Assembly: GCA_024636295.1 (NCBI GenBank)
Contig: JAGXHI010000028.1
Span: 85,565-149,564 of the forward strand
Direction: 5' to 3'
DNA from: Desulfuromonadales bacterium
GTDB taxonomy: Bacteria > Desulfobacterota > Desulfuromonadia > Desulfuromonadales > JAGXHI01
Length of the DNA: 64,000 nt
The notes under the pieces are model-generated. The model was not told where the DNA came from. It searched no databases and worked only from the letters and a program-made list of their open reading frames with translations. Shown here in pieces: positions 1 to 64,000 of this stretch. The translations under genes were made by a program, and so were the position numbers. Position 1 is the stretch's first letter. Each line of letters starts with the position of its first letter.

Positions 1-847
1 CATACCGGCGACGGATCTCCACCCAACGGGGTAACTTGGGCAGGATCTTCCGCCCGATGGCGGCTTGCATTTCGGTCATGCGCCAGTTGCTTCCGAAGGA
101 TTCATGAAGCCAGCGAAAACCGGGAGGATGTTCACGTAAATGAACCGCATCGTAGCTTTTGCCGTGGTCCTTATAGGACCAGGCCTTTTCCCAGATCTCC
201 GGATGGTTGGTGGTCAGCATCCCCCCTTCACCGCCTGTCGTCATGATCTTGTCCTGACAGAAAGAAAAAGCGGCCGCATCCCCGAGCGATCCCACGGCTT
301 TCCCCTTGTAGCGGGCGCCATGGGCCTGTGCACAGTCTTCGATCACCTTCAACCCGTAATCTCGTGCAAGCTCCAGAATGGGATCCATGTCGCAGGGCCA
401 CCCCGCAAGGTGGACCGCAATGATTGCCCGGGTCCGGGGAGATATCGCTTTCCGGATCGTCGCTGCCGTCATATTCTGGCTCACGGGATCCACATCGGCG
501 AAAACCGGAACAGCGCCCCTCAGGACCACCGCACAGGCCGAAGCGATAAACGTACGGCAGGTGGTGATAACTTCGTCGCCGGGGCCGACGCCCAAGGCAT
601 GGAGAGCCAGTTCAAGGGCAACCGTACCGTTCGCCAGAGCGACGGCATGGGAGCAGCCGGTGAATCGGGCGAATTCTTCTTCGAAAAATTTCCCTTCCGT
701 ACCTGTCCATGCATTGACCCTGCCTGAGCGCAGAACGTCCGCAACTGCATCGATCTCGTCCTGCTGGAATTGGGGCCAGGAGGGAAATGGCATGGATCGC
801 ATCCGCCTTCCCCTGATATTATGCTCGGCTGAATAATTTTGGATCAT
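1..847 (-). CDS. DegT/DnrJ/EryC1/StrS family sugar aminotransferase (3' end outside window)
   Basis: PLP-dependent aminotransferase of the DegT/DnrJ/EryC1/StrS family, which places amino groups on nucleotide-linked keto-sugars for surface glycans. Translating the minus strand from the ATG at 847 gives an open frame of 282 codons to the window edge. It contains the family signatures: an N-terminal NAWTGTEGKFFEEEFARF stretch, a glycine-rich cofactor region (ALANGTVALELAL), the DP/E-rich middle (VIEDCAQAHGA) and the internal-aldimine region SFCQDKIMTTGGEGGML carrying the PLP lysine. An AGGAGA Shine-Dalgarno lies about 12 bases upstream of the ATG. The C-terminal third is cut off. It sits at the edge of the polysaccharide locus and probably makes an amino sugar used there; the exact keto-sugar substrate cannot be read. 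Confidence 0.9.
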   Translation of the reverse strand, partial: MIQNYSAEHNIRGRRMRSMPFPSWPQFQQDEIDAVADVLRSGRVNAWTGTEGKFFEEEFARFTGCSHAVALANGTVALELALHALGVGPGDEVITTCRTFIASACAVVLRGAVPVFADVDPVSQNMTAATIRKAISPRTRAIIAVHLAGWPCDMDPILELARDYGLKVIEDCAQAHGARYKGKAVGSLGDAAAFSFCQDKIMTTGGEGGMLTTNHPEIWEKAWSYKDHGKSYDAVHLREHPPGFRWLHESFGSNWRMTEMQAAIGRKILPKLPRWVEIRRRY

Positions 848-1276
848 GATTTTAAATCCGTCTCCTGAAAAGACCTGGTCGTAGGGACCGTAAGTTTTTG
901 TTTTTTGGACGTTAATTAATTCACATGTTAAAATTTAACTAGCATTTATTGTGCCGAGATCTGTAAATTGCGGTTATCCTTAACCGTTCTGGAAAAGGTA
1001 AAAAATGGACACGGGGTTTTGTCGAAAAATTTTCTTCGGAGGATTTTTATCCTATTTTCACAAAACCCCTTGATTTCACCGGATTTCTCGTCATTCAAAC
1101 CATAACTTATTAATAATTGGTGTAATTTTGCCCTGCAATATGTCGATTTTTTTGACAAGAACAAAAGAGCGAGATCCGATCGAATGGAAGAGAGGGCGTA
1201 TACGCAGCGGGGTTGAGCAAACCCGTGTCGCGCAGACGAAAAGGGTTGTCGCAGGGTGGATAAATCGAGGAAATTT
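848..1276. other. intergenic, no gene recognised
   Basis: This 429-base stretch lies between the start of the DegT-type aminotransferase and the end of the next glycosyltransferase, both on the minus strand. A 72-codon open frame on the minus strand (946-1164) resembles nothing I know and has no convincing ribosome site. The region should hold the aminotransferase promoter, but I could not pick a good -35/-10 pair. Confidence 0.4.
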
Positions 1277-2326
1277 CTATTGATGTTTTTTAACGATAAA
1301 TTCTTTTAGGATATTCCAAGCATAATCGGGCGAATATAGTTTACTTTTTTCAAATGCGTTTTTTTTCATGGTGCTTAAAAGAGTCCTATCGCGATACAAG
1401 ACGTCTATGAATTGGTGAAATTCATCTTCATTTTCCAAATTAAAAATAAATCCGGTTTTACCTTCATCGACAAACTCCGGTAAATATTTCCAATTTGACA
1501 CAACAACAGGCAAACCTGACATATAAGCGTCCAATATTGTCCCTGGAAATCCCTCGCCAGAATATCTAGTGGGCAAAACAAGCAGATCATATTTTTCCAA
1601 GACACTATAGATGTCCTGAGGTGCTAAAACGCCTTTGTACGATACACATGCATGTTTCGATATTTCATTGAAAAAATATTTATTTTCTGAATGGTCAATT
1701 GGGCCATAAAAATCGATTATAATTTCATTTTTATATTTAGAGTTTTTATCTATATATTCAGCAAGTCTGAAAACGACATCTATACCTTTGTACTTACTTA
1801 TCCTTGCCATAAACACAATTTTAAGACCAATATTGTTCCCCTCAAAGGTTGGAAGATGCGATTGAATACGAAAATTGGGAAAATTTATAACATTATTATA
1901 TTTAAATATAGATGTCAATTTTTCCTTCAATTGATTGCTTTGTACCAAAATACCATCTACTTTTGATAATAAATAAGCATGAAGTTTTTTACTATTTAAG
2001 TATTCTGCCAGCCATCCACCGATCGCTATATACAGGATATTTATATTTTTAAATTTACAAATTAAATAAATGAATGGGAAAAAAAAGGTTAAGCTATTTT
2101 GTGCTGGAATATAGATCAGCATGTCGGAAGAAGCTATTTTTTTGAACATTTTTATAATTCCTATTTTTTCAGTCCTTAATTCACTCGTATCAAAATACTC
2201 AACATTTGCGATAGAATTTGTTTCTTTTTTGATCAATTCATAAACATTCCTTGTTCTTACGGATTGACCATGTAATTTGCTGCTCAAGTATCCGAAATAA
2301 CCAAGTATCAGTATATTTTTTTTCAT
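1277..2326 (-). CDS. GT4-type glycosyltransferase
   Basis: Retaining glycosyltransferase of the GT-B fold, family 4, 349 residues from the chosen start. The N-terminal Rossmann half begins MKKNILILGYFG. The C-terminal half has the typical sugar-nucleotide-binding region (IVFMARISKYKGIDVV, then LLVLPTRYSGEGFPGTILDAYMSG with the GEGFP...E motif). The frame is open 27 codons further upstream, but the ATG at 2326 has an AAAGG ribosome site and aligns with the usual GT4 N-terminus. The gene is markedly AT-rich compared with the endonuclease-like gene upstream, as is common for exchanged polysaccharide genes. Sugar donor and acceptor are unknown. It likely acts at the inner face of the cytoplasmic membrane on a lipid-linked repeat unit. 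Confidence 0.85.
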   Translation of the reverse strand: MKKNILILGYFGYLSSKLHGQSVRTRNVYELIKKETNSIANVEYFDTSELRTEKIGIIKMFKKIASSDMLIYIPAQNSLTFFFPFIYLICKFKNINILYIAIGGWLAEYLNSKKLHAYLLSKVDGILVQSNQLKEKLTSIFKYNNVINFPNFRIQSHLPTFEGNNIGLKIVFMARISKYKGIDVVFRLAEYIDKNSKYKNEIIIDFYGPIDHSENKYFFNEISKHACVSYKGVLAPQDIYSVLEKYDLLVLPTRYSGEGFPGTILDAYMSGLPVVVSNWKYLPEFVDEGKTGFIFNLENEDEFHQFIDVLYRDRTLLSTMKKNAFEKSKLYSPDYAWNILKEFIVKKHQ

Positions 2327-2570
2327 TTCAAACCTTTTAAAGGTTAAAATTGAATTTCTTAAAGCCATAACTGACAATTTCACAGATATATACCCGGCTT
2401 GTGTCATAGCATTTTGCAGTTAGTAAACTTCTGAAAAAAAGTTGCAAAAATTGAATTTTCTTTTAAAAAGATATCCAGGATCCCTCTAAATCCCTTAGAC
2501 CCTCAACCCGAGTTGAGGCGACGGCTAATCTGGATTTGTCCCATCAAATAATCTTTCTGACATTTCAAGA

Positions 2571-3560
2571 ATGGCGAGACCAATGAAATCTCTTTTCTGT
2601 TTTCTGGCATGGCTTTTTGCTCTTGGTTTGATTATTATTCTGATCCTGCGATTTTGGACCGGTGACACTCTAATGCCGGGACGGCTTGTCAGCTACTTCA
2701 TGCCGTGGATCCTCTTTCTCCTCTTCCCGATAATGGTCGCTGCCGGTATCACGCAGCGGACAGCACTGCTGGGAGCCCTTGCGGCTTCTTTTCTTTTCAT
2801 CGGCCTCTCCTATGCTCCGCTTTTTCTACCGTCTGTTAAAAACGTGTGTGCCGCTTCGGGAAGTCTCTCCCTGAAGGTGGTGAGCTACAATATCTGGTCA
2901 CGCAACCCTGACATTTCGGGCATTAGTCGAATTATCCAGAAAATGCGACCGGATATCCTGCTGCTTCAGGAAGTGGAAGGAGATGATTTCATCCATCTTA
3001 CTGAGCACCTCCAGGACCTGTATCCGGATGACCGACCCTATTTCTCCTATGCCCCTTCGATGCTTCAGGCGGTCGTAAGCCGCTATCCCCTGACGCCGAT
3101 CGAGAATGCAACCGCAAAAGGGCAGGCGCAGAAGGTGCGCGTAATCACTCCGGCCGGCGTGGTGACGGTATTCAATGTACATCCTCTTCGCAAGGGAAGC
3201 TGGCAGCGGCGGCACCGCCAGATTTCCGCTCTTCTTCAGGAAGACATCCTGCCCTGTCCGGGACCAGTCATCCTTGGTGGGGATTTCAACACGACGGACC
3301 AGACCCAGACCTATCGCATGCTTTCCCAGCACCTGAAGAACGCTCATTGGGAATCGGGGTGGGGATTCGGATTCTCCTTCCCATCACTTACCTGGAGGCC
3401 AGCGGGAATCCCCTTGCCTCCCCTGATCCGGATCGATCACATTTTTTACAACAATCACTTTACCTCCCGAACGGCAGGCACCCTTAAATTATCTGGGGGG
3501 TCGGATCACTATCCGGTCCATGCAGAACTGCTTCTGGAGGAGGTGGTTTCGCGGCGCTGA
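2571..3560 (+). CDS. membrane-anchored endonuclease/exonuclease/phosphatase (EEP) family protein
   Basis: EEP-fold metal-dependent phosphoesterase, 329 residues. The first ~100 residues contain about three hydrophobic membrane segments. The catalytic domain follows: VVSYNIWSRN (first strand with Asn), ILLLQEVEGDDF (metal-binding Glu), FNVHPL (His), ILGGDFNTTD (the DxN pair) and GGSDHYPVHAELLL (catalytic SDH). All key EEP residues are present, so it should be active on a phosphodiester or phospholipid outside or at the membrane. The start could also be the ATG at 2583; neither has a strong ribosome site. It is the only plus-strand gene in the polysaccharide locus and is convergent with the next gene. 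Substrate is unknown; DNase, sphingomyelinase-like or lipid-linked glycan phosphatase are all possible. Confidence 0.85.
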   Translation: MARPMKSLFCFLAWLFALGLIIILILRFWTGDTLMPGRLVSYFMPWILFLLFPIMVAAGITQRTALLGALAASFLFIGLSYAPLFLPSVKNVCAASGSLSLKVVSYNIWSRNPDISGISRIIQKMRPDILLLQEVEGDDFIHLTEHLQDLYPDDRPYFSYAPSMLQAVVSRYPLTPIENATAKGQAQKVRVITPAGVVTVFNVHPLRKGSWQRRHRQISALLQEDILPCPGPVILGGDFNTTDQTQTYRMLSQHLKNAHWESGWGFGFSFPSLTWRPAGIPLPPLIRIDHIFYNNHFTSRTAGTLKLSGGSDHYPVHAELLLEEVVSRR

Positions 3561-3623
3561 TCCCTATTCCCCTGCTACAATAGGGTTGATCCCGAGCTTA
3601 ATCCTGGAATTCCCTCCTCTTTT

Positions 3624-4262
3624 TCAGGTCTTCGCCCTTGCCGTTTCGAAAAGGAAAAATCTTTTGGAGAGCACTCTCGGCAGTTCTTCATAACCAACTA
3701 CCCGATGAACCCAGAGGGCCGGAACATTATCGGCCACAAAGCAGCCGTAGGCCTTCTCGACGCCTTTTTCCTTCAATTTATTCAGAACGCATCGAAGGAA
3801 ATGTGTCGTCACCGATTTTCCTCTCTCGTTCTCCTGAACATGCATGTCGAACATGTACACCGCTTCTGGGCAGGAATCGAAATGGAACCAGTCCATGTGC
3901 CGGTGTCGTACGGAAGAGCCTTGCGGGACATACCAGAGATCTCCGATAATTCGATCTCCCCTTCGAAGGACGAAAGCACGGTATCCCATGTTCAGATACC
4001 GGAAAGCCCGCTTATTTCTGCTTGGAAGAGGGAAAACGGCATTGGTCCACCCGACATCCCGCGGCCCGAATTCCTCCACCTGCAGCCCCGCATTTTTCAG
4101 AGCATCTCCGGGAGGGCCGAGGGCGCCCAGGTCCCTGACCACCGGAACGAGTTCTTCCTTCTTGTAGAGGCTCAGCCGAAGAGCGGACAGAAAACCTTCC
4201 TTTTCCCGGTGCTCCAGGAACTGGAGGTATTTAATGTGCAGCAGCAGAAGCAGGTTTTTCAT
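3624..4262 (-). CDS. GNAT-like N-acyltransferase, last gene of the carrier-protein run
   Basis: Small GNAT-type acyltransferase, 212 residues from the chosen start. The second half carries the GNAT signature region (VYMFDMHVQENERGKSVTTHFL, then KGVEKAYGCFVADNVPALWVHRVVGYEEL, the usual acceptor-side strand-helix ending in G-Y/F). The ATG at 4262 has a clear GGAGAAG ribosome site and lies inside the 3' end of the amidohydrolase gene, so the two are translationally coupled; a longer frame starts at 4301. Being last in a run with a carrier protein, adenylation enzyme and dehydrogenase, it is a natural candidate to move the carrier-bound acyl group to an amine such as an amino sugar. That role is inference; a plain acetyl-CoA donor is equally possible from sequence. 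Confidence 0.7.
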   Translation of the reverse strand: MKNLLLLLHIKYLQFLEHREKEGFLSALRLSLYKKEELVPVVRDLGALGPPGDALKNAGLQVEEFGPRDVGWTNAVFPLPSRNKRAFRYLNMGYRAFVLRRGDRIIGDLWYVPQGSSVRHRHMDWFHFDSCPEAVYMFDMHVQENERGKSVTTHFLRCVLNKLKEKGVEKAYGCFVADNVPALWVHRVVGYEELPRVLSKRFFLFETARAKT

Positions 4263-5322
4263 GGTCTTCTCCAAGAAAATTTCGTGGGTTGATGCTTGCA
4301 ATCCTTATCAGTGACCGATGGGCCTTGCGGTTTGCCCCCAATGCATGAAACAGCTTGGCCACTTCCGCATACTGAGTGCGGTAAAGGGCATCGGAGCCGA
4401 AAAGAAGCCGTTCATGGTCCGTTTTCAACAGCATGGACCGAAGAACATTGAACTTGACGCCCGACAGGTCAGCATACAAGTGGTCATGCCGTGAAAGCAG
4501 CCGATTCAGGCGGGGCATGATTTCCCTTTCGGCTTCCCCCTCTCCGAGGCCGAAGGCGCCTCCATGGGCGATAACGACGCTCTCCCTGGTCCGCCCCCAG
4601 TCGATCTCCATCAGCTTCTCCAGCCTTCCGTAATCCCTCGCCTCGGGATTCGGCGCATCGGGGCTGGGACCCGTATGAATCAGGACTTTCAGCCCGTTAG
4701 CTCCTGCGGCATCCAGGATTCCCTCCAATCGTTCCCGCCCCCCGGGGGATTCGGGGTCAATCCCGGTGATGTTGGGATGGATTTTCACCGCCCGGATTTC
4801 GTAGCGCCGCACCGCCTCTGCGAGGTGGTCCCGGAGAGAGGTGATCTCGATCGAATCGGGAACGCAGTACCCGAGCACGAAATCTTCCCGTTCTCCAAAC
4901 AAGCGGACAAGATGCTCCATCTGGGATTCCATCGCCTCTCCGGGGCCTGCAACCGGAACCAGCAGAACCTTCCCCACTCCGCTCAGCCGCATATGGGCCC
5001 TGAAAACCTCCGCCCCGGAGTGAACATACAGTTTCCTGTGGAAAAAGAGCGCGAACCGGGACGACAGGGAATCGCCATGACCAGAGCCGTCCGCCTGCCC
5101 TTCCCCCGGAATTGCCTCGACGGAGGGAGACTTGTACGGAAAGGCTCCGGCGCTGAAGAGGTCGGGCGTTTCCGGATTCGGCTGATAACCGGTCCACCCC
5201 ATGACCGCAAAAGGATGGACATGGATATCCACCAGGGGGTTCGATGCCCCGATCTCACGAACCTGGGCCAGAAGACCTTCCACCTCATCGCGCCTGAACA
5301 TCATTCCTCGCCATGTTTGCAA
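4231..5322 (-). CDS. amidohydrolase-2 family (TIM-barrel metal-dependent hydrolase)
   Basis: Amidohydrolase superfamily protein, about 360 residues, closest in pattern to the Amidohydro_2 / ACMSD-like group. Metal ligands are visible in order: H34-x-H36 (DIHVHPF), the barrel segment AVKIHPN (K180, H182), H216 (LIHTGPS), H253 (VIAHGG) and D311 (LLFGSDA). The frame opens at a TTG (5322) with GGGAG upstream, but ATG codons at 5304 and 5301 are also possible; all overlap the end of the adenylation gene (stop at 5285), so the genes are coupled. Family members hydrolyse C-N bonds or decarboxylate; here the substrate is probably an intermediate or by-product of the carrier-protein pathway, which I infer from position only. 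Confidence 0.8.
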   Translation of the reverse strand: MQTWRGMMFRRDEVEGLLAQVREIGASNPLVDIHVHPFAVMGWTGYQPNPETPDLFSAGAFPYKSPSVEAIPGEGQADGSGHGDSLSSRFALFFHRKLYVHSGAEVFRAHMRLSGVGKVLLVPVAGPGEAMESQMEHLVRLFGEREDFVLGYCVPDSIEITSLRDHLAEAVRRYEIRAVKIHPNITGIDPESPGGRERLEGILDAAGANGLKVLIHTGPSPDAPNPEARDYGRLEKLMEIDWGRTRESVVIAHGGAFGLGEGEAEREIMPRLNRLLSRHDHLYADLSGVKFNVLRSMLLKTDHERLLFGSDALYRTQYAEVAKLFHALGANRKAHRSLIRIASINPRNFLGEDHEKPASAAAH

Positions 5323-6883
5323 AGAGCTCCCGAAGGGCCGCCCGATCGATTTTTCCCCTGTCGGAACGGGGGAGCTTTTCCAGGTAAATGAAGCGTTTCG
5401 GAATCATGTATGCCGGCAGAAGGTTCTTTAATTCCCCATGAATATTCCGGCGGTCCAGGGTCGCCTCACCTTCGAGAAAGGCCGCAATCTCCTGCACTTC
5501 TCCGACTCCGGAATCAATCAGAAACACCGCGGCCTCCCGCACCCCGTTGACTGACATGAGGTGACGCTCGATCTCTTCCGATTCGATCCGGTATCCCATG
5601 TACTTGATCTGGTTGTCCCTGCGCCCGATGAATTCGATATTGCCGTCGGACCGACGGAGGGCAAGGTCGCCCGTCCTGTAAAGACGCTCTCCCGGCTCCC
5701 GGCTCATGGGATCGGAAATAAATGAGGCGACCGTCTTTTCCGGGTCGTTGAAGTACCCCCGGCTCAGGCTGGGCCCTGCAATGCAGAGTTCCCCGGCCTC
5801 CCCGTCCGGGACGGGGCGTCCCTCCTCATCCAGCAGGCACACCCGGGTACCCGCCTTGCAGGGAACGCCGATCGGTATCCTCTCCCCCGGGTTCGGGAGC
5901 CCTGGAACGCGATAATAAAGGGATCCCCCGGTCGCTTCGGTCGGTCCGTAGATGTTGAAGAATTTTTTTTCCGGAAACGTCTCCATCCACTCGATGAGGA
6001 CAGCGGTTGAAAGACTCTCGCCGGCAAACAGGACCCTGTTCAGGGAGGGAATCCGCCCCTTCCGGACGACCCCGGCCCGGGCCATGTACATCAGAAGGGA
6101 GGAAACCCCCTTCCAGATCGTAACCTCCTGCGCTTCCATGAATTCCACCAGCTTCGCGGGGAAGAGGGTGAGGGGCTCGGTGGCGATGCAGAACGTCGCC
6201 CCGGCGCGCAAAGAGGCGAAAATGTCGAAGGTGGACATGTCGAAATGAAATGGCGCGGTCCCGAGAACACGGTCGCCGGGGTCGATACCGAAGCACTCGA
6301 CCGCCCAGTCGATGTAAAGACGGATGTTGAGATGGGAAATCTGGACTCCCTTGGGCCGCCCCGTGGAGCCGGAGGTGTACAGGATGTACGCCAGGTCCGT
6401 TTCGGTGTTCCGGCAAAGCGGCTCCTGCGTGCCGAGGTCCGCGGGATCTTCCAGGGAAAAGGCGTTGGAGCGAAATTCCTCCGGAAATTCACTCAGAGGG
6501 CCCGGCACAACAACGGGAGCTTTCTCCGAAATTCCGGACAAATGGAGGATGGTTGACGAATCACAGATGACGGCGGCCGGACGGCACTCGTCCAGGATGC
6601 GGGCGATCCGCTCCTTCGGGGCCTTTGGGTCCAGCGGGACATAAACAGCATCCGCCTTGAGAATTCCCAAGATAGCGGTAACGCAATGGACGGAACGGGG
6701 CAGAATAAAAACCACTCGATCTTGTCTGCTTACTCCTGCCCTCTTCAGGTACTTTGCGAGGTTGTCGGACAGCCGGGAAAGTTCGCCGTAGCTTATGGAT
6801 CGGCTCCCATCCAGGACTGCGATGGCATCAGGGCGCCTCCGCGCATTTTCTTCGAGATCGTTCTGCATCAGACGGGGAGTCAT
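5285..6883 (-). CDS. stand-alone amino-acid adenylation enzyme (PltF/DltA-like AMP ligase)
   Basis: AMP-forming adenylation enzyme of the NRPS A-domain type, 532 residues from the ATG at 6883, five bases after the upstream stop. Core motifs are intact: YILYTSGSTGRPKGV (A3, residues 167-180), FHFDMSTFD (A4, 212-220), NIYGPTEATGG (A5, 310-320), GELCIAGPSLSRGY (A6), YRTGD (A7, 402-406) and the A10 lysine K511 in RGKIDR. There is no condensation or carrier domain, as in the free enzymes PltF and DltA. Aligning by eye to GrsA gives specificity residues D215, M216, F219, K258, L285, A287, I311, G319, G320, K511. D215 is the residue that holds an alpha-amino group, which argues for an amino acid. 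It should charge the small carrier protein encoded just upstream. Confidence 0.88.
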   Translation of the reverse strand: MTPRLMQNDLEENARRRPDAIAVLDGSRSISYGELSRLSDNLAKYLKRAGVSRQDRVVFILPRSVHCVTAILGILKADAVYVPLDPKAPKERIARILDECRPAAVICDSSTILHLSGISEKAPVVVPGPLSEFPEEFRSNAFSLEDPADLGTQEPLCRNTETDLAYILYTSGSTGRPKGVQISHLNIRLYIDWAVECFGIDPGDRVLGTAPFHFDMSTFDIFASLRAGATFCIATEPLTLFPAKLVEFMEAQEVTIWKGVSSLLMYMARAGVVRKGRIPSLNRVLFAGESLSTAVLIEWMETFPEKKFFNIYGPTEATGGSLYYRVPGLPNPGERIPIGVPCKAGTRVCLLDEEGRPVPDGEAGELCIAGPSLSRGYFNDPEKTVASFISDPMSREPGERLYRTGDLALRRSDGNIEFIGRRDNQIKYMGYRIESEEIERHLMSVNGVREAAVFLIDSGVGEVQEIAAFLEGEATLDRRNIHGELKNLLPAYMIPKRFIYLEKLPRSDRGKIDRAALRELFANMARNDVQAR

Positions 6884-6888
6884 GATCT

Positions 6889-8022
6889 TCAGAGCCCGAT
6901 CAGTCTGGCGATGATGTTCTTCTGCACCTCGGAGGTCCCGGAATAAATGGTGGAGGCGATGCTGTCCCGAAGGTCCCTTTCGATTCCGTATTCGCACATA
7001 TAGCCGTAGCCCCCGTGAATCTGGACCGCATCGAGACAGGCTTTCTTGAGGCTTTCGCTGATGAAGAGCTTGCCTATGGACGCCTCCAGAGGGGCTCTTT
7101 TCTTCTGCTCTTTCATGGAGGCCGATTTAAACAGGATCAGCTTTCCGAGCTCCAGGTTCATCTTCATTTCCGCAATTTTATGGGCGACGGACTGGAATTT
7201 CCCGATAGGCTGTCCAAAGGCGTTGCGCTCGCGGGCGTGCCGGGCGCACGTTTCGAAAATCCGCTCGAGAGTCCCTAGATGGGAGGCCGGCAGAAGGCTG
7301 CGTTCCCATTCCATCGATTCGTTGAAGATGATGGCGCCCTGCCCTTCCCTCCCCAGGAGATTCTCCGCCGGGACAGGGGTGTCCTCGAAGACCAGCTCCC
7401 CGTTCTGAAGACTTTTAAGACCCATCTTCTCCATGGCTCTGCATCGTTCGAATCCCGGAAATTCCTTCTCCACGATAAGGCAGGAAATTCCTCCCAGCGT
7501 CCTGGCCTCCGGATTGGTGACGGCGAAAACGATCACCACATCGGCAAGCGGACCGTTGGAAATAAACATCTTCGAACCGTTCAGAAGAAAAGCGCCCCCT
7601 TCCCACCTGGCCTGCGTGCGCATGGCGAGAGCATCGGACCCGGAACCCGCTTCGGTGATAGCCTGGGCGAAAATTCTCCGCCCGCTGCACAGGTCGGGCA
7701 GATATTTCTTTTTCTGCTCTTCTGTTCCGAACTGCCGGATCTGGAGCCCGCACAGAATCTGGGTGACTACGGCGTGAACGAGCCCCGCATCCCTGCAGGC
7801 ATAACCTAAAGCGTAAATACCCAGGGCCGTACTGAGAAAGTCCACCCCGCAGCCGCCATGCTCCTCGGAAAACGGGAGCCCCATGAGCTGCATTTCGCCA
7901 CATTTCGCCCAGGCCTCCCTGGCGAAGTGATCTCCTTCCACCAGAGGATTGATTTCCTTCAAAGCGAAACGGATGATCGTCTCCCTCAGGACCGCCTGCT
8001 CTTCGGAAAAGGAGAAATCCAC
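6889..8022 (-). CDS. acyl-CoA dehydrogenase-like, probably aminoacyl-carrier dehydrogenase (PltE-like)
   Basis: Full-length acyl-CoA dehydrogenase fold, 377 residues, FAD enzyme making an alpha,beta double bond. Signatures are present: AITEAGSGSD (residues 121-130), NGSKMFISNG (148-157) and the C-terminal HGGYGYMCEYGIERDLRD. The usual catalytic Glu position of SCAD/MCAD (IYEGTS) is Ser here (IYSGTSEVQ). A Glu is instead found at residue 240 (SMEWERSLL), where isovaleryl-CoA dehydrogenase and the prolyl-carrier dehydrogenase PltE have their base. The gene starts two bases after the carrier-protein stop, and the adenylation gene follows it, the same trio that makes pyrrolyl-2-carboxyl-carrier from proline in PltE/PltF/PltL. 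I infer that it oxidises a carrier-bound aminoacyl group rather than a CoA ester. Confidence 0.85.
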   Translation of the reverse strand: MDFSFSEEQAVLRETIIRFALKEINPLVEGDHFAREAWAKCGEMQLMGLPFSEEHGGCGVDFLSTALGIYALGYACRDAGLVHAVVTQILCGLQIRQFGTEEQKKKYLPDLCSGRRIFAQAITEAGSGSDALAMRTQARWEGGAFLLNGSKMFISNGPLADVVIVFAVTNPEARTLGGISCLIVEKEFPGFERCRAMEKMGLKSLQNGELVFEDTPVPAENLLGREGQGAIIFNESMEWERSLLPASHLGTLERIFETCARHARERNAFGQPIGKFQSVAHKIAEMKMNLELGKLILFKSASMKEQKKRAPLEASIGKLFISESLKKACLDAVQIHGGYGYMCEYGIERDLRDSIASTIYSGTSEVQKNIIARLIGL

Positions 8023-8024
8023 GT

Positions 8025-8285
8025 TCAGGCCTCAGTGCGAAGTTCGGTTTTTCGGTCCACCAGCGAAGAGATGGATTCAATGGAGGCGAAGTTTTCCGGA
8101 AGCAGTTCATCCCCCGAGATATGGATCGCAAATTTTTCCTCGAGGAAACCCAGCAGGGCCATGATGCCGAAGGAATCGATAATTCCCTCCTCGATAAGAA
8201 GATCGCTGTCTTTCGGAGGCTCCCCGGCGCCACCGCCCATGAGATCCGAAACGATAAAGCTCCTGATGACGTCCCTGAATGCCAT
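8025..8285 (-). CDS. acyl/peptidyl carrier protein
   Basis: Small four-helix carrier protein, 86 residues. The phosphopantetheine attachment site is the Ser38 in IIDSFGIMALLGFLEEKF, matching the D-S-[LF] signature at the start of helix 2; the following acidic helix is typical for partner docking. A purine-rich AAGGAATCGGAA precedes the ATG. It is first in the run carrier protein, dehydrogenase, adenylation enzyme, amidohydrolase, GNAT, with junctions of two bases, five bases or overlaps, so one transcript is very likely. It is not the housekeeping fatty-acid ACP, judging by its neighbours and by DSF in place of DSL. The bound group is predicted to be an amino acid. Confidence 0.88.
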   Translation of the reverse strand: MAFRDVIRSFIVSDLMGGGAGEPPKDSDLLIEEGIIDSFGIMALLGFLEEKFAIHISGDELLPENFASIESISSLVDRKTELRTEA

Positions 8286-8347
8286 TTCCGATTCCTTTCC
8301 CTTGCCGACTCCATTCGGTCGGAGACTCGATTGTGTTGAATGAGAAC

Positions 8348-8388
8348 AAAAAAGCCGGGCGCCAAAATGTATTTTTCGGCAGCCCGGC
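8348..8388 (-). terminator. intrinsic terminator after the FemAB-like gene
   Basis: On the minus strand a 10-bp GC stem (one bulged T) formed by 8378-8388 and 8354-8363 is followed by six T residues (8348-8353). It separates the FemAB-like gene upstream from the carrier-protein operon, which must therefore have its own promoter in the roughly 60 bases before 8285. Confidence 0.7.
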
Positions 8389-8547
8389 CGTCTCAGGTAG
8401 GAAGAGACCCGAAGCTTTCCGCCCCTCCCTCGCGGAAGGTTTGGCTTTTTCGTTACGCATTTTTATTTGAAAAATTTAACATCGGACAGGAAGCTGTCAA
8501 GCTAAACAGCCTCGGGGAGCTTCTTTTTAACTCAAACTTTCGGGATG

Positions 8548-9642
8548 TTATAGGTTTTCATTGCCGTGCAGGGTCCTTCGATAGGAGGGAAAATAATTGT
8601 TTTCTTCCTTATCGCCTCCGAATCGTTTCTCCCAAGTCTTATTCAATAGCTTATATCGGTCAGGATCAACAATGATCCGTAGTGAATTGAATTCGCCAGT
8701 TAAATTAGAAAAGCCTTTTTTGAAAGAAAATAATGAATCTTTTTGTCCCCCTACCCCCCCTCCCAGATACAGAAATTGAAAGCCCTGGTCCTTTGCCCAC
8801 CAGCGAACTGAATCAAATAAAAGCTTTGAGGGCGCAAATGAAAGGTATTTTTCGGTTGTTCCTCCTAAATGGTATTGGAGAATCTTGCCATTCCCCAGAA
8901 AAAGGCCAGCGGCAGCAATCTCGCCCCGGTCCGATAGAATGGTCATGAGATTTAATCTTTCGTTTAATTTTTCTTTCAGATTAAGAAAATATTCCTCCGG
9001 GAAAAAATAAAATGGATCCGCCTTTTGTCTTTTCATGGTTTCCCGGTAAATGGAAATAAATTCTGGAAAATCCTTCCAGTCATTTATCTTACATGTAAAC
9101 CCAAGCTTTTTGAGTTTGCCTATATCGCGTCTGTGATTTTCGCGAGTTTGTTTCCAGAGATCTTCTCGAGGGAGGGAAAGTTCGATTCCCAAAGTGGGTC
9201 CATGTTTGACAACAGTTCCAAAATTATTCAATAAATCGGGCTGAAAACTTAGAAATGGATGAAACCGAAGGAAAACAGAAATAATTCCTTTCTCTTTGCA
9301 GAGATCAATAAATTTTGAAAAAAAGAGCGTCGTATTTCTTCCTTTGGTCTCATTCATGATCAGGGGGGCGGAATAACCGTAAGGGGAGGTCACATCGGAC
9401 CATTGGGCTTGACAGTCCAAATATGAGGGGATTTTGCGAAGGATAAGAGGAATCAGAAATTTTGTACTCTCGACTTCGCCCCAGAAGGCGATCGGGTTCC
9501 CACCTTCAAATCTGGCAGTTAAGGAAACATACTCCGGCAAATGATAAATATCATGTTCAACATTCTGAAGAAAATCGCTCCACCTTTTATCGTCAGGTTC
9601 AATAAATGCTATGTTTTTAACATCTCGCATGTTGGAGATCAC
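8548..9642 (-). CDS. FemAB/BioF2-like GNAT-fold acyltransferase
   Basis: Protein of 364 residues resembling the BioF2-like/FemAB group of double GNAT-fold acyltransferases often found in exopolysaccharide loci. Recognisable parts are the N-terminal HDIYHLPEYVSLTARFEGG block, the middle REDLWKQTRENHRRDIGKLKKLG (the substrate-tRNA or acceptor-facing helix region of FemAB proteins), FISIYRETMKRQKADPFYFF, and the C-terminal LQYHLGGTTEKYLSFAPSKLL followed by FLYLGGGVGGQKDSLFSFKKGF. Family members transfer aminoacyl or acyl groups to peptidoglycan or sugars. Start could also be the Met at codon 5. It is a second candidate acceptor-side enzyme for the acyl group made by the nearby carrier-protein operon, but lies in a separate unit. 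Confidence 0.78.
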   Translation of the reverse strand: MISNMRDVKNIAFIEPDDKRWSDFLQNVEHDIYHLPEYVSLTARFEGGNPIAFWGEVESTKFLIPLILRKIPSYLDCQAQWSDVTSPYGYSAPLIMNETKGRNTTLFFSKFIDLCKEKGIISVFLRFHPFLSFQPDLLNNFGTVVKHGPTLGIELSLPREDLWKQTRENHRRDIGKLKKLGFTCKINDWKDFPEFISIYRETMKRQKADPFYFFPEEYFLNLKEKLNERLNLMTILSDRGEIAAAGLFLGNGKILQYHLGGTTEKYLSFAPSKLLFDSVRWWAKDQGFQFLYLGGGVGGQKDSLFSFKKGFSNLTGEFNSLRIIVDPDRYKLLNKTWEKRFGGDKEENNYFPSYRRTLHGNENL

Positions 9643-9696
9643 TCATTCATATAATTTCGTGGCCGATTTATTAGCCTGTTTAAATTTTTTTAATCA

Positions 9697-10944
9697 CTAT
9701 TTCTGGACCATCAACTCAGGTTTGTCATCCATCTGACTTTCCAAAACATCAAGGAAATTTTGAGCCAATTTCTCCCTATCGAACATTTGTTCTGCCAGAG
9801 ATCGCGCATTTTTTCCCATCTGATGCAACATTTTCCGATTGCCGGCTAAATATTCCAGGGCATCGGCAAAAGCCTTTGGATTCTCAGGGGGCACAGCAAT
9901 ACCACAATTATTTTCCTGAATAAGGTCAGACAACCAACCCGGGTAATTATTTACAACTGGAAGTCCAGACGAAATGTAATCGAAAAATTTATTCGGTGAG
10001 GTGCCATAGTAAAAGGCCGGCACGTTTGAGAGAATCATCATCCCTATATCGGCTCCTTTATGGAGATTAACTAATTCGCTTTTGGGGACAGAATCGAGGA
10101 AAATACAATTTTTTAATTTCTCTGTTTGGGCACGGTGGACCAGTTCCGGCTTCAACTTCCCATCTCCAATAAAGAGCAATTTGATATCTATTCGCCCTCT
10201 CCTGTGCAGTTCAGCCGCGGCATCCAATACTGCATTCAGTCCGTTAAGAATTCCGTGTGCCCCTGAAAAGACAGCCAAAAAATCTCCTTCGGCGGCAGCT
10301 TCAGGTCTTTTCGCGCCTGTTTTGTCCGGTGTGAAAAGATCAAGGTCGCACCCGTTTGGGATCATGACCACCCTGGAGGGATCAACGCCGCGGCGGACAA
10401 TGCCTTTGACGATCCCCGGGGAAAGACCGATACAGAAATTTGCCGAACGGTAGGAAATCCATTCCAGCAGATCCATGGCCTTCAAAATTATTGGATTTCT
10501 AACGATTCCAGCTTCCCGGGGCAATTCGGGCCACAGGTCCCTTACTTCAAAGACAAAGGGCTTTCTCCTGAGGAGCCGAGCTGCTATCCCGGGTAAGGCA
10601 GCAGTCAGGGGGGTGGATGAAGCGAAGATGAGGTCGTAGTCTCCTTTCAATGCAATGGAGATGCTCCGAACGGCGTACCGGAAAAATACGAGCCCTCTCT
10701 TTACCAGGCCAGCGCGAAAGGGATAAGCGATATCCAGTTCCATTATTCGAATTCCATCCACATACCCCTCCCGTTTCCCTTCCCGGAATTCTCCCGATAA
10801 TCCGCTTTTGAGAATTTCAGAGGATCCGCAGATTACGGTTACATCATGTCCGTGCTCTACCAGGTACTTGGCGAATTCATAGGAACGTGTTCCTGTCGCA
10901 CCGTCCGGAGTGGTGAAGTACTGATGGAAATAAAAGATCTTCAT
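9697..10944 (-). CDS. GT4-type glycosyltransferase (WbuB-like)
   Basis: Glycosyltransferase family 4, 415 residues from the ATG at 10944. The N-terminus MKIFYFHQYFTTPDGATGTRSYEFAKYL and the VICGSSE, FASSTPLTAALPG and FVFEVRDLWPELP blocks match the WbuB/WbpH group that adds an N-acetylfuc- or N-acetylhexosamine residue in O-antigen assembly. The C-terminal donor site is FYYGTSPNKFFDYISSGLPVV. The frame is open 63 codons further upstream and into wecB, but the ATG at 10944 has an AAGGGAAAGAGA ribosome site and the correct family N-terminus. It follows wecB by 49 bases, and the epimerase product UDP-ManNAc (or derived sugars) may feed this or a neighbouring transferase. Confidence 0.88.
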   Translation of the reverse strand: MKIFYFHQYFTTPDGATGTRSYEFAKYLVEHGHDVTVICGSSEILKSGLSGEFREGKREGYVDGIRIMELDIAYPFRAGLVKRGLVFFRYAVRSISIALKGDYDLIFASSTPLTAALPGIAARLLRRKPFVFEVRDLWPELPREAGIVRNPIILKAMDLLEWISYRSANFCIGLSPGIVKGIVRRGVDPSRVVMIPNGCDLDLFTPDKTGAKRPEAAAEGDFLAVFSGAHGILNGLNAVLDAAAELHRRGRIDIKLLFIGDGKLKPELVHRAQTEKLKNCIFLDSVPKSELVNLHKGADIGMMILSNVPAFYYGTSPNKFFDYISSGLPVVNNYPGWLSDLIQENNCGIAVPPENPKAFADALEYLAGNRKMLHQMGKNARSLAEQMFDREKLAQNFLDVLESQMDDKPELMVQK

Positions 10945-10993
10945 TCTCTTTCCCTTGATGAGAGCCAAAAATGGGAGCTTTCCCTTTTCCTTA

Positions 10994-12097
10994 TCAAATT
11001 TTCTCCATAAGGATGCGCACAATTCTTTCCGACGCCTGCCCATCCCACTTTTCAGGGATGCATCCTGCGCGAGCCGTGCCGCAAAGAATCTGTTCAGCAA
11101 CTTTGAGGATGTCCGCTTTTTTATTCCCGACAAGAAAGTTTGTTCCCAATTCGCAGGTTACAGGCCGTTCCGTGTTGTGCCTGAGGGTCACACAGGGAAT
11201 TCCGAGATATGTCGTCTCTTCCTGAAGTCCTCCGCTGTCCGTCAGAACCATCCTTGCGTTAATATTAAGGTGAAGGAATTCGAGATAGCCTAGCGGATCG
11301 GTCAACCAGATTCCCCGAACCGGAAGACATTTTGAGAGGAAATGATCAAGTTGAAAATCCGATATCATTTTGGAAGTACGAGGATGAATCGGAAAAATAA
11401 TTGGAATTTCGGTGGAGATCTGCGCCAGAGCCTCTAAAATCTCCTCAAGGACTTCTTTCTGATCAACATTCGAAGGCCGATGAAGGGTCAAAACTGCGTA
11501 ATCGCCGGCGGCAAGTCCCCATTCCTGTAGAATGGTCAGATGAGACGCTCTTTCCTTATGCTTAATAAGGGTGTCAATCATGACATTCCCGACGAAAAAG
11601 ATTTTGTCTTTAGAGATACCTTCGGCGACCAGGTTCTTGTCCGCCAGGATATCTGTTGTAAACAGAAAATCTGATAAAACATCCGTGCAGAGGCGATTGA
11701 TTTCTTCAGGCATTTCCATGTCCCGCGATCTCAGTCCGGCCTCGACATGGGCAACCCTGATGCCCATTTTTTTTGCAGTAATGGTGCACGCCATGGTTGA
11801 ATTGACATCTCCGACCACCAAAACCAGGTCCGGTTTTTTTTCCAGGCATACTTTTTCAAATTCAACCATTATGCGGGCGGTCTGTTCAGCGTGCGAGCCG
11901 GATCCGATCCCCAGAAAAATGTCGGGTTTAGGCATCCCCAAATCTTCAAAGAACACCTTGCTCATAAGGGCGTCGTAGTGTTGGCCCGTGTGCACAAGAA
12001 GAGGGTCAAGCATAGGATACTTTCCCATTTCCTCCATGATGGGAGCGACTTTCATGAAGTTGGGGCGGGCGCCGACAACGTTGATAATTCTTTTCAT
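10994..12097 (-). CDS. wecB: UDP-N-acetylglucosamine 2-epimerase, non-hydrolysing
   Basis: Non-hydrolysing UDP-GlcNAc 2-epimerase, 367 residues, usual family length. It interconverts UDP-GlcNAc and UDP-ManNAc in the cytoplasm. Signatures visible in order: NVVGARPNFMKVAPI at the N-terminus, VHTGQHYD, VVGDVNST, VAHVEAGLRSRDMEMPEEINR, VLTLHRPSNVD, LTDSGGLQEETTYLG and TLRHNTERPVT, which includes the active-site and UDP-binding residues. It is clustered with glycosyltransferases, so its product is presumably a building block of the surface glycan. The related enzymes for other 2-epimerised diacetamido sugars look similar, so the exact UDP-sugar is not certain. Confidence 0.93.
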   Translation of the reverse strand: MKRIINVVGARPNFMKVAPIMEEMGKYPMLDPLLVHTGQHYDALMSKVFFEDLGMPKPDIFLGIGSGSHAEQTARIMVEFEKVCLEKKPDLVLVVGDVNSTMACTITAKKMGIRVAHVEAGLRSRDMEMPEEINRLCTDVLSDFLFTTDILADKNLVAEGISKDKIFFVGNVMIDTLIKHKERASHLTILQEWGLAAGDYAVLTLHRPSNVDQKEVLEEILEALAQISTEIPIIFPIHPRTSKMISDFQLDHFLSKCLPVRGIWLTDPLGYLEFLHLNINARMVLTDSGGLQEETTYLGIPCVTLRHNTERPVTCELGTNFLVGNKKADILKVAEQILCGTARAGCIPEKWDGQASERIVRILMEKI

Positions 12098-12155
12098 TTT
12101 TAAACCGCACCGTAGATTGGGAGTATATCCAAGATTATTTTTCCATCCAGAGGTT

Positions 12156-13367
12156 CTATATCATCATGTAAATTTGAGCCATCTGATCAATGTATTTTTC
12201 CTTAGAAAAGTTTTCGATCCCCAGATTTGATATTTTTTCTTTATCAATCGTATATTCTTTAATGAATTGATTAATTTCCGAAGTGATTGATTCATATTTT
12301 TTATCAGTATCTACGACCGCACCTATTTTATTCGATAGAATAAAATCGCTATAATCTCCTATATCTTCTGATATTATGACAGGAAGACCTGCCATTATAT
12401 ATTCGGCAATCTTGGTCGGAGAAGCGACTTTATTTAATTTGTCCTTTTTACGCAGTATGATTGCGTAATCGCTTCCCATCAAATATTGGGGAACATCTTT
12501 ATTTTTAACTGACTTCAGTATAAACTTACCGGGAAGAAGAAACTTTTCACTCAGCTGCTGGCCTCTTTCCAGATCAGGAGTAAGAATGACTGGAAAAATT
12601 TCTGAGTTTATAATTGATAATTTACCCATTATTTTAAAAACCTGCTCCGAGTTGTGCCAAGCACTCAAACCCCCGGAATATATTAGGACCTTCTTGTCCT
12701 CCAGTTTGTAATTTTTCCTGAATTCCTTCCTGATTCTGCTCTCGTATTTGAATTTTGACTCTGCACAGCAAGGAATAACTGTGATCCGATCAGCACGGAC
12801 ACTATTTCTTGCAAGCAGGTTTTCTTTCATTTTGTGCGAAATACAGAAGATATGGTCCGAGTTTTTAATAACATGTTTTTCAACGGCACAAACAGCTTTG
12901 ATCCGTTTCGCAATTTCATCCTCTTTATACCCAGCCTGTCGTAGCAGGAAGGCAGTCTCAGAAGGCTTATCCCCCCTGATATCCACAATCATTCGGACGT
13001 TCTTGCCGGTCTGTTTTATTGGAGTAAAGAATTGGGCCGCCGCCAAACCCCGGCAATGTGCGACATGTATGAAATCTCTATCTTTAACGATTCTGGATTT
13101 GAAAATCAATTTTGTCACGTTTCTGGAAAATTGCAGATTCAAAAAGGGAGCGAAGGTGCAGTGCCAATTCTTATGACCGTACTCGTTCAAAAGATCTCTA
13201 TAAGGAAAGTTACCCTTCACATATTCAAAAAAATCTTTTCCGGACAATAGAAAATTCAAATCAAAGATGATGTTTTTTTCCCTTAGATGTAAAAAGTAAT
13301 TTAAAAATTGTGAAACAATTACGTTATTTATTTCCCCATATGCTAGGGCGATGTAATTTCTATTCAT
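12156..13367 (-). CDS. GT4-type glycosyltransferase
   Basis: Glycosyltransferase-like GT-B protein, 403 residues. The N-terminal half is atypical for GT4, but the C-terminal half is clear: KKVLIYSGGLSAWHNSEQVF opening the donor domain, YLMGSDYAIILRKKDKLNKVASPTKIAEYIMAGLPVII with the K-x-x-E loop that contacts the nucleotide sugar, and a final helical region. Its ATG overlaps the TGA of the upstream heparinase-like gene by four bases (ATGA), showing coupling. Composition is AT-rich, like the next six genes upstream. Specificity unknown. Confidence 0.8.
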   Translation of the reverse strand: MNRNYIALAYGEINNVIVSQFLNYFLHLREKNIIFDLNFLLSGKDFFEYVKGNFPYRDLLNEYGHKNWHCTFAPFLNLQFSRNVTKLIFKSRIVKDRDFIHVAHCRGLAAAQFFTPIKQTGKNVRMIVDIRGDKPSETAFLLRQAGYKEDEIAKRIKAVCAVEKHVIKNSDHIFCISHKMKENLLARNSVRADRITVIPCCAESKFKYESRIRKEFRKNYKLEDKKVLIYSGGLSAWHNSEQVFKIMGKLSIINSEIFPVILTPDLERGQQLSEKFLLPGKFILKSVKNKDVPQYLMGSDYAIILRKKDKLNKVASPTKIAEYIMAGLPVIISEDIGDYSDFILSNKIGAVVDTDKKYESITSEINQFIKEYTIDKEKISNLGIENFSKEKYIDQMAQIYMMI

Positions 13368-15472
13368 TCGTTTTCTCTCAGGTAAATATCGAAATCGAGA
13401 ATTTCTTTTTCATTCATCTTAATCCTGAATTCTTTTCCCAATAAATGGATTTTTATTTCAAATGTGTCACCTAAAAACCAGCAGTTGATTCTTTTGGGAG
13501 CCAAATCTCCTATAATAAAGACCTTTACTAGAAATATTGGAATGGCTCCCTCCGCGCACATGTCAATAACGTAAGCCGGCTCATGAACTCCGTAAGCGCT
13601 CGAAATCCAGCCCTGATCCGCACAATTTGATCCATGATGTACATTAAGCGAGAATTCATTACTGCTGAAAAAGTGAACCTCTGTGTATTTTTCTTTCCCA
13701 ATTATATTTATCCAGTTTTCATTGGTCACCGCCATTAATCCAGAGTTCAGGTGAAGGTAACTGTTAATGGAATGAATCCCGCTTCCGGAAATTCGATCAA
13801 CAACAACAAAAAATTGGTCTAATGGCCATAAAATCCCCCGTGTATGGGAAACATTCATTTTTTGATAAGCGTTATTGGTCGCACTCATGAAAGCATGGCC
13901 AGGACCGGCCTGAGTGGCATTGATTTTGGCTTCCGGAAAATGGGGAATGTCAAATCGTTGAGATTTCACGTCCATGTGGTCGATTCCATCGACTACGACG
14001 CAATTGTGGGCTTTGCTGCTCCGATAATAATACCGCCACTGTTCATCTTTGCTGTACGAGTAGACACCTGGATCAATGAAAACAGGTTTCTTGTAAAAAA
14101 ACTCAAAACTCAGAAAATCGGCATGATTATGAGCAAAGGAGACGTCTTTTTTCAGCCTGGTGGCCCCTCCCTTGAAAATCAATTGAGTTCTGTTTCCATT
14201 GAGATTGCCATTAAATATCCCGATTCCCGCATCCTCGAAGAATTTCGCCTCTGCAGGTATAAACTTCTGGAATCCAAGACCTAATGCTTCATCCGGGAAC
14301 CCGCCTGACAACCAGAATAATTCTTCCGGAACATCCTCATTTGGCCAACGCAAGTGCTTGTAAATTTCCCCGCCAAACGGGTCCATCTCAGACAACTTGC
14401 TTATTCGGCCGCAGTCACAATCCCCGATTCGAGGCAATGTTCCATCAGGTCGAACCAAGTGGTTTAAAACATCGAGCATTCTGAGTAATAGCGGACGCAA
14501 CTGTTCTTTGGTATCAGAATCAGATAAAATATAAAACTGAATCACCGAGTCCGTTACGAAACGGTGGTAACTTGAGGAAAATTCTGCATGAAAACCATCA
14601 TCTGAAAACTGTTTGTCTATCTCTCTCCTTAATATCTTTTCACCTTTTAAACGCCATTTGCGGCCTTCTTGGTGCTTAAAAATTCCACCAATCAAAAACA
14701 GGAAAAAAGCCTCTGTTATGAGATGGTTATTCGTTATTTTTTTGTCGGATAAATTCCTGTAAACGAATTTTCCGTGGATCAACAAATAATTCATAAAGAC
14801 AGGCTCAATTTCCCTGAATTTTTCGTTCCTTCTAGCCAGAAAAAAGGTCCAGAGCCAGGATATACCGCGTATTGAAACCTCTTGAGAATCGATCCAGTTG
14901 ATTCCATTTGGGAACCTGTTTTCTGAAATCCAATCCGTGATAAGATCGACGATCTTTTGAATATATCTCTCATCGTCCGTGATCCAATAAGCCTTGCCAA
15001 GAGTGGTAAGAAATTGATGCCTGTTCAGCTCCCAAGGTTCTCTAATATCTCCGGTACGTCTTTCTCCTTTAAAATCGATTTCAGAGGAAAGTTTCCCTGG
15101 CCATTTTCTATTACTTTCGGGATCGAGATTCCAGAGGATTTTCCTTTCAAATCTAGAATAAAAGGGAATAAGCCAAGTGATGTCGTTTTCTAAAATCTTT
15201 TGCGCGGAAGTCAAGATGGCGTCTCTTTGCCTAATATTCAGTGAATAATATTTTTTTATTTCTTTTTTGAAGTCTTCTTTGAAGAAAAAACTTTCAAAAT
15301 TATCGATTCCATGATCAATTCCAGTTAAAGATCCTTTTACTCCTTTTTGACAGAATTGTTCAAATCTATATTTCCGTAGCCTGAATGAAAAAAAGCGGAG
15401 TCCTGCAGCGGCAACTTCCAGAAAGCCCTTTTCTTGCACTTTTTCAATAGTTTTTGCGATCATAAAGGACAT
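13364..15472 (-). CDS. heparinase II/III-like (alginate-lyase type) protein
   Basis: Large protein of 702 residues with the two-part heparinase II/III architecture. The N-terminal alpha-barrel domain includes REPWELNRHQFLTTLGKAYWIT and NNHLITEAFFLFLIGGIF; the C-terminal beta-sandwich includes FAHNHADFLSFEFFYKKPVFIDPGVYSY and YYRSSKAHNCVVVDG, with the conserved HNHAD histidines. No signal peptide is apparent. Such genes are frequent in exopolysaccharide loci, where the protein may cut or edit uronic-acid-containing chains by beta-elimination. The gene is embedded between glycosyltransferases and overlaps the next by four bases. Whether it is a lyase or has another role in glycan processing cannot be told. 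Confidence 0.85.
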   Translation of the reverse strand: MSFMIAKTIEKVQEKGFLEVAAAGLRFFSFRLRKYRFEQFCQKGVKGSLTGIDHGIDNFESFFFKEDFKKEIKKYYSLNIRQRDAILTSAQKILENDITWLIPFYSRFERKILWNLDPESNRKWPGKLSSEIDFKGERRTGDIREPWELNRHQFLTTLGKAYWITDDERYIQKIVDLITDWISENRFPNGINWIDSQEVSIRGISWLWTFFLARRNEKFREIEPVFMNYLLIHGKFVYRNLSDKKITNNHLITEAFFLFLIGGIFKHQEGRKWRLKGEKILRREIDKQFSDDGFHAEFSSSYHRFVTDSVIQFYILSDSDTKEQLRPLLLRMLDVLNHLVRPDGTLPRIGDCDCGRISKLSEMDPFGGEIYKHLRWPNEDVPEELFWLSGGFPDEALGLGFQKFIPAEAKFFEDAGIGIFNGNLNGNRTQLIFKGGATRLKKDVSFAHNHADFLSFEFFYKKPVFIDPGVYSYSKDEQWRYYYRSSKAHNCVVVDGIDHMDVKSQRFDIPHFPEAKINATQAGPGHAFMSATNNAYQKMNVSHTRGILWPLDQFFVVVDRISGSGIHSINSYLHLNSGLMAVTNENWINIIGKEKYTEVHFFSSNEFSLNVHHGSNCADQGWISSAYGVHEPAYVIDMCAEGAIPIFLVKVFIIGDLAPKRINCWFLGDTFEIKIHLLGKEFRIKMNEKEILDFDIYLRENE

Positions 15473-15479
15473 TATTTCT

Positions 15480-16586
15480 CTAATGTAATAAGGCCAGATA
15501 CTCTTTCACAATTCTTTGACTGCTGTATTTTTCTATAAATACCTTCTCGAAAGTCTGCTTGGGAGCGTTAAGAACCTCCTCGATTGCTTCCGATAAATGG
15601 TCCACGTCTCCGATGGAAACCAGTCGCCCGTATTTTCCATTTTCCAGAATTTCCGCCGGTCCATACTGGCAGTTGGTAGAAATGACCGGCACCCCAAGCC
15701 CACCTGCTTCAATCAGAACGGTCGGTAAGCCTTCCCATCCTGAAGATAAAACGAAAATATTGGATCTCAATATGTATTTATAAGGATTTTCGACGAACCC
15801 AGGCAATAAAACACAATCTTCCATTTGATTGACTTTTATATATTCCTCGAGATTTCTTCTGAGTTTGCCTTCCCCAAGAATAATTAATTTTACATTTCTT
15901 TTTTTATTTAAAATATTAATTGCCTTTAGTAGATCAATTTGTCTTTTTTGTTCTACCATTCTGCCCACAGTAATCACAATAGGGTCAGAGTTCAATCCGT
16001 TAAACCATGGATGATCCAAGTATTCCCTTGATTTTTTAAAAAGATCTTGATTTATGACAGGATTATTAATTACGGAAGTTTTTTCTTTTGGAAAATTAAA
16101 CAAAGCATGATAATCAGATAATACACCATTAGATACGCCCACAATGCTGCTTGCATGCTGATAAAATATCTTTATAAGAAAAGGGATGATTCGGCGCGGA
16201 GAAAATTTTGACGTTTTTTTTATTTTGACGGATATGGCGTTGTGGAGGGTCACTATATGTTTGACATTGTATCCGCTTAAAATGTTAGCCCATATTCCGA
16301 CAAGATTAACATGATCGAGGCCGGTGATCAGGGCATCGGGCTTACAGGTTCGAAGATACCTAGCTAATTTTGGGAGGCATTTGATGGTTTTATTTTTTTT
16401 AAACTCAATAATGTTTATCCTCCCATCTAATTCTTTTTGCAACTCACCTTCTTTGCTGCCAACCAGGAAATCAACCTGAATTCCTTCTTCTCTCATAATA
16501 TTTGCCAGGTTAATCAAAACCCGTTCCGCCCCGCCGCCAACGAGAACCGGCAGAAAAAAACTTATTTTTGAAAATTTCATTTCCAT
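15480..16586 (-). CDS. GT4-type glycosyltransferase
   Basis: Family 4 glycosyltransferase, 368 residues, of the group with an N-terminal FFLPVLVGGGAERVLINLA signature (PglJ/PglH-like). Further blocks: ALITGLDHVNLVGIWANIL, VGVSNGV, VITVGRMVEQKRQIDLLKAI (donor domain start) and FVLSSGWEGLPTVLIEAGGLGVPVI with the E-x7-E pattern. The second Met at 16580 could also be the start; GGAAG precedes the first. It lies seven bases before the heparinase-like gene and ten bases after wzx. It likely adds one sugar of the repeat unit. Confidence 0.88.
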   Translation of the reverse strand: MEMKFSKISFFLPVLVGGGAERVLINLANIMREEGIQVDFLVGSKEGELQKELDGRINIIEFKKNKTIKCLPKLARYLRTCKPDALITGLDHVNLVGIWANILSGYNVKHIVTLHNAISVKIKKTSKFSPRRIIPFLIKIFYQHASSIVGVSNGVLSDYHALFNFPKEKTSVINNPVINQDLFKKSREYLDHPWFNGLNSDPIVITVGRMVEQKRQIDLLKAINILNKKRNVKLIILGEGKLRRNLEEYIKVNQMEDCVLLPGFVENPYKYILRSNIFVLSSGWEGLPTVLIEAGGLGVPVISTNCQYGPAEILENGKYGRLVSIGDVDHLSEAIEEVLNAPKQTFEKVFIEKYSSQRIVKEYLALLH

Positions 16587-16596
16587 CGACTTCCAC

Positions 16597-17916
16597 TTAT
16601 AAGGAGGTTAATGATGCTGGTTGAAGAATATTTCTGGCCTTTTCATTTTCCTTCACGTTTCTTAATGCAACAGGAATTAATATGATGGTCTGGATAAAGT
16701 AGCTGAGAGCCATTGCATATGCAGCGCCTTGAGCCTTGAATACAGGTACCAGCAGAAAACATGCAAAAAAATTGAGTAACAACATAAATAGCGCTATAAA
16801 AAAATTGTGTGATACCTTATTTAAAATCATATTCAATTGGCCGAATGGCGCTCCTATAGTCCAAAAGAGGAGCATAAAAATTAATATGTTCAAAATTCCG
16901 GCACTTTCGACATATTTTATACCGTATAGAATTGTTATAATGCGTTCCCCGAAAAATATAATGCCAATTACGCCTCCAATCATAAAAAGGCCCATTTTTT
17001 TTGACACTTCATTTATCTTCTTTTTAAGCAGATTAGGACTATTGATGTGGTTTGAAAAATAAGGGAAAGCTGTTCTCAGGATACTTTGCGGTATTAACTG
17101 CAGCCCAAAAACGATTGATGTTGCTATTCCGTAAATAGCAATTTGAGAAAAATCATTGTTCAAATTCTTAATCATAATGACACCCATACTCAAACTAACT
17201 ATTCCGATCAGGTTTCCAAACATACTTAAAACGCCAAATTTTAATAGTTTTGTAATTATTCTTTTATATATTTGAGCTCTATACCAATACTCTCTGGTAA
17301 TGATTAAATAAGATGTTAGACAAATACAATGGTAAAAAATTAGACCTACTATAAAACCAATTGTCTTAAAATAAAAAACACCTAATATTATAAATGCTAT
17401 CGAAAGAAGACCTGAAATACCACTGATGTAGCTCGCAAGCTTAATTTTTTTTATAGATTGAAGATAATTAGAAGAAACTTTTTCCAACGCAAGAAAGGGT
17501 ATAATCAGTGCAGCAAGATACATCGGCGCATTCTCTGAATTAAAAACCGGGTTAGAAATTAAAACGTAAATCATATAAAGAATCAGTATCGATAAACTTG
17601 AAAGGAATGAATAGAATAAGCCTGTCTTAAAAATTCTATTTTTTTCTTCTTCACAGATAGGTTCTGATGCGTACTTAAGGACGCCAGTGCACATCCCCCA
17701 GTCTGATGTCATCCCAAATATACTTAAAATTCTCAGGATATAAATGATAACGCCTAGTTCCACAGGCGACAACATTCTAGCAATTGCAACTTGTTGCACC
17801 AATCCTAGACCTTTAATTCCAAAGACCACAATAAGAACATGGAAGAACCCTTTTTTTTGAAGATTCAAGAAATCTTTATAAGCGATTGATGTAATTTTAG
17901 AAAATTTCAAATTCAT
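16597..17916 (-). CDS. polysaccharide repeat-unit flippase (Wzx/MATE-like)
   Basis: Integral membrane protein of 439 residues with roughly 12-14 hydrophobic segments, of the polysaccharide biosynthesis / MVF-like (Wzx) family. The N-terminal block IVVFGIKGLGLVQQVAIARMLSPVELGVIIYILRI is diagnostic of these flippases. It would move the undecaprenyl-diphosphate-linked repeat unit across the inner membrane for Wzy polymerisation. The gene is very AT-rich. It is the first gene of a run reading down to wecB and is preceded by about 470 bases without a gene. Charged residues inside membrane segments are visible but I do not assign individual roles. Confidence 0.88.
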   Translation of the reverse strand: MNLKFSKITSIAYKDFLNLQKKGFFHVLIVVFGIKGLGLVQQVAIARMLSPVELGVIIYILRILSIFGMTSDWGMCTGVLKYASEPICEEEKNRIFKTGLFYSFLSSLSILILYMIYVLISNPVFNSENAPMYLAALIIPFLALEKVSSNYLQSIKKIKLASYISGISGLLSIAFIILGVFYFKTIGFIVGLIFYHCICLTSYLIITREYWYRAQIYKRIITKLLKFGVLSMFGNLIGIVSLSMGVIMIKNLNNDFSQIAIYGIATSIVFGLQLIPQSILRTAFPYFSNHINSPNLLKKKINEVSKKMGLFMIGGVIGIIFFGERIITILYGIKYVESAGILNILIFMLLFWTIGAPFGQLNMILNKVSHNFFIALFMLLLNFFACFLLVPVFKAQGAAYAMALSYFIQTIILIPVALRNVKENEKARNILQPASLTSL

Positions 17917-18384
17917 GGTTACACGTCAAATATCGCGGCAGCTAAATGTTTTTTTAGATTGGAAAGGGAAAAAATCGGATTTTTTAATGTACGCAGATGA
18001 GTTTCTGCAATGCATCATCAGAATGGGGATCGAAATTTCTAGTAGTGGAAATCCCTTCGGACAACTTTTATCCTGAGGCGGTCTTTTCTGATGCAGCACT
18101 TGTGCATGACAATTTTCCTTTGTTTTTTTTAATAATTTTTAACATCAGATCTTTCCTTGTCAAGAAGTCTTGGCAATTTTCCTTTTTTTTTCGGTAACTT
18201 GCGATATTTGGCACAGATAGAGAGTCTATTGTTGTATTCTGCAAAATTCATCTGGGAAAGCGAAAGAAGGCAGACAGGTTGAAGCGGCGGAGGGACATAG
18301 GAGGGCAAGAGGTAATCAGGCTAAAGGTCGCTTCCTTGACCGATGTTTTTCATGCGGTGGCAGAAATTTATGGCAACAATATTT
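17917..18384. other. intergenic, no gene recognised
   Basis: This 468-base AT-rich stretch lies between the wzx start and the end of the next glycosyltransferase gene. A 66-codon plus-strand frame at 17997-18197 has no recognisable product. The wzx promoter is expected here, but I cannot single it out among many AT-rich boxes. Confidence 0.4.
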
Positions 18385-19434
18385 TCAGCAAAGCATTTTT
18401 GAATAAAGTTCAATAATCTTTTCAACATAGTCCATTCGTGAAACTTCCCTTTGACTTTCCTTTATTTGGTTATAATTTGCAAGAATCCTGTCTATCTGAT
18501 ACACCAAGTCCTCTACATCCCTGTTCTTGAATAATATGCACTCTCCTGGTCTGTCTACTGAATCGGAGGCGATTGTGGGAATTTTCATCTCAATTGCTTC
18601 TTGAAGAGAAAGGCTGAATCCATCCGTAACAGTTGTCCTCAAAAAAATATCTGAATGGTGCAAATAGGGGATCAATTCTCCGCCTCCAATGATCCACAGT
18701 GTATTTTCTGTGATTCCATAGTTCTCAATTCTTTCCCGAAGCTCTGCATAATATTTTTCGTTTCCGATTTCCGAAAGAACAAGAACCAATCCTAATCCTT
18801 CTTTAGCTTTCAATGCATTCAGTGCTTCAATGCACAGGTCAAATCCGTACAGATCTACGTTGTTCAAAATTGATAGACGTGATGCGTTTGAAATAACAAT
18901 TCTTTTATGTTTTTTCCTGAAATCCATAAACGATTTTCTATAGGCAGGAGCAGAGGTTTTGTTTTCTTGCGGTGATATATACGCTGGAATAATATGTATT
19001 TTCTCTGCCCTGACCCCTATCCCTATCAGCTCATTTTTTGCATTTTCACTGACGGTTATGAAATGCCTTATCCGGCAGAACAACCACTGGTGTACTCTTC
19101 TGGTCAGATGATGTTTGAATGAAGTCCTGATCTTGAAACGGTCCCTGATCCTTTCGTTGTGAATGGTTACTATGGTATTTTTTTTCCATAAACTGATTAC
19201 CGCTGCGATCTCGTAGAAATCATGAAAATGAAGAATTTCCTTTTTCGAAAGAACTGACAATACACGCAGGCCCTTCCAGAAACTTTTCAACGGCTTGATT
19301 TCACTCTGACTTGCCTGGGTCTTTCCCCATATGACAACTTTATAGCTTTTTTGCCTCAGGGCTTCCTCCAGCCTTCGGATATGCACTGAAACCCCTCCAT
19401 AGGGGGGTGGATAGGGTCCGATCAAATTTATCAT
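18385..19434 (-). CDS. GT4-type glycosyltransferase
   Basis: Family 4 glycosyltransferase, 349 residues. N-terminus MINLIGPYPPPYGGVSVHIRRLEEAL with the glycine-rich GGVSVH loop is typical. Then comes LHFHDFYEIAAVISLW, TVSENAKNEL, and the donor half with HHSDIFLRTTVTDGFSLSLQEAIEMKIPTIAS, in which Ser replaces the more usual Phe-Gly of the GFG/GFP motif. Its ATG overlaps the stop of the polymerase-like gene (ATGA), so both are translated together. Specificity unknown. Confidence 0.87.
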   Translation of the reverse strand: MINLIGPYPPPYGGVSVHIRRLEEALRQKSYKVVIWGKTQASQSEIKPLKSFWKGLRVLSVLSKKEILHFHDFYEIAAVISLWKKNTIVTIHNERIRDRFKIRTSFKHHLTRRVHQWLFCRIRHFITVSENAKNELIGIGVRAEKIHIIPAYISPQENKTSAPAYRKSFMDFRKKHKRIVISNASRLSILNNVDLYGFDLCIEALNALKAKEGLGLVLVLSEIGNEKYYAELRERIENYGITENTLWIIGGGELIPYLHHSDIFLRTTVTDGFSLSLQEAIEMKIPTIASDSVDRPGECILFKNRDVEDLVYQIDRILANYNQIKESQREVSRMDYVEKIIELYSKMLC

Positions 19435-20891
19435 TTTTCCACACTCACCGGGCGATGACCAATTCTCACCGCCCCAAAGGTTATGCCTAATACAACTCCG
19501 ACGATATGATTCAGTTTTTCCTGATTTGTGAATAAAGGCTCTGTAATTCCAAACATGAGAAATCCAAGCAATATTAAAGTCAAAGCGATGAATATCGGCT
19601 GTTGAAGCTTATCGTTTGAAAAAATTCCCTTTACCGCAGAAAAAAATGGAATAAGAAAAATTCCCAAAAACCCTGTCAATCCGATAAATCCGGTTTTTAT
19701 TAATATTGAGAGATAGATATTGTGAGCATTAGCAAAATAAAGATTTTTTGTTGCCATCAGGAGTCCAAGGAAGTTCTCCCAATACAATCCGATTCCCAAT
19801 GGATAACTTACCGATAAATTAATGACGGTTTTCCATATCTGAAATCTGACATCTTCCGAATGTTGCAAAAAAAAGCGCATAAATGTTTTATGGATATTCC
19901 TAAAAAGCAAATCATCTGTCATGAAATTGATCAGATAAAACAGTAAAATACCTGCCGCCGAAAGGACAACCAGATTGAAAAGTTTTTTGATTTTAGTCAA
20001 ATGAAATAGAATGACCAAAGACAGGATGAAACCCAACAGTGCGACGCCCATTCTGCTTCCGGAAAGCAATAGGGAGAAAAACATCAGGTTGGATGCAACA
20101 AGTACGATCAATTTGGACTTTTTACTAATAATTTTTGAAAACAAAAGGATAACTGAGGGAGGTATCAACATGACGTAAAAGGCAGCCATGGTATTAGGAT
20201 TCCTAAAGAAGCTGCCATATCTCCAATTACGCTCTTGCGTAAGGTCCAGACCTTTATCCAGGCTCAAGTGTCGAATCCCCTCAAAGGACTGTCCGGTGTA
20301 TAAAGAATAAAAATGGCCCATTGCCACCAGACCACCAAAAGCAATCAGCGCGATCAGAAATAATTTCAGATTTATCTTCCTGAACACAGCTAGATATCCA
20401 AGGTAAAAAAATCCGAAAAATTCCAAATAATACGTTTGCAGGCAGTTAATCTCATTTGAGTATTTGGTGAACAGGAAGGAGCCAATATAAGCTGATAAAA
20501 TTGCACTTGTAATAAAAATAATCCAGAATAATAAATATATGTCAAGTTTTGGCACCTTTTCTTTAAAAATCAATTCGTATGCAAGAATACAAATTAAAAG
20601 GATTAGGCTCACATTGAAGGAGAATCCGCCAAGTTTTTCATCGAACCAGTTTCTGAAGATAAAAATATCATCAACAACTAGAATTACGCCGAATATTAAG
20701 GCGATTTTTATAATAAAATTTCTGGTTTTTATTATTGGATAGACTAAAAATGGAGCAACTGTTAAATACATTGTCCACTTGAGGCTCCTGTTCATCATAA
20801 AATTGAGCGCAAAAGCAAACATAAATGCCATAGATGCAGTCATGGCATATACAAGCAAATCATTAAAGCTTTGAAGTTTTTCGCTCTTCAT
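19431..20891 (-). CDS. O-antigen polymerase/ligase family membrane protein (Wzy or WaaL type)
   Basis: Polytopic membrane protein of 486 residues with about 11-12 hydrophobic segments and a large periplasmic loop between residues ~190 and ~240 and again ~330-390, the layout of the O-antigen ligase/Wzy family. The block FFSLLLSGSRMGVALLGFILSLVILF contains the conserved SRxG motif of the Wzy_C region, and FANAHNIYLSILIKTGFIGL holds the characteristic H-N pair. The chosen ATG is at 20891; a TTG six bases upstream is possible. Ten bases separate it from the upstream beta-helix lyase gene. Polymerase is favoured over ligase because a flippase lies in the same run and no other Wzy is seen. Confidence 0.85.
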   Translation of the reverse strand: MKSEKLQSFNDLLVYAMTASMAFMFAFALNFMMNRSLKWTMYLTVAPFLVYPIIKTRNFIIKIALIFGVILVVDDIFIFRNWFDEKLGGFSFNVSLILLICILAYELIFKEKVPKLDIYLLFWIIFITSAILSAYIGSFLFTKYSNEINCLQTYYLEFFGFFYLGYLAVFRKINLKLFLIALIAFGGLVAMGHFYSLYTGQSFEGIRHLSLDKGLDLTQERNWRYGSFFRNPNTMAAFYVMLIPPSVILLFSKIISKKSKLIVLVASNLMFFSLLLSGSRMGVALLGFILSLVILFHLTKIKKLFNLVVLSAAGILLFYLINFMTDDLLFRNIHKTFMRFFLQHSEDVRFQIWKTVINLSVSYPLGIGLYWENFLGLLMATKNLYFANAHNIYLSILIKTGFIGLTGFLGIFLIPFFSAVKGIFSNDKLQQPIFIALTLILLGFLMFGITEPLFTNQEKLNHIVGVVLGITFGAVRIGHRPVSVEK

Positions 20892-20901
20892 TATCAATGT
20901 T

Positions 20902-22263
20902 TTACCTGCTCAAACCAATGGCCATCCGATGCAGCAATTCTTCAATATTTGTATACCCATCTCCATTGTTATCTCCATTCGGGTCTTCTGGAATAACAAA
21001 TTTTCTGTAGGTTTTCGCAAGATCCGGCCATCCCCCAACCTCATCTTGAGAATCAATAATTTTGCCGATCCGATCGTTTACATCTTTAATTATTCTTGCA
21101 TCCACAGGATCTCGTTCTGATGGTCTGGATCCGGCGTTACTCAGCACCCGGTTTTTCACACCCGTGACCTGTCTAACCGACAATCCATCCAGAGGAATGG
21201 GCGAAATGTTCGCTTCCAGGGAAGGTTGAACGCTTGCAAATATCGGCTTATCAGCTTCACCGAAAATGAGATTATCAAACTGATAAATCTCGGTGCCTGG
21301 TTCTATTCCTTTGCCTACAGCAATCCCGATGTTGGCTGCACTTTTTTGGCTATTTAGAAAAAGATTACCCAGGAAAGCCATTTTGTTGGCGCCCAGATCT
21401 GCTTTATCCGATCCGACTGTCATAAAATTGCCGTTCCCGGTGCCATAAACCAGATTGTTTATGATAGCTGCAGATACTCCGCCCTTGCTGAAAGGATTTC
21501 GGGTGTAGTTATGGGCAAAGAGATTTCCTATGACTGCCACGTTCTTGCTGCCATCGCCTATTAGGAAGCCCTTCGAATGGGCTCCTTTGGGATGAATCGA
21601 ATAATGAAGACCTTCGCTGATGATGGAGTTGCTGACGGTGATATCACGCACCACCTCAGGCTCAGGCCAGGTGTCTATGTTCTCGTCCACCGCCCAACTG
21701 GCGGAGATATGATCGATGACAATATTGTAGGATGGTCCACGGATCGATATGGCATCTCTGGCATCGGGGCGCGGCCCTCTGGAGTTGTCTCCGGGGCGAA
21801 TGGCCAGATGCTGGATCAGGACATCGTGGGTTTTAATACGGAAACCGGCACCTCTTATCGTGATCCCCGGCCACGGTGCTGTCTGTCCTGCGATTGTGCA
21901 ATAGGGATCAGTCAGATAGAGAAAACTTCCGTCTCCCCCATTTTGGTTGTACGTGAGGTCTATGATTCCCCCCACTTCAAAGACGATAATCCGGCGCCCG
22001 GGAGTTCTGATGGCCTCTCTCAGGGATCCGGCCCCGTAGGCGTTCAGGTTGGTGATTTTGATGACCTTCCCGCCACGTCCCGCGGGCGTTGTGATGCCAT
22101 ACCCCTCGGCCCCCGGGAAAACTGGCAATGAACCACCGAATATGAGTGTCGGGACGAAAAGAAAAATAGAGGCAATTACCCCAATGATTTTAAGACTCGA
22201 AACAAAAATAAGGCAAACTCCCTTCCAAGTTTGGGGACATGCAGGCCGCGAACAGTCCCTCAC
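20902..22263 (-). CDS. secreted pectate-lyase-like beta-helix protein (copy 1, shortest)
   Basis: Secreted right-handed beta-helix protein of the PL1-like pectate lyase group, 453 residues. A GTG start at 22263 is the first possible; a TGA lies three codons upstream. An N-terminal hydrophobic segment (IIGVIASIFLFVPTLIFG) acts as signal or anchor. The lyase core runs from PVFPGAEGYGITTPAGRGG through TVSNSIISEGL, with the diagnostic VIDHISASWAVDENIDTW block. The C-terminus has a calcium-loop-like DPNGDNNGDGYTNIEELLH. It lacks the FN3 and Ig modules of the three paralogues at 22364, 24631 and 30328 and is the most diverged. It may trim or bind the polysaccharide made by this locus; catalytic activity is not proven. 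Confidence 0.87.
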   Translation of the reverse strand: MRDCSRPACPQTWKGVCLIFVSSLKIIGVIASIFLFVPTLIFGGSLPVFPGAEGYGITTPAGRGGKVIKITNLNAYGAGSLREAIRTPGRRIIVFEVGGIIDLTYNQNGGDGSFLYLTDPYCTIAGQTAPWPGITIRGAGFRIKTHDVLIQHLAIRPGDNSRGPRPDARDAISIRGPSYNIVIDHISASWAVDENIDTWPEPEVVRDITVSNSIISEGLHYSIHPKGAHSKGFLIGDGSKNVAVIGNLFAHNYTRNPFSKGGVSAAIINNLVYGTGNGNFMTVGSDKADLGANKMAFLGNLFLNSQKSAANIGIAVGKGIEPGTEIYQFDNLIFGEADKPIFASVQPSLEANISPIPLDGLSVRQVTGVKNRVLSNAGSRPSERDPVDARIIKDVNDRIGKIIDSQDEVGGWPDLAKTYRKFVIPEDPNGDNNGDGYTNIEELLHRMAIGLSR

Positions 22264-22363
22264 CCTGACTCAAACGCAGATGTTCAATCATCAGGACCTA
22301 TGCAGGAATTGTATCCGAATTCTTTCCGCTAGCAAGAAGCAGGACCGGTTTCCTTAATCTGCC

Positions 22364-24331
22364 TTATTCGGCAATTTCCATTTTGGCTGCCCTCTGGTGC
22401 AGAAGTTCTTCAATATTTGAATATCCGTCTCCATCATCATCACCGTTTGGATTAGATGGTATCGGAAAATATTCATAGGTTTGCTTCACTTGAGGCCAGC
22501 CACCCACCTGATCCTGGCTGTCGATGATGCGGCCAGTCCGGCTCTTCACCTCATTCACAATCCGGCTGTCCACCAAATCACGCTCTGCAGGTCTCGAACC
22601 CGACCTTTTAAATACCCATTCTTCTAAGAATTCGACACGCTTGACTGAAATACCGCTGGTATTCACAGGCGAAGTGCTTACCTCTATTGATGACAATGTG
22701 GGAATGCTGTCAAAGGTGAGGCCTCGAACCCCATCCGCAAAAGCATTGTCCCTGTGGTAAATTGCAGTCCCTGATTCCAGGCCATTCCCGAAAGCAATGC
22801 CGATATTCGCCGTGGTGTTCGGCCCCTTGATGAACAAATTACCGATAAACGCCTCTTTATTAGGACCAAGGCCGGAGTTGTCGGATCCTCCAATCATGAA
22901 ATTATATCGGCCGGGATTGTACACAACGTTATTGACAATGGCTGCCGATACACCCCCTTTACTCTGTGGATTGCGGAAGTCGTTGTGCGCAAAAAGGTTT
23001 CCGATAACCGCCACGTTCTTGCTGCCGTCACCTATCAGAAAACCCTTTGAATGCGCCCCTTCGGGGTGGATCGACCGGTTGAGTCCTTCGCTGATGATGG
23101 AGTTGCTGACAGTGATATCGCGCACCACCTCGGGCTCAGGCCAGGTGTCCAGGTTTTCATCCACCCCCCAACTGGCAGAGACATGATCGATGACCACATT
23201 GTAGGATGGTCCACGGATCGATATGGCATCCCTGGCATCAGGGCGTGGCCCCCTGGACTTGTCTCCAGGGCGAATGGCCAGGTGCTGGATCAGCACATCG
23301 TGGGTTTTGATGCGAAAGCCGGCTCCCTTGAGCGTGACTCCTGGATACGGCGCGGTGTGTCCTGCGATGGTGCAGTAAGGTTCGGTCAGATAGAGAAAAC
23401 TGCCGTCCCCCCCCCTTTGGTTGTATGTCAGGTCGATGATCCCTCCCACTTCAAAGATGATGATCCGCCTTCCGGGAGTGCTTATTGCCTCTCTCAGAGA
23501 CCCGGGGCCGTAAGCGTTCAGGTTCGTCACCTTGATGATCTTCCCACCTCGTCCCGCAGGGGTGGTGATTCCGAATCCCTCCGCCCCAGGAAATACAGGG
23601 AGACCATTAACAATATAGTTGGAAGGAATATTGACGGAAATCTGTACAATAGAGGAGCGGGCGCTATTGCCGGAGGCATCGTAACCTATGGCATACAGCT
23701 CATGAATTCCGTTGTCTTCCACCGAAAGATCCAAAATGTTCTCGAAGGGGACGCTCGCATCGGCACCGATCATTTCCGAATTTCGGTAGAATTCCACCGA
23801 GGCGACCGACTGATCGTCCGTTGCCTCGGCGGCAATTCTAAGTTCCTGACTCCCACTGATGACTGTTCCATCAGCGGGGGTCGTAAAGGAGACGTTGGGA
23901 GGAGTTCTGTCCGAGGGAGCAGAGATAGGCGCTAAAAGAGGCGTCGCATAATCCACATTGGAGTAATCGGAGTAAGAAACCTGTGTGCCAAATTTTTGGA
24001 ATGCACGCACACGATAATAATGGGTTCCCGGGAAGAGTATCGTTTCCGAAAAACTGCGGGATTCGGGTCCATCGCGAAAAATTTCGCGAAATTCATTTTC
24101 GCTGGCTAAACTCCTTTCCAGACTGAATCCAGTGATTCCCTGCCCCGAATGCTTCCACTCAACCTTAATTTGAGCTGGCAAAATAGCCTCCCCCTTCAAA
24201 GAAAAGGGAGCTTCCATCTTTCCATTGGATTCATCTCCATTGGATCCGCAACCAAAAAGAAACAATAGAGCCCAAATTACGGAAGCAAAATTATGTTTAA
24301 TTAATTTTTGCCTACAGTAAATTGCCTTCAT
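22364..24331 (-). CDS. pectate-lyase-like lipoprotein with FN3 and Ig-like modules (copy 2)
   Basis: Predicted lipoprotein of 655 residues: signal ending in LLFLFGC with Cys28 as lipid site. Then one FN3-like domain (about 40-130, containing ITGFSLERSLASENEF and YYRVRAFQKFG), one Ig-like domain (about 145-235, VSFTTPADGTVISGSQELRI to YAIGYDASGNSARSS), then the beta-helix lyase core starting PVFPGAEGFGITTPAGRGG and containing VIDHVSASWGVDENLDTW. The C-terminus is NPNGDDDGDGYSNIEELLH, a Ca-loop-like tail. Core DNA is nearly identical to the copies at 24631 and 30328 over long stretches. Anchoring by lipid suggests action at the outer membrane or surface on the exported glycan. The ribosome site is weak (GAAGG far upstream). 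Confidence 0.87.
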   Translation of the reverse strand: MKAIYCRQKLIKHNFASVIWALLFLFGCGSNGDESNGKMEAPFSLKGEAILPAQIKVEWKHSGQGITGFSLERSLASENEFREIFRDGPESRSFSETILFPGTHYYRVRAFQKFGTQVSYSDYSNVDYATPLLAPISAPSDRTPPNVSFTTPADGTVISGSQELRIAAEATDDQSVASVEFYRNSEMIGADASVPFENILDLSVEDNGIHELYAIGYDASGNSARSSIVQISVNIPSNYIVNGLPVFPGAEGFGITTPAGRGGKIIKVTNLNAYGPGSLREAISTPGRRIIIFEVGGIIDLTYNQRGGDGSFLYLTEPYCTIAGHTAPYPGVTLKGAGFRIKTHDVLIQHLAIRPGDKSRGPRPDARDAISIRGPSYNVVIDHVSASWGVDENLDTWPEPEVVRDITVSNSIISEGLNRSIHPEGAHSKGFLIGDGSKNVAVIGNLFAHNDFRNPQSKGGVSAAIVNNVVYNPGRYNFMIGGSDNSGLGPNKEAFIGNLFIKGPNTTANIGIAFGNGLESGTAIYHRDNAFADGVRGLTFDSIPTLSSIEVSTSPVNTSGISVKRVEFLEEWVFKRSGSRPAERDLVDSRIVNEVKSRTGRIIDSQDQVGGWPQVKQTYEYFPIPSNPNGDDDGDGYSNIEELLHQRAAKMEIAE

Positions 24332-24566
24332 TTTTTTTCTATGCCTTCATCCAATCAGAATGATGAAATCTCTAATCAGACGTTATTGTGCGTCACGGTG
24401 ATGGTGGGAGGATATCCCAGCCAAAAGTATTCGAAAATTAGCAGAAAAATTTGCCTGCACTTTCCAAAATTGCTGCAAAGGGCTGTCAAGATTAGCTTTC
24501 TTTTAGCAGGAATTAGGAGAAATTCAAGGGAGGAGATGTATCAGGGAGAAACGTTAGTCGCATTGG

Positions 24567-24595
24567 AAAAGGCAGCCCTTTAGGAGGCTGCCTTT
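24567..24595 (-). terminator. intrinsic terminator after lyase copy 3
   Basis: A perfect 10-bp stem AAAGGCAGCC / GGCTGCCTTT with an 8-base loop lies 36 bases past the stop of the 24631 gene; on the minus strand it runs into TTTTCC. The T-run is short, so efficiency is uncertain. Confidence 0.65.
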
Positions 24596-24630
24596 CCTGG
24601 AATTTTAGATAAAGGAGATGATTCCGATCG

Positions 24631-26883
24631 TTAGTTTTCTAAATCAGCTGCTCTTTGATGCAGGAGTTCTTCGATGTTTGTATATCCGTCCCCATCATCA
24701 TCCCCGTTAGGATTGGACGGAATCGTGAAAGGCTTATTAGTCTGAGACAGGTTGGGCCAGCCTCCCACCTGATTCTGACTGTCGATGATCAGACCCGTTC
24801 GGCTCTTTACCTCACTCACAATCCGTCTGTCCACGACGTCGCGCTCCCTGGGCCTGCTGCCGGCATAATTTAAAACCCAGGATTCCATCGTTGAAGCAAC
24901 GCCAACGAAAATTCCACTTACGTCGACTGGTGGATTACTCGCCTCAATAGTATACAGGGGCGGAACACTGGCGAATGGCCGGTCCGTCACTCCATCGGCG
25001 AAGGCATTATCATCGTGATAAATTGCCGTTCCCGATTCCAGGCCGTTACCGATTGCAATGCCGATGTCAGCCGTGGTATTCGGGCCCTTGATAAACAGAT
25101 TGCCCATAAACGCCTCTTTATTCGGACCCAGGCCGCTTCTGTCAGTCGATACGATCATGAAGTTGTACCGGCCAGGATTGTATACGACATTGTTGACGAT
25201 CGCTGCCGACACCCCCCCTTTGCTCTGGGGATTGCGGAAATCGTTATGTGCAAAGAGGTTTCCGATGACCGCTACATTCTGGCTGCCGTCACCGATCAGA
25301 AAACCTTTCGAGTGGGCTCCTTCGGGGTGAATCGACCGGTTGAGCCCCTCGCTGATGATGGAGTTGCTGACAGTGATGTCGCGCACCACTTCGGGCTCAG
25401 GCCAGGTGTCCAGGTTCTCATCCACCCCCCAACTGGCCGAGACATGGTCGATGACCACATTGTAGGATGGCCCCCGAATCGCAATTGCATCCCGGGCATC
25501 GGGGCGCGGCCCGCTTGGGTGGTCTCCGGGGCGAATGGCCAAATGCTGAATCAGCACATCGTGGGTCTTGATGCGCAATCCCGCCCCCTTGATCGTGATC
25601 CCCGGAGAGGGAGCCGTCTGTCCAGCGATGGTGACATAGGGTTCCGTCAGGTAGAGAAAGCTCCCATTTCCGCCGCTTTCATTGTATGTAAGGTCGATGA
25701 TTCCCCCCACTTCAAAAACGATGATCCGAGATCCTGAAGTGCTAATGGCTTCTCGCAGAGATCCCGGGCCGTAAGCGTTCAGGTTAGTCACCTTGATGAT
25801 CTTTCCCCCACGTCCCGCAGGGGTGGTGATGCCGTATCCCTCCGCACCCGGAAAAACAGACAGAGGACCGTCGGTGTAGGGGGTGGACTCGTTCTGTGTC
25901 TGAGCACAGACCTGGTTTGAAACCGGGACGTAATCCGGGTCGGCCTGGAGCCACCGGGCTTGGATCTGGAAACAGTGCTCGCCCGAGGTGAGTCCCGAAA
26001 TGGTCCCCGAGAGCTGATCGGTCCGATGCGTGGCTCCCGTATCCACCCCGTCGATGAAGAAATCGTAGCCTCCAGAGGGAATACCATAGGCAGACTCGGG
26101 AAGAGACCACTGAAGATGAAAATCGCTTCCCTGGATCTGAACCGCATCCAGGACCGGAGTCGTATACTCAGCGGTTGTCTTCGATACGATATCCACGGAA
26201 ACATGCAAAGAAGAGGAGCGACCACTGTTGCCGGAGGCATCGTACGCAACGGCATACAATTCATGGAGGCCATTGTCCGCCTCGGAAATGCCTAAGACTG
26301 CCTCGTAAGGAGCGCTTGCATCGACGCCGATTATTTCGGAATCCATGTAGAATTCCACCGAGGCAACCGACTGATCGTCCGTCGCGTCGGCACCAAAGCG
26401 AATTTCTTGGGCGCTGCTGATGACCGTTCCTTCAGTGGGGACAGTGAGGGAAATCTCGGGAGGAGTCTCATCCAAGATTTCCGGTTTGGAGGAAGCGGTT
26501 GGGGTGGCATCATCCACGTTCGAGTAATCGGAATAGCCAACATGTTTTCCTCGCTGCTGGAAAGCACGGATCCGATAATAATGTTTCTGGACGGACAGAA
26601 CGGCTTCGAGGTGCTCACGAGCGTCGACTCCCAATTGGACAATTTCGTGAAAATTGTTTCCGTCCAGGCTTCTTTCAAGGGAAAATCCATTAATATCCGT
26701 TCCAGTTTGCTTCCATTCAATTCGAACCCGGTTTTCCGAAACAACTGTTGCTGCGAGAGACTCGGGAGAATTGATGGATGAGAATTTCGGCGCTGCACCA
26801 GCCCCTGGTCCACATGCTAAAAAAAGAAACTGCACCAGAAACATTAGATAAAATAAATTTTTCTTCCTTGTGACCAATACCAT
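24631..26883 (-). CDS. pectate-lyase-like lipoprotein with two FN3-like and one Ig-like modules (copy 3)
   Basis: Predicted lipoprotein of 750 residues; signal with lipobox FLFLAC and Cys24. Modules in order: FN3-like (about 45-135, INGFSLERSLDGNNFHEIV), Ig-like (about 140-235, ISLTVPTEGTVISSAQEIRF), a second FN3-like insert absent from copy 2 (about 245-335, VQIQGSDFHLQWSLPESAYG), then the beta-helix lyase core from SVFPGAEGYGITTPAGRGG with VIDHVSASWGVDENLDTW, and a C-terminal NPNGDDDGDGYTNIEELLH. An AGGAG site precedes the ATG. It is the closest relative of copies 2 and 4. A terminator-like hairpin follows. Same inferred role in cutting, trimming or holding the surface polysaccharide. Confidence 0.88.
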   Translation of the reverse strand: MVLVTRKKNLFYLMFLVQFLFLACGPGAGAAPKFSSINSPESLAATVVSENRVRIEWKQTGTDINGFSLERSLDGNNFHEIVQLGVDAREHLEAVLSVQKHYYRIRAFQQRGKHVGYSDYSNVDDATPTASSKPEILDETPPEISLTVPTEGTVISSAQEIRFGADATDDQSVASVEFYMDSEIIGVDASAPYEAVLGISEADNGLHELYAVAYDASGNSGRSSSLHVSVDIVSKTTAEYTTPVLDAVQIQGSDFHLQWSLPESAYGIPSGGYDFFIDGVDTGATHRTDQLSGTISGLTSGEHCFQIQARWLQADPDYVPVSNQVCAQTQNESTPYTDGPLSVFPGAEGYGITTPAGRGGKIIKVTNLNAYGPGSLREAISTSGSRIIVFEVGGIIDLTYNESGGNGSFLYLTEPYVTIAGQTAPSPGITIKGAGLRIKTHDVLIQHLAIRPGDHPSGPRPDARDAIAIRGPSYNVVIDHVSASWGVDENLDTWPEPEVVRDITVSNSIISEGLNRSIHPEGAHSKGFLIGDGSQNVAVIGNLFAHNDFRNPQSKGGVSAAIVNNVVYNPGRYNFMIVSTDRSGLGPNKEAFMGNLFIKGPNTTADIGIAIGNGLESGTAIYHDDNAFADGVTDRPFASVPPLYTIEASNPPVDVSGIFVGVASTMESWVLNYAGSRPRERDVVDRRIVSEVKSRTGLIIDSQNQVGGWPNLSQTNKPFTIPSNPNGDDDGDGYTNIEELLHQRAADLEN

Positions 26884-27656
26884 AGAAGACTCCTCTGAAT
26901 AATGATAGATCCGCTTTCGGCCAAACCATGAAGTTCAAAAATTCCACCCTATTTCTTACCTATTTTCATCAGTTATACCCTCACACTTTGAGCAATACAT
27001 GTGCCATTCATGCTTATCTAAACCTTTTATAACAAGAATTTTTCTTTTCAGTTAGTCAAATGAAATAAATTGAATTTTCATTTAGAACAACCCTGAAAAT
27101 TTTGAGAATAAGAGTTCGAATTAGGATTAGAAAACCTAAAGAATTATTTAAACTTGCACTTCAGAAAAAAAAGTTATTCGGCAACCCGCAATAAATTGTT
27201 GCACCACAACAACAACATGGAAAATCTGCTACACTATTCCTTTTGTTTTCATGACTTTTTGATTTAAACAGGAGGGGTTCTGAAGTGACTTTTAGAAGGG
27301 AAACATCTCATCAACGTTAGCAAGATCTAGGGAAGGGGAAGGGTCGGTAGGATAATTAAATTGATTTATGGATGCCGCAACTGACAGAACGCAGTGGTAG
27401 TGTAAAGTACGTTATCAACGCAGTTGCTTGCTCTTGACCCGGCTTCAGGGGAAGCTTACGAAGAGAAACTTAGACTCGCCGTCCAGATGCATGGAATAAT
27501 CTGAGAGGATATTTGTTTATACGCGGAAGCCCTGCTGTGAAATCATGGGGCTGGAAAATGCTGGGGAGGAAAAAAGAGAAATAGAAAAGGCTCTAGCCTA
27601 ATACAGATGTTATCGATTTCTCTTGCAGTTAAGACAATACAATTTACAGTCTTCGC
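26884..27656. other. long intergenic stretch, no gene recognised
   Basis: These 773 bases between lyase copy 3 and the PIG-L deacetylase gene contain many stops in all frames and no RNA gene that I recognise. The part at 26950-27260 is strongly AT-rich and probably holds the promoter of copy 3. I see no transposase remnant or clear repeat. Confidence 0.4.
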
Positions 27657-28340
27657 TTAATATATTTTCCGAACGAGTATAAATGCCTCCGCTGCTGCTA
27701 TACCCACTGAACACCCGCGAAACTTTGCCAGTGCCTCAACTCCTTCCAAGGAACGAGCATCAGGAAATTCGCGGATCTGGCTTTGATACTTGGAAAGAGC
27801 CTGGAGCTTTTTTCGCAGGTTCTCTCCGGAAATATCTATGTAAGCATTAGGCAAAAAACCACCTTCCTGCTGGTGAATGTTCCAATGTGTCTCTGAAAGT
27901 GTCTCATACATGTAAATTTCCCTGATCATTTTTCCCACTTCCTTAATCGGTCGCCACGCGACATTTGCAGCATAGACAATCTCTCTGTGATCACGATGCA
28001 GGTCATAAAGGAAGGGGATAAAAAGAATTTCGGGTTGAATTTCTTCAATGGCCATTCCAACTATCCTATTCACCTCATAAACTGGCTTATCCGGAACCAA
28101 AACAGCCGGCAACTCCTTAAAAAGTGTATCTTCGACACCTAATATTCTGTGCGCTTCCAGAGCTTCGGATCGAATCAAAGACCAATGTTCTTTGGGCCAA
28201 ATCGGATGGGGAGATTCACCATGCCCCGTCAATACTGCCACAAAGACCTTGTGACCCTCTGAGCTGAAACGTGCTATGGATCCGCCTACCCCCAGAACCT
28301 CGTCATCGGCGTGTGGAGCAATAATCAAAATTCGGGACAT
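27657..28340 (-). CDS. PIG-L/LmbE-family N-deacetylase
   Basis: Zinc-dependent deacetylase of the PIG-L/LmbE family, 227 residues. The metal site is visible: N-terminal ILIIAPHADDEVLGVGGSIA (PHxDDE) and the third ligand region FLYDLHRDHREIVYAA (HxDH). Members remove acetyl groups from GlcNAc-type sugars in PI, mycothiol, bacillithiol or teicoplanin-like compounds. Here it lies ten bases after a sugar-formyltransferase gene, so a logical sequence is removal of N-acetyl from a glycan precursor followed by re-acylation with formyl. That order is inference. It is the last gene of the short run PGT, formyltransferase, deacetylase. Confidence 0.9.
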   Translation of the reverse strand: MSRILIIAPHADDEVLGVGGSIARFSSEGHKVFVAVLTGHGESPHPIWPKEHWSLIRSEALEAHRILGVEDTLFKELPAVLVPDKPVYEVNRIVGMAIEEIQPEILFIPFLYDLHRDHREIVYAANVAWRPIKEVGKMIREIYMYETLSETHWNIHQQEGGFLPNAYIDISGENLRKKLQALSKYQSQIREFPDARSLEGVEALAKFRGCSVGIAAAEAFILVRKIY

Positions 28341-28350
28341 AGGGTACCTT

Positions 28351-29361
28351 TCAGGAGACCGTCTGATCTTTAAGAAGTTTTTCTTTTAGTATGCTTATTT
28401 CGTTTTTCAATTTGAAAATCTCATCTTGGATCGTATATCCCAAGCGTTGACCAACTCTGAGCTTAACAGGTGATTGAGGATCTTGGGCATCTTTAATATC
28501 CCTCAACCACAGCAGCCCATCTCCGGCCTGAACCAGAGCACCACGCTTCTTACATAAGAGAAGGATTCTTCCAGGAACCCCGCGCCATGGCATGACATTG
28601 GCCGGTTCAACTTTCCAGATGATGATCTTGCGATCATCAGCGTAGGTATATGCCCCTGGATGGGGGGAAGAAGCGGCACGAATGCGGGCACAAGTGACTT
28701 GCCAGGGCTCTCCCCAGTCTATGAGACCGTCTGCAGGGCGTCTGATTCCAGTGTAGGTTGCCAACGATTCATCCTGTGGTATCGCATACCATTCTCCCTT
28801 AATCAGATCAGGAACCCACCTGTCCAAAGCTCTATCAATAGCAGCAAGAATTTTATCATTAACATCTCCTGCATGATCATTGGAACTTGCTGTAAAAGGT
28901 TCTTGCGCAAGGATCGGCCCATCATCTATTCCTTTGCCCATAATGAAAAATGTAGCAGCCCCATCTGCTGCATCATAGGTAAGCCAGGCCAAAGGTGCTC
29001 GCCCTCGCCCACGCGGCAACAAGGTAGGGTGAAATCCCACCGTTCCACGAGTGGGAATTGCCAGTATCTCCTCGCCGATCAGTTGGGAGAAGCCGACAGC
29101 AAAAAGAACATCCGGTACAAGAGATCGTATTGAGCTGATCGTTGCCGGATCATTTACCTGAATAAACGTCTTGAAAGGAATCCCTTTCTCTTGGCAAAAA
29201 GATGAAATTTTCGCTGTCGAAAACCCACTTACCATAGAGGCGGCTGAATAATCCAACGAAAGAACTCCGACGAGATGGGCGCCGCTACGAACTAACCCCT
29301 GAGCGATTCTCAACGTGCTTAAGGTGGCGCCGACGACAACAATTCGAAAGCCATGAGCCAT
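28351..29361 (-). CDS. sugar N-formyltransferase-like protein (ArnA/Fmt fold)
   Basis: Formyltransferase with N-terminal Rossmann-like catalytic domain and a C-terminal Fmt_C-type domain, 336 residues from ATG 29361, which has an AAAGGAGT site; the longer frame from 29409 would overlap the upstream gene. The catalytic region reads TVGFHPTLLPRGRGRAPLAW and MGKGIDDGPIL: His111 and Asp146 of the usual Asn-His-Asp triad are present, but Gly109 stands where Fmt and ArnA have Asn. The C-terminal domain shows GLIDWGEPWQVTCARIRA, as in ArnA-type enzymes, followed by a short coiled coil (IFKLKNEISILKEKLLKDQ). Between a phosphoglycosyl transferase and a deacetylase, it most likely formylates an amino sugar from formyl-THF. 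Confidence 0.85.
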   Translation of the reverse strand: MAHGFRIVVVGATLSTLRIAQGLVRSGAHLVGVLSLDYSAASMVSGFSTAKISSFCQEKGIPFKTFIQVNDPATISSIRSLVPDVLFAVGFSQLIGEEILAIPTRGTVGFHPTLLPRGRGRAPLAWLTYDAADGAATFFIMGKGIDDGPILAQEPFTASSNDHAGDVNDKILAAIDRALDRWVPDLIKGEWYAIPQDESLATYTGIRRPADGLIDWGEPWQVTCARIRAASSPHPGAYTYADDRKIIIWKVEPANVMPWRGVPGRILLLCKKRGALVQAGDGLLWLRDIKDAQDPQSPVKLRVGQRLGYTIQDEIFKLKNEISILKEKLLKDQTVS

Positions 29362-29371
29362 TAAGACTCCT

Positions 29372-30010
29372 TTACTTGATATTGGAGACAAAAGTATCGA
29401 AGGGAACAATACAATTTTTTTCTCCTCTAAAAATCAATAAAATCGTTTTTATCATTATTTGAAAATCAAGAAGGAATGACAAGTTATCGACATAATAGGC
29501 GTCGTATTTCCAACGTTCGGTCCAAGGCAGGTAAATATTCCCATTTACTTGTGCAAGACCGGAACAGCCTGGACGGACCTCAATTCTTTTCTTGCCCTCA
29601 TTATTAAATTCAGTGAGCAATTCGGGAAGACATGGTCTGGGACCAATCAATGACATATCTCCTTTAAATACACTGAAAAGTTGGGGCAATTCGTCTATTT
29701 TAGAACGCCTGATCAACCTACCAAAAGAGGTGATATCGGCATGGTCTTCCGTTATTTCTCCCGGCTCATCGGGTCTCATCTCCTGAAGATGTATCATTGA
29801 ACGAAATTTGAATATTTTTATCATTTTACCGTCTTTTCCCAGTCTATTCTGTACAAAAAAAACTGGCCCCGGACTGGTCAGTTTTATGATTAAACAAATC
29901 GCTATAAATAAGGGAGATAAACTCAAAATTGCTGCGCCAGTAAATACAATGTCAATAAATCTCTTGAAACAGGTACGATAAAGGGACTTTGGAATATCCA
30001 TTTTTTTCAT
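29372..30010 (-). CDS. undecaprenyl-phosphate sugar phosphotransferase (short PglC/WcaJ-C type)
   Basis: Monotopic phosphoglycosyl transferase, 212 residues, consisting of the catalytic half only. Blocks: KRFIDIVFTGAAILSLSPLFIAICL (re-entrant membrane helix), GPVFFVQNRLGKDGKMIKIFKFRSM, SKIDELPQLFSVFKGDMSLIGPRP with the catalytic D-E pair, and VRPGCSGLAQVNGN. It transfers a sugar-1-phosphate to undecaprenyl phosphate, starting the repeat unit. ATG 30010 has AGGGA at good distance; a frame from 30028 is also open. It is the first gene of a three-gene run with the formyltransferase (10-base gap) and deacetylase. The N-terminal extra membrane domain of WbaP/WcaJ is absent. Confidence 0.92.
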   Translation of the reverse strand: MKKMDIPKSLYRTCFKRFIDIVFTGAAILSLSPLFIAICLIIKLTSPGPVFFVQNRLGKDGKMIKIFKFRSMIHLQEMRPDEPGEITEDHADITSFGRLIRRSKIDELPQLFSVFKGDMSLIGPRPCLPELLTEFNNEGKKRIEVRPGCSGLAQVNGNIYLPWTERWKYDAYYVDNLSFLLDFQIMIKTILLIFRGEKNCIVPFDTFVSNIK

Positions 30011-30246
30011 ACATTCCCTATTGATCATCCCGATAAACAGAAATCATAGCATTGCAACCTCCGTCACCCCCTTCTAATCTTCTCATACTTTCCGGTACAG
30101 AGTAGATTTCAACAACCATATTACAACATCCTAATTTTTTTTCCAGTTTTGCTTGACCGTCCTGAGCCAGGCCACGGGCGTTTTATAAAGACGGGCGCTC
30201 CTGGTAATTTCAGGCTTTCAGGGCAAAAGATCATTGCTGCCGTTGC

Positions 30247-30277
30247 AAAAAAAAGTCCTCGCACATGTGGCGAGGAC
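30247..30277 (-). terminator. intrinsic terminator after lyase copy 4
   Basis: On the minus strand an 8-bp GTCCTCGC/GCGAGGAC stem is followed by eight T residues, about 50 bases past the stop at 30328. This is a strong intrinsic terminator. The rest of the gap 30011-30327 holds nothing else I recognise apart from the expected promoter of the phosphoglycosyl transferase. Confidence 0.88.
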
Positions 30278-30327
30278 CGGTATCAGATAACTAACCCGAG
30301 GTGGGTTGATTCAATTAGAAATTTCGA

Positions 30328-32580
30328 TTATTCCAGATCCTGCGCCATCTGGTGGAGCAGTTCTTCAATGTTTGTATATCCGTCTCCATCATCATCCCCG
30401 TTGGGATTGGATGGAATCGGCAAAGACTTATAGGTTTTCGACAGCTGGGGCCATCCTCCCACCTGATTCTGGCTGTCGATGATTCGGCCGCTCCGGCTCT
30501 TCACTTCATTAACAATCCGTCGGTCAACCGAGTCGCGCTCCATGGGTCTACTACCGGCATAACTCAAAACCTGCTGTTCCAGAGTCCCTATCGATTCCAG
30601 AGCAATGCTGCGGATGTCCAGAGGTGGGCTATATGCCTGAATGGAAGACAGGGGCGGAACGCTCGCGAAGGGACGATCCGAAACTCCATCGGCAAAAGCA
30701 TTGTCCTTGTGATAAATTGCCGTCCCGGATTCCAGATTGTTTCCTATGGCTACGCCGATGTCCGCCGAGGTATTCGGGCCCTTGATGAACAGATTTCCCA
30801 TAAACGCCTCTTTGTTGGGTCCGAGGCCAGACCTGTCGGTCGAAACGATCATGAAATTATAACGACCAGGATTGTACACGACGTTATTAACAATGGCAGC
30901 CGATACGCCGCCCTTGCTCTGGGGATTGCGGAAGTCGTTGTGCGCGAAGAGGTTTCCGATGACAGCCACATTCTTGCTGCCGTCGCCGATCAGAAAACCC
31001 TTTGAGTGAGCACCTTCTGGATGGATCGACCGGTTGAGTCCCTCACTGATGATGGAGTTGCTGACAGTGATATCGCTCACGGCCGTAGGCTCGGGCCAGG
31101 TGTCCACATTCTCGTCTACCCCCCAACTGGCGGAGACGTGATCGATGACCACGTTATAGGAAGGCCCCCGGATGGCAATCGCATCTCTGGCATCGGGTCG
31201 CGGCCCCCGGGGATGGTCCCCCGGGCGAATGGCCAAATGCTGGATCAGAACATCGTGGGTCTTGATGCGGAATCCGGCTCCCTTGATCGTGATTCCAGGG
31301 TATGGCGCAGTCTGTCCTGCGATGGTACAGTAGGGCTCGGTCAGATAGAGAAAGCTGCCGTCTCCCCCGCTTTGGTTGTATGTCAGGTCGATGATTCCCC
31401 CCACTTCAAAGACGATGATCCGCCGTCCGGAGGTACTTAATGCCTCTCTCAGGGATCCGGGCCCGTAAGCGTTCAGGTTGGTCACTTTGATGATCTTGCC
31501 TCCCCGACCTGCCGAGGTCGTGGTCCCATATCCCTCCGCACCCGGGAATACAGGCAAAGCTCCCCCGGCGTAGGATGAGGTGGAAGGAATTGGGCTTGTT
31601 GTTGATGTCGAAGTTCGGGTCACGGAAGTGGTGGCCGTGCTCCCATTCCCAGCCCTGTCATACGCTTTTGCAGTCAGGTTGAATTTACCGTCGGAAGTGC
31701 TGCCCCAGGTCCATTCGTAAGGTCCGCTGGACTTGGAGGCCTTTTTCTCTCCGTTGATGTACAGGTCCACCCGATCCATCCCGCCGCTGTCGGAAGCGTT
31801 CACCTGGATTTTTACTTCGCCATCCACCGTGGATCCATTACCGGGGGAAGCGAAGGATACGGAAGGGGGCGTTGTGTCGCCGCCGGAGGCCGTGCCGCTG
31901 TCGGTCTGCGTGCTTCCTCGTTTGATGTTGATCAGGGCGGACCCTTCGTTTCCCGCCTTGTCGTAGGCCTTGACCATCAGATAATAGGTCCCGTCGTCCG
32001 TGGAATTCCAGTTCCACTCAAATGGCCCGGCCGTTTTCGAAGATCTCTTCTCTCCATTGATATAAAGATCGACACGAGCGATTCCGCTGCTGTCCGAGGC
32101 GTTGACGCCGATTTTTATCTCCCCCTCCACCGTGGCTCCACTTCGGGGTGAGGAAAATGAGACGGAAGGAGCGGTCGTATCGCCGCTCGAACCGCTGCTC
32201 GTACCGCTGCTCGAGCCTGTACCCTTGGTGATTTTTACTCCAACGGTTCTCGAATACCCAAGTTTGTCATAAGCCCTGGCAGCAAGTTGATGTGTTCCGT
32301 TTTCATTCGAACCCCAGGTCCATTCAAAGGGCCCGCTCGATTTCGAAGCTCTTTTCTCACCGTCAATGTACAGGTCCACCCGAGCGATTCCGTCTGTATC
32401 AGAAGCGTTTACCCGTATATTTACCTCCCCATTCACAGTTGAGCCATCTGATGGTGACGCAAAACTGACTTGTGGATAGTCGGCATGCGCATCAGAGACA
32501 AGAAACAACCCCAACATGAAAGTAAATAAATAGAAACCCCGTACCAAAAAATTCTGCTTTCCTCTGCATCGATGAATCAT
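30328..32580 (-). CDS. secreted pectate-lyase-like protein with three tandem Ig-like modules (copy 4)
   Basis: Secreted protein of 750 residues from the ATG at 32580, which has an excellent GGAGGAAATTAC site; the open frame continues 25 codons upstream without a good site. A Sec signal ends near SDAHA-DY, and unlike copies 2 and 3 there is no lipobox. Three tandem Ig-like repeats of about 90 residues follow, each with PSVSFASP-type openings, IARVDLYI(D/N)GEK and AYDK(L/A)GN-like closings, joined by Gly/Ser/Thr-rich linkers. The lyase core begins LPVFPGAEGYGTTTSAGRGG and holds VIDHVSASWGVDENVDTW. The tail is NPNGDDDGDGYTNIEELLH. The core is almost identical to copy 3. Probably released or surface-associated through the Ig modules, acting on the same glycan. 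Confidence 0.88.
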   Translation of the reverse strand: MIHRCRGKQNFLVRGFYLFTFMLGLFLVSDAHADYPQVSFASPSDGSTVNGEVNIRVNASDTDGIARVDLYIDGEKRASKSSGPFEWTWGSNENGTHQLAARAYDKLGYSRTVGVKITKGTGSSSGTSSGSSGDTTAPSVSFSSPRSGATVEGEIKIGVNASDSSGIARVDLYINGEKRSSKTAGPFEWNWNSTDDGTYYLMVKAYDKAGNEGSALINIKRGSTQTDSGTASGGDTTPPSVSFASPGNGSTVDGEVKIQVNASDSGGMDRVDLYINGEKKASKSSGPYEWTWGSTSDGKFNLTAKAYDRAGNGSTATTSVTRTSTSTTSPIPSTSSYAGGALPVFPGAEGYGTTTSAGRGGKIIKVTNLNAYGPGSLREALSTSGRRIIVFEVGGIIDLTYNQSGGDGSFLYLTEPYCTIAGQTAPYPGITIKGAGFRIKTHDVLIQHLAIRPGDHPRGPRPDARDAIAIRGPSYNVVIDHVSASWGVDENVDTWPEPTAVSDITVSNSIISEGLNRSIHPEGAHSKGFLIGDGSKNVAVIGNLFAHNDFRNPQSKGGVSAAIVNNVVYNPGRYNFMIVSTDRSGLGPNKEAFMGNLFIKGPNTSADIGVAIGNNLESGTAIYHKDNAFADGVSDRPFASVPPLSSIQAYSPPLDIRSIALESIGTLEQQVLSYAGSRPMERDSVDRRIVNEVKSRSGRIIDSQNQVGGWPQLSKTYKSLPIPSNPNGDDDGDGYTNIEELLHQMAQDLE

Positions 32581-33117
32581 GTAATTTCCTCCGAAATTTG
32601 TTTTTGCCTTTGACTGCATGGGATAATTTTTCCCTCTGTTCGAACAAAGATTCACTCCTGTCGAACTTCAGTCCTACATTGTGGTTTGCAAATTTAATTA
32701 TTTTTACTTTTGAAAAATCTTCCAGGGCGAGGTCCAATTTCGTTCTGTAATTCGAGCACATAGGTCAATCAACATGGCAAAAGGAATGCCAGTAAATCGT
32801 TTTTGCGAGGACTCTAATTTTTAAATTGAAAGACTAATTAACCTATTTTGTAATCATTCGACTTAGCTATTGAAATGACAGGAAGTTTTGAGGAGGGGTG
32901 ATGGGGAGAAAATTAGGTAATTTTAAATCTGAGGGACAAGGTTTTTCCAGATTTCTACTTTACGCGCGGATCACCAGGCGGGCCATTTCAATACTGTTGC
33001 AGACAAGCAACAACTTCCTTGAAAAAGGAACACAACTTTCTTTTATTTTTTAGTTACTTTCACCCGCACGAGACACTTCATGGAATGACCGCATCGGTCA
33101 CAGGAGGGAGCAAAGAC
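32581..33117. other. intergenic between lyase copy 4 and gltX, no gene recognised
   Basis: About 540 bases, AT-rich near the lyase start. It marks the border between the polysaccharide locus and housekeeping genes. No RNA gene or mobile-element remnant is seen. Confidence 0.4.
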
Positions 33118-33147
33118 AAAAAAAGCCCCCGCAGCGAACGCGGGGGC
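33118..33147 (-). terminator. intrinsic terminator of gltX
   Basis: Minus-strand stem GCCCCCGC/GCGGGGGC (8 bp, 7-base loop) followed by seven T residues, 27 bases past the gltX stop. Strong terminator. Confidence 0.92.
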
Positions 33148-33173
33148 GAGTAAATTCAGCAGGACTCGTCGAC

Positions 33174-34568
33174 TCAGGATAAAGATTCGATCGCTTTTTC
33201 AAGGCGGGAAAGGGTTTTGTCCCTCCCCAGCACGGTAATGACTTCATAGATGCCCGGGCTGGTTGTGACGCCGGTCAGGGCCACCCGGACCGATGGGCCG
33301 ATCTTTCCGAGCTTGAGCCCGCTCTCTTCCATCAAGGAGGAGAAGGCGCTCTCCACCGACACCTCGTTCCACTGGGAAATCTGCTTCAGGTGGCGGATCA
33401 GGGATTCGAATACCGGCTTCTTGTCGGAAAGGAATTTGGCCGCCGCCGCAGGATCGGGATGAATTTCTTCAAGGTAATAGAATTCGGCCCCTTCGGCCAT
33501 CTCCACGAGAGTGCGGGCACGCTCCTGCAGCGTTTTGACAACCTCGGTCAGTTCCGGACCCTCATCGGTCGTAATGTCTCTGGCGGACAGAAACTCCCGT
33601 AACAGTCCGGCCAGCCGCTCAGGATCTCCGGTTTTGATGTAATGAGCGTTCAGCCAGAGCAGTTTTTCGGGATTGAAGACGCCAGCCGATCTGCCCACAT
33701 TCTCCAGGCTGAATTTGTCGATCAATTCCTCCATGGTGAAGATTTCCTGGTCGCCATAAGACCAGCCGAGACGAACAAGGTAATTCACCATCGCTTCGGG
33801 GAGATAGCCCATTTCCTTGTAGGCCATCACGGAAGTTGCGCCATGACGCTTTGAGAGACGGGCTTTATCCGCACCCAGGATCATGGGCACGTGGGCGAAT
33901 TCCGGCACAGGGTATCCAAGCGCCTCGTACATGAGGATCTGCCTGGGCGTATTGTTGATGTGATCGTCGCCGCGAATGACCAGGTTGACTCCCATTTCGG
34001 CATCATCCACTACCACGACGAAATTGTAGGTGGGCGTGCCGTCGGTGCGCTGGAGGATCACATCGTCCAGTTCTTCATTCTGGAAGGAGATCGGCCCCTT
34101 GATGCGGTCATCAAAAGAAGTGGCGCCCTCCCGGGGAGCGCGGAACCGGATAACGAACGGGGAGTTCGGAATCGGCTCTTCGAGTTCCCGGCAGGTGCCG
34201 TCATATTTGGGTTTGCGGCCGGCCTTCAGGGCGTCTTCCCTGCGGGCCTCGAGATCCTCCGGAGTGCAATAACAGCGGTAAGCCTTTTTTTCCCTCAGAA
34301 GCTGCTCGATTTTAGCAATATGCAGTTCCCGCCGCTGGGACTGATAATAGGGGCCTTCGTCACAGGAAAGCCCGAGCCACTCCATGGCCTGCAGAATGGC
34401 TTCGGTCGACTCCCGGGTGGACCTTGCCACGTCGGTATCTTCGATCCGAAGAATGAAAACACCCTTTTCTTTTCGGGCGAGAAGATAATTGAAAAGAGCC
34501 GTTCGGGCTCCGCCGATATGGAGAAAACCTGTCGGGCTCGGCGCAAAACGGACACGCAGATCGGACAT
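33174..34568 (-). CDS. gltX: glutamyl-tRNA synthetase (non-specific or discriminating not determined)
   Basis: Class I aminoacyl-tRNA synthetase charging tRNA-Glu, 464 residues, normal length for bacterial GluRS. The HIGH-type signature appears in [23 protein letters not shown] near the N-terminus and the KMSKS-type loop in [15 protein letters not shown]. The zinc-like region [15 protein letters not shown] is partly retained. It has its own promoter at 34622-34650 and terminator, so it is a single-gene unit. AAGGAGTTTCTGCG precedes the ATG. Anaerobic deltaproteobacteria often have a single non-discriminating GluRS with GatCAB, but this cannot be told from the window. Confidence 0.96.
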
Positions 34569-34592
34569 CGCAGAAACTCCTTGAATAATAAT

Positions 34593-34615
34593 AAAAAGGC
34601 CGTCTGGAGACGACC
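34593..34615 (-). terminator. hairpin plus T-run at the 5' end of the gltX transcript
   Basis: Minus-strand stem GGTCGTC/GACGGCC (7 bp with one G-T pair, loop of 4) is followed by TTTTT. It starts where the predicted gltX promoter would begin transcription, about 30 bases before the gltX ATG. It could terminate read-through from the Memo gene 180 bases upstream, or act as a leader structure. Confidence 0.55.
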
Positions 34616-34621
34616 ACGTTC

Positions 34622-34650
34622 CTTATACTGTACAGGGGCAGGGATGACAA
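34622..34650 (-). promoter_or_regulatory. sigma-70-type promoter for gltX
   Basis: Minus strand: TTGTCA (34650-34645), 17-base spacer, TATAAG (34627-34622). Predicted start of transcription near 34615 gives a leader of about 47 bases. Confidence 0.6.
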
Positions 34651-34797
34651 GCCTTTTCGGAAAGGCGGGATTGTGCGCTATATGAGGAACCCGGTTCAGA
34701 CCGATCAGTGATGCAGGCGCCGTGGATCTGGTAAAAAGGCATGCCGGAGGATACGCTTCAGCGAGAGATCACGCCGCAGACCGTTTCGTTTTTCCAT

Positions 34798-35616
34798 TCA
34801 GTCTTTTTCCGGGCGGGGGACGATCATCCCGGCATATCCCACCACCTGGGACTGATCGCCTGTGATATCCCCGGAATTGCCGTAATGGACAAGAACGGCC
34901 TCCTTCGCGCCGAGCTTCAAGGCAGCTTTCAGCATGATCACCACCGGCAGGACGCCGCACATGGAAATCTTCTCTTCCCTCACGATTTTGAAAAGCCCCC
35001 GTGGATCGAGATTTTTGATCTTCTCAATGGCCCTCATGTCCTGCTTCCGGGCCTGGGCTCCCGCCGCATAGTGGGTCATGTCCGTGCTGGCCACTAACAG
35101 GATTTCTTCCGGGAAAGAGGCAATTGCCTCCCCAATCTGTTCGCCGATTTCGATGAGTTCCTCCAGGGGCATGCTTCCCACGCATATCGGGACGATCAGT
35201 AAGTCGGGGCGGCGGACCTGAAGAAAAGGAATCTGGACCTCAATGGAATGTTCAAATTGATGTGAGATCTTATCCGGTTCAAAACGGGATGATTTTTTCA
35301 GGAGGTGCCCGACCAGTTCGCCATCCACCGATACCGGACCAAGGGGGGTGTGCCAGACGCCCGAGGGGAAGATCGCCGCCGGATGTCCGTACCCATGGTG
35401 GTTGGGACCAAGAATCAGGATGCGCTTTGGGATACGAACCCGCGAAAAAACCTCTCCTGCAATCGCTCCGGAGTACGGATACCCTGCATGCGGGGAAATG
35501 ACGCCAAAAGCGGGTGTTTCCACCACGCCGGGAGAGAGGAATCCCTCGATCATTTCTCGCAGCGCCGTGCTGCTTCCGGGATAAAACTGCCCCGCCACCG
35601 CTGGATGTCTTTCCAC
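34798..35616 (-). CDS. Memo-family protein (AmmeMemoRadiSam system protein B)
   Basis: MEMO1/class III extradiol dioxygenase-like fold protein, 272 residues. Hallmarks: N-terminal RHPAVAGQFYPGSS, GVISPHAGYPYSGAIAG and ILILGPNHHGYG with the conserved histidines, LLVASTDMTHYAAGAQARKQD, and KISMCGVLPVVIMLKAA with the conserved Cys. The AmmeMemoRadiSam set normally includes an AMMECR1 domain protein and a radical SAM protein; neither is in the window, so the partners must be elsewhere. Biochemical function is unknown. It lies 18 bases after the TauE/SafE gene and is probably transcribed with it. Confidence 0.92.
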   Translation of the reverse strand: MERHPAVAGQFYPGSSTALREMIEGFLSPGVVETPAFGVISPHAGYPYSGAIAGEVFSRVRIPKRILILGPNHHGYGHPAAIFPSGVWHTPLGPVSVDGELVGHLLKKSSRFEPDKISHQFEHSIEVQIPFLQVRRPDLLIVPICVGSMPLEELIEIGEQIGEAIASFPEEILLVASTDMTHYAAGAQARKQDMRAIEKIKNLDPRGLFKIVREEKISMCGVLPVVIMLKAALKLGAKEAVLVHYGNSGDITGDQSQVVGYAGMIVPRPEKD

Positions 35617-35634
35617 TCGAACCCCCTGGGACCT

Positions 35635-36459
35635 TCAGAAGAAGAGCATTACGGTCATTCTGGCTCCGACCAGAATCAGAACCATGGCGAATACTTTTAC
35701 CAGATTAGCATGGCTGACATGGACGGCAACCCTTACGCCGAGGCGGGCGGCCAGAATCGTGAGAGGCGCCACGAGCGCCGCGACGAAACAGTTGACATAT
35801 CCGAGGGAGAACGGCGGAAGACCGGGGAAGCCCCACCCATGGCCTACGTAGGAAAGAGCTCCCGCAAAGGAGGAGACCACAATCAGGGCGCTCGAGTTTC
35901 CAACGGCCAGATGAATGGGAAGGCGTAGGAAGATGACCATAAGCGGGACGGCAATGACCCCTCCTCCGACCCCGAAAAAGGCCGAGAAAGCTCCCCCCGC
36001 CAGACCGACCGTTCCCAGTTGCCATATCGGAACCTGATCGTCTCTTTCAGGCGGCAGGTAAGAACGGGAAAGGAACATCCGGAGCCCCACCCCGATGAGC
36101 ATCAATCCGAAAAGGGCCTTTAGCCAGTCCCCTGAAAGCCCGGCGGCAAGAGAGGCCCCGATAATCGCTCCGAGGATTCCCCCAATCGCCAGATAGAGGA
36201 CCTGCCGCCCCTCCACATTTCCCTTCTTTCGATGCCCCAGCGTACTGCTGAAGGAAGTCGGCAGTATCACGGCAAGGCTGGTTCCGAAGGCGGCGTGAAC
36301 GATGAGATCCGGAGGAAATCCCGCGGCCGTGAAAGCCCAGATGAAAAGAGGCACCAGGATGATGCCTCCACCGATTCCCAGAAGACCCGCCAGAAATCCG
36401 GCGAAGGATCCGAGTGAAAGAAAAAGAAGAATGGTGATGACGGAGAAATTCATGGGCAT
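35635..36459 (-). CDS. TauE/SafE (sulfite exporter-like) membrane protein
   Basis: Integral membrane transporter of the TauE/SafE (DUF81) family, about 274 residues with eight hydrophobic segments in two repeats. Each repeat begins with a glycine-rich signature: GFLAGLLGIGGGIILVPLF near the N-terminus and GAFSAFFGVGGGVIAVPLM in the middle. Substrates in the family are sulfite, sulfoacetate or similar organosulfur anions. The open frame runs up to 36495, but a terminator of the upstream tRNA-Cys lies at 36467-36492, so the start is more likely 36459 or 36453. No strong ribosome site is visible. Confidence 0.88.
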   Translation of the reverse strand: MPMNFSVITILLFLSLGSFAGFLAGLLGIGGGIILVPLFIWAFTAAGFPPDLIVHAAFGTSLAVILPTSFSSTLGHRKKGNVEGRQVLYLAIGGILGAIIGASLAAGLSGDWLKALFGLMLIGVGLRMFLSRSYLPPERDDQVPIWQLGTVGLAGGAFSAFFGVGGGVIAVPLMVIFLRLPIHLAVGNSSALIVVSSFAGALSYVGHGWGFPGLPPFSLGYVNCFVAALVAPLTILAARLGVRVAVHVSHANLVKVFAMVLILVGARMTVMLFF

Positions 36460-36466
36460 GGCAAGG

Positions 36467-36492
36467 AAAAAGCCAGCCCCGGAGAGCTGGCT
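36467..36492 (-). terminator. intrinsic terminator of tRNA-Cys
   Basis: Minus strand: AGCCAGC/GCTGGCT stem followed by TTTTTCC, 13 bases after the tRNA 3' end. Confidence 0.75.
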
Positions 36493-36504
36493 CACTCATC
36501 TATA

Positions 36505-36578
<74 letters not shown>

Positions 36579-36610
36579 CTGCGAACTGAAGCGTCCGGTG
36601 AGGCTTGGTA

Positions 36611-36639
36611 TTGATAACAGATCGGTCTTTCCCTGTCAA
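36611..36639 (-). promoter_or_regulatory. sigma-70-type promoter for tRNA-Cys
   Basis: Minus strand: TTGACA (36639-36634), 17-base spacer, TATCAA (36616-36611), ending about 33 bases before the mature tRNA 5' end. Confidence 0.65.
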
Positions 36640-36648
36640 GATTGATTA

Positions 36649-36960
36649 TCAGGGGATCTGGCCGTGGATTTTCTCCTCGACGGAACGAACCTTATCCTCC
36701 AGGGAGGAGGGCTTGTCCCGGCGGTCGTCGATTTTGATGAGCGTGGAGACCCGCGGCGCTCCGGCCTCAAACTGCGCTTCATGCATTTTGCGGATGACCG
36801 GCAGTATGTCATCGAGAGATCCTTCGATAATCGTGCCCATCGGGGTCAGCTGATGCTTGAGTCCCGAACTCCGGATCACCTTGAGGGATTCAGCCACGAA
36901 TTCCGATACACCGGTCCCGGGCATGCCAAGGGGTGAGATACTTACTTCGACGACAGCCAT
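36649..36960 (-). CDS. MTH1187 family thiamine-binding-like protein
   Basis: Small ferredoxin-like protein, 103 residues, of the MTH1187/YkoF-related family (formerly DUF77). Signatures: AVVEVSISPLGMPGTGVSEFVAE at the N-terminus and HQLTPMGTIIEGSLDDILPVIRKMHEA in the middle. Members bind thiamine or related small ligands as tetramers and are often linked with thiamine transport. The ATG at 36960 has a perfect AAAGGAGGA site; the longer frame to 36984 is ignored. No thiamine genes are adjacent, so the ligand here is unproven. Confidence 0.9.
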   Translation of the reverse strand: MAVVEVSISPLGMPGTGVSEFVAESLKVIRSSGLKHQLTPMGTIIEGSLDDILPVIRKMHEAQFEAGAPRVSTLIKIDDRRDKPSSLEDKVRSVEEKIHGQIP

Positions 36961-37013
36961 AAATCCTCCTTTGCGGTTACACACTCAACACCGTTTAATG
37001 CCGAGACAGGACA

Positions 37014-37892
37014 TCAGAGTTTCTGATCCATCCATTCACTGATCGCCTGCCCGATCTCGTCGGGAGAATCCTCCTGCAGAAAATGGCTGCCCTTCACCGT
37101 AACCTCGTCCTGGTTCTTCCAGGTCCGGACGAATTCGCGCATGGGTCCGGTCAGAATGGCTCCAGGATCTGCATTGATGAACAGCTTGGGCACATCGCAC
37201 TCCTGAAGCCATTCCGCGTATGATTTCGTGATTTCCACAACATCAGCAGGTTCCCCTGAGAGGGGAATCTCCCTCGGCCAGGTCAGTGTGGGCCGACGAT
37301 CCTCCCCCAGGTTCAGGAAGGGCCTGCGATAGACGGACATTTCCTCTTCCGAAAGGTCGCGCAGCACGGAACCGGGCAGCACGCGCTCGACAAAGGTATT
37401 TTTATTGAGGATCATATCTTCGCCCGCGGGGGATCGGAATCCCTGAAAAATACGCCGAACCGGTTCAGGCCATTCATCCCACGTCATGGGCCGCACGATG
37501 GCTTCCATGTAAACAATGCCGCGAACCGCGTCACGGTTCCGATTGGCCCAGTCGAACCCCAGGGCGGAACCCCAGTCGTGAATCACGAGGGTGACGTTCT
37601 CGCGCACTCCGATCACTTCGAGAAAACGGTCCAGGTAGTTGCGATGCTCAACGAACCGATAGCTGCCGGGCCCAACAACATCCAGCCGGTCCGAATCCCC
37701 CATGCCGATCAGATCCGGTGCGATGCAGCGCCCGCGATCGGAAAGATGGGGCATGATATTGCGCCAGAGATAGGATGAGGTGGGATTTCCGTGCAGAAAG
37801 ACAATCGGGTCGCCTTCTCCCATCTCCACATAGGCCATGTGCTTGCCTTCGACAATCACTTTCTTTTTTGGAAGCTCCTGGACCGAAAACAT
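37014..37892 (-). CDS. haloalkane dehalogenase (LinB/DhaA type)
   Basis: Alpha/beta-hydrolase of the haloalkane dehalogenase subfamily, 292 residues, matching the usual ~295. It hydrolyses carbon-halogen bonds of haloalkanes to alcohols. All functional residues can be placed: halide-binding Asn36 in [12 protein letters not shown], nucleophile Asp106 and halide-binding Trp107 in [13 protein letters not shown], catalytic acid Glu130 in VYMEAIVRP and His270 in [14 protein letters not shown]. The Glu after the sixth strand is the subfamily II (LinB/DhaA) arrangement. AAAAGGAGGGAATTC precedes the ATG. It stands alone between an MTH1187-like gene and the mlrC-like gene. Activity is likely; natural substrate unknown. 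Confidence 0.93.
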
Positions 37893-37959
37893 GAATTCCC
37901 TCCTTTTAGTAGCAGTTGCCCTCCGCGGGTATCGGATGGCGTCGGGATGGTCCTGGTTC

Positions 37960-38006
37960 GAAAAAATTCAGTGCCCTCCATTCCATATTGCAAATGAAGG
38001 GCACTG
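37960..38006 (-). terminator. intrinsic terminator after the MlrC-like gene
   Basis: Minus strand: CAGTGCCCT/AGGGCACTG stem of 9 bp, extendable through CATT/AATG with internal mismatches, followed by AATTTTTTC, 47 bases after the stop at 38053. Confidence 0.78.
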
Positions 38007-38052
38007 TCAAGATTTCCTATTCAGGTTCAGGTGAAAAATGGATCCTTTGCTT

Positions 38053-39552
38053 TCAAACTGCCGAAGTGTTTGTCGCGGAGACGCTGGCATCGGTATCCAA
38101 TGGAAAAATTGGACGCCTCACTTCTTTAAATGTAAACAGATCGTTATCCGAACTGGTTACTCCGACGCCCGAACATTCAACGATATGCCGTGCAATGGGA
38201 AGAAACCCAGCGCGATAATGTATTCGGGATTTCAGCAGAAGAAACTTCTTTGCAGTCGGTTCTATACCGACACTGCGGAAAACCCCCAGGTCCCACGGCT
38301 CATGGTTTCGTGAGATCACTACGAACTCTATGTCCCCCGTATCCAGAACAGCGGTGGGCCCCATAAAGGTCCTTACACCGGTGTACATGGGGCCGCGGAC
38401 AATAAATTCGCCATCGGAAATCACCCTAATTTTGCCCGTCACTTCCAGAGGCTCGCCCTTGCGTCCGATTTGCGGCATATCGGTTTTGCCCCCAAGCTTT
38501 ATGGTGATCTTGCTTCCAACCCCCGCGGCGATCATTTCCTGCACCGCCTGTGGATCACAGATGGCGCCGACCGCCACATCCTTCAGCCCCTGCCGTATAA
38601 CTTCGGATACGACGGCCATGGTGTCCTGCGTGCCTCCGGAAGCACAGTTGTCGGCATGGTCGATCAGCAGGATCGGACCTTCCGACAACCCTTTGGCGCG
38701 GGCAATGGAATCCGGCAGCGGTTCAGAGTGATAAACAAATTCTTCTCGGCGCTCCCAGGCGGAATTCAGCAGTTCTTGACAGATTTCCCTGGCCTTTTCC
38801 GTATCCCCGTCGGTGACCACGACCGAACTGACCCCCGCTTCGGGAATGTCCGCCAGCGGAAATCCTCCGAAAACGGTAGCCGCCAGGCATCGGGACTTTT
38901 CAGCGGCTCGAGCGGCCCCGACCAGGTCCTTCATGGGTTGATCGTCTGTGCCCATCCGCAAGGTGGCCGCAAGAATGGGACGATTTCCCCAGGCGAGAAC
39001 CGGACGAATCTCCCCTTTGAGGAAACGCAGAACGATTTCGCCAACATGCTTGCCGGCCTCGTACATATCGGTGTGAGGATAGGTTTTATAACCCACCAGC
39101 GCCGTACAGTTCCGGACAATGCGTTCGGTGAGATTGGTATGCAGATCAAGCGCCACGCCAATGGGAACATCCGGATCGATGGACCGGATCCGCTCCAGCA
39201 GGGTTCCCTCCCCGTCACCCGTCGTTTCGGCGACCATGGCGCCGTGCAGGTCGAGAAAGACCGCGTCGCAACCCTCTTTCACCGCATCACAAATGGCCGT
39301 CGTTATTTTTTCATACGCATCCCCGAAAACGATTCCACTCGGATGCGCTTCCGCCGCGACAGGAATGACGAAATCCGCTTTTTCCCTCTCGGCCAGATCG
39401 ATGAAAGCGCCCGTGGGGGTCCCGGTGCCACGGAAAGCTTCATAGGCGGCATCGCCGGAAGGCGGCCCGTCGCCACCGAATCTCGAAAGCGGCGTAGGCA
39501 CGGGAGAGAACGTATTCGTTTCATGCTTCATCATGGCAATGACAAATTTCAT
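38053..39552 (-). CDS. M81-family metallopeptidase (MlrC-like)
   Basis: Protein of 499 residues of the M81/MlrC family, named for the last enzyme of microcystin breakdown; most members act on unknown small peptides or amides. The N-terminal catalytic domain shows MKHETNTFSP (metal His), FLDLHGAMVAE and VALDLHTNLTERIV (Asp/His pairs) and YKTYPHTDMYEAG. The C-terminal MlrC_C domain contains LIDHADNCASGGTQDTM. Its position directly after the livF gene of an ABC importer suggests that the imported compound or its product is cleaved here, but a terminator-like hairpin lies between them. Start ATG at 39552; a GAGGGATC-type site precedes it. Confidence 0.9.
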   Translation of the reverse strand: MKFVIAMMKHETNTFSPVPTPLSRFGGDGPPSGDAAYEAFRGTGTPTGAFIDLAEREKADFVIPVAAEAHPSGIVFGDAYEKITTAICDAVKEGCDAVFLDLHGAMVAETTGDGEGTLLERIRSIDPDVPIGVALDLHTNLTERIVRNCTALVGYKTYPHTDMYEAGKHVGEIVLRFLKGEIRPVLAWGNRPILAATLRMGTDDQPMKDLVGAARAAEKSRCLAATVFGGFPLADIPEAGVSSVVVTDGDTEKAREICQELLNSAWERREEFVYHSEPLPDSIARAKGLSEGPILLIDHADNCASGGTQDTMAVVSEVIRQGLKDVAVGAICDPQAVQEMIAAGVGSKITIKLGGKTDMPQIGRKGEPLEVTGKIRVISDGEFIVRGPMYTGVRTFMGPTAVLDTGDIEFVVISRNHEPWDLGVFRSVGIEPTAKKFLLLKSRIHYRAGFLPIARHIVECSGVGVTSSDNDLFTFKEVRRPIFPLDTDASVSATNTSAV

Positions 39553-39610
39553 GGATCCCTCTTTTTCTCAGCTCTGAGCTGGCAAAAGTTTGTAAAACCG
39601 GAGTGAATAC

Positions 39611-39630
39611 AAAAAGCGGGCCCTGGCCCG
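39611..39630 (-). terminator. small intrinsic terminator after livF
   Basis: Minus strand: CGGGC/GCCCG stem with a 4-base loop followed by CTTTTTG, 19 bases after the livF stop. The stem is short, so partial read-through into the mlrC-like gene is likely. Confidence 0.5.
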
Positions 39631-39648
39631 TGATTCGATTTGGCACGC

Positions 39649-40347
39649 TCAGTTTGTCTGGAGCGCAAGATAGCGATCCTTCACCGCCTTGTTTGCAGCA
39701 AACTCCTCCTGGGTTCCGCTGTAGACTACCCGGCCCTGCTCGAGGACATAGTGGCGATCCGCCAGTTTTTCACAGACGTTGATGTTCTGTTCCACAAGCA
39801 GAACCGGAATCCCGGTATTTTTGATATCCTTGAGAATTGCCACAATCTCCTGCACGATAACCGGAGCAAGCCCTTCGGTCGGCTCATCCAGAATCAGCAA
39901 CTTCGGCCCATTGACCAGCGCTCTGGCGATTGCCAGCATCTGCTGCTCACCGCCGGACAGGTTGTTTCCAGGGTTTTGTCGGCGTTCATTCAATTTCGGA
40001 AACAGTTTGTAAACGTCCGGGATCCCCCATGGAGAGTTTTTGTTTTTTGCTATCTGCAGGTTTTCTTCCACAGTAAGAATACTGAAGATGTCCCTTTGTT
40101 CCGGAACCAGGCATAAACCCCGCCGGGCAATCTGAAAGCTTTTCATCTTTGTCATTTCGGTGCCGGCAAAGCTGATGCGTCCCGACCTGGGGGGAACGAC
40201 GCCCATGATGCTTTTCAGGGTCGTCGTCTTGCCGGCGCCGTTTCGCCCGAGAAGGGTGACAAGTTCACCGTCCCTCACCTCGAGGGATACGCCCATCAGT
40301 ACGTGGCTTTTGTCATAAAAGGAATGAATATCGGAGACCTCAAGCAT
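39649..40347 (-). CDS. livF: branched-chain-type ABC importer, ATP-binding protein LivF
   Basis: ATPase subunit of a HAAT-family importer, 232 residues. Walker A GRNGAGKTTTLKS, the Q-loop region, signature NNLSGGEQQMLAIARALV, Walker B LLILDEPTEGLAP and the H-loop (VLLVEQN) are all present. LivF-type proteins carry the typical RGLCLVPEQRDIFSILTVEENL block. Its ATG shares one base with the livG stop (TGATG), so the two are coupled. The operon livK-H-M-G-F reads towards decreasing coordinates. The imported compound is not known; the neighbouring catabolic genes suggest an amino acid derivative rather than leucine. Confidence 0.93.
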   Translation of the reverse strand: MLEVSDIHSFYDKSHVLMGVSLEVRDGELVTLLGRNGAGKTTTLKSIMGVVPPRSGRISFAGTEMTKMKSFQIARRGLCLVPEQRDIFSILTVEENLQIAKNKNSPWGIPDVYKLFPKLNERRQNPGNNLSGGEQQMLAIARALVNGPKLLILDEPTEGLAPVIVQEIVAILKDIKNTGIPVLLVEQNINVCEKLADRHYVLEQGRVVYSGTQEEFAANKAVKDRYLALQTN

Positions 40348-41102
40348 CAGATGGCCTCCCCCAGATATGCGGTACGAACCCGTTCGTCTTTCTGAACCAT
40401 TTCGGGCGCTCCTTCTACAAGGATCCGACCTTGATGCATGACGGAAATTATGCTGCTTATGGACATCACGATATCCATATTATGTTCAATCAACAGCACC
40501 GTATGATCGTGACCCAATTCCTTGATGAGTCTGGTCATTGCAGGAATATCATCGATCCCCATCCCCGAGGTCGGTTCGTCCAGCAACAGCATTTTCGGCT
40601 TTGCCGCCATGGCCATTCCGACCTCCAGAATCCTTTGCTGGCCGTGGGAGAGTTCACCGGCGATTACATCGGCCCGGTCCATGAGACCCAGACGGTCGAG
40701 CAGTTCCTCGGAAATCTCCAATGGCTCCGGATAGCCTTCGACCGAACCCCAGAAATTCATGGCCTTGACCATATGGCGGCCTTGAGCGGCCAGTCGCAGG
40801 TTCTCTCTGACAGAAAGATTCTGAAAAAGACTGGTGATCTGAAAGGAGCGCGACATGCCGATGCCTATGCGCCTGTGACTGGGCATTCGGGTAATATCGG
40901 CGTCCCGAAACATAACCCGTCCCGAGGTCGGCAACCGGTTTCCGGTTAAACAATGGAACAGAGTTGTCTTGCCCGCACCGTTAGGCCCTATGACAGCGTG
41001 AATCGTACCTTCTTGAACTTTCAGGTCAACTCCAAAAAGGGCGACGAACCTGCCATAAGCCATACCAAGATCGCTGGTCTCAAGAATAAAGTTATCGCTC
41101 AT
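40347..41102 (-). CDS. livG: branched-chain-type ABC importer, ATP-binding protein LivG
   Basis: Second ATPase subunit, 251 residues. Walker A GPNGAGKTTLFHCLTG, the LivG-type GIGMSRSFQITSLFQNLSVRENL block, signature AGELSHGQQRILEVGMAM and Walker B MLLLDEPTSGMG are visible. The signature LSHGQ differs from canonical LSGGQ by one residue, as is common in LivG proteins. It overlaps livM by 11 bases and livF by one. Works in the cytoplasm as heterodimer with LivF to drive the LivHM channel. Confidence 0.93.
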   Translation of the reverse strand: MSDNFILETSDLGMAYGRFVALFGVDLKVQEGTIHAVIGPNGAGKTTLFHCLTGNRLPTSGRVMFRDADITRMPSHRRIGIGMSRSFQITSLFQNLSVRENLRLAAQGRHMVKAMNFWGSVEGYPEPLEISEELLDRLGLMDRADVIAGELSHGQQRILEVGMAMAAKPKMLLLDEPTSGMGIDDIPAMTRLIKELGHDHTVLLIEHNMDIVMSISSIISVMHQGRILVEGAPEMVQKDERVRTAYLGEAI

Positions 41103-42126
41103 TTTTGGCCTCTTCCTTCGTTGAAAGGGAGCCGGTCGGAGATTCGGATAACGGCGGATCCTTCTTTGTGTTCTGATGGCCGCGAAAGCGACCCATCAGG
41201 CTCTCGATGCAGCCCCAAAGTCCGCCGCGCATGAAAAGGACGATGGCGATCAGAAGGAAGCCCAGCAACATCAACCAACGTGGCCAGATAGCCGAAAGCA
41301 CATCTCCCACAACGATCAGAAATCCCGCTCCGAGAAAAGACCCGAACAGGGAACCCGTCCCTCCGATGATCGTCATGAACAGGATTTGCTCGCCCATGAG
41401 GTGTTCGATATTACTGAGGGGAGCAAAATTAAGGAACATGGCGTACAAACCGCCCGCCACTGCGGTGATGCTCCCGGAGATCATGAATGCAACGATTTTG
41501 AAGTATCGAGTATTGTAGCCAATAGCGGTCGCCCGCTCCTCATTATCCCGGATGGCCAGAAGAGTGCTCCCGAAAGGCGAGTGGATAATCCGGCGCAAGG
41601 CAACAAATATTGCAAGAAAGAGGACTGCCACAAAAACGTAGTAAGAGAGGCTGGCGCCCAACGTCGAAATTTCAAAACCGAAAACCCGCAAAGGAGGACG
41701 CGGCACATCGAGAAGACCATTGTCCCCTCCGGTGAGGCCGCTTGCAGTATAGGCCATAAAGTAGAACATCTGGGCGAAGGCCAGTGTCAGCATCACAAAA
41801 TAAATACCACGACGTCTGATACTGAGACCCCCGACAACCGCGGCCACCAGACCGCCGACCACAAAAGCCAGGAGCAGACTCGTAACCAGGCCTGCATCGA
41901 GACGTTGCAGGCAAAGACTCGTCGCATAAGAGCCCATACCGAAAAAAATCCCCTGCCCGAAAGATAACAGCCCTGTATACCCGAGCAATAGATTGCACCC
42001 AAGCGCGGCGATGGAAAAGATCAGAACCTCGATGGCCAGAGAAGTGGATGGAAGAACAAAGGGCAGAATGAGAACGGCGACCAGACTTGCGATGGTGGTT
42101 CCTTTTAAAAAACGAGGTATTTTCAT
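41092..42126 (-). CDS. livM: branched-chain-type ABC importer, permease LivM
   Basis: Permease subunit, 344 residues from ATG 42126 (AAGGG upstream), with about nine or ten hydrophobic segments. The LivM signatures LLLGYTGLLSFGQGIFFGMGSYA, IRRRGIYFVMLTLAFAQMFYF and SPFGSTLLAIRDNEERATAIGYN (the coupling loop) are clear, as is GGTGSLFGSFLGAGFLIVV. A longer frame to 42153 would overlap livH by 23 bases, so the shorter start is chosen. The C-terminal tail is hydrophilic and Ser/Lys/Glu-rich. Confidence 0.92.
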   Translation of the reverse strand: MKIPRFLKGTTIASLVAVLILPFVLPSTSLAIEVLIFSIAALGCNLLLGYTGLLSFGQGIFFGMGSYATSLCLQRLDAGLVTSLLLAFVVGGLVAAVVGGLSIRRRGIYFVMLTLAFAQMFYFMAYTASGLTGGDNGLLDVPRPPLRVFGFEISTLGASLSYYVFVAVLFLAIFVALRRIIHSPFGSTLLAIRDNEERATAIGYNTRYFKIVAFMISGSITAVAGGLYAMFLNFAPLSNIEHLMGEQILFMTIIGGTGSLFGSFLGAGFLIVVGDVLSAIWPRWLMLLGFLLIAIVLFMRGGLWGCIESLMGRFRGHQNTKKDPPLSESPTGSLSTKEEAKNER

Positions 42127-42130
42127 AGCG

Positions 42131-42988
42131 CTATGCCCTTCCAAACAGGCCATAAGGGCGAATAAGGATGACCAGCGCCATGGAACCGTAGATCATGAGA
42201 TGGACCCCTGGTGGCCACAGACTGCTCATGATGCTTTGCACCAGGCCCACCAGAAGCCCCCCCACCAAGGCGCCGGTAAAACTGCCCATTCCGCCAATAA
42301 CAACGACGACAAAGGCAATACCGAGAATCTCCGCTCCCATGAAGGGATCGGCTCCACGGAGGGGCGCGGCCAGTACGCCCGCCAGCCCCGCAAGGGTCGC
42401 TCCGAGGCCAAAGGTGATCGAGAACAGCTTAAAGATGTTTACTCCCAACAGCGATACCATTTCTGTATTTTCGCTTCCGGCCCGAACCAGCGCCCCGAAC
42501 CGCGTTCGCTCGAGGAGCAGCCATAAAAGCAAAGCAATAACAGCTGAGAAGGAAATCACGAACAACCTGTAAATCGGATAGGCGAAATCACCCATCTGGA
42601 CGATGCCTTGCAGAAGATCCGGTACGGCAATATTTTTCCCGACCGTTCCCCAGACCATAATGGCGGATTCCTGAATAACCAGGGCCATTCCGAGGGTGAT
42701 GAGAATCTGGAATGCATGAGGCAGGTTGTAAACCCGGTTGAGGAGGTTTGATTCCGCAAACCAGGCGATTGCGCCGACGATAACTGGCGCGATAAGCAGG
42801 GAGAGCCAGAAATTTCCCGTCAGGGCCACCACCTGGTAGCAAAAATACGACCCGAGCAGGAAGAAGGCGCCGTGGGCAAAATTCACGAAATTAAGAAGGC
42901 CGAAAATGATGGACAAGCCCACGGCGATCAGAAAATAAATCATTCCCAGTCCAAGCCCGTTGAGAACCTGGAATAGATAAAGCGTCAT
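42131..42988 (-). CDS. livH: branched-chain-type ABC importer, permease LivH
   Basis: Permease subunit, 285 residues, with about eight hydrophobic segments. Family blocks: NGLGLGMIYFLIAVGLSIIFGLLNFVNFAHGAFFLLG at the N-terminus, RTRFGALVRAGSENTEMVSLLGVN (coupling loop) and GIAFVVVVIGGMGSFTGALVGGL. The ATG at 42988 has an AGGAG site at eight bases; a TTG nine bases upstream is less likely. Four bases separate its stop from the livM start. Forms the membrane channel with LivM. Confidence 0.92.
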   Translation of the reverse strand: MTLYLFQVLNGLGLGMIYFLIAVGLSIIFGLLNFVNFAHGAFFLLGSYFCYQVVALTGNFWLSLLIAPVIVGAIAWFAESNLLNRVYNLPHAFQILITLGMALVIQESAIMVWGTVGKNIAVPDLLQGIVQMGDFAYPIYRLFVISFSAVIALLLWLLLERTRFGALVRAGSENTEMVSLLGVNIFKLFSITFGLGATLAGLAGVLAAPLRGADPFMGAEILGIAFVVVVIGGMGSFTGALVGGLLVGLVQSIMSSLWPPGVHLMIYGSMALVILIRPYGLFGRA

Positions 42989-43057
42989 AACGAACAACTC
43001 CTGTAATCAACGGAGGACAGGTTCGGAAAGAAGAATCCCTTCCCGGACATCGACTGC

Positions 43058-44278
43058 TCAGCTCATCTTGCAGAGAGATTCCTCCTGGCTCGCAAAGGAT
43101 TTGCCGGAACTGACGACATCCACAAAGGAGTCTTTATCTTTCATCGCCTTGGCCGGCTTTCCCTTAAGGAGGTAATAATCCTTGATCACCTGATGATCAA
43201 ACGCACGGACCGTCTCCTCTCCGGTCGGGCCCTGGTATTTATACCCTTCCATTTTTGAAATGACAGCTGCCGGATCATCGCTGCCCGCGGCAGTGATGGC
43301 ATCGAAGATTATCCTGGCGCCAGTGTAATCCGCTGCGATGGGATAATTGGGGTTGATGTCATATTCCTTCCGGCACAATTCAAGCAAAGCATTGTTGCCG
43401 GGGGTGTCCACCTCGTGCCAGTACTGGGCGCCCAGATAAATGCCATCCAAAGTGTCCGGCCCCAGGGAACGGAATTGCTCAAGGCCCGAACTCCAGGCAA
43501 GGAGGATCATCATATTGTTCTTCATCCCAAAACTTACGGCTTGTCGAATGGAGGCAGAAGACTGTCCCCCGAAGTTCAGCAAGAGAAGAACATCCGGCTT
43601 TGCCGCCATGGCATTCGTGAGATACCCGGAGAATTCCTTCTCCTGCAGTGAATGATAGCTGTTCCCGACATGTTCGATATTTTTCTCTTTAAAAACATTT
43701 TTGGCGTTGTTTAAAAGGGCTTCGCCAAACACGTATTCGGGAGTGATGGTGTACCAGCGCTTGGCGTTCGGAAAAGAGCCGATCAGGGGACGAACCGTCT
43801 GTTCGATGGCCCCATAAGTCGGCACAGACCATCGGAACGTCGACTTGTTGCATTCACTGCCGGTCACTTCGTCGGCGCCAACCGGAGTGATGTAAACGCC
43901 GCCCGCACTCGCCACTTCCTTTCCGATGGCCAGTCCCGTCGAAGAAAGCGTCCCTCCACAAAAAAACCGGACTCCATCCTGGTTGATGGCTTCCTGAACC
44001 TTACGAACCGCCTTGCCGGCATTTCCTTCGGTGTCGATGGTGATGTAATCGATATCACGCCCAAGAACCTTTCCAACGGTTTTGACAGCCAGGCGAGATC
44101 CCATCTCGCCAAATTTCCCATTTTCCGCAAAAGCTCCCGAAACCGATGCGGTACTAGCAAATTTGATTTTTCCCTGGGCGGAAAGAGCCTTTCGTACACT
44201 CGCTGGAATTGAGATAATTGGAATGGAGGCAGTTGCGGCCGCTGCGAGAGTTCCCTTGATAAAAGTTCTTCTCTTCAT
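43058..44278 (-). CDS. livK: branched-chain-type ABC importer, substrate-binding protein LivK (Tat-type signal)
   Basis: Periplasmic binding protein of the Peripla_BP_6 group, 406 residues. The N-terminus MKRRTFIKGTLAAAATASIPI has an RR-x-F-I-K Tat-like motif and hydrophobic core, so export may be by the Tat route. The binding domain begins IKFASTASVSGAFAENGKFGEMGSRLAV and includes DVLLLLNFGGQSSASIRQA and IAADYTGARIIFDAI. The ATG at 44278 has AAGGAG at nine bases; the GTG at 44287 is too close to that site. First gene of the liv operon, 70 bases before livH. Ligand unknown: the local enzymes suggest an N-carbamoyl or beta-amino acid. Confidence 0.9.
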   Translation of the reverse strand: MKRRTFIKGTLAAAATASIPIISIPASVRKALSAQGKIKFASTASVSGAFAENGKFGEMGSRLAVKTVGKVLGRDIDYITIDTEGNAGKAVRKVQEAINQDGVRFFCGGTLSSTGLAIGKEVASAGGVYITPVGADEVTGSECNKSTFRWSVPTYGAIEQTVRPLIGSFPNAKRWYTITPEYVFGEALLNNAKNVFKEKNIEHVGNSYHSLQEKEFSGYLTNAMAAKPDVLLLLNFGGQSSASIRQAVSFGMKNNMMILLAWSSGLEQFRSLGPDTLDGIYLGAQYWHEVDTPGNNALLELCRKEYDINPNYPIAADYTGARIIFDAITAAGSDDPAAVISKMEGYKYQGPTGEETVRAFDHQVIKDYYLLKGKPAKAMKDKDSFVDVVSSGKSFASQEESLCKMS

Positions 44279-44375
44279 TTTTTCCACGCTCCTTTTCTAG
44301 AAGTGAACTACTCCCCAAATTCCCTGAACTTGAATGGAAAATTACTGACAGCCGGTGTCGGGTTCCTCTTCCATG

Positions 44376-44391
44376 AGCAGAAGATGCGCCA
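44376..44391 (-). promoter_or_regulatory. possible sigma-54 promoter for the liv operon
   Basis: Minus strand TGGCGCATCTTCTGCT keeps GG-N10-GC spacing and most of the TGGCAC-N5-TTGCT consensus. It lies about 100 bases before the livK start. Only pattern-based; no bound activator site was identified. Confidence 0.35.
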
Positions 44392-45234
44392 ATCCTGAAA
44401 ACACTCGTTCTATTAAATAGTTATGGTCAGGGACATATTTTTGGATGTTTCATTTTGCGCCACAGCTAGTACAAAGAATCGGCAGCCGCCCTTGCCAACG
44501 GCTTGTTTAATTACTCGGAACCACCTGAAAGGCGTCTCTTCCCTCAGACCTACCCTCCTGAAAAAGAACTTTGAGCATAGACTTTCAAGAGGCCTCCTTG
44601 TGGAGTCCAGAAATAATTTGGTTCAGAGTTTAGCATGTTTAAAAAACTAGACAAGAAAAATATAACATGGGTTTATTTTTTTGCAAAAAGAAGGAATCCC
44701 TTTATTTACCCACAACCGAAGGGCGCTTCTCTTTTCTCCCTCCGCCGCCATTCGAACTGTAAATGGTTTACTCTTTTTGTACAGGCAGTTATGCCCGATC
44801 AGTACGGCAGGGGAGCGACAGGGGATTCACCGTCCTCCGGCTGGAAAAATATTGTTATCTTCCATATCCTCGAGATATTGCCTCGCGTTTAATGAGTATA
44901 AAAATAGACAAAAAAGAAAAATAGGAAACCATAGACAATGATGCTGAAAGGCTTCAGATCAGGGTTTTGCCATCTGTTAAGAAAGGTGTTTTACCAGGAG
45001 AACTTTTTGGCGGGAAACTTAAACCTGGTCCAGTTTGCCCTCGGAAAGGCCCCGGCAAACAGATACGCTGGGGTCACGATCGGGATTTGCCTTCAACTTC
45101 CACCTTTATCAAGAAAACGGCTTAGAGGCATCGATCTGGCTCAAAGAGGGTCGGAAGGAAACCAGTTGCAAGGAGAGCAGAAAGAAAAAGGAAGGGATTG
45201 AAATTATTTTTTAGATATCTGAGCGACAGATCGG
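44392..45234. other. intergenic, no gene recognised
   Basis: Roughly 840 bases between livK and the aminotransferase gene (the complete gap is about 1 kb). Several frames of 75-87 codons exist on the plus strand, none with a recognisable product. Composition is mixed and no repeats or RNA genes are apparent. Confidence 0.4.
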
Positions 45235-45277
45235 ATCCGGGGGCAGGCAGGCCACCTTGGCCTGCCTGCCCCCGGAT
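45235..45277 (-). terminator. very long perfect hairpin after the aminotransferase gene
   Basis: Two 20-base arms, 45235-45254 and 45258-45277, are perfect inverted copies with a 3-base loop (CCT on the plus strand). It begins 12 bases past the stop of the gene at 45290. No T-run follows on the minus strand, so it may end transcription in another way or protect the 3' end of the mRNA. Confidence 0.65.
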
Positions 45278-45289
45278 GAAAACGATAAA

Positions 45290-46639
45290 CTACTCGATAA
45301 CCGCTCGGTCCGTGATTTCCAGCCCCCGATCAATTATAGCGAAGGCTTCACGCAGTTCTTCTTCGTTGATACAAAGCGGCGGATTGGTATGGAGGGTGTT
45401 CCAGTGTATGAATGCCGCCATCCCGTTCTCTTTGAGAAATCCTCCCAACTGGACCATTTCGGGGCTGCTCCCGTTAAAGGGCGCCAGGGGCTCTCTGGTC
45501 TTGCGGTTTTTCACCAATTCGATAATTCCGAAGAGTCCGATGGACCGAACATCTCCCACCGAAGGGTGCCTGGCTTTGAGATCCTGGTGTAATTCCGCCA
45601 TGATCCTGCCCATACGTTTGGAATTGCCGATAAGGTCCTCCTCCTCGAGAACCTTCAAGGTGGCAACGGCTGCTGCCAGACTCATCGGATGTCCATTGTA
45701 GGTCAGCCCACCGTAAAAGACATTCTTGTTGAAATATTCCGCGATCCTATCGCTCATTGCCACGCACCCAAGGGGCAGATAGGCGGAAGTGAGCCCTTTG
45801 GCCATGGTGATGATGTCCGGGACCACCCCCCAGTTGTCTACGGCGAACCACTCCCCGGTGCGCCCCAGTCCGGCCATGACCTCATCGCTGATCAGCAGGA
45901 TGCCATACTTGTCGCACAGGCTTCGAAGCCCCTGCATATATCCATCGGGGGGTACAATTATTCCATTTGTGCCGGTGACGGGTTCGATGATGACCGCTGC
46001 AATGTTTTGCGGCCCCTCATACATCATGATTTCTTCCATGTTTTTCAGGCAGAGCAGACCACAATCAATACATGAGTCCTGGCCGAAGCTGCAGCGGTAT
46101 TCATAGGGATCGAAAGCGCGAATCACTCCGGGTATTCCCGGTTCATTCGCCCAGCGACGCGGGTCGCCGGTCAGGGTCATAGCGCCGGCGGTCGCCCCAT
46201 GATAGGATCGATAACGGGCAATGATTTTTTGCCGTCCGCTGAACTGCCGGGCAAGCTTGATGGCATTTTCATTTGCTTCGGCGCCACCGAGGGTGAAGAA
46301 GAACTTGTTCAGATCTCCCGGCGTATGCTTCGACAGGATTGGACCGATTTCGGCGCGGACCCTGGTCGCCATGCCCGGTCCGGCGTATGCGAGTTCATCG
46401 GCCTGCTCTTTTATCGCGTCGATTACGCGCCGGTTTCCGTGACCGATATTGCTGCACATCAGCTGCGAGTTCATATCGATGTAACGCTTGCCGTCTGCGT
46501 CCCAGAAATAAATTCCCTCGGCCTTTGCCATCGGAATCGGATTGACCGCATCCTGCGCTGACCAGGACCAGAAGGTGTACTTTTTACAGCTATCGACCAT
46601 CTGGTCGGCCGTCATCGACTTACCAGTGTCTGTTTTCAT
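45290..46639 (-). CDS. class III aminotransferase, probable beta-alanine/omega-amino acid type
   Basis: PLP-dependent class III (fold type I) aminotransferase, 449 residues. Blocks: YTFWSWSAQDAVNPIPMAKAEGIYFWDADGKRYID, FFTLGGAEANENAIKLAR, ARYRSYHGATAGAMTLTGD, LLISDEVMAGLGRTGEW (DEV, cofactor ring Asp) and IITMAKGLTSAYLPLG with the Schiff-base lysine. It lies in a run with an N-carbamoyl amidase and an acylating semialdehyde dehydrogenase, so the likely reaction is beta-alanine or beta-aminoisobutyrate to (methyl)malonate semialdehyde. Taurine or other omega-amino donors are alternatives. Forty bases separate it from the amidase gene. Confidence 0.9.
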   Translation of the reverse strand: MKTDTGKSMTADQMVDSCKKYTFWSWSAQDAVNPIPMAKAEGIYFWDADGKRYIDMNSQLMCSNIGHGNRRVIDAIKEQADELAYAGPGMATRVRAEIGPILSKHTPGDLNKFFFTLGGAEANENAIKLARQFSGRQKIIARYRSYHGATAGAMTLTGDPRRWANEPGIPGVIRAFDPYEYRCSFGQDSCIDCGLLCLKNMEEIMMYEGPQNIAAVIIEPVTGTNGIIVPPDGYMQGLRSLCDKYGILLISDEVMAGLGRTGEWFAVDNWGVVPDIITMAKGLTSAYLPLGCVAMSDRIAEYFNKNVFYGGLTYNGHPMSLAAAVATLKVLEEEDLIGNSKRMGRIMAELHQDLKARHPSVGDVRSIGLFGIIELVKNRKTREPLAPFNGSSPEMVQLGGFLKENGMAAFIHWNTLHTNPPLCINEEELREAFAIIDRGLEITDRAVIE

Positions 46640-46679
46640 AACGGGGTCTCCTTGGAAAAAAGGATCTCAGGCACATCCC

Positions 46680-47909
46680 TCAGGCGCCGGCCCGAGAAAG
46701 CATTGCCCACAGCAGAACATTGCATCCTGCCGCAAGATCAGAGAGTTTGGCGCTTTCGATTTCGTTGTGACTGATGCCCTTTTCGCAGGGGACGAAAATC
46801 ATGCCGGTGGGAGCGATATCGGCGATATAACAGGCATCGTGACCGGCTCCTGCAAAAATATCCATGTGACTGTATCCGTGGTGCTGCGCCCCTTCCCGTA
46901 TAACCTTGATGCACTCCTCGTCAAAAGGAAACGGGGCATAATACCAGAAGGGGTCTACCTCCACGGTCCAGGCGTCACCATTGAGCTTTTCACAAAATGT
47001 CTTCAGCTCCTCATCCATTTTGCTCAGGATGGCATCTTCAGGATGGCGCAGATCGACCGACAATGTCACCTTGCCGGGAATCGTGTTGCGGGAGTTTGGA
47101 TGTACCTGCAGGAACCCCACGGTCCCGCAGGCGTGGGGTTGATTTTCCCGGGCAATCAGCTCCACCTGCGCTATCAACCGGGCGGCAGCGACAAGGGCGT
47201 CACGGCGCAGAGGCATGGGCGTGGTGCCGGCATGCGATTCAAAGCCGGTGATGACGATATCGTACCAGCGCTGTCCCTGTCCCTTGGTCACTACGCCGAT
47301 GGTTTTGTTTTCATGCTCCAGATAAGGTCCCTGTTCGATGTGGGCCTCAAAGAATGCACCAATAGGGCGGGCTCTGGCCGGAAGCTGACCAGCGTACCCG
47401 ATGCGCTTCAGTTCATCTCCAAAGATTTTGCCCTCGACATCCACTTTCGCCAGGATTTCTTCCAGAGACAATCGACCTGCAAAAACACCTGAGCCCATCA
47501 TTGCCGGTGCAAAACGCGCACCCTCTTCATTGGTCCAGACCACCATTTCGACCGGGGCTTCGGTTTCGATATTATGGTCCTGCAGGGTTCGCAACACCTC
47601 AACACCCGCCAGAGCGCCAAACACTCCGTCAAATTTGCCGCCGGTGGGCTGGGTATCCAGATGGCTTCCGGTCATGATGGGCGGCAGGTCGTTATTGCGG
47701 CCGGAGCGTCGGGCAAAAATATTGCCCACTTCATCCACTGAAACGGTACATCCGGCCTCTTCACACCACCGTACGAACAGGTCGCGAGCTTCTTTATCAA
47801 GATGGGTCAAGGTCAACCGGCAGCATCCCCCTTTTTCGGTGCCGCCTATCCTGCCCATGTCCATCAGGGACTGCCACAACCGGTTTCCATTGACCGAAAC
47901 ATCCTTCAT
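46680..47909 (-). CDS. N-carbamoyl-amino-acid amidase / beta-ureidopropionase-type (M20 hydantoinase/carbamoylase family)
   Basis: Zinc or manganese-dependent amidase of the hydantoinase/carbamoylase family, 409 residues, typical length. Metal and substrate regions: IMTGSHLDTQPTGGKFDGVFG (His, Asp bridging), VVWTNEEGARFAPAMMGSG (Glu pair), EAHIEQGPYLE, ESHAGTTPMPLRRDALVAA, and FAGAGHDACYIADIAPTGMIFVP with the last His. Members cleave the carbamoyl group from N-carbamoyl amino acids; bacterial beta-ureidopropionases of this type yield beta-alanine, CO2 and ammonia. The next gene is an aminotransferase and the preceding one a (methyl)malonate-semialdehyde dehydrogenase, which supports a beta-amino acid product. 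Allantoate amidohydrolase is a related alternative. Confidence 0.92.
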   Translation of the reverse strand: MKDVSVNGNRLWQSLMDMGRIGGTEKGGCCRLTLTHLDKEARDLFVRWCEEAGCTVSVDEVGNIFARRSGRNNDLPPIMTGSHLDTQPTGGKFDGVFGALAGVEVLRTLQDHNIETEAPVEMVVWTNEEGARFAPAMMGSGVFAGRLSLEEILAKVDVEGKIFGDELKRIGYAGQLPARARPIGAFFEAHIEQGPYLEHENKTIGVVTKGQGQRWYDIVITGFESHAGTTPMPLRRDALVAAARLIAQVELIARENQPHACGTVGFLQVHPNSRNTIPGKVTLSVDLRHPEDAILSKMDEELKTFCEKLNGDAWTVEVDPFWYYAPFPFDEECIKVIREGAQHHGYSHMDIFAGAGHDACYIADIAPTGMIFVPCEKGISHNEIESAKLSDLAAGCNVLLWAMLSRAGA

Positions 47910-48058
47910 GGATTCTGCCCTCTCCCTGAGAGGCTTTTTGAAAATTCAGGCACAATCAACCTCTGGTTGAGGCCTTCAATTCCAACCCACTTAAATTCGG
48001 TCCAGCCCGGAGAAGCACTCCGGACCGGACCGATCTCTCATCCTGTTTCCTTAAAGAA

Positions 48059-49597
48059 CTAGCTGCCGCTCGGGAATGTGAATACCGCCTTTTCACGCAC
48101 ACCGCCGGAAGGCCACCGCTGAGTGATAGTCTTGCGCCGGGTGTAGAAACGAACGGCATCGGGACCGTAGGCGTGCAGGTCACCGAATAACGAACGTTTC
48201 CATCCTCCAAAGCTGTGGTGGGCCACCGGAACCGGAAGCGGAACATTCACACCCACCATACCTACCTTGATATTGTCGGTAAAGTAACGGGCCGCCTCAC
48301 CGTCACGGGTAAAAATGCAGGTCCCGTTTCCATATTCATGGGCATCGATCAGATCCATCGCTTCCTGCATGTTCTGAGCGCGAACGACCCCAAGAACCGG
48401 GCCGAAGATTTCATCGCTGTAGATTTTCATGCCGGGCTTTACATGGTCAAACAAGGTCGCCCCGAGGAAGAAACCTTTTTCATGCCCGGAGACGGAAACG
48501 CCGCGGCCATCCACAACGAGTTCGGCCCCTTCTTTTACTCCCTGGTCCACATAACCCTTGACCTTCTCGAGGTGCTGACCGGTAACGAGCGGGCCCATGT
48601 CGTTACTGTTGTCCGTACCGGGGCCGATCTTCATTTTCGCAATACTGTCCTTGAGTTTCCGGACCAGCGCATCGGCGGTTTCATCGCCCACCGCCACCAC
48701 CAGCGGCACGGCCATGCAGCGCTGCCCGCCTGAACCGTAGGCAGCGCCCATCATGGCGCTGACAGCGTTGTCAAGGTCAGCGTCGGGCATGACAATCGCA
48801 TGATTTTTTGCACCGCCGAGGGCCTGCACCCTTTTCCCGTTCGCATTACCTGTCTTGTAAATATATTCGGCAATCGGAGTGGAACCGACGAAGCTCACCG
48901 CTTGCACGCGCTTGTCCGCCAGAAGGGCGTCCACAGCCACTTTGTCACCGTTAATGACATTAAAGACACCATCAGGCAGACCTGCTTCCCGGGCCAGTTC
49001 CCCCATGAGAATGGCTACGGAGGGATCGCGTTCGGAGGGCTTCAGGATAAAGGTGTTGCCGCACATGACGGCCATGGGCCACATCCATAACGGAACCATG
49101 ATCGGAAAATTAAAGGGCGTTATCCCTGCGACAACTCCCAGGGGCTGAAATTCGCTCCAGGAATCTATGGCCGGTCCGACATTTTTGCTGTGCTCGCCCT
49201 TGAGCAGTTCCGGCGCATAACAGGCGTATTCCACATTTTCAATGCCCCTCTGCAGTTCACCCAGCGAATCATTGAGCACTTTTCCATGCTCATCGGTGAT
49301 CAGGCGGCTTATCTTCTCGGCATTCTTCTCCAGAAGTTCCTTGAGGCGGAACATGACCTGAGCGCGTCGGGCGGGCGGGGTGTCGCGCCAGGCGGGAAAA
49401 GCCGCTTCGGCAGCGGCAATGGCTGCATCCACCTCTTGATCGGAGGCAAAAGCCACCTTCCTGGATAATTCACCGCTGGCCGGATTGTAGATATTCCCAT
49501 GACGTCCGCTGCTGCCCGGGACGATCTTACCGTTAATGAAATGATTGACGGACTTTTCTGCCTGGGAAACTTCACTGAGCTCGGCTGTCTTGGTCAT
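48059..49597 (-). CDS. mmsA: CoA-acylating methylmalonate/malonate-semialdehyde dehydrogenase
   Basis: Aldehyde dehydrogenase of the MmsA/IolA group, 512 residues from ATG 49597, which has AAGGAG at the right distance. Key blocks: HFINGKIVPGSSGRHGNIYNPASGE, FQPLGVVAGITPFNFPIMVPLWMWPMA, ALGGAKNHAIVMPDADLD and GGQRCMAV with the catalytic cysteine. ALDH enzymes of this family form acetyl-CoA or propionyl-CoA plus CO2 from malonate or methylmalonate semialdehyde, which fits as the last step after the aminotransferase. It is the first gene of the run mmsA, amidase, aminotransferase, and faces the XRE-cupin regulator across a 575-base gap. Confidence 0.92.
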   Translation of the reverse strand: MTKTAELSEVSQAEKSVNHFINGKIVPGSSGRHGNIYNPASGELSRKVAFASDQEVDAAIAAAEAAFPAWRDTPPARRAQVMFRLKELLEKNAEKISRLITDEHGKVLNDSLGELQRGIENVEYACYAPELLKGEHSKNVGPAIDSWSEFQPLGVVAGITPFNFPIMVPLWMWPMAVMCGNTFILKPSERDPSVAILMGELAREAGLPDGVFNVINGDKVAVDALLADKRVQAVSFVGSTPIAEYIYKTGNANGKRVQALGGAKNHAIVMPDADLDNAVSAMMGAAYGSGGQRCMAVPLVVAVGDETADALVRKLKDSIAKMKIGPGTDNSNDMGPLVTGQHLEKVKGYVDQGVKEGAELVVDGRGVSVSGHEKGFFLGATLFDHVKPGMKIYSDEIFGPVLGVVRAQNMQEAMDLIDAHEYGNGTCIFTRDGEAARYFTDNIKVGMVGVNVPLPVPVAHHSFGGWKRSLFGDLHAYGPDAVRFYTRRKTITQRWPSGGVREKAVFTFPSGS

Positions 49598-49752
49598 CTC
49601 ATACTCCTTCATGTTTTGTTGGCGAGAACCACCATTTCCCACTGAAAATTCGTAGCCGGCTTTCGCCCCTGCCTACCTCCTTGGGGTCCTCGACCTGTTT
49701 CCAGGTTTAACCGGCCAGGCCGCTGCCGAATCCACTGACGGATAGTCCGAAA

Positions 49753-49771
49753 TGATATCATGTTTAAACAT
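49753..49771. promoter_or_regulatory. adjacent palindromes upstream of mmsA
   Basis: TGATATCA (49753-49760) abuts a 12-base perfect palindrome ATGTTTAAACAT (49760-49771), about 160 bases before the mmsA start in the gap shared with the divergent regulator gene. Possible operator; not tied to a protein. Confidence 0.35.
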
Positions 49772-50058
49772 TTGCACAACTAAAAAAACCAGAACCCCGT
49801 TCATTTTTTTAGACAGAACCATTCTTTTCCAGCCCTGTTGATCTTTTAGACGAAGGACGGATTCCGGATAGCCGGACGCATACACCTTCAGTGGAAAATC
49901 GCATCCGTGCCGCTCAGGAAAATCACCTTTAACATCTTATCTGGCGACTATTTTACAGAGAAACCCTCCTGCCGGTGACTTCCCTCTGACGGTGCGGATT
50001 CCTTGTTTGAAAAATTAACTGCATTCCTGTTCCGGGAATGGGTGCGAAATCTGTGTGT

Positions 50059-50097
50059 ACTTTTGTCGCCTGTATTGGTATATTGATCAACAAAAGT
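50059..50097. promoter_or_regulatory. inverted repeat ACTTTTGT-N23-ACAAAAGT before the regulator gene
   Basis: Two 8-base inverted arms at 50059-50066 and 50090-50097 flank a TATATT box (50079-50084), 76 bases before the chosen start of the XRE-cupin gene. The layout suits autoregulation, but this is only pattern evidence. The rest of the gap 49598-50172 holds nothing else I recognise. Confidence 0.4.
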
Positions 50098-50172
50098 GGC
50101 ATACCAACTAAAAGGGAAGGCTCTGAGGCGTTTGCCGAAATTCCACCAGGCATCCCCAGGGAGAAGTTAAAA

Positions 50173-50733
50173 ATGGATTTGAATATTGATTTGAATATCG
50201 GCGAGCGGTTACGAACGATTCGTGAGATGTATGGTTTTTCACAACGGGCGCTTGCAAAGCGTGCCGAAGTCACAAACGGCATCATTTCCATGATCGAACA
50301 GAATCGAAGCAGTCCTTCGGTGGCGACCCTGAAGAAAATTCTGGACGGGATCCCCCTCTCTCTGACAGAATTTTTTACTTTTGGAACGCCTGACCAGGAT
50401 CAGATCGTCTATCGCGCCGATGAATTGGTCGAAATCGGAGGAAGCGGTTTTTCCTATCGTCAGGTCGGAGCCAAGCTTCAGAACAAAGCCATGCAAATCA
50501 TTCATGAAAGGATCGAGCCGGGCGCCGATACCGGTGAAGAGATGCTTCGACATGAATCCGAAGAAAGCGGCATCGTTACCCGGGGGCAAATCGAACTGAC
50601 GGTGGGCGGGCAGGTTTATCTTCTGAAATGTGGGGACGCCTATTACTTTGACAGTCGTCTTCCACATCGCTTCCGCAATACAGGAAATGAGGTCTGTGAA
50701 ATAATCAGCGCGTGCACTCCACCCTCCTTTTGA
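50173..50733 (+). CDS. XRE-family regulator with C-terminal cupin domain (PuuR-like)
   Basis: Transcription factor of 186 residues. The helix-turn-helix is at about residues 8-62 (IGERLRTIREMYGFSQRALAKRAEVTNGIISMIEQNRSSPSVATLKKIL) and the cupin sensor at about 105-180 (EMLRHESEESGIVTRGQIELTVGGQ, then GDAYYFDSRLPHRFRN). This architecture is that of PuuR and similar repressors that sense small metabolites such as polyamines or amino acid derivatives. ATG 50173 has an AGGGAGAAG site; the longer frame from 50038 includes the inverted repeat and is rejected. It is divergent from the mmsA run and is probably its regulator. Confidence 0.9.
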   Translation: MDLNIDLNIGERLRTIREMYGFSQRALAKRAEVTNGIISMIEQNRSSPSVATLKKILDGIPLSLTEFFTFGTPDQDQIVYRADELVEIGGSGFSYRQVGAKLQNKAMQIIHERIEPGADTGEEMLRHESEESGIVTRGQIELTVGGQVYLLKCGDAYYFDSRLPHRFRNTGNEVCEIISACTPPSF

Positions 50734-50850
50734 CATCCCTCCAAAAAGTTCATGCATTTCCCACCTCAGCACTGCTACGGCAGAGGCTAGAGACGATTTC
50801 CGACATGGGAATTTTTTTGACTTTTGCCGCCCCGGTGGCAGAATTAATTT

Positions 50851-50995
50851 GTTTTCGTCCGGAAACGGCCCTTTTTCCGCAATCTCTGCCTCAATCCGCG
50901 GATTTGATTGTGCGGCGTAAACTACTATGCCTCCGCTCAAATCCTTGATTTCCTTGACTTTGCGAAAAATTGCTCGTTTCCAGATCGAAAACTGC
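50851..50995 (-). repeat. dispersed intergenic repeat, copy C
   Basis: This 145-base element is a close copy, in opposite orientation, of the two tandem units at 58587-58852. It includes the core GGATTTGA...TCAAATCC palindrome with an inner stem around GGCATA/TACGCC (one mismatch here). The repeat begins at 50995 with GCAGTTTTCGATCTGGAAACG and ends at 50851 with CCGGACGAAAAC. The rest of the gap 50734-51226 shows no gene. Confidence 0.85.
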
Positions 50996-51226
50996 CTTTG
51001 TGCTTTTTTCCGGATGGGCGCGAATTAGATTCTTCTGGAACACTTAGAATCCAAGGTCCAGGAGTGGCTCTATTTTAATTCGGAATTTTGTCGCTCTGGC
51101 GATGAAAGGATTGACGACGAAGCGAAAGCGCATGATAATCGTGTGCCTGAACACATGATCGTTCTCTCTCTACAGGCTTTAAATCTTTGGTATTCCATGG
51201 AATCGGGATCTCAGGAGGATCTGTCA

Positions 51227-52567
51227 ATGGAAATAGAAAAGGGCGCGGGCAAGCTGGCCAAAACTCTGCGGGTTCTGATCCTGGACAAACCCGGTTACCT
51301 GGGCAAATTGACCTCGGCGATCGGCATGTCCGGAAGCAATATCGGCGATCTCCGAATCGTGCGCATGGGGCGGACCCACAACGTCCGGGAGATGACGATT
51401 TATGTCGATTCCGACGAGCACCTGGAAAGGATCCTCGAAAACCTCTCCAATGTCGAAGGGATCATTGTTGAAGAGGTTATCGATCTGGTGCATCAGTTGC
51501 ACGAGGGGGGAAAGATCGCGATGAAAAGTCGGTTGCCGCTGAAAAACATCGGGGATATCCGAAAGATTTATACCCCGGGGGTAGCCGCCATCTGCCGGGA
51601 CATTGAAAAAAAACCTGAATTGGCCTGGAAATACACATCCATCCCCAACATGGTTGCGATCGTCACGAACGGCACAGCCATCCTCGGGCTGGGAGATATC
51701 GGCCCGGTGGCCGGAATGCCGGTCATGGAAGGGAAAGCCGCCCTTTTCGATCATTTAGTGGGCATCAGCGGAGTCCCTATTCTGATCCGAAGCAAGGATC
51801 CGCAGGTGATTATCGATACGGTCCGCAATATCGCCCCCACCTTCGGCGCCATCAAACTGGAGGATATCGCCGCCCCGGAATGCTTTGTCATCGAGGATAC
51901 GTTGGATGAACAACTCGATATTCCCGTAATGCACGACGATCAACACGGAACCGCGGTTGTCGTGCTTGCGGCGTTGCTCAATACCACCCGTTTTTCAGGA
52001 CAGATGCTGGGTAAGTCAGTGATTGGAGTGATCGGCCTGGGCGCTGCCGGCATGGGGATATCGAAATTACTGTTGTCTTACGGGGTGAAAAGCGTCATCG
52101 GTACCGACCTCAAGGAATCGGCGCGGGAGATGCTCGTCGCCGCAGGCGGCAGAGGCGGCACATTGCAGGACGTCATGCAGGAAGCTCAAATCGTTGTCGC
52201 TACCACGGGCGTCCCAGGCCTGATAAAATCCGAGATGGTGCGCAAGGGTCAGGTTATTCTCGCTCTGTCCAACCCGAATCCCGAAATCATCCCGGAATCG
52301 GCCATTGAGGCCGGAGCGGCTTTCGCCGCCGACGGAAAAAGTGTGAACAATGCCCTGGGCTTCCCCGGGATCTTCCGCGGCGCTCTGAATGTGCGGGCGA
52401 CCAGGATCAACAACAAAATGCTAATTGCCGCCGCCAAGGTGATTGCCGGCTGTGCCGAAGAAGGCGAACTGGTGCCCTCCATACTTCATCCGGAGGTCCA
52501 CAAGAAAGTGGCCGAAGCGGTGGAGCGTGCCGCGTTGGAGTCCGGCGTCGTCCGGCATTGGGAGTAG
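51227..52567 (+). CDS. NAD(P)-dependent malic enzyme with N-terminal ACT domain
   Basis: Oxidative decarboxylation of malate to pyruvate; 446 residues. Residues about 13-90 form an ACT-like domain ([32 protein letters not shown] ... [18 protein letters not shown]), the rest a short bacterial malic enzyme: [14 protein letters not shown] (catalytic Tyr), [54 protein letters not shown] (metal-binding acids) and [15 protein letters not shown] (nucleotide site). The ATG at 51227 is preceded by AGGAGG; the frame is open to 51143 but that part looks non-coding. The ACT domain suggests amino acid control of the enzyme, which is inference. A single gene with no clear terminator. Confidence 0.93.
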
Positions 52568-53022
52568 CAGAAAATCGTTTGGACAAAACCAGCGTCTCAC
52601 ATGGTCTCCTCGTGCCGATGCGTGGAGACCGCAGACTTTCTTCCGAGCTGTTGATTCTCCTTCCCGATCTCTGTCCGCGACACACAGACGGCTCCCTTTT
52701 TCGAACCCTCCCATCCTTCCCAACCTTTGATGCCTTCGCAAAAACTCAGAGGATGGCGACGCCATCAACCTTCACATCCAAGCGTCCCTTCCAAAAATAA
52801 ATTTTTCCCTGCAGGTAAACCTCTCCCGCCCCTCTTCGTCCAATAGATGGACTTTCTTTAAATAAGGGATATAGTTTTTCCCCGTCCAAAAGACAGGAAG
52901 CCTGTAACCACTTGTTTTATGGATATATTCAGGAAGAGAAAGGAGGCTTTCCAAAAAAATTAGAATTCCTGCACCGAACTCTGAAGCGATAATCACGGAC
53001 AAATCTTTCGAAAGGAGTAAAA
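52568..53022. other. intergenic, no gene recognised
   Basis: About 455 bases between the malic enzyme and the repeat lipoprotein. The only open frames are antisense or short shadows of the malic enzyme end. The lipoprotein promoter is expected close to 52900-53000, where the sequence turns AT-rich. Confidence 0.4.
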
Positions 53023-54387
53023 ATGATGTATCCGGGAAAAAGGAAAATTCGATTTCATCCCTTGATCGGCTTTACGGCAATCATCGTGCTGACCTTCGGT
53101 CTGAGCGCCTGCGACGGCGGTGGAGGCGGAGGCGATAACGGCGGTGGAGACGAAATCCCCACAACCCTTTTCGAAGCGCCCCCTGATACGAGCGGGACGG
53201 TGGTGGGCGCCATTGACAACCAGGAATCCGCACAGGTCTCCTCCGCGGCTTTCCGGGAAGGAACCACGGTCTCCCTGGACGACAGCGGGGAAACGCTGGA
53301 TCTCGACGACCAGGGGCGATTCACCTTTGGAAATGTCGAGGACGGCGATCATTCACTCTTCGTGCATCATCCCGACGATACGACCACGGAAATTCCGTTC
53401 CGGATGATTAACGGCCGCGGCATCTCCCTCGGCACGGTCACGATTCGTGACGGCTTCGCTCGCAGCCATACCGGATTCGACGGTTACCGCTTCGGATTCA
53501 TCGATGAAGACAACGATGGGGTGAACGATCTTTTCGTGGATGAAGACGGCGACGGCATCTGCGACAACCAGTCCCTCTACGCCGGTTATGCCTACATGAT
53601 GGGCTTCGGCTGGCAAGACGCCAACAATGATGGAGTGAACGATCTCTTCAATGACCTGGATGGGGACGGGAACAACGATTTCGGTGGCCATCAATTCGGC
53701 CCGGGCTTTGGCTTTGTGGACGAGAACGCGGACGGCGTCAATGACCGTTTCTCTGACGCGGACGGCGACGGAATCGACGATCTGACGGGAATGCCTTTCC
53801 GGCATCCCTTCGGATTCGAGGACGGGAACGACGACGGGATCAATGACCTTTTCCATGATGGGGACGGCGATGGGCTGAATGATGTCAATAACGTTCCGTA
53901 TATCGCCATGCCAGGATTCGTAGATCTGGATGACGACGGAGTCTGCGATTTCTTCACCGACGAGGATGGAGACGGCATCAACGATATCACAGGCATTCCT
54001 TACGGCCACGGTTTCGGATGGCAGGACGAGGATGGAGACGGCATCAACGACCGCTTCCGCGACGAGGATGGCAATGGTGTCAGCGACTCCCCGCAAGGTC
54101 CATTTGCGGGCATGGCCTATCATTTCGGTTTTGCCCAACCTCACCGGGATGCCGACGGAAATGGCATCGATGATGATACTCTCATGCCGTTCAGGCATGG
54201 CTTCGGCTGGGTGGATGTCAATGGGGACGGGCTCAACGATGCCTTTTCCGATGCTGACGGAGACGGTATCAATGACTTCACCGGCCTTCATTATGAGAAC
54301 GGTTATATGCATGGCCCGGGAGGCGGCATGGGCGGCGGGCTTGTGGAAGGCGATTGGCCCCGCCACGGTGGCGGAGGGATGATGTAA
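53023..54387 (+). CDS. lipoprotein with tandem calcium-loop (thrombospondin type 3-like) repeats
   Basis: Secreted lipoprotein of 454 residues. The signal ends in LTFGLSAC with Cys30 in the lipobox, followed by a Gly/Asp linker. Residues ~40-150 form a small beta-rich region (ESAQVSSAAFREGTTVSLDDSGETLDLDDQGRFTFGNVEDGDHSLF) resembling a carboxypeptidase-regulatory-like or CNA-B-type fold. From about 155 on there are eight repeats of ~34 residues, seven with two D-x-D-x-D-G-x-N-D loops (for example DEDGDGINDRFRDEDGNG) and one with a single loop, giving around 15 potential Ca2+ sites. The end is Gly/Met/His-rich. GAAAGGAG precedes the ATG; a second ATG follows directly. Single gene with a strong terminator. 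No enzyme domain is seen; function is unknown, presumably structural or adhesive at the surface. Confidence 0.85.
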   Translation: MMYPGKRKIRFHPLIGFTAIIVLTFGLSACDGGGGGGDNGGGDEIPTTLFEAPPDTSGTVVGAIDNQESAQVSSAAFREGTTVSLDDSGETLDLDDQGRFTFGNVEDGDHSLFVHHPDDTTTEIPFRMINGRGISLGTVTIRDGFARSHTGFDGYRFGFIDEDNDGVNDLFVDEDGDGICDNQSLYAGYAYMMGFGWQDANNDGVNDLFNDLDGDGNNDFGGHQFGPGFGFVDENADGVNDRFSDADGDGIDDLTGMPFRHPFGFEDGNDDGINDLFHDGDGDGLNDVNNVPYIAMPGFVDLDDDGVCDFFTDEDGDGINDITGIPYGHGFGWQDEDGDGINDRFRDEDGNGVSDSPQGPFAGMAYHFGFAQPHRDADGNGIDDDTLMPFRHGFGWVDVNGDGLNDAFSDADGDGINDFTGLHYENGYMHGPGGGMGGGLVEGDWPRHGGGGMM

Positions 54388-54408
54388 ATATTTTCAGGTC
54401 AATGACAG

Positions 54409-54448
54409 AAAAAGGCCCCTCCGGAGAACCAATCGGAGGGGCCTTTTT
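54409..54448 (+). terminator. strong bidirectional terminator after the repeat lipoprotein
   Basis: AAAAAGGCCCCTCCG (54409-54423) pairs perfectly with CGGAGGGGCCTTTTT (54434-54448) around a 10-base loop. It starts 22 bases after the stop codon. Confidence 0.93.
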
Positions 54449-54730
54449 CTGCAATACCAAAAACAGAAGAAACATAGCCGCTGCGCTCCTCCGTATTTCG
54501 CGAAAGAGTTTCTTCCACTTGTTTTATAAGGTGGAAATGTTTTAATCCTTATTGGAAGGATAGGACGCGATGAGATTAGTGCTTTGATAGCAACCAAAAT
54601 GCGTTACCTGTTGTCTTCACAGCGTGCATGGGCATCCTTTTTTATTTATTTTGGTAAAAGCTGCCAAGTCTTTTGGAACCCCGAAAACCATGAAAGAATC
54701 TCAGTTCGAGGGGGCTCATCCTTCGGCAGC

Positions 54731-54763
54731 GGCTCACCGATTTTCCCTGGTGAGCCTTTTTTT
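54731..54763 (+). terminator. orphan intrinsic terminator
   Basis: GGCTCACC/GGTGAGCC stem (8 bp, 10-base loop) followed by seven T residues. There is no recognisable gene between the previous terminator (54448) and this one, so it may end a small non-coding transcript of up to ~280 bases. The remaining part of the 54388-55062 gap holds a promoter for the next gene. Confidence 0.8.
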
Positions 54764-54883
54764 GCGATCTTTTCTTTTTCTTGACGACATTCGGGATGGC
54801 GACGACGTCTTCAAGGAGGAAGCGACGGGCGACTTATCAACCCCTAACCGCCTATTTTATAGCGCCTTTTTATCTAACTCCAA

Positions 54884-54911
54884 TTGACAAGAGCGCCTGA
54901 CGGGTTAGATT
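54884..54911 (+). promoter_or_regulatory. sigma-70-type promoter for the GT4/debranching operon
   Basis: Perfect -35 TTGACA (54884-54889), 16-base spacer, TAGATT (54906-54911), about 150 bases before the glycosyltransferase ATG. Confidence 0.65.
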
Positions 54912-55062
54912 ATTCATAATTTCCGCCGGCAGAAGCCAACCGAACACCTGCCGGGGGAAATTATGGAAAGCGTCTTCGGCGTCCTCCAGAATCTGCTGCA
55001 GCTGCTGTGGCTGAATCTTTTCCGGCAAATTTCGGGAGGGAAACCACTGGAAAGGTTAAAAG

Positions 55063-56154
55063 ATGAAAATCGCGCAGGTTGCTCCCTTATATGAAAGCGT
55101 TCCACCTAAAATGTACGGGGGAACGGAACGGATCGTCTCCTACCTTACCGAGGAGCTGGTGGCACAGGGACATGAGGTAACGCTTTTCGCCAGCGGAGAT
55201 TCCATTACGAGGGCAAGGCATATAGCCCCATGCCCTGTCTCCCTTCGCCTCGACGGCAGGTGCATCGACCAGATGGCTCATCATACTCTTCTGCTGGAGC
55301 AGGTTTTCCAGCAGGGATATCAGTTCGACATCATCCATTTCCACATAGATTATCTGCATTTCCCCCTCTCCCGCCGACACCTCTTCCCCCATATCACCAC
55401 TCTTCACGGCCGACTGGACATCCCCGACCTGGAGCCCCTTTACAACGAGTTCGAGGAAATCCCGGTGGTATCCATTTCCCTCGCCCAGCAGCGCCCTCTT
55501 CCCCACGCAAACTGGGCGGGGAATGTTTATCACGGATTGCCCCCGAACCTTTTTACACTGCAGGATAAACCAGATGGATATCTGGCTTTTCTGGGTCGCA
55601 TCTCGCCGGAGAAAAGGCTGGACCGGGCCATTCAGATCGCGGAAATTTCAGGTATCCCCCTCAAAATCGCAGCAAAAATCGATCGAGTCGACCAGGATTA
55701 TTTTTCGGCTGAAATCCGTCCTCTTCTCAATAACCCGCTGGTGGAATACATCGGAGAAATTGACGACGCAGCAAAAGGAGAATTTCTCGGCAAAGCCCAA
55801 GCGCTCCTCTTTCCCATCGATTGGGAAGAACCCTTCGGACTCGTCATGATTGAGGCGATGGCCTGCGGAACCCCCGTTATCGCCTTCAGGCGCGGCTCCG
55901 TGCCCGAGGTAATGGTCGAGGGCGTTACGGGTTTTATCGTGGATGGCCTGGAAGATGCTCTCACGGCCGTCAACAAGGTTCACGAACTGAACCGCAGGCA
56001 ATGTCGACAGGTTTTCGAAGAGCGTTACACCGCTGACCTCATGGCCCGGAATTATCTGGCGATTTACGAGGAAACTATCGCCGCCGCCCAATTCCACCGT
56101 CCGGATTTCCCGGGAAGCAAGCCCCTTGGTGAGGAGGTCCTATGGAGGAGGTAA
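55063..56154 (+). CDS. GT4-type glycosyltransferase, paired with a debranching enzyme
   Basis: Family 4 glycosyltransferase, 363 residues. N-terminal MKIAQVAPLYESVPPKMYGGTERIVSYL, then IIHFHIDYLHFPL and TTLHGRLD in the acceptor half. The donor half starts YLAFLGRISPEKRLDRAIQIA and has LFPIDWEEPFGLVMIEAMACGTPVIAF with the E-x7-E motif (EPFGLVMIEA). GGAAAGG precedes the ATG. It overlaps the start of the amylo-alpha-1,6-glucosidase gene by 13 bases. Such pairs are common in deltaproteobacteria and suggest a role in alpha-glucan or sucrose-like metabolism, not in the surface polysaccharide. Donor unknown. Confidence 0.9.
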   Translation: MKIAQVAPLYESVPPKMYGGTERIVSYLTEELVAQGHEVTLFASGDSITRARHIAPCPVSLRLDGRCIDQMAHHTLLLEQVFQQGYQFDIIHFHIDYLHFPLSRRHLFPHITTLHGRLDIPDLEPLYNEFEEIPVVSISLAQQRPLPHANWAGNVYHGLPPNLFTLQDKPDGYLAFLGRISPEKRLDRAIQIAEISGIPLKIAAKIDRVDQDYFSAEIRPLLNNPLVEYIGEIDDAAKGEFLGKAQALLFPIDWEEPFGLVMIEAMACGTPVIAFRRGSVPEVMVEGVTGFIVDGLEDALTAVNKVHELNRRQCRQVFEERYTADLMARNYLAIYEETIAAAQFHRPDFPGSKPLGEEVLWRR

Positions 56155-58307
56155 TACAAATCGAGGACCGCTACTATATTCTGGCGACCTCGGCTCTTGC
56201 AGACGATCGTACCCGGGTCTTGAAGGAGGGAGAGACCTTTGCCGTTTTCGACTGTCATGGAGATATCCTGTCCGTGGGGATGGGCGAGGAGGGTATTTAT
56301 CACGAGGGCACGCGCTATCTCAGCGGCATGGAACTGAGGTTGGGTCAGGTTCGGCCCCTTCTTCTGGGTTCCACCATCAATGAATTCAACGAGCTTCTGG
56401 CAGTGGATCTGATGAATCCCGATTTTCTCACCGAAAATGGAGACAAGGTCCACCGCGACTCCGTTCATATCTTCCGCTCCAAATTCCTCTGGTCCGCCAC
56501 CTGCTTCGAACAACTTCGGATCACCAATTTCAGTCTCCACCCGGTTAATCTGCCCCTGACGATCTCTTTCCGGACCGATTTCGTCGACATCTTCGAAGTA
56601 CGGGGGATAAAGAGGGAAATCCGGGGGACGCTTCTTGAACCTTCGGTGCAAAGAGGAACGGCAACACTCGCCTACAAGGGGCTGGACGGCCAGACCCGGG
56701 CCACCCGTCTGGTCTTTTCCCCCGAACCGGACAGCCTCACCGGCTTACGGGCCGATTACCGGATTTTGCTGCAGCCCGGACAGGAAACGACCCTTGGCCT
56801 GACCATCACCTGTCTGTCTCCCCAGGCGCCGCCGCCTGTCGTCTCTTATCGCTCGGCACTTGGCCAGATGCAAAAAAATCTGGAGAAAAGACGCGGGCAA
56901 TGCTGCGAAATCGAAACTTCCAACGAACAGTTCAACCAGTGGCTGACCCGCTCCTATGCAGACCTGCAGATGATGCTTACCGAGACGCCCCACGGGCTCT
57001 ATCCTTACGCGGGAGTGCCATGGTTCAGCACCGCCTTCGGCCGGGACGGCCTGATCACCGCCTTCGAATCCCTCTGGGTCTGTCCCGACATAGCCAGGGG
57101 AACACTGGCGTATCTGGCGGCCACCCAGGCCACGGAGATCGACAGGGATCAGGAGGCAGAGCCGGGGAAAATCCTGCATGAAACGCGCAAGGGCGAAATG
57201 GCCGTGCTGCGGGAGATTCCTTTCGGCCGCTATTACGGCAGCGTGGACTCCACTCCCCTTTTCGTCTGCCTGGCCGGCGCCTATTACGATCGAACGGGAG
57301 ATGTTCCCTTCATCCAGTCCATCTGGTCCAACATCAGAAAAGCCCTGGAATGGATGGATACTTACGGCGACCTCGACAACGATGGCTTTCTGGAATATTC
57401 GCGGCAATCAGAGGACGGGCTCCTTCAGCAGGGATGGAAGGATTCCTGCGACTCGGTTTTTCACGCCGACGGCGCCTTCGCCGAGGCGCCCATCGCCCTC
57501 TGTGAGGTCCAGGGTTACGCTTACGAGGCCCGGATTCGCGGAGGAGATCTGGCTGAAATTCTGGGAGAACCGGAACTTGCCGCTGAACAGCGACATAAAG
57601 CGGAAAAACTGCGTATCCGTTTCCAGGGCGATTTCTGGTGCGAAGAAATTTCCACCTATGCCCTGGCCCTGGATGGGGCGAAAAATCCTTGCCGCGTTCG
57701 CTCTTCAAATGCGGGGCATTGCCTCTTCAGCGGCATTGCCGCACCCGAACATGCCGGCCGTCTTGGGGATCTTCTTCTCTCGGAATCCTTCTTCACCGGC
57801 TGGGGCGTTCGAACGCTCGCAGCCGGGGAACCTCGCTACAATCCCATGTCCTATCATAACGGGTCGATCTGGCCTCACGACAACGCCCTGATCGCCGCGG
57901 GTTTGGCTCGGTACGGTTACACCGAACATGCCCTGAAAATCATGGACGGGCTGTTTCAGACTTCCATCGCAGTGGATCTGCACCGCCTTCCCGAGCTCTT
58001 CTGCGGTTTTCGCGCCCGTCCGGGCCTGGGTCCGATTCTTTATCCCCTTGCCTGTTCCCCTCAGGCGTGGGCCACCGCTTCTGTTTTTATGGTTCTGCAG
58101 TCCGCTCTTGGCCTGGTTATCGATGGAAAACGAAACGTACTGAGCTTCCGCTATCCTATGCTGCCCAGGACGCTGGAAGAGGTCCGTATTCGGAACCTGC
58201 AGGTGGGGAGCGGTAAGGTCGACATGGCCCTCAGACGCTACGAGAGCGATGTCGCCGTAAATGTTCTTCATCGGGAAGGTCCGGTGGAAGTGCTGGTGAC
58301 CAAATAA
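56142..58307 (+). CDS. amylo-alpha-1,6-glucosidase (glycogen-debranching type, GH133-like)
   Basis: Debranching-type glycoside hydrolase of 721 residues. The N-terminal ~230 residues form the GDE_N-like beta domain (ILSVGMGEEGIYHEGTRYLSGMELRL). The (alpha/alpha)6 barrel follows with PYAGVPWFSTAFGRDGLITAFESLW, EPGKILHETRKGEMA, YYGSVDSTPLFV, QGWKDSCDSVFHADG and MSYHNGSIWPHDNALIA, the blocks that carry the catalytic acids in this group. It removes single alpha-1,6-linked glucose stubs from glycogen-like polymers in the cytoplasm; no signal peptide. The ATG lies in the end of the preceding GT4 gene. Downstream is the minus-strand tRNA-Gly unit. Confidence 0.92.
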   Translation: MEEVIQIEDRYYILATSALADDRTRVLKEGETFAVFDCHGDILSVGMGEEGIYHEGTRYLSGMELRLGQVRPLLLGSTINEFNELLAVDLMNPDFLTENGDKVHRDSVHIFRSKFLWSATCFEQLRITNFSLHPVNLPLTISFRTDFVDIFEVRGIKREIRGTLLEPSVQRGTATLAYKGLDGQTRATRLVFSPEPDSLTGLRADYRILLQPGQETTLGLTITCLSPQAPPPVVSYRSALGQMQKNLEKRRGQCCEIETSNEQFNQWLTRSYADLQMMLTETPHGLYPYAGVPWFSTAFGRDGLITAFESLWVCPDIARGTLAYLAATQATEIDRDQEAEPGKILHETRKGEMAVLREIPFGRYYGSVDSTPLFVCLAGAYYDRTGDVPFIQSIWSNIRKALEWMDTYGDLDNDGFLEYSRQSEDGLLQQGWKDSCDSVFHADGAFAEAPIALCEVQGYAYEARIRGGDLAEILGEPELAAEQRHKAEKLRIRFQGDFWCEEISTYALALDGAKNPCRVRSSNAGHCLFSGIAAPEHAGRLGDLLLSESFFTGWGVRTLAAGEPRYNPMSYHNGSIWPHDNALIAAGLARYGYTEHALKIMDGLFQTSIAVDLHRLPELFCGFRARPGLGPILYPLACSPQAWATASVFMVLQSALGLVIDGKRNVLSFRYPMLPRTLEEVRIRNLQVGSGKVDMALRRYESDVAVNVLHREGPVEVLVTK

Positions 58308-58349
58308 GGCCTGCAGGTCGAAAGTGGTGAATATGGCGAGGGCTGAAGC

Positions 58350-58382
58350 AAAAAAAAGAGGCCGGATATTTATCCTGGCCTC
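58350..58382 (-). terminator. intrinsic terminator of tRNA-Gly
   Basis: Minus strand GAGGCC-AGGAT...ATCC-GGCCTC stem (one unpaired base) followed by eight T residues, nine bases after the tRNA 3' end. It may also stop read-through from the converging debranching gene only weakly. Confidence 0.85.
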
Positions 58383-58390
58383 TACTATTA

Positions 58391-58465
<75 letters not shown>

Positions 58466-58586
58466 TTGAATCGTTGTATTGTCAAGCGCGGATATTAATA
58501 CCAAAACACCCCAGGCAAGTCAACAGAAAATCGGCCGAAAAATCCCTCTGAAATTCCCAACATTGAGTGTCCATCCGGAAACAACT

Positions 58587-58725
58587 GCAGTTTTCGATCT
58601 GGAAACGAGCAATTTTTCGCAAGGTCAAGGAAACCAAGGATTTGAGCGGAGGCGTAGTACTTTACGCCGCACAATCAAATTCGAGGGTTGACGCGGAGAT
58701 TGCGGAAAAGGGCCGTTTCCGGACG
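58587..58725 (+). repeat. dispersed intergenic repeat, copy A (first of a tandem pair)
   Basis: First of two tandem units of about 123 bases; it also has the extra leading GCAGTTTTCGATCTGG that copy C has. Contains GGCGTAGTACTTTACGCC (6-bp stem) inside the GGATTTGA...TCAAATTC core. Differences from copies B and C are scattered point changes and one-base indels. Confidence 0.85.
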
Positions 58726-58852
58726 AAAACGAGCAATTTTTCGCAAGATCAAGGATCCAAGGATTTGAGCGGAGGCGTAGTACTTTACGCCGCACAATCA
58801 AATCCGCGGATTGACGCAGAGATTGCGGGAAAGGGCCGTTTCCGGACGAAAA
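58726..58852 (+). repeat. dispersed intergenic repeat, copy B (second of a tandem pair)
   Basis: Second tandem unit, offset 123 bases from the first at the core. The palindrome 58761-58805 is perfect at its ends (GGATTTGA/TCAAATCC), with the inner GGCGTA/TACGCC stem, followed by a TCAAATCCGCGGATTGA near-palindrome. The unit ends directly at the pgsA stop codon. Confidence 0.85.
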
Positions 58853-59440
58853 CTATCTAGCGATAACCCGGAAAAACTTGACGAGGTAGTCGCCCCCGGA
58901 CCAGAGGGTCAGTGCAAAGGCGATCCAGAAGAAAAAAATGCCTGCATTGTGCATGGAAGCATGGAATAATTCCCATCTCATCCCGAACAGCCAATAATAG
59001 TCGTAATGCAGAAGGAGGGCGATCAGGGAGACCATCTGAAAAATGGTCTTGTGTTTCCCAAGGTCGCTTGCGGAGATCACGATTCCCTCGGCAGAGGCGA
59101 TGGACCGCAGACCGGTCACCGACATTTCCCTGGCGAGAATGAGAAAAACCGCCCACGCAGGAAGCCTCCCGAGGGGAATCAGCATGATCATCGCACCCAT
59201 TATAATCAGCTTGTCCGCCAGAGGGTCGAGAAATTTTCCCAGAACCGTGATGATTCCCCACTTGCGCGCCAGCCACCCGTCCAGCCAGTCCGTAATGGAC
59301 GCCAGTGAAAAAACGAGCGCAGCCCAGAAGCCGGCCGTACGGCTTTCGAACATGAGAAGGACAACGATAACAGGGATGGCGGCGATCCTGCCGAGGGTCA
59401 GAAGATTTGGAAGATTCAGCAACCGCGGCTGTGTATTCAT
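58853..59440 (-). CDS. pgsA: CDP-diacylglycerol-glycerol-3-phosphate 3-phosphatidyltransferase
   Basis: CDP-alcohol phosphotransferase, 195 residues, forming phosphatidylglycerol phosphate in the inner membrane. The family motif D-G-x2-A-R-x8-G-x3-D-x3-D is complete in WLDGWLARKWGIITVLGKFLDPLADKL. N-terminus LNLPNLLTLGRIAAIPVIVVLL is typical for PgsA, and about four to five hydrophobic segments are present. The ATG overlaps the stop of the lytic transglycosylase gene (ATGA), so they are co-translated. A dispersed repeat begins right at the 3' end. Confidence 0.93.
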   Translation of the reverse strand: MNTQPRLLNLPNLLTLGRIAAIPVIVVLLMFESRTAGFWAALVFSLASITDWLDGWLARKWGIITVLGKFLDPLADKLIIMGAMIMLIPLGRLPAWAVFLILAREMSVTGLRSIASAEGIVISASDLGKHKTIFQMVSLIALLLHYDYYWLFGMRWELFHASMHNAGIFFFWIAFALTLWSGGDYLVKFFRVIAR

Positions 59441-60000
59441 GCGCCTTCTCCGGCATCCCGGTATTGCTGAAGATATCTTTTGACCTTCTCGATATAGGAC
59501 TTTGTCTCGGCAAAAGGCGGAACGCCCCCGTGATTGCGAACGGCGCCGGGACCTGCATTATAAGCAGCAAGGGCCAGTTCCAGATCTCCCTTGAAATTGT
59601 CCAGCATAAGGCGCAGATATCGACTTCCTCCGCGAATATTCTCTTCCGGATTCCAGGGGTCTCCAACGCCCATGTCCCGGCTCGTCTCGGGAATCAGCTG
59701 CATGAGACCCATGGCGCCTTTCGTGGAGAGAGCCCGGGGATTGAAATTGCTCTCCACCTTGATAACCGCCCGAAGCAAGGCCTCGTCCAGATTGAAAAGG
59801 GAGGCATAGCGGCTTATCAGTTCGCCGACCCCGGAACGTCCTCCGGATTCCTTCCGGTAATACTGGAATCGGGAATCCGTAGGAGTATTGGTAAAATGGA
59901 CATTTCCATTCTCGTCGATGTACCTGTAGATATCCCCTGATGCAGGAGCCACAAATCCACATAGAAGGAATATCATGAAAAAAGGGAGGAAAAACCTCAT
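59437..60000 (-). CDS. secreted lytic transglycosylase (SLT domain) with DUF4124-like N-terminus
   Basis: Peptidoglycan lytic transglycosylase, 187 residues. The signal peptide ends near APASG, followed by a short DUF4124-like stretch (DIYRYIDENGNVHFTNTP), then the SLT domain: LLRAVIKVESNFNPRALSTKGAMGLMQLIPET with catalytic Glu83, ENIRGGSRYLRLMLDNF and LALAAYNAGPGAVRNHGGVPPFAET. Acts in the periplasm, cleaving the glycan strands. AAAGGTG precedes the ATG, and a good promoter lies just upstream. First gene of the unit with pgsA. Confidence 0.93.
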   Translation of the reverse strand: MRFFLPFFMIFLLCGFVAPASGDIYRYIDENGNVHFTNTPTDSRFQYYRKESGGRSGVGELISRYASLFNLDEALLRAVIKVESNFNPRALSTKGAMGLMQLIPETSRDMGVGDPWNPEENIRGGSRYLRLMLDNFKGDLELALAAYNAGPGAVRNHGGVPPFAETKSYIEKVKRYLQQYRDAGEGA

Positions 60001-60023
60001 AATTCACCTTTCGACGCCCTCGG

Positions 60024-60052
60024 ACTATATCCCAAAACCCCCGGTATTTCAA
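60024..60052 (-). promoter_or_regulatory. sigma-70-type promoter for the transglycosylase-pgsA unit
   Basis: Minus strand TTGAAA (60052-60047), 17-base spacer, TATAGT (60029-60024), about 20 bases before the ribosome site and ATG at 60000. Confidence 0.65.
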
Positions 60053-60075
60053 CCTGTTTAGGTGTGGCAAATTTC

Positions 60076-60104
60076 TTGACAATATCACCGGGGGCCGGGA
60101 TAAT
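60076..60104 (+). promoter_or_regulatory. sigma-70-type promoter for nadB
   Basis: TTGACA (60076-60081), 17-base spacer, GATAAT (60099-60104). Predicted transcription start near 60111, giving a leader of about 40 bases before the nadB ATG. It is divergent from the promoter at 60024-60052, with only 23 bases between the two -35 boxes. Confidence 0.72.
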
Positions 60105-60149
60105 GGCCTTTTAAATCGCACTCCCACCTTTTACGCATCGGTCTTTTTC

Positions 60150-61748
60150 ATGAAAATTACCTCCGATTTTCTCGTTATCGGCAGTGGCATCGCCGGACTT
60201 TCCTTCGCCCTGAAAGTTGCCGATCATGGTACGGTTTCCATTATTACCAAGCGGGAAATTTCCGTCACCGCCACCGATCTTGCCCAGGGTGGAATCGCCT
60301 CGGTGTTCTCCGAGGAGGACTCCTTCGATGAACACGTACGGGATACCATGGTGGCCGGGGCGTTCCTCCCCCACGAGGATGTGGTGCGCATGGTTGTCGA
60401 GGCTGGGCCAGGCGCCATTCAAGACCTCATCAATTGGGGCGTCCAGTTCACTCGGAAAGAGGACGGCGCCTACGATCTGACCCGCGAGGGAGGCCACAGC
60501 AGAAGGCGCATCCTTCATGCCCACGACGCCACAGGGAGGGAAATCGAACGAGCGCTCGTGGAGGCGGTAAGGTCCCATCCTAATATCACCATCTACGAAA
60601 ATCATGCCGCAGTGGACCTTATAACCGAGGCAAAAGTCCGAAAACGCCGAGTTCAACCTAATCGCTGCCTAGGTGCGTACGTGCTGGATGTGGAGCAAGG
60701 CGTGGTGCTTACCATCGGCGCCCGAATCACCATTCTGGCCACGGGAGGCGCCGGGAAGGTATATCTTTACACCTGCAATCCCGATGTTGCCACAGGAGAT
60801 GGGGTAGCCATGGCTTACCGCGCCGGGGCGGCAGTCGCGAATATGGAATTCATGCAGTTCCACCCGACGACCCTTTTCCATCCCCATGCAAAATCCTTTC
60901 TTATTTCGGAGGCGGTCCGTGGAGAAGGCGCCATCCTTCGCCGCAGGGACGGAACGGCCTTCATGGAAAGCTACCACCAATTGAAGGATCTGGCGCCCCG
61001 GGACATCGTCGCACGCGCCATTGACAATGAAATGAAAAAATACGGGGACGACTGCGTTTTTCTGGACATCACACATCGCGGCCCTGACTACATCCGTGAG
61101 CGGTTTCCGAATATCTACCAGACCTGCATGTCTTTCGGAATCGACATGACCAGCCAGCCTATTCCGGTCGTGCCTGCGGCGCATTACCTGTGTGGGGGCG
61201 TTCGGGTGGACTTGTGGGGTGAGTCGGAAATCCGCAATCTGTTCGCCATCGGCGAAGTCTCCTGCACAGGCCTTCACGGGGCCAACCGTCTGGCCAGCAA
61301 CAGCCTGCTCGAAGGAATCGTCTTCGCCGATCGCGCGGCCGAACGCTCACTCGTGCGCCTCTCTGATGAACCGATCCCCTACCCTCCCATCGAACCATGG
61401 GATCCCGGCAGCGCGCGGAACAGTGACGAAGAAGTCGTCGTGGCCCACAACTGGGACGAAATACGCCGATCCATGTGGAATTATGTCGGCATCGTCCGCT
61501 CCAATAAGCGTCTCGTGCGGGCTCTTCGACGCATCCAGATGGTTCAGGAGGAAATCACCGATTATTATTGGGACTTCTACATCACTTCGGATCTCATCGA
61601 ACTCCGGAACATCACCACAGTGGCCGAGCTCATCGTCCGTTGCGCCCTGAAGCGCCATGAAAGCAGGGGGCTGCATTACACAATTGATTATCCGAAGACC
61701 GACGATGTGCGCTGGAAGAAGGATACCATCGTCAGAAAAACCTTCTGA
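60150..61748 (+). CDS. nadB: L-aspartate oxidase
   Basis: FAD enzyme of de novo NAD synthesis making iminoaspartate, 532 residues. Signatures: DFLVIGSGIAGLSFALKVA (FAD ADP-site), TATDLAQGGIASVFSEEDS, GGHSRRRILHAHDATGREIE, FLISEAVRGEGAILRRRDG, DITHRGPDYIRERFPNIY and AAHYLCGGVRVDLWG, with GANRLASNSLLEGIVFADRAAE near the C-terminal third. In anaerobes fumarate would be the electron acceptor; the protein is related to fumarate reductase flavoproteins, but the SSGG-like and helical C-terminal features fit NadB. nadA and nadC are not in the window. ATG at 60150 lacks a strong ribosome site. Confidence 0.95.
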   Translation: MKITSDFLVIGSGIAGLSFALKVADHGTVSIITKREISVTATDLAQGGIASVFSEEDSFDEHVRDTMVAGAFLPHEDVVRMVVEAGPGAIQDLINWGVQFTRKEDGAYDLTREGGHSRRRILHAHDATGREIERALVEAVRSHPNITIYENHAAVDLITEAKVRKRRVQPNRCLGAYVLDVEQGVVLTIGARITILATGGAGKVYLYTCNPDVATGDGVAMAYRAGAAVANMEFMQFHPTTLFHPHAKSFLISEAVRGEGAILRRRDGTAFMESYHQLKDLAPRDIVARAIDNEMKKYGDDCVFLDITHRGPDYIRERFPNIYQTCMSFGIDMTSQPIPVVPAAHYLCGGVRVDLWGESEIRNLFAIGEVSCTGLHGANRLASNSLLEGIVFADRAAERSLVRLSDEPIPYPPIEPWDPGSARNSDEEVVVAHNWDEIRRSMWNYVGIVRSNKRLVRALRRIQMVQEEITDYYWDFYITSDLIELRNITTVAELIVRCALKRHESRGLHYTIDYPKTDDVRWKKDTIVRKTF

Positions 61749-61888
61749 AAGGCTGACGCCAACCATATGCGAACCTGGCGCCCTTCCTCGTAGCCGGGCT
61801 CTCCGCATTCGTGGTGAGAGCATCTGGCTTGGAAGGTACCAACCATGGACAACAGTTTTTTGAAATATTCCGAGGGAGGACACACATC

Positions 61889-62161
61889 TTGACCATCGAT
61901 CAGATCCGAATAGAGATTGACCGCCTTGATGACGAGCTGCTTCGCATCTTTAATCGCCGTGCTTCACTCGCCCTGCAGATCGGAGAAATCAAAAAGGAGC
62001 GCGGTTTGGCCGTCTACGATCCGAATCGGGAAAAACTCATATTTGACAGGATGAAAGCGGCCAATCCCGGCCCTCTGGAGGACAGCGCCATTGTGCGCCT
62101 TTTCGAAAGGGTCATCGACGAAAGCAGGCGACTGGAAAGGCTTCGGACGAAAGGAATCTGA
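61889..62161 (+). CDS. monofunctional AroQ-type chorismate mutase
   Basis: Small all-helical chorismate mutase (AroQ, CM_2), 90 residues, turning chorismate to prephenate for Phe and Tyr. Sequence: TIDQIRIEIDRLDDELLRIFNRRASLALQIGEIKKERG (helix 1 with Arg and Lys that hold the ligand), then YDPNREKLIFDRMKAANPGPLEDSAIVRLFERVIDESRRLE (helices 2-3). A TTG start at 61889 has GGGAGGA eight bases upstream; the longer ATG frame from 61811 reads into a non-matching region. It is followed after two bases by a small gene of the DAHP-synthase FXD type. There is no fused prephenate dehydratase or DAHP synthase. Confidence 0.9.
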   Translation: MTIDQIRIEIDRLDDELLRIFNRRASLALQIGEIKKERGLAVYDPNREKLIFDRMKAANPGPLEDSAIVRLFERVIDESRRLERLRTKGI

Positions 62162-62163
62162 AC

Positions 62164-62373
62164 ATGCTTGTGATCATGAAGAAAAGCGCCACGGAGGAGA
62201 ATCTCCAGGATATAAAGCAATATCTTGTGGACAGAGATTACGATTTTCACCAGTCCACTGGAGCCAATCGAATTATCATCGGCGTCATCGGGGATACCGC
62301 GTCGATCGACCAGTCCGAGCTTCGCGCACTGCCCGGAGTGCTGGAGGTTTTCAAAATACCAGAGGAGGCATAG
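62164..62373 (+). CDS. free-standing DAHP-synthase FXD-like (ferredoxin-like) domain
   Basis: Short protein of 69 residues. It matches the N-terminal ferredoxin-like regulatory domain of type I-beta DAHP synthases (as in the Thermotoga enzyme): MLVIMKKSATEENLQDIKQYLVDRDYDFH, then GANRIIIGVIGD (family pattern G-x2-R-T-V-I-G-I-I-G-D) and ALPGVLEVFKI. The catalytic TIM barrel is absent: the frame stops after the domain and a terminator follows at once. AAAGGA lies eight bases before the ATG; it is co-transcribed with the chorismate mutase. It might act in trans on a separate DAHP synthase or on the mutase, which is inference; a truncated relic is the alternative. Confidence 0.8.
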   Translation: MLVIMKKSATEENLQDIKQYLVDRDYDFHQSTGANRIIIGVIGDTASIDQSELRALPGVLEVFKIPEEA

Positions 62374-62404
62374 GCGGGAAAGAGCTAATCCTGGAAGTCG
62401 ATTT

Positions 62405-62449
62405 AAAAAAAGAGAGCCCCGGACGAAGCATCCGGGGCTCTCTTTTTTT
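62405..62449 (+). terminator. strong bidirectional terminator between convergent units
   Basis: A-run, AGAGAGCCCCGGA, 7-base loop, TCCGGGGCTCTCT, T-run. A perfect 13-bp stem flanked by A and T runs serves both the chorismate mutase/FXD unit and the CoA-transferase unit. Confidence 0.93.
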
Positions 62450-62461
62450 CTTTCCGAGATT

Positions 62462-63160
62462 TTACAGTTCGGGAACGTCAAGGACTCGCCACTGGGGATC
62501 GAGATGAAGTTCGGCTTCCGTCATTTTCTGAAGACGTTCGAAGGTGAGCCCTTCGATCATTTCTCGTACGACAAAGCCCTTTTCGTCAATGTCCAGGACG
62601 GCATGGTCGGTGTAGATTTTCTTTACGACCTTTTTGGCTGTCAGCGGATACGTGCACTCCTTCAGGATCCGGGGCTTGCCATCTCGTGTCACATGCTCCA
62701 TCAGCACACGAATGTCCTTGCAGCCCACCGCAAGATCCATGGCGCCTCCGACGGCGGGGAGTGCTTTTTCGTCATTGGTCGACCAATTGGCCAGGTCTCC
62801 GGACTCCGAAACCTGAAACGCGCCCATGAAGACCATGGAGAGATGACCGCCGCGCATCATGGCAAATGCCACCGAGCTGTCGAAATAACTCCCGCCGGGG
62901 ACAATAGTGACATACTGCTTTCCGGCGTTGATCAGGTCCAGATCTTCCTGCCCCGCAGGGGGAGCGGGTCCCATTCCCAGCAGACCGTTTTCGCTATGGT
63001 AGATGATCTCTCTTCCTGCCACCACGTAATCGGCGATCAGGGTCGGCATGCCGATCCCCAGGTTCACATAGCTTCCATCGACGATGTCCTGCGCCGCGCG
63101 CCAGGCCATCTGTCTTCGCGTCAGGGGCTTCAATTCGGTTTCGACAATCGCTGTTTTCAT
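62462..63160 (-). CDS. 3-oxoacid (3-oxoadipate-like) CoA-transferase, subunit B
   Basis: Beta subunit of a family I CoA-transferase, 232 residues. The catalytic Glu lies in IIYHSENGLLGMGP (SENG motif), followed by TIVPGGSYFDSSVAFAMMRGGHLSMVFMGAFQVSESGDLANW, which is typical of ScoB/PcaJ. Moves CoA from succinyl-CoA or acetyl-CoA to a 3-oxo acid via a glutamyl-CoA intermediate. Its ATG overlaps the stop of subunit A by four bases. Acetoacetate or 3-oxoadipate as acceptor cannot be decided; the wording GFGSTGIPFQLIDAL in subunit A leans towards the PcaI side. Confidence 0.92.
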   Translation of the reverse strand: MKTAIVETELKPLTRRQMAWRAAQDIVDGSYVNLGIGMPTLIADYVVAGREIIYHSENGLLGMGPAPPAGQEDLDLINAGKQYVTIVPGGSYFDSSVAFAMMRGGHLSMVFMGAFQVSESGDLANWSTNDEKALPAVGGAMDLAVGCKDIRVLMEHVTRDGKPRILKECTYPLTAKKVVKKIYTDHAVLDIDEKGFVVREMIEGLTFERLQKMTEAELHLDPQWRVLDVPEL

Positions 63161-63828
63161 AACGGATCTCCCACCTGAACGACTCGTTGCACGAAAATTC
63201 CAGGGGTGTTTACGCGCTGCGGGTCTATGCCTCCGAGCTCGACGATCTCAGAAACCTGGACAACGGTCAGACTGGCAGCGGTCGCCATCAGTGGAGCGAA
63301 ATTCATGCCGGTCTTGTTGTACGCGAGATTACCCCAGCGGTCTGCGGTCTGAGCCTTTAAAAGAGCCACATCAGCCTTAAGGGGGCGTTCGAGAACATAA
63401 TCCATACCATCGAAATTGCGGATTTCTTTTCCCTCCGCGATCTTTGTGCCCACACCCGTAGGGGTGTAGAACCCTCCGATTCCGGCCCCCGCGGCTCGCA
63501 TCCGTTCAGTAAAAGTCCCCTGCGGCACTAATTCGAGCTCGATTTTTCCTTCCTTGTACAGCCGCTCCATGATGTAGCAGTCGGTGCTTCTCGGATAGGT
63601 ACAGATGATCTTGTCCACCCTGCCCCCACCCAGCAGCCGGGCAACTCCTTCTTCCTTATTGCCCGCGTTGTTGGCGATAATGGTCAGGTGGCGCACATCC
63701 TTTTCAAAAAGGGCATCGATGAGCTGAAAAGGGATTCCGGTGGAACCGAAGCCACCCACCAGAATGGAAGCGCCATCCTGGATCCCGTCGAGGGCTTCTG
63801 CGAGTGTCGAGACGACTTTGTTAATCAT
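63157..63828 (-). CDS. 3-oxoacid (3-oxoadipate-like) CoA-transferase, subunit A
   Basis: Alpha subunit of the same CoA-transferase, 223 residues. Typical blocks: ASILVGGFGSTGIPFQLIDAL (CoA-binding GGFG loop), LTIIANNAGNKEEGVARLL, RMRAAGAGIGGFYTPTGVGT and ERPLKADVALLKAQTADRWGNLAY. First gene of the pair and directly downstream of a membrane-protein gene at the window edge on the same strand (23-base gap), perhaps the transporter for the carboxylic acid that is activated. Confidence 0.92.
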   Translation of the reverse strand: MINKVVSTLAEALDGIQDGASILVGGFGSTGIPFQLIDALFEKDVRHLTIIANNAGNKEEGVARLLGGGRVDKIICTYPRSTDCYIMERLYKEGKIELELVPQGTFTERMRAAGAGIGGFYTPTGVGTKIAEGKEIRNFDGMDYVLERPLKADVALLKAQTADRWGNLAYNKTGMNFAPLMATAASLTVVQVSEIVELGGIDPQRVNTPGIFVQRVVQVGDPL

Positions 63829-63851
63829 TGTTCTTCTCCAGGTTCTGGCGT

Positions 63852-64000
63852 TTACTCCGATGCAGGATTACTCGCTGCACTTTCCGCCGGGATCTCTTCC
63901 GAACTTTTTTTGTTAACGATTTTGTGCAGGACAAAGACCAGAACAACTCCCGCGGTTCCGATAGTATCCGTGTAGAGTCCGGGCACGACAAGTGTCAATG
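63852..64000 (-). CDS. C-terminal end of a membrane protein (possibly a TRAP fused permease), partial
   Basis: The minus strand is open from the window edge to a TAA at 63852 and encodes 48 full codons. One last hydrophobic segment, LTLVVPGLYTDTIGTAGVVLVFVLH, is followed by a hydrophilic tail KIVNKKSSEEIPAESAASNPASE. The PG-x2-TD-x-IG pattern recalls the C-terminus of TRAP transporter fused permeases, but this is too short for certainty. The gene starts outside the window. Confidence 0.5.
   Translation of the reverse strand, partial: LTLVVPGLYTDTIGTAGVVLVFVLHKIVNKKSSEEIPAESAASNPASE

Follow-up and report, generated by a model that had tools for sequence, protein, structure and literature searches.

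Stand-alone carrier proteins encoded beside an adenylase and an ACAD-fold dehydrogenase are known from the pyrrole trios PltL/PltF/PltE, PigG/PigI/PigA, RedO/RedM/RedW, and Bmp, in which the three-enzyme logic, including the catalytic role of a Glu in the prolyl-carrier dehydrogenases, has been described (PMC10849742). Stand-alone adenylases and carriers also feed a cell-envelope polymer in Dlt D-alanylation (DltA/DltC), while the UDP-bacillosamine pathway (PglF-PglE-PglD-PglC) combines a 4,6-dehydratase, a DegT-type aminotransferase, an N-acyltransferase, and a phosphoglycosyl transferase, and amino sugars bearing Asp amides are known (PMC10609480). Here, we analyzed a 64,000-nucleotide stretch of a Desulfuromonadales genome (the window) carrying a trio of this kind together with an amidohydrolase and a GNAT; literature searches on this gene combination found nothing relevant. 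We consider it moderately probable that the cassette dehydrogenates a carrier-bound amino acid other than proline and then N-acylates a glycan amino sugar with the product.

Gene content and polysaccharide context of the cassette

The five adjacent genes occupy positions 3624 to 8285 of the minus strand. The stand-alone carrier protein (8025 to 8285; 86 amino acids) bears the phosphopantetheine Ser38 in GIIDSFG, with the DS motif conserved across relatives; it falls below every curated profile cutoff and resembles PltL, PigG, and other stand-alone carriers, with phmmer matches among PDB carriers to 2my5 (2e-9), PltL 2n5h (1e-5), and PigG 7thn (6e-5). It is followed, after 2 bases, by the PltE-type aminoacyl-carrier dehydrogenase of the ACAD fold (6889 to 8022; PF02771/02770/00441) and, after another 5, by a stand-alone amino acid adenylase (5285 to 6883, with ATG at 6883; PF00501). 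The end of the adenylase gene overlaps a metal amidohydrolase of the ACMSD/isoorotate-decarboxylase fold group (4231 to 5304, or to 5322; Amidohydro_2, PF04909), whose own end overlaps a GNAT-fold N-acyltransferase (3624 to 4262, or to 4301; weak Acetyltransf_1, PF00583). This run and its spacing agree with the initial annotation, as does the scan of large ORFs in the window, which showed neither an NRPS nor a PKS.

The cassette sits within a Wzx/Wzy polysaccharide locus, in which the minus strand also encodes a group 1 glycosyltransferase (1277 to 2407; PF00534), a FemAB/Acetyltransf_6-like transferase upstream of the cassette (8548 to 9642; PF13480, PF02388; homologue in L031, 298 bits), a UDP-GlcNAc 2-epimerase (WecB; 10994 to 12097; TIGR00236, 324 bits), a Wzx-type flippase (16597 to 17916; PF13440), a Wzy-type polymerase/ligase (19431 to 20897; PF04932), and a PIG-L deacetylase, a formyltransferase, and a Bac_transf phosphoglycosyl transferase (27657 to 30028; PF02585, PF00551, PF02397). 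A VanJ-like EEP-family phosphatase with a hydrophobic N-terminal part lies on the plus strand (2571 to 3560; PF03372, weak vanJ NF000373). The N-terminal part of a DegT/DnrJ/EryC1 sugar aminotransferase (1 to 847, minus strand) runs off the window; the whole gene (L121:227-1612; PseC profile, 238 bits, below cutoff) and a 4,6-dehydratase gene (L119:17301-19220) are found directly downstream of the window genes, the pair that characterizes UDP-diNAcBac-type loci. Both genes also occur at the cassettes of many relatives (13 of the 18 cassette genomes have a DegT homologue), and the GNAT gene adjoins DegT in genome G012. One relative, L027, encodes an extra adenylation-carrier-thioesterase protein.

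Among 277 surveyed genomes of the class, probably Desulfuromonadia, the amidohydrolase and the dehydrogenase clade (>680 bits) co-occurred in exactly the same 18, a recurrence that argues against a chance assembly of the five genes; in one of them (G108) the GNAT was not found near the cassette. Viral contigs and a sample of 394 further genomes of the same phylum contained no relatives of the amidohydrolase. None turned up in the Anaeromyxobacter phylum (195 genomes) or the Acidobacteriaceae phylum (247 genomes) either, two scans that had no positive control.

Cassettes lie among polysaccharide genes in 14 of the 18 genomes, which extends to relatives the surface-glycan flanks noted initially. 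In several, the cassette belongs to one same-strand gene series with a sugar aminotransferase and a phosphoglycosyl transferase. Of the remaining four, two cassettes are on contigs of 4 to 10 kb, too short to judge, and two (the Geobacteraceae-like L036 and L037, both near contig ends) have no recognized glycan gene in the available flank; the generalization that all relatives reside in glycan loci was dropped accordingly. L036 and L037, along with the extra protein of L027, would suit a small molecule or lipid headgroup as the product, with the polysaccharide surroundings being incidental, but this is unlikely given the 14 polysaccharide contexts and the shared gene series. Because genes for a 4-amino sugar adjoin the cassette, decoration of an amino sugar is the best reading; of the amino-sugar or glycan decoration first proposed, it is the amino-sugar part that the neighboring 4,6-dehydratase, DegT, and phosphoglycosyl transferase genes support.

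Adenylase pocket and dehydrogenase branch

The adenylase (AA-adenyl-dom TIGR01733, 397 bits; cutoff, 317) missed the equivalog thresholds for DltA (PRK04813, 323 versus 476 bits; TIGR01734, 322 versus 560) and for the XrtA/PEP-CTERM-associated AMP ligase (TIGR03098, 262 versus 592). Its pocket code is D-M-F-K-L-A-I-G-G-K, and DMFK[L/I][A/G]xGxK was read in 15 of 15 relatives, Lys278 being invariant. Elsewhere, position 278 is Asn in a sister group (described below) and Tyr in the proline-type enzymes of L038 and L039, which show a proline code (DLLYLALVCK-like) in the same alignment. The surfactin Asp code DLTKVGHI likewise has Lys at the equivalent place (PMC3207962). Judging from this pocket, the side chain of the loaded amino acid is probably acidic or strongly polar, and the case for an acidic substrate is close to a single-residue argument, as the rest of the code fits no known Asp code.

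The top PDB match of the dehydrogenase was the prolyl-ACP dehydrogenase 4irn (343 bits), with generic ACADs reaching ≤265. Phylogenetic analysis separated carrier-type from generic ACADs (support 100/100) and united the Lys278 (K278) cassettes, whose dehydrogenases share 54 to 68% identity, in a single clade (100/99), with the prolyl rows falling outside it. On this evidence, the cassette enzyme is a member of the carrier-bound aminoacyl ACAD branch. Glu240 of the WE[R/K] motif is invariant among cassette dehydrogenases, the equivalent residue being Ala in the PigA entry 6af6 versus Glu in 5zw0, and seven conserved-motif positions switch together (H83, T87, Q88, Q120, Q206, N207, and E235). 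A scan of genome contigs with the dehydrogenase alignment returned mostly generic ACADs among the matches listed, and the proline-type L038 and L039 as well.

The known three-enzyme logic and the prolyl-ACP dehydrogenase as nearest solved structure would both be in keeping with a thiotemplated pyrrole pathway, in which proline is loaded, oxidized to a pyrrolyl-2-carboxyl group, and used on a glycan. However, Lys278 and Gly330 are not the proline code of L038/L039, and the dehydrogenase has a clade of its own and a different pocket motif. Considering Lys278 against Tyr278 together with the separate clade, proline is probably not what the cassette uses; the pyrrole pathway, very unlikely in our view, was rejected on the adenylase pocket and the dehydrogenase tree. 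The initial likening to PltL/PltF/PltE stands for the enzyme branch but probably not for a pyrrole product.

As to the electron acceptor, 8 of the 18 genomes have ETF alpha/beta genes adjoining the cassette and 3 have an HdrD-like gene there, while in the genome studied no ETF gene adjoins it and an ETF match lies on another contig (C6). This suggests an ETF/quinone-linked variant of the prolyl-oxidase reaction, seen also in the proline-type trio of L038. Because the cassette dehydrogenase is also matched by acryloyl-CoA reductase (AcrC) profiles, the redox direction at this step is unproved.

The amidohydrolase and a sister operon

A sequence search of the PDB with the amidohydrolase yielded nothing useful, and a predicted structure was used instead (AlphaFold, pLDDT 85). 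Its top Foldseek matches were IDCase, LigI, and gamma-resorcylate decarboxylase, with ACMSD also found, and the ACMSD-type metal/catalytic set HxH...H...H...D is present (H34, H36, H216, H253, and D311 invariant among relatives). The substrate-binding Arg51/Arg239 of ACMSD are absent from its invariant columns, as judged by conservation rather than residue-wise superposition; Lys180, His182, Tyr46, and Tyr63 are conserved instead. The GNAT model (pLDDT 89) matched GNATs including glucosamine N-acetyltransferases and WecD.

A sister operon with Asn278 (N278) was identified in 27 genomes of the same class, of which 13 were inspected. It runs ETF-HdrD-ACP-ACAD-adenylase-GNAT-EEP-DegT-4,6-dehydratase in four loci and lacks the amidohydrolase, with otherwise the same order as the K278 cassette, so that the adenylase end and the GNAT end are 639 to 697 bp apart (L159-L161) versus 1661 to 1871 bp in most K278 loci. 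Its adenylase code (D-L-F-N-x-S-x-S-S-K) probably indicates a small amino acid. GNAT, DegT, and EEP trees intermix the two types (an EEP homologue is near the cassette in 7 K278 and 3 N278 loci), by which the GNATs appear interchangeable between them. Since the amidohydrolase is the sole core gene separating the K278 cassette from this near-identical operon, its action is most likely on the acyl chain rather than the sugar; its predicted fold is nearest to ACMSD/isoorotate decarboxylases, and the extra side-chain group read by Lys278 is its most likely target.

Some amidohydrolase-superfamily members, such as NagA and D-aminoacylase, are deacylases, and the enzyme might accordingly deacetylate a sugar nucleotide to the bare amine with the remaining cassette genes producing an unrelated aminoacyl group. 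This is quite unlikely, as N278 loci share the 4,6-dehydratase, DegT, GNAT, and phosphoglycosyl transferase genes yet lack the amidohydrolase, which follows the adenylase type in 18 of 18 genomes. A better, though still small, chance is given to the same overall scheme with a hydratase/deaminase acting on the unsaturated thioester, which would lead to a beta-hydroxyaspartyl or oxaloacetyl rather than a dehydroalanyl group. Besides decarboxylases, a hydratase (LigJ) and a hydrolase (LigI) belong to the ACMSD-like fold group, dehydrogenation followed by hydration would mirror beta-oxidation and provide O2-free hydroxylation for an anaerobe, and ACMSD tautomerizes oxaloacetate without decarboxylation (PMC11650718). 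On the other side, GNATs interchangeable with those of the amidohydrolase-free sister fit the loss of an extra group better than a gain.

Proposed pathway and comparison with known systems

Returning to dehydrogenation and transfer to an amino sugar, the adenylase would activate an acidic or strongly polar amino acid, most likely aspartate as its pocket code suggests, and load it on Ser38 of the carrier. The dehydrogenase, to which its clade, catalytic Glu, and gene linkage point, would remove two electrons across C-alpha/C-beta and deliver them, via ETF and the HdrD-like protein, into the quinone pool of the membrane, giving, with Asp, 2-aminofumaryl/2-iminosuccinyl-S-carrier. By analogy with ACMSD, which acts on a comparable alpha-amino-beta-carboxy-ene group, the amidohydrolase may then process the carrier-bound side-chain group, most likely by decarboxylation, to a dehydroalanyl thioester or, after imine hydrolysis, a pyruvyl thioester. 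Finally, the GNAT, linked to these genes, would move the acyl group onto the amino function of a nucleotide-activated 4-amino-6-deoxy sugar, which the locus's own 4,6-dehydratase and DegT aminotransferase would supply and which would then enter the Wzx/Wzy polysaccharide. This aspartate/decarboxylation version is tentative. More doubtful still is the fullest form of the proposal, a hitherto unknown class of glycan decoration in anaerobic Desulfuromonadia, in which carrier-bound Asp would be dehydrogenated with ETF/menaquinone, decarboxylated, and amide-linked to a 4-amino sugar as a dehydroalanyl or pyruvyl group, the sister operon starting from a small amino acid and arriving at that group with no decarboxylase.

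Such a pathway would extend the thiotemplated oxidation of amino acids from secondary metabolites, where it is known, to the surface polysaccharides of mostly anaerobic bacteria in the class of Geobacter. Moreover, operons with and without the amidohydrolase, paired with a change in the adenylase pocket, provide a natural comparison by which the substrate, the amidohydrolase reaction, and the final decoration are directly testable.

Compared with the pyrrole trio, with which it shares the catalytic Glu in the WER motif, the cassette has a non-proline pocket and a separate dehydrogenase clade and adds an amidohydrolase, a GNAT, a glycan context, and ETF as the likely acceptor. Unlike in Dlt D-alanylation, oxidation and amidohydrolase steps are added, and neither DltB nor DltD was found among the annotated window genes. 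With ACMSD and related decarboxylases, the amidohydrolase has in common the predicted TIM-barrel fold, the HxH-H-H-D residues, and a plausible alpha-amino-beta-carboxy-ene substrate, whereas identity is only ∼13%, Arg51/Arg239 are unconserved, and the substrate is probably carrier bound. In contrast to the UDP-bacillosamine pathway, the acyl group would derive from a carrier protein, and the transferase is not a PglD-type acetyltransferase, none of which is annotated in the locus, but a GNAT with WecD as a fold neighbor.

Gene order and glycan setting of the cassette

Re-reading of the window placed the carrier, dehydrogenase, adenylase, amidohydrolase and GNAT genes on the minus strand at 3624-8285, with the position and gaps given in the initial annotation. 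Profile matches were to acyl-CoA dehydrogenase, AMP-binding/amino acid adenylation, Amidohydro_2 and, weakly, GNAT; the carrier, under every curated cutoff, was similar to PltL/PigG-type stand-alone carriers and retained Ser38. The surface-glycan flank was also borne out as a Wzx/Wzy-type locus including the window, where a flippase, Wzy, glycosyltransferases, WecB and a phosphoglycosyl transferase occurred, while a DegT sugar aminotransferase, 4,6-dehydratase, outer-membrane barrel, Wza-type exporter, Wzz/tyrosine kinase and CpsB/CapC lay on the same strand just outside the window start. None of the large ORFs scanned encoded an NRPS or PKS, in agreement with the initial annotation. The polysaccharide locus also held large proteins with Big_7 (bacterial Ig-like) repeats (22364-26883 and 30328-32655) and consecutive PIG-L deacetylase, ArnA-like formyltransferase and phosphoglycosyl transferase genes (27657-30028), perhaps a second, formyl-type amino-sugar modification. 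An M81/MlrC-family metallopeptidase (38053-39552) was close to a branched-chain amino acid ABC transporter.

The glutamyl-tRNA synthetase of the genome was 64% identical to that of Geomonas, a closeness to Geobacter relatives consistent with class Desulfuromonadia. A dehydrogenase profile run on 277 genomes of the class gave two separate score groups, the higher (683-758 bits) comprising exactly the 18 genomes that carry the amidohydrolase (15 of 136 in the order and 3 further class genomes), and the lower (480-520 bits) comprising 27 genomes, from which it was absent. The carrier-dehydrogenase-adenylase-amidohydrolase order was retained in the 18 wherever the contig permitted (in three genomes it was split or cut at contig ends). 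GNAT came directly next in most; a few had it at another position in the locus, and in two, one of which is truncated at a contig end, it went undetected. The proposed co-occurrence with glycan genes was likewise recovered, with polysaccharide genes near the cassette in 14/18 genomes; two others (G122 and G131) had it on 4-10 kb contigs, and none occurred within the visible flank of two Geobacteraceae-like cassettes (L036 and L037). We regard the gene complement and its order, co-occurrence and setting as firm. In one locus (L027, 2805-5384), an 860-aa adenylation-carrier-thioesterase protein immediately followed the cassette GNAT, adjoining a 2-hydroxyacid dehydrogenase.

Substrate and direction of the redox step

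Adenylase codes were read at the standard GrsA positions via motif alignment. All relatives of the cassette adenylase read D-M-F-K-[LI]-[AG]-x-G-x-K with invariant Lys278 (K278 cassettes), and the surfactin Asp code DLTKVGHI has Lys at the equivalent position (PMC3207962). In the dehydrogenase tree, K278 cassettes (100/99), systems with Asn278 (N278; 100/99) and generic ACADs (100/100) were all separate; residues H83, T87, Q88, Q120, Q206, N207 and E235 were specific to the K278 clade. Based on the Lys278 code, the surfactin parallel and this clade evidence, our best guess, and only a guess, would be an acidic substrate, aspartate first. Proline was rejected, considering that L038 and L039, proline-code comparators drawn from outside the group, had Tyr278 in the same alignment and that four prolyl dehydrogenases, weakly one clade in a larger tree (43/45), fell outside both the K278 and N278 groups. 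The pyrrole-trio parallel drawn initially held for the carrier, adenylase and dehydrogenase types and for catalytic Glu240, which lines up with the glutamate that has been described in AnaB/Bmp3 (PMC10849742), but not for the proline code or the prolyl enzymes.

The comparators have settings of their own. In a Desulfobulbaceae locus (L038, 1128-13101), a proline-code adenylase, carrier, ETF, HdrD-like genes and a prolyl-type dehydrogenase (483 bits to 4irn) lay near a phosphoglycosyl transferase, possibly for pyrrole/pyrroline decoration of a glycan; in an Acidobacteriaceae locus (L039, 9968-20583), a proline-type trio preceded NRPS-like adenylation genes, likely for a natural product containing pyrrole.

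ETF alpha and beta adjoined the dehydrogenase in 8 of 18 cassette genomes (the ETF alpha of L031 carrying ferredoxin domains), and an Fe-S/CCG protein with a weak cytochrome b-like domain did so in three. This domain set resembles the ETF:menaquinone oxidoreductases of Geobacter, which argues for the step running as an oxidation, although the window dehydrogenase also matches a profile for acryloyl-CoA reductase. Overall, it seems likely that an amino acid other than proline is oxidised on the carrier and destined for an amino sugar. The initially proposed oxidised-aminoacyl decoration stands as probable, with a precursor other than proline, and no published description of the cassette was found in the open-access literature.

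A sister operon with Asn278

The N278 operon, apparently new to the literature, occurred in 27 of the 277 genomes and comprised carrier, dehydrogenase, adenylase, frequently ETF, an HdrD-like protein and GNAT, without amidohydrolase (e.g., L161, 5000-15000). Inspection of 13 of these 27 lower-scoring genomes (loci L158-L170) gave the code D-[LM]-F-N-[HIL]-[SA]-x-S-S-K, which we take to be nearest to small-amino-acid codes. Loci L158-L161 shared, with small variations, the series ETF-ETF-HdrD-ACP-dehydrogenase-adenylase-GNAT-(PGT)-EEP-DegT-4,6-dehydratase (PGT, phosphoglycosyl transferase; EEP, VanJ-like phosphatase), beginning at the dehydrogenase in L160 (contig end) and with no EEP detected in the series of L159. 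Relative to the K278 cassette, amidohydrolase was the sole core gene absent: adenylase end to GNAT end spanned 639-697 bp in L159-L161, the GNAT length alone, versus 1661-1871 bp in most K278 loci. Both types were intermixed in the GNAT, DegT and EEP trees, whereas the dehydrogenase tree was unmixed, suggesting that transferase and sugar genes are exchangeable between them; the amidohydrolase accompanied the altered adenylase pocket.

Proposed amino sugar acceptor and the amidohydrolase

DegT was present in 13 of 18 cassette loci, in many together with a PglF/PseB-type 4,6-dehydratase and phosphoglycosyl transferase. In genome G012, the GNAT adjoins DegT at a distance from the cassette, which ties it to the amino sugar. 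Other bacteria are known to have amino sugars that carry aspartyl amides (PMC10609480).

The predicted amidohydrolase structure (pLDDT 85) matched the fold of isoorotate decarboxylase, LigI, gamma-resorcylate decarboxylase, ACMSD and LigJ. In the favoured version, this enzyme would decarboxylate a dehydro-aspartyl thioester to a dehydroalanyl/pyruvyl thioester; such aspartate/decarboxylation chemistry is a specific guess that we consider less likely than not, and the enzyme may instead hydrate or deaminate the thioester. The ACMSD-type set H34/H36/H216/H253/D311 was invariant among the cassette amidohydrolases, but their alignment had no invariant Arg, so that ACMSD Arg51 and Arg239 lack an invariant counterpart. 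ACMSD acts as a decarboxylase on an alpha-amino-beta-carboxy-ene and in addition catalyses the tautomerisation of oxaloacetate (PMC11650718). The dehydro-aspartyl thioester proposed for the decarboxylation would carry the same alpha-amino-beta-carboxy-ene grouping as the ACMSD substrate.
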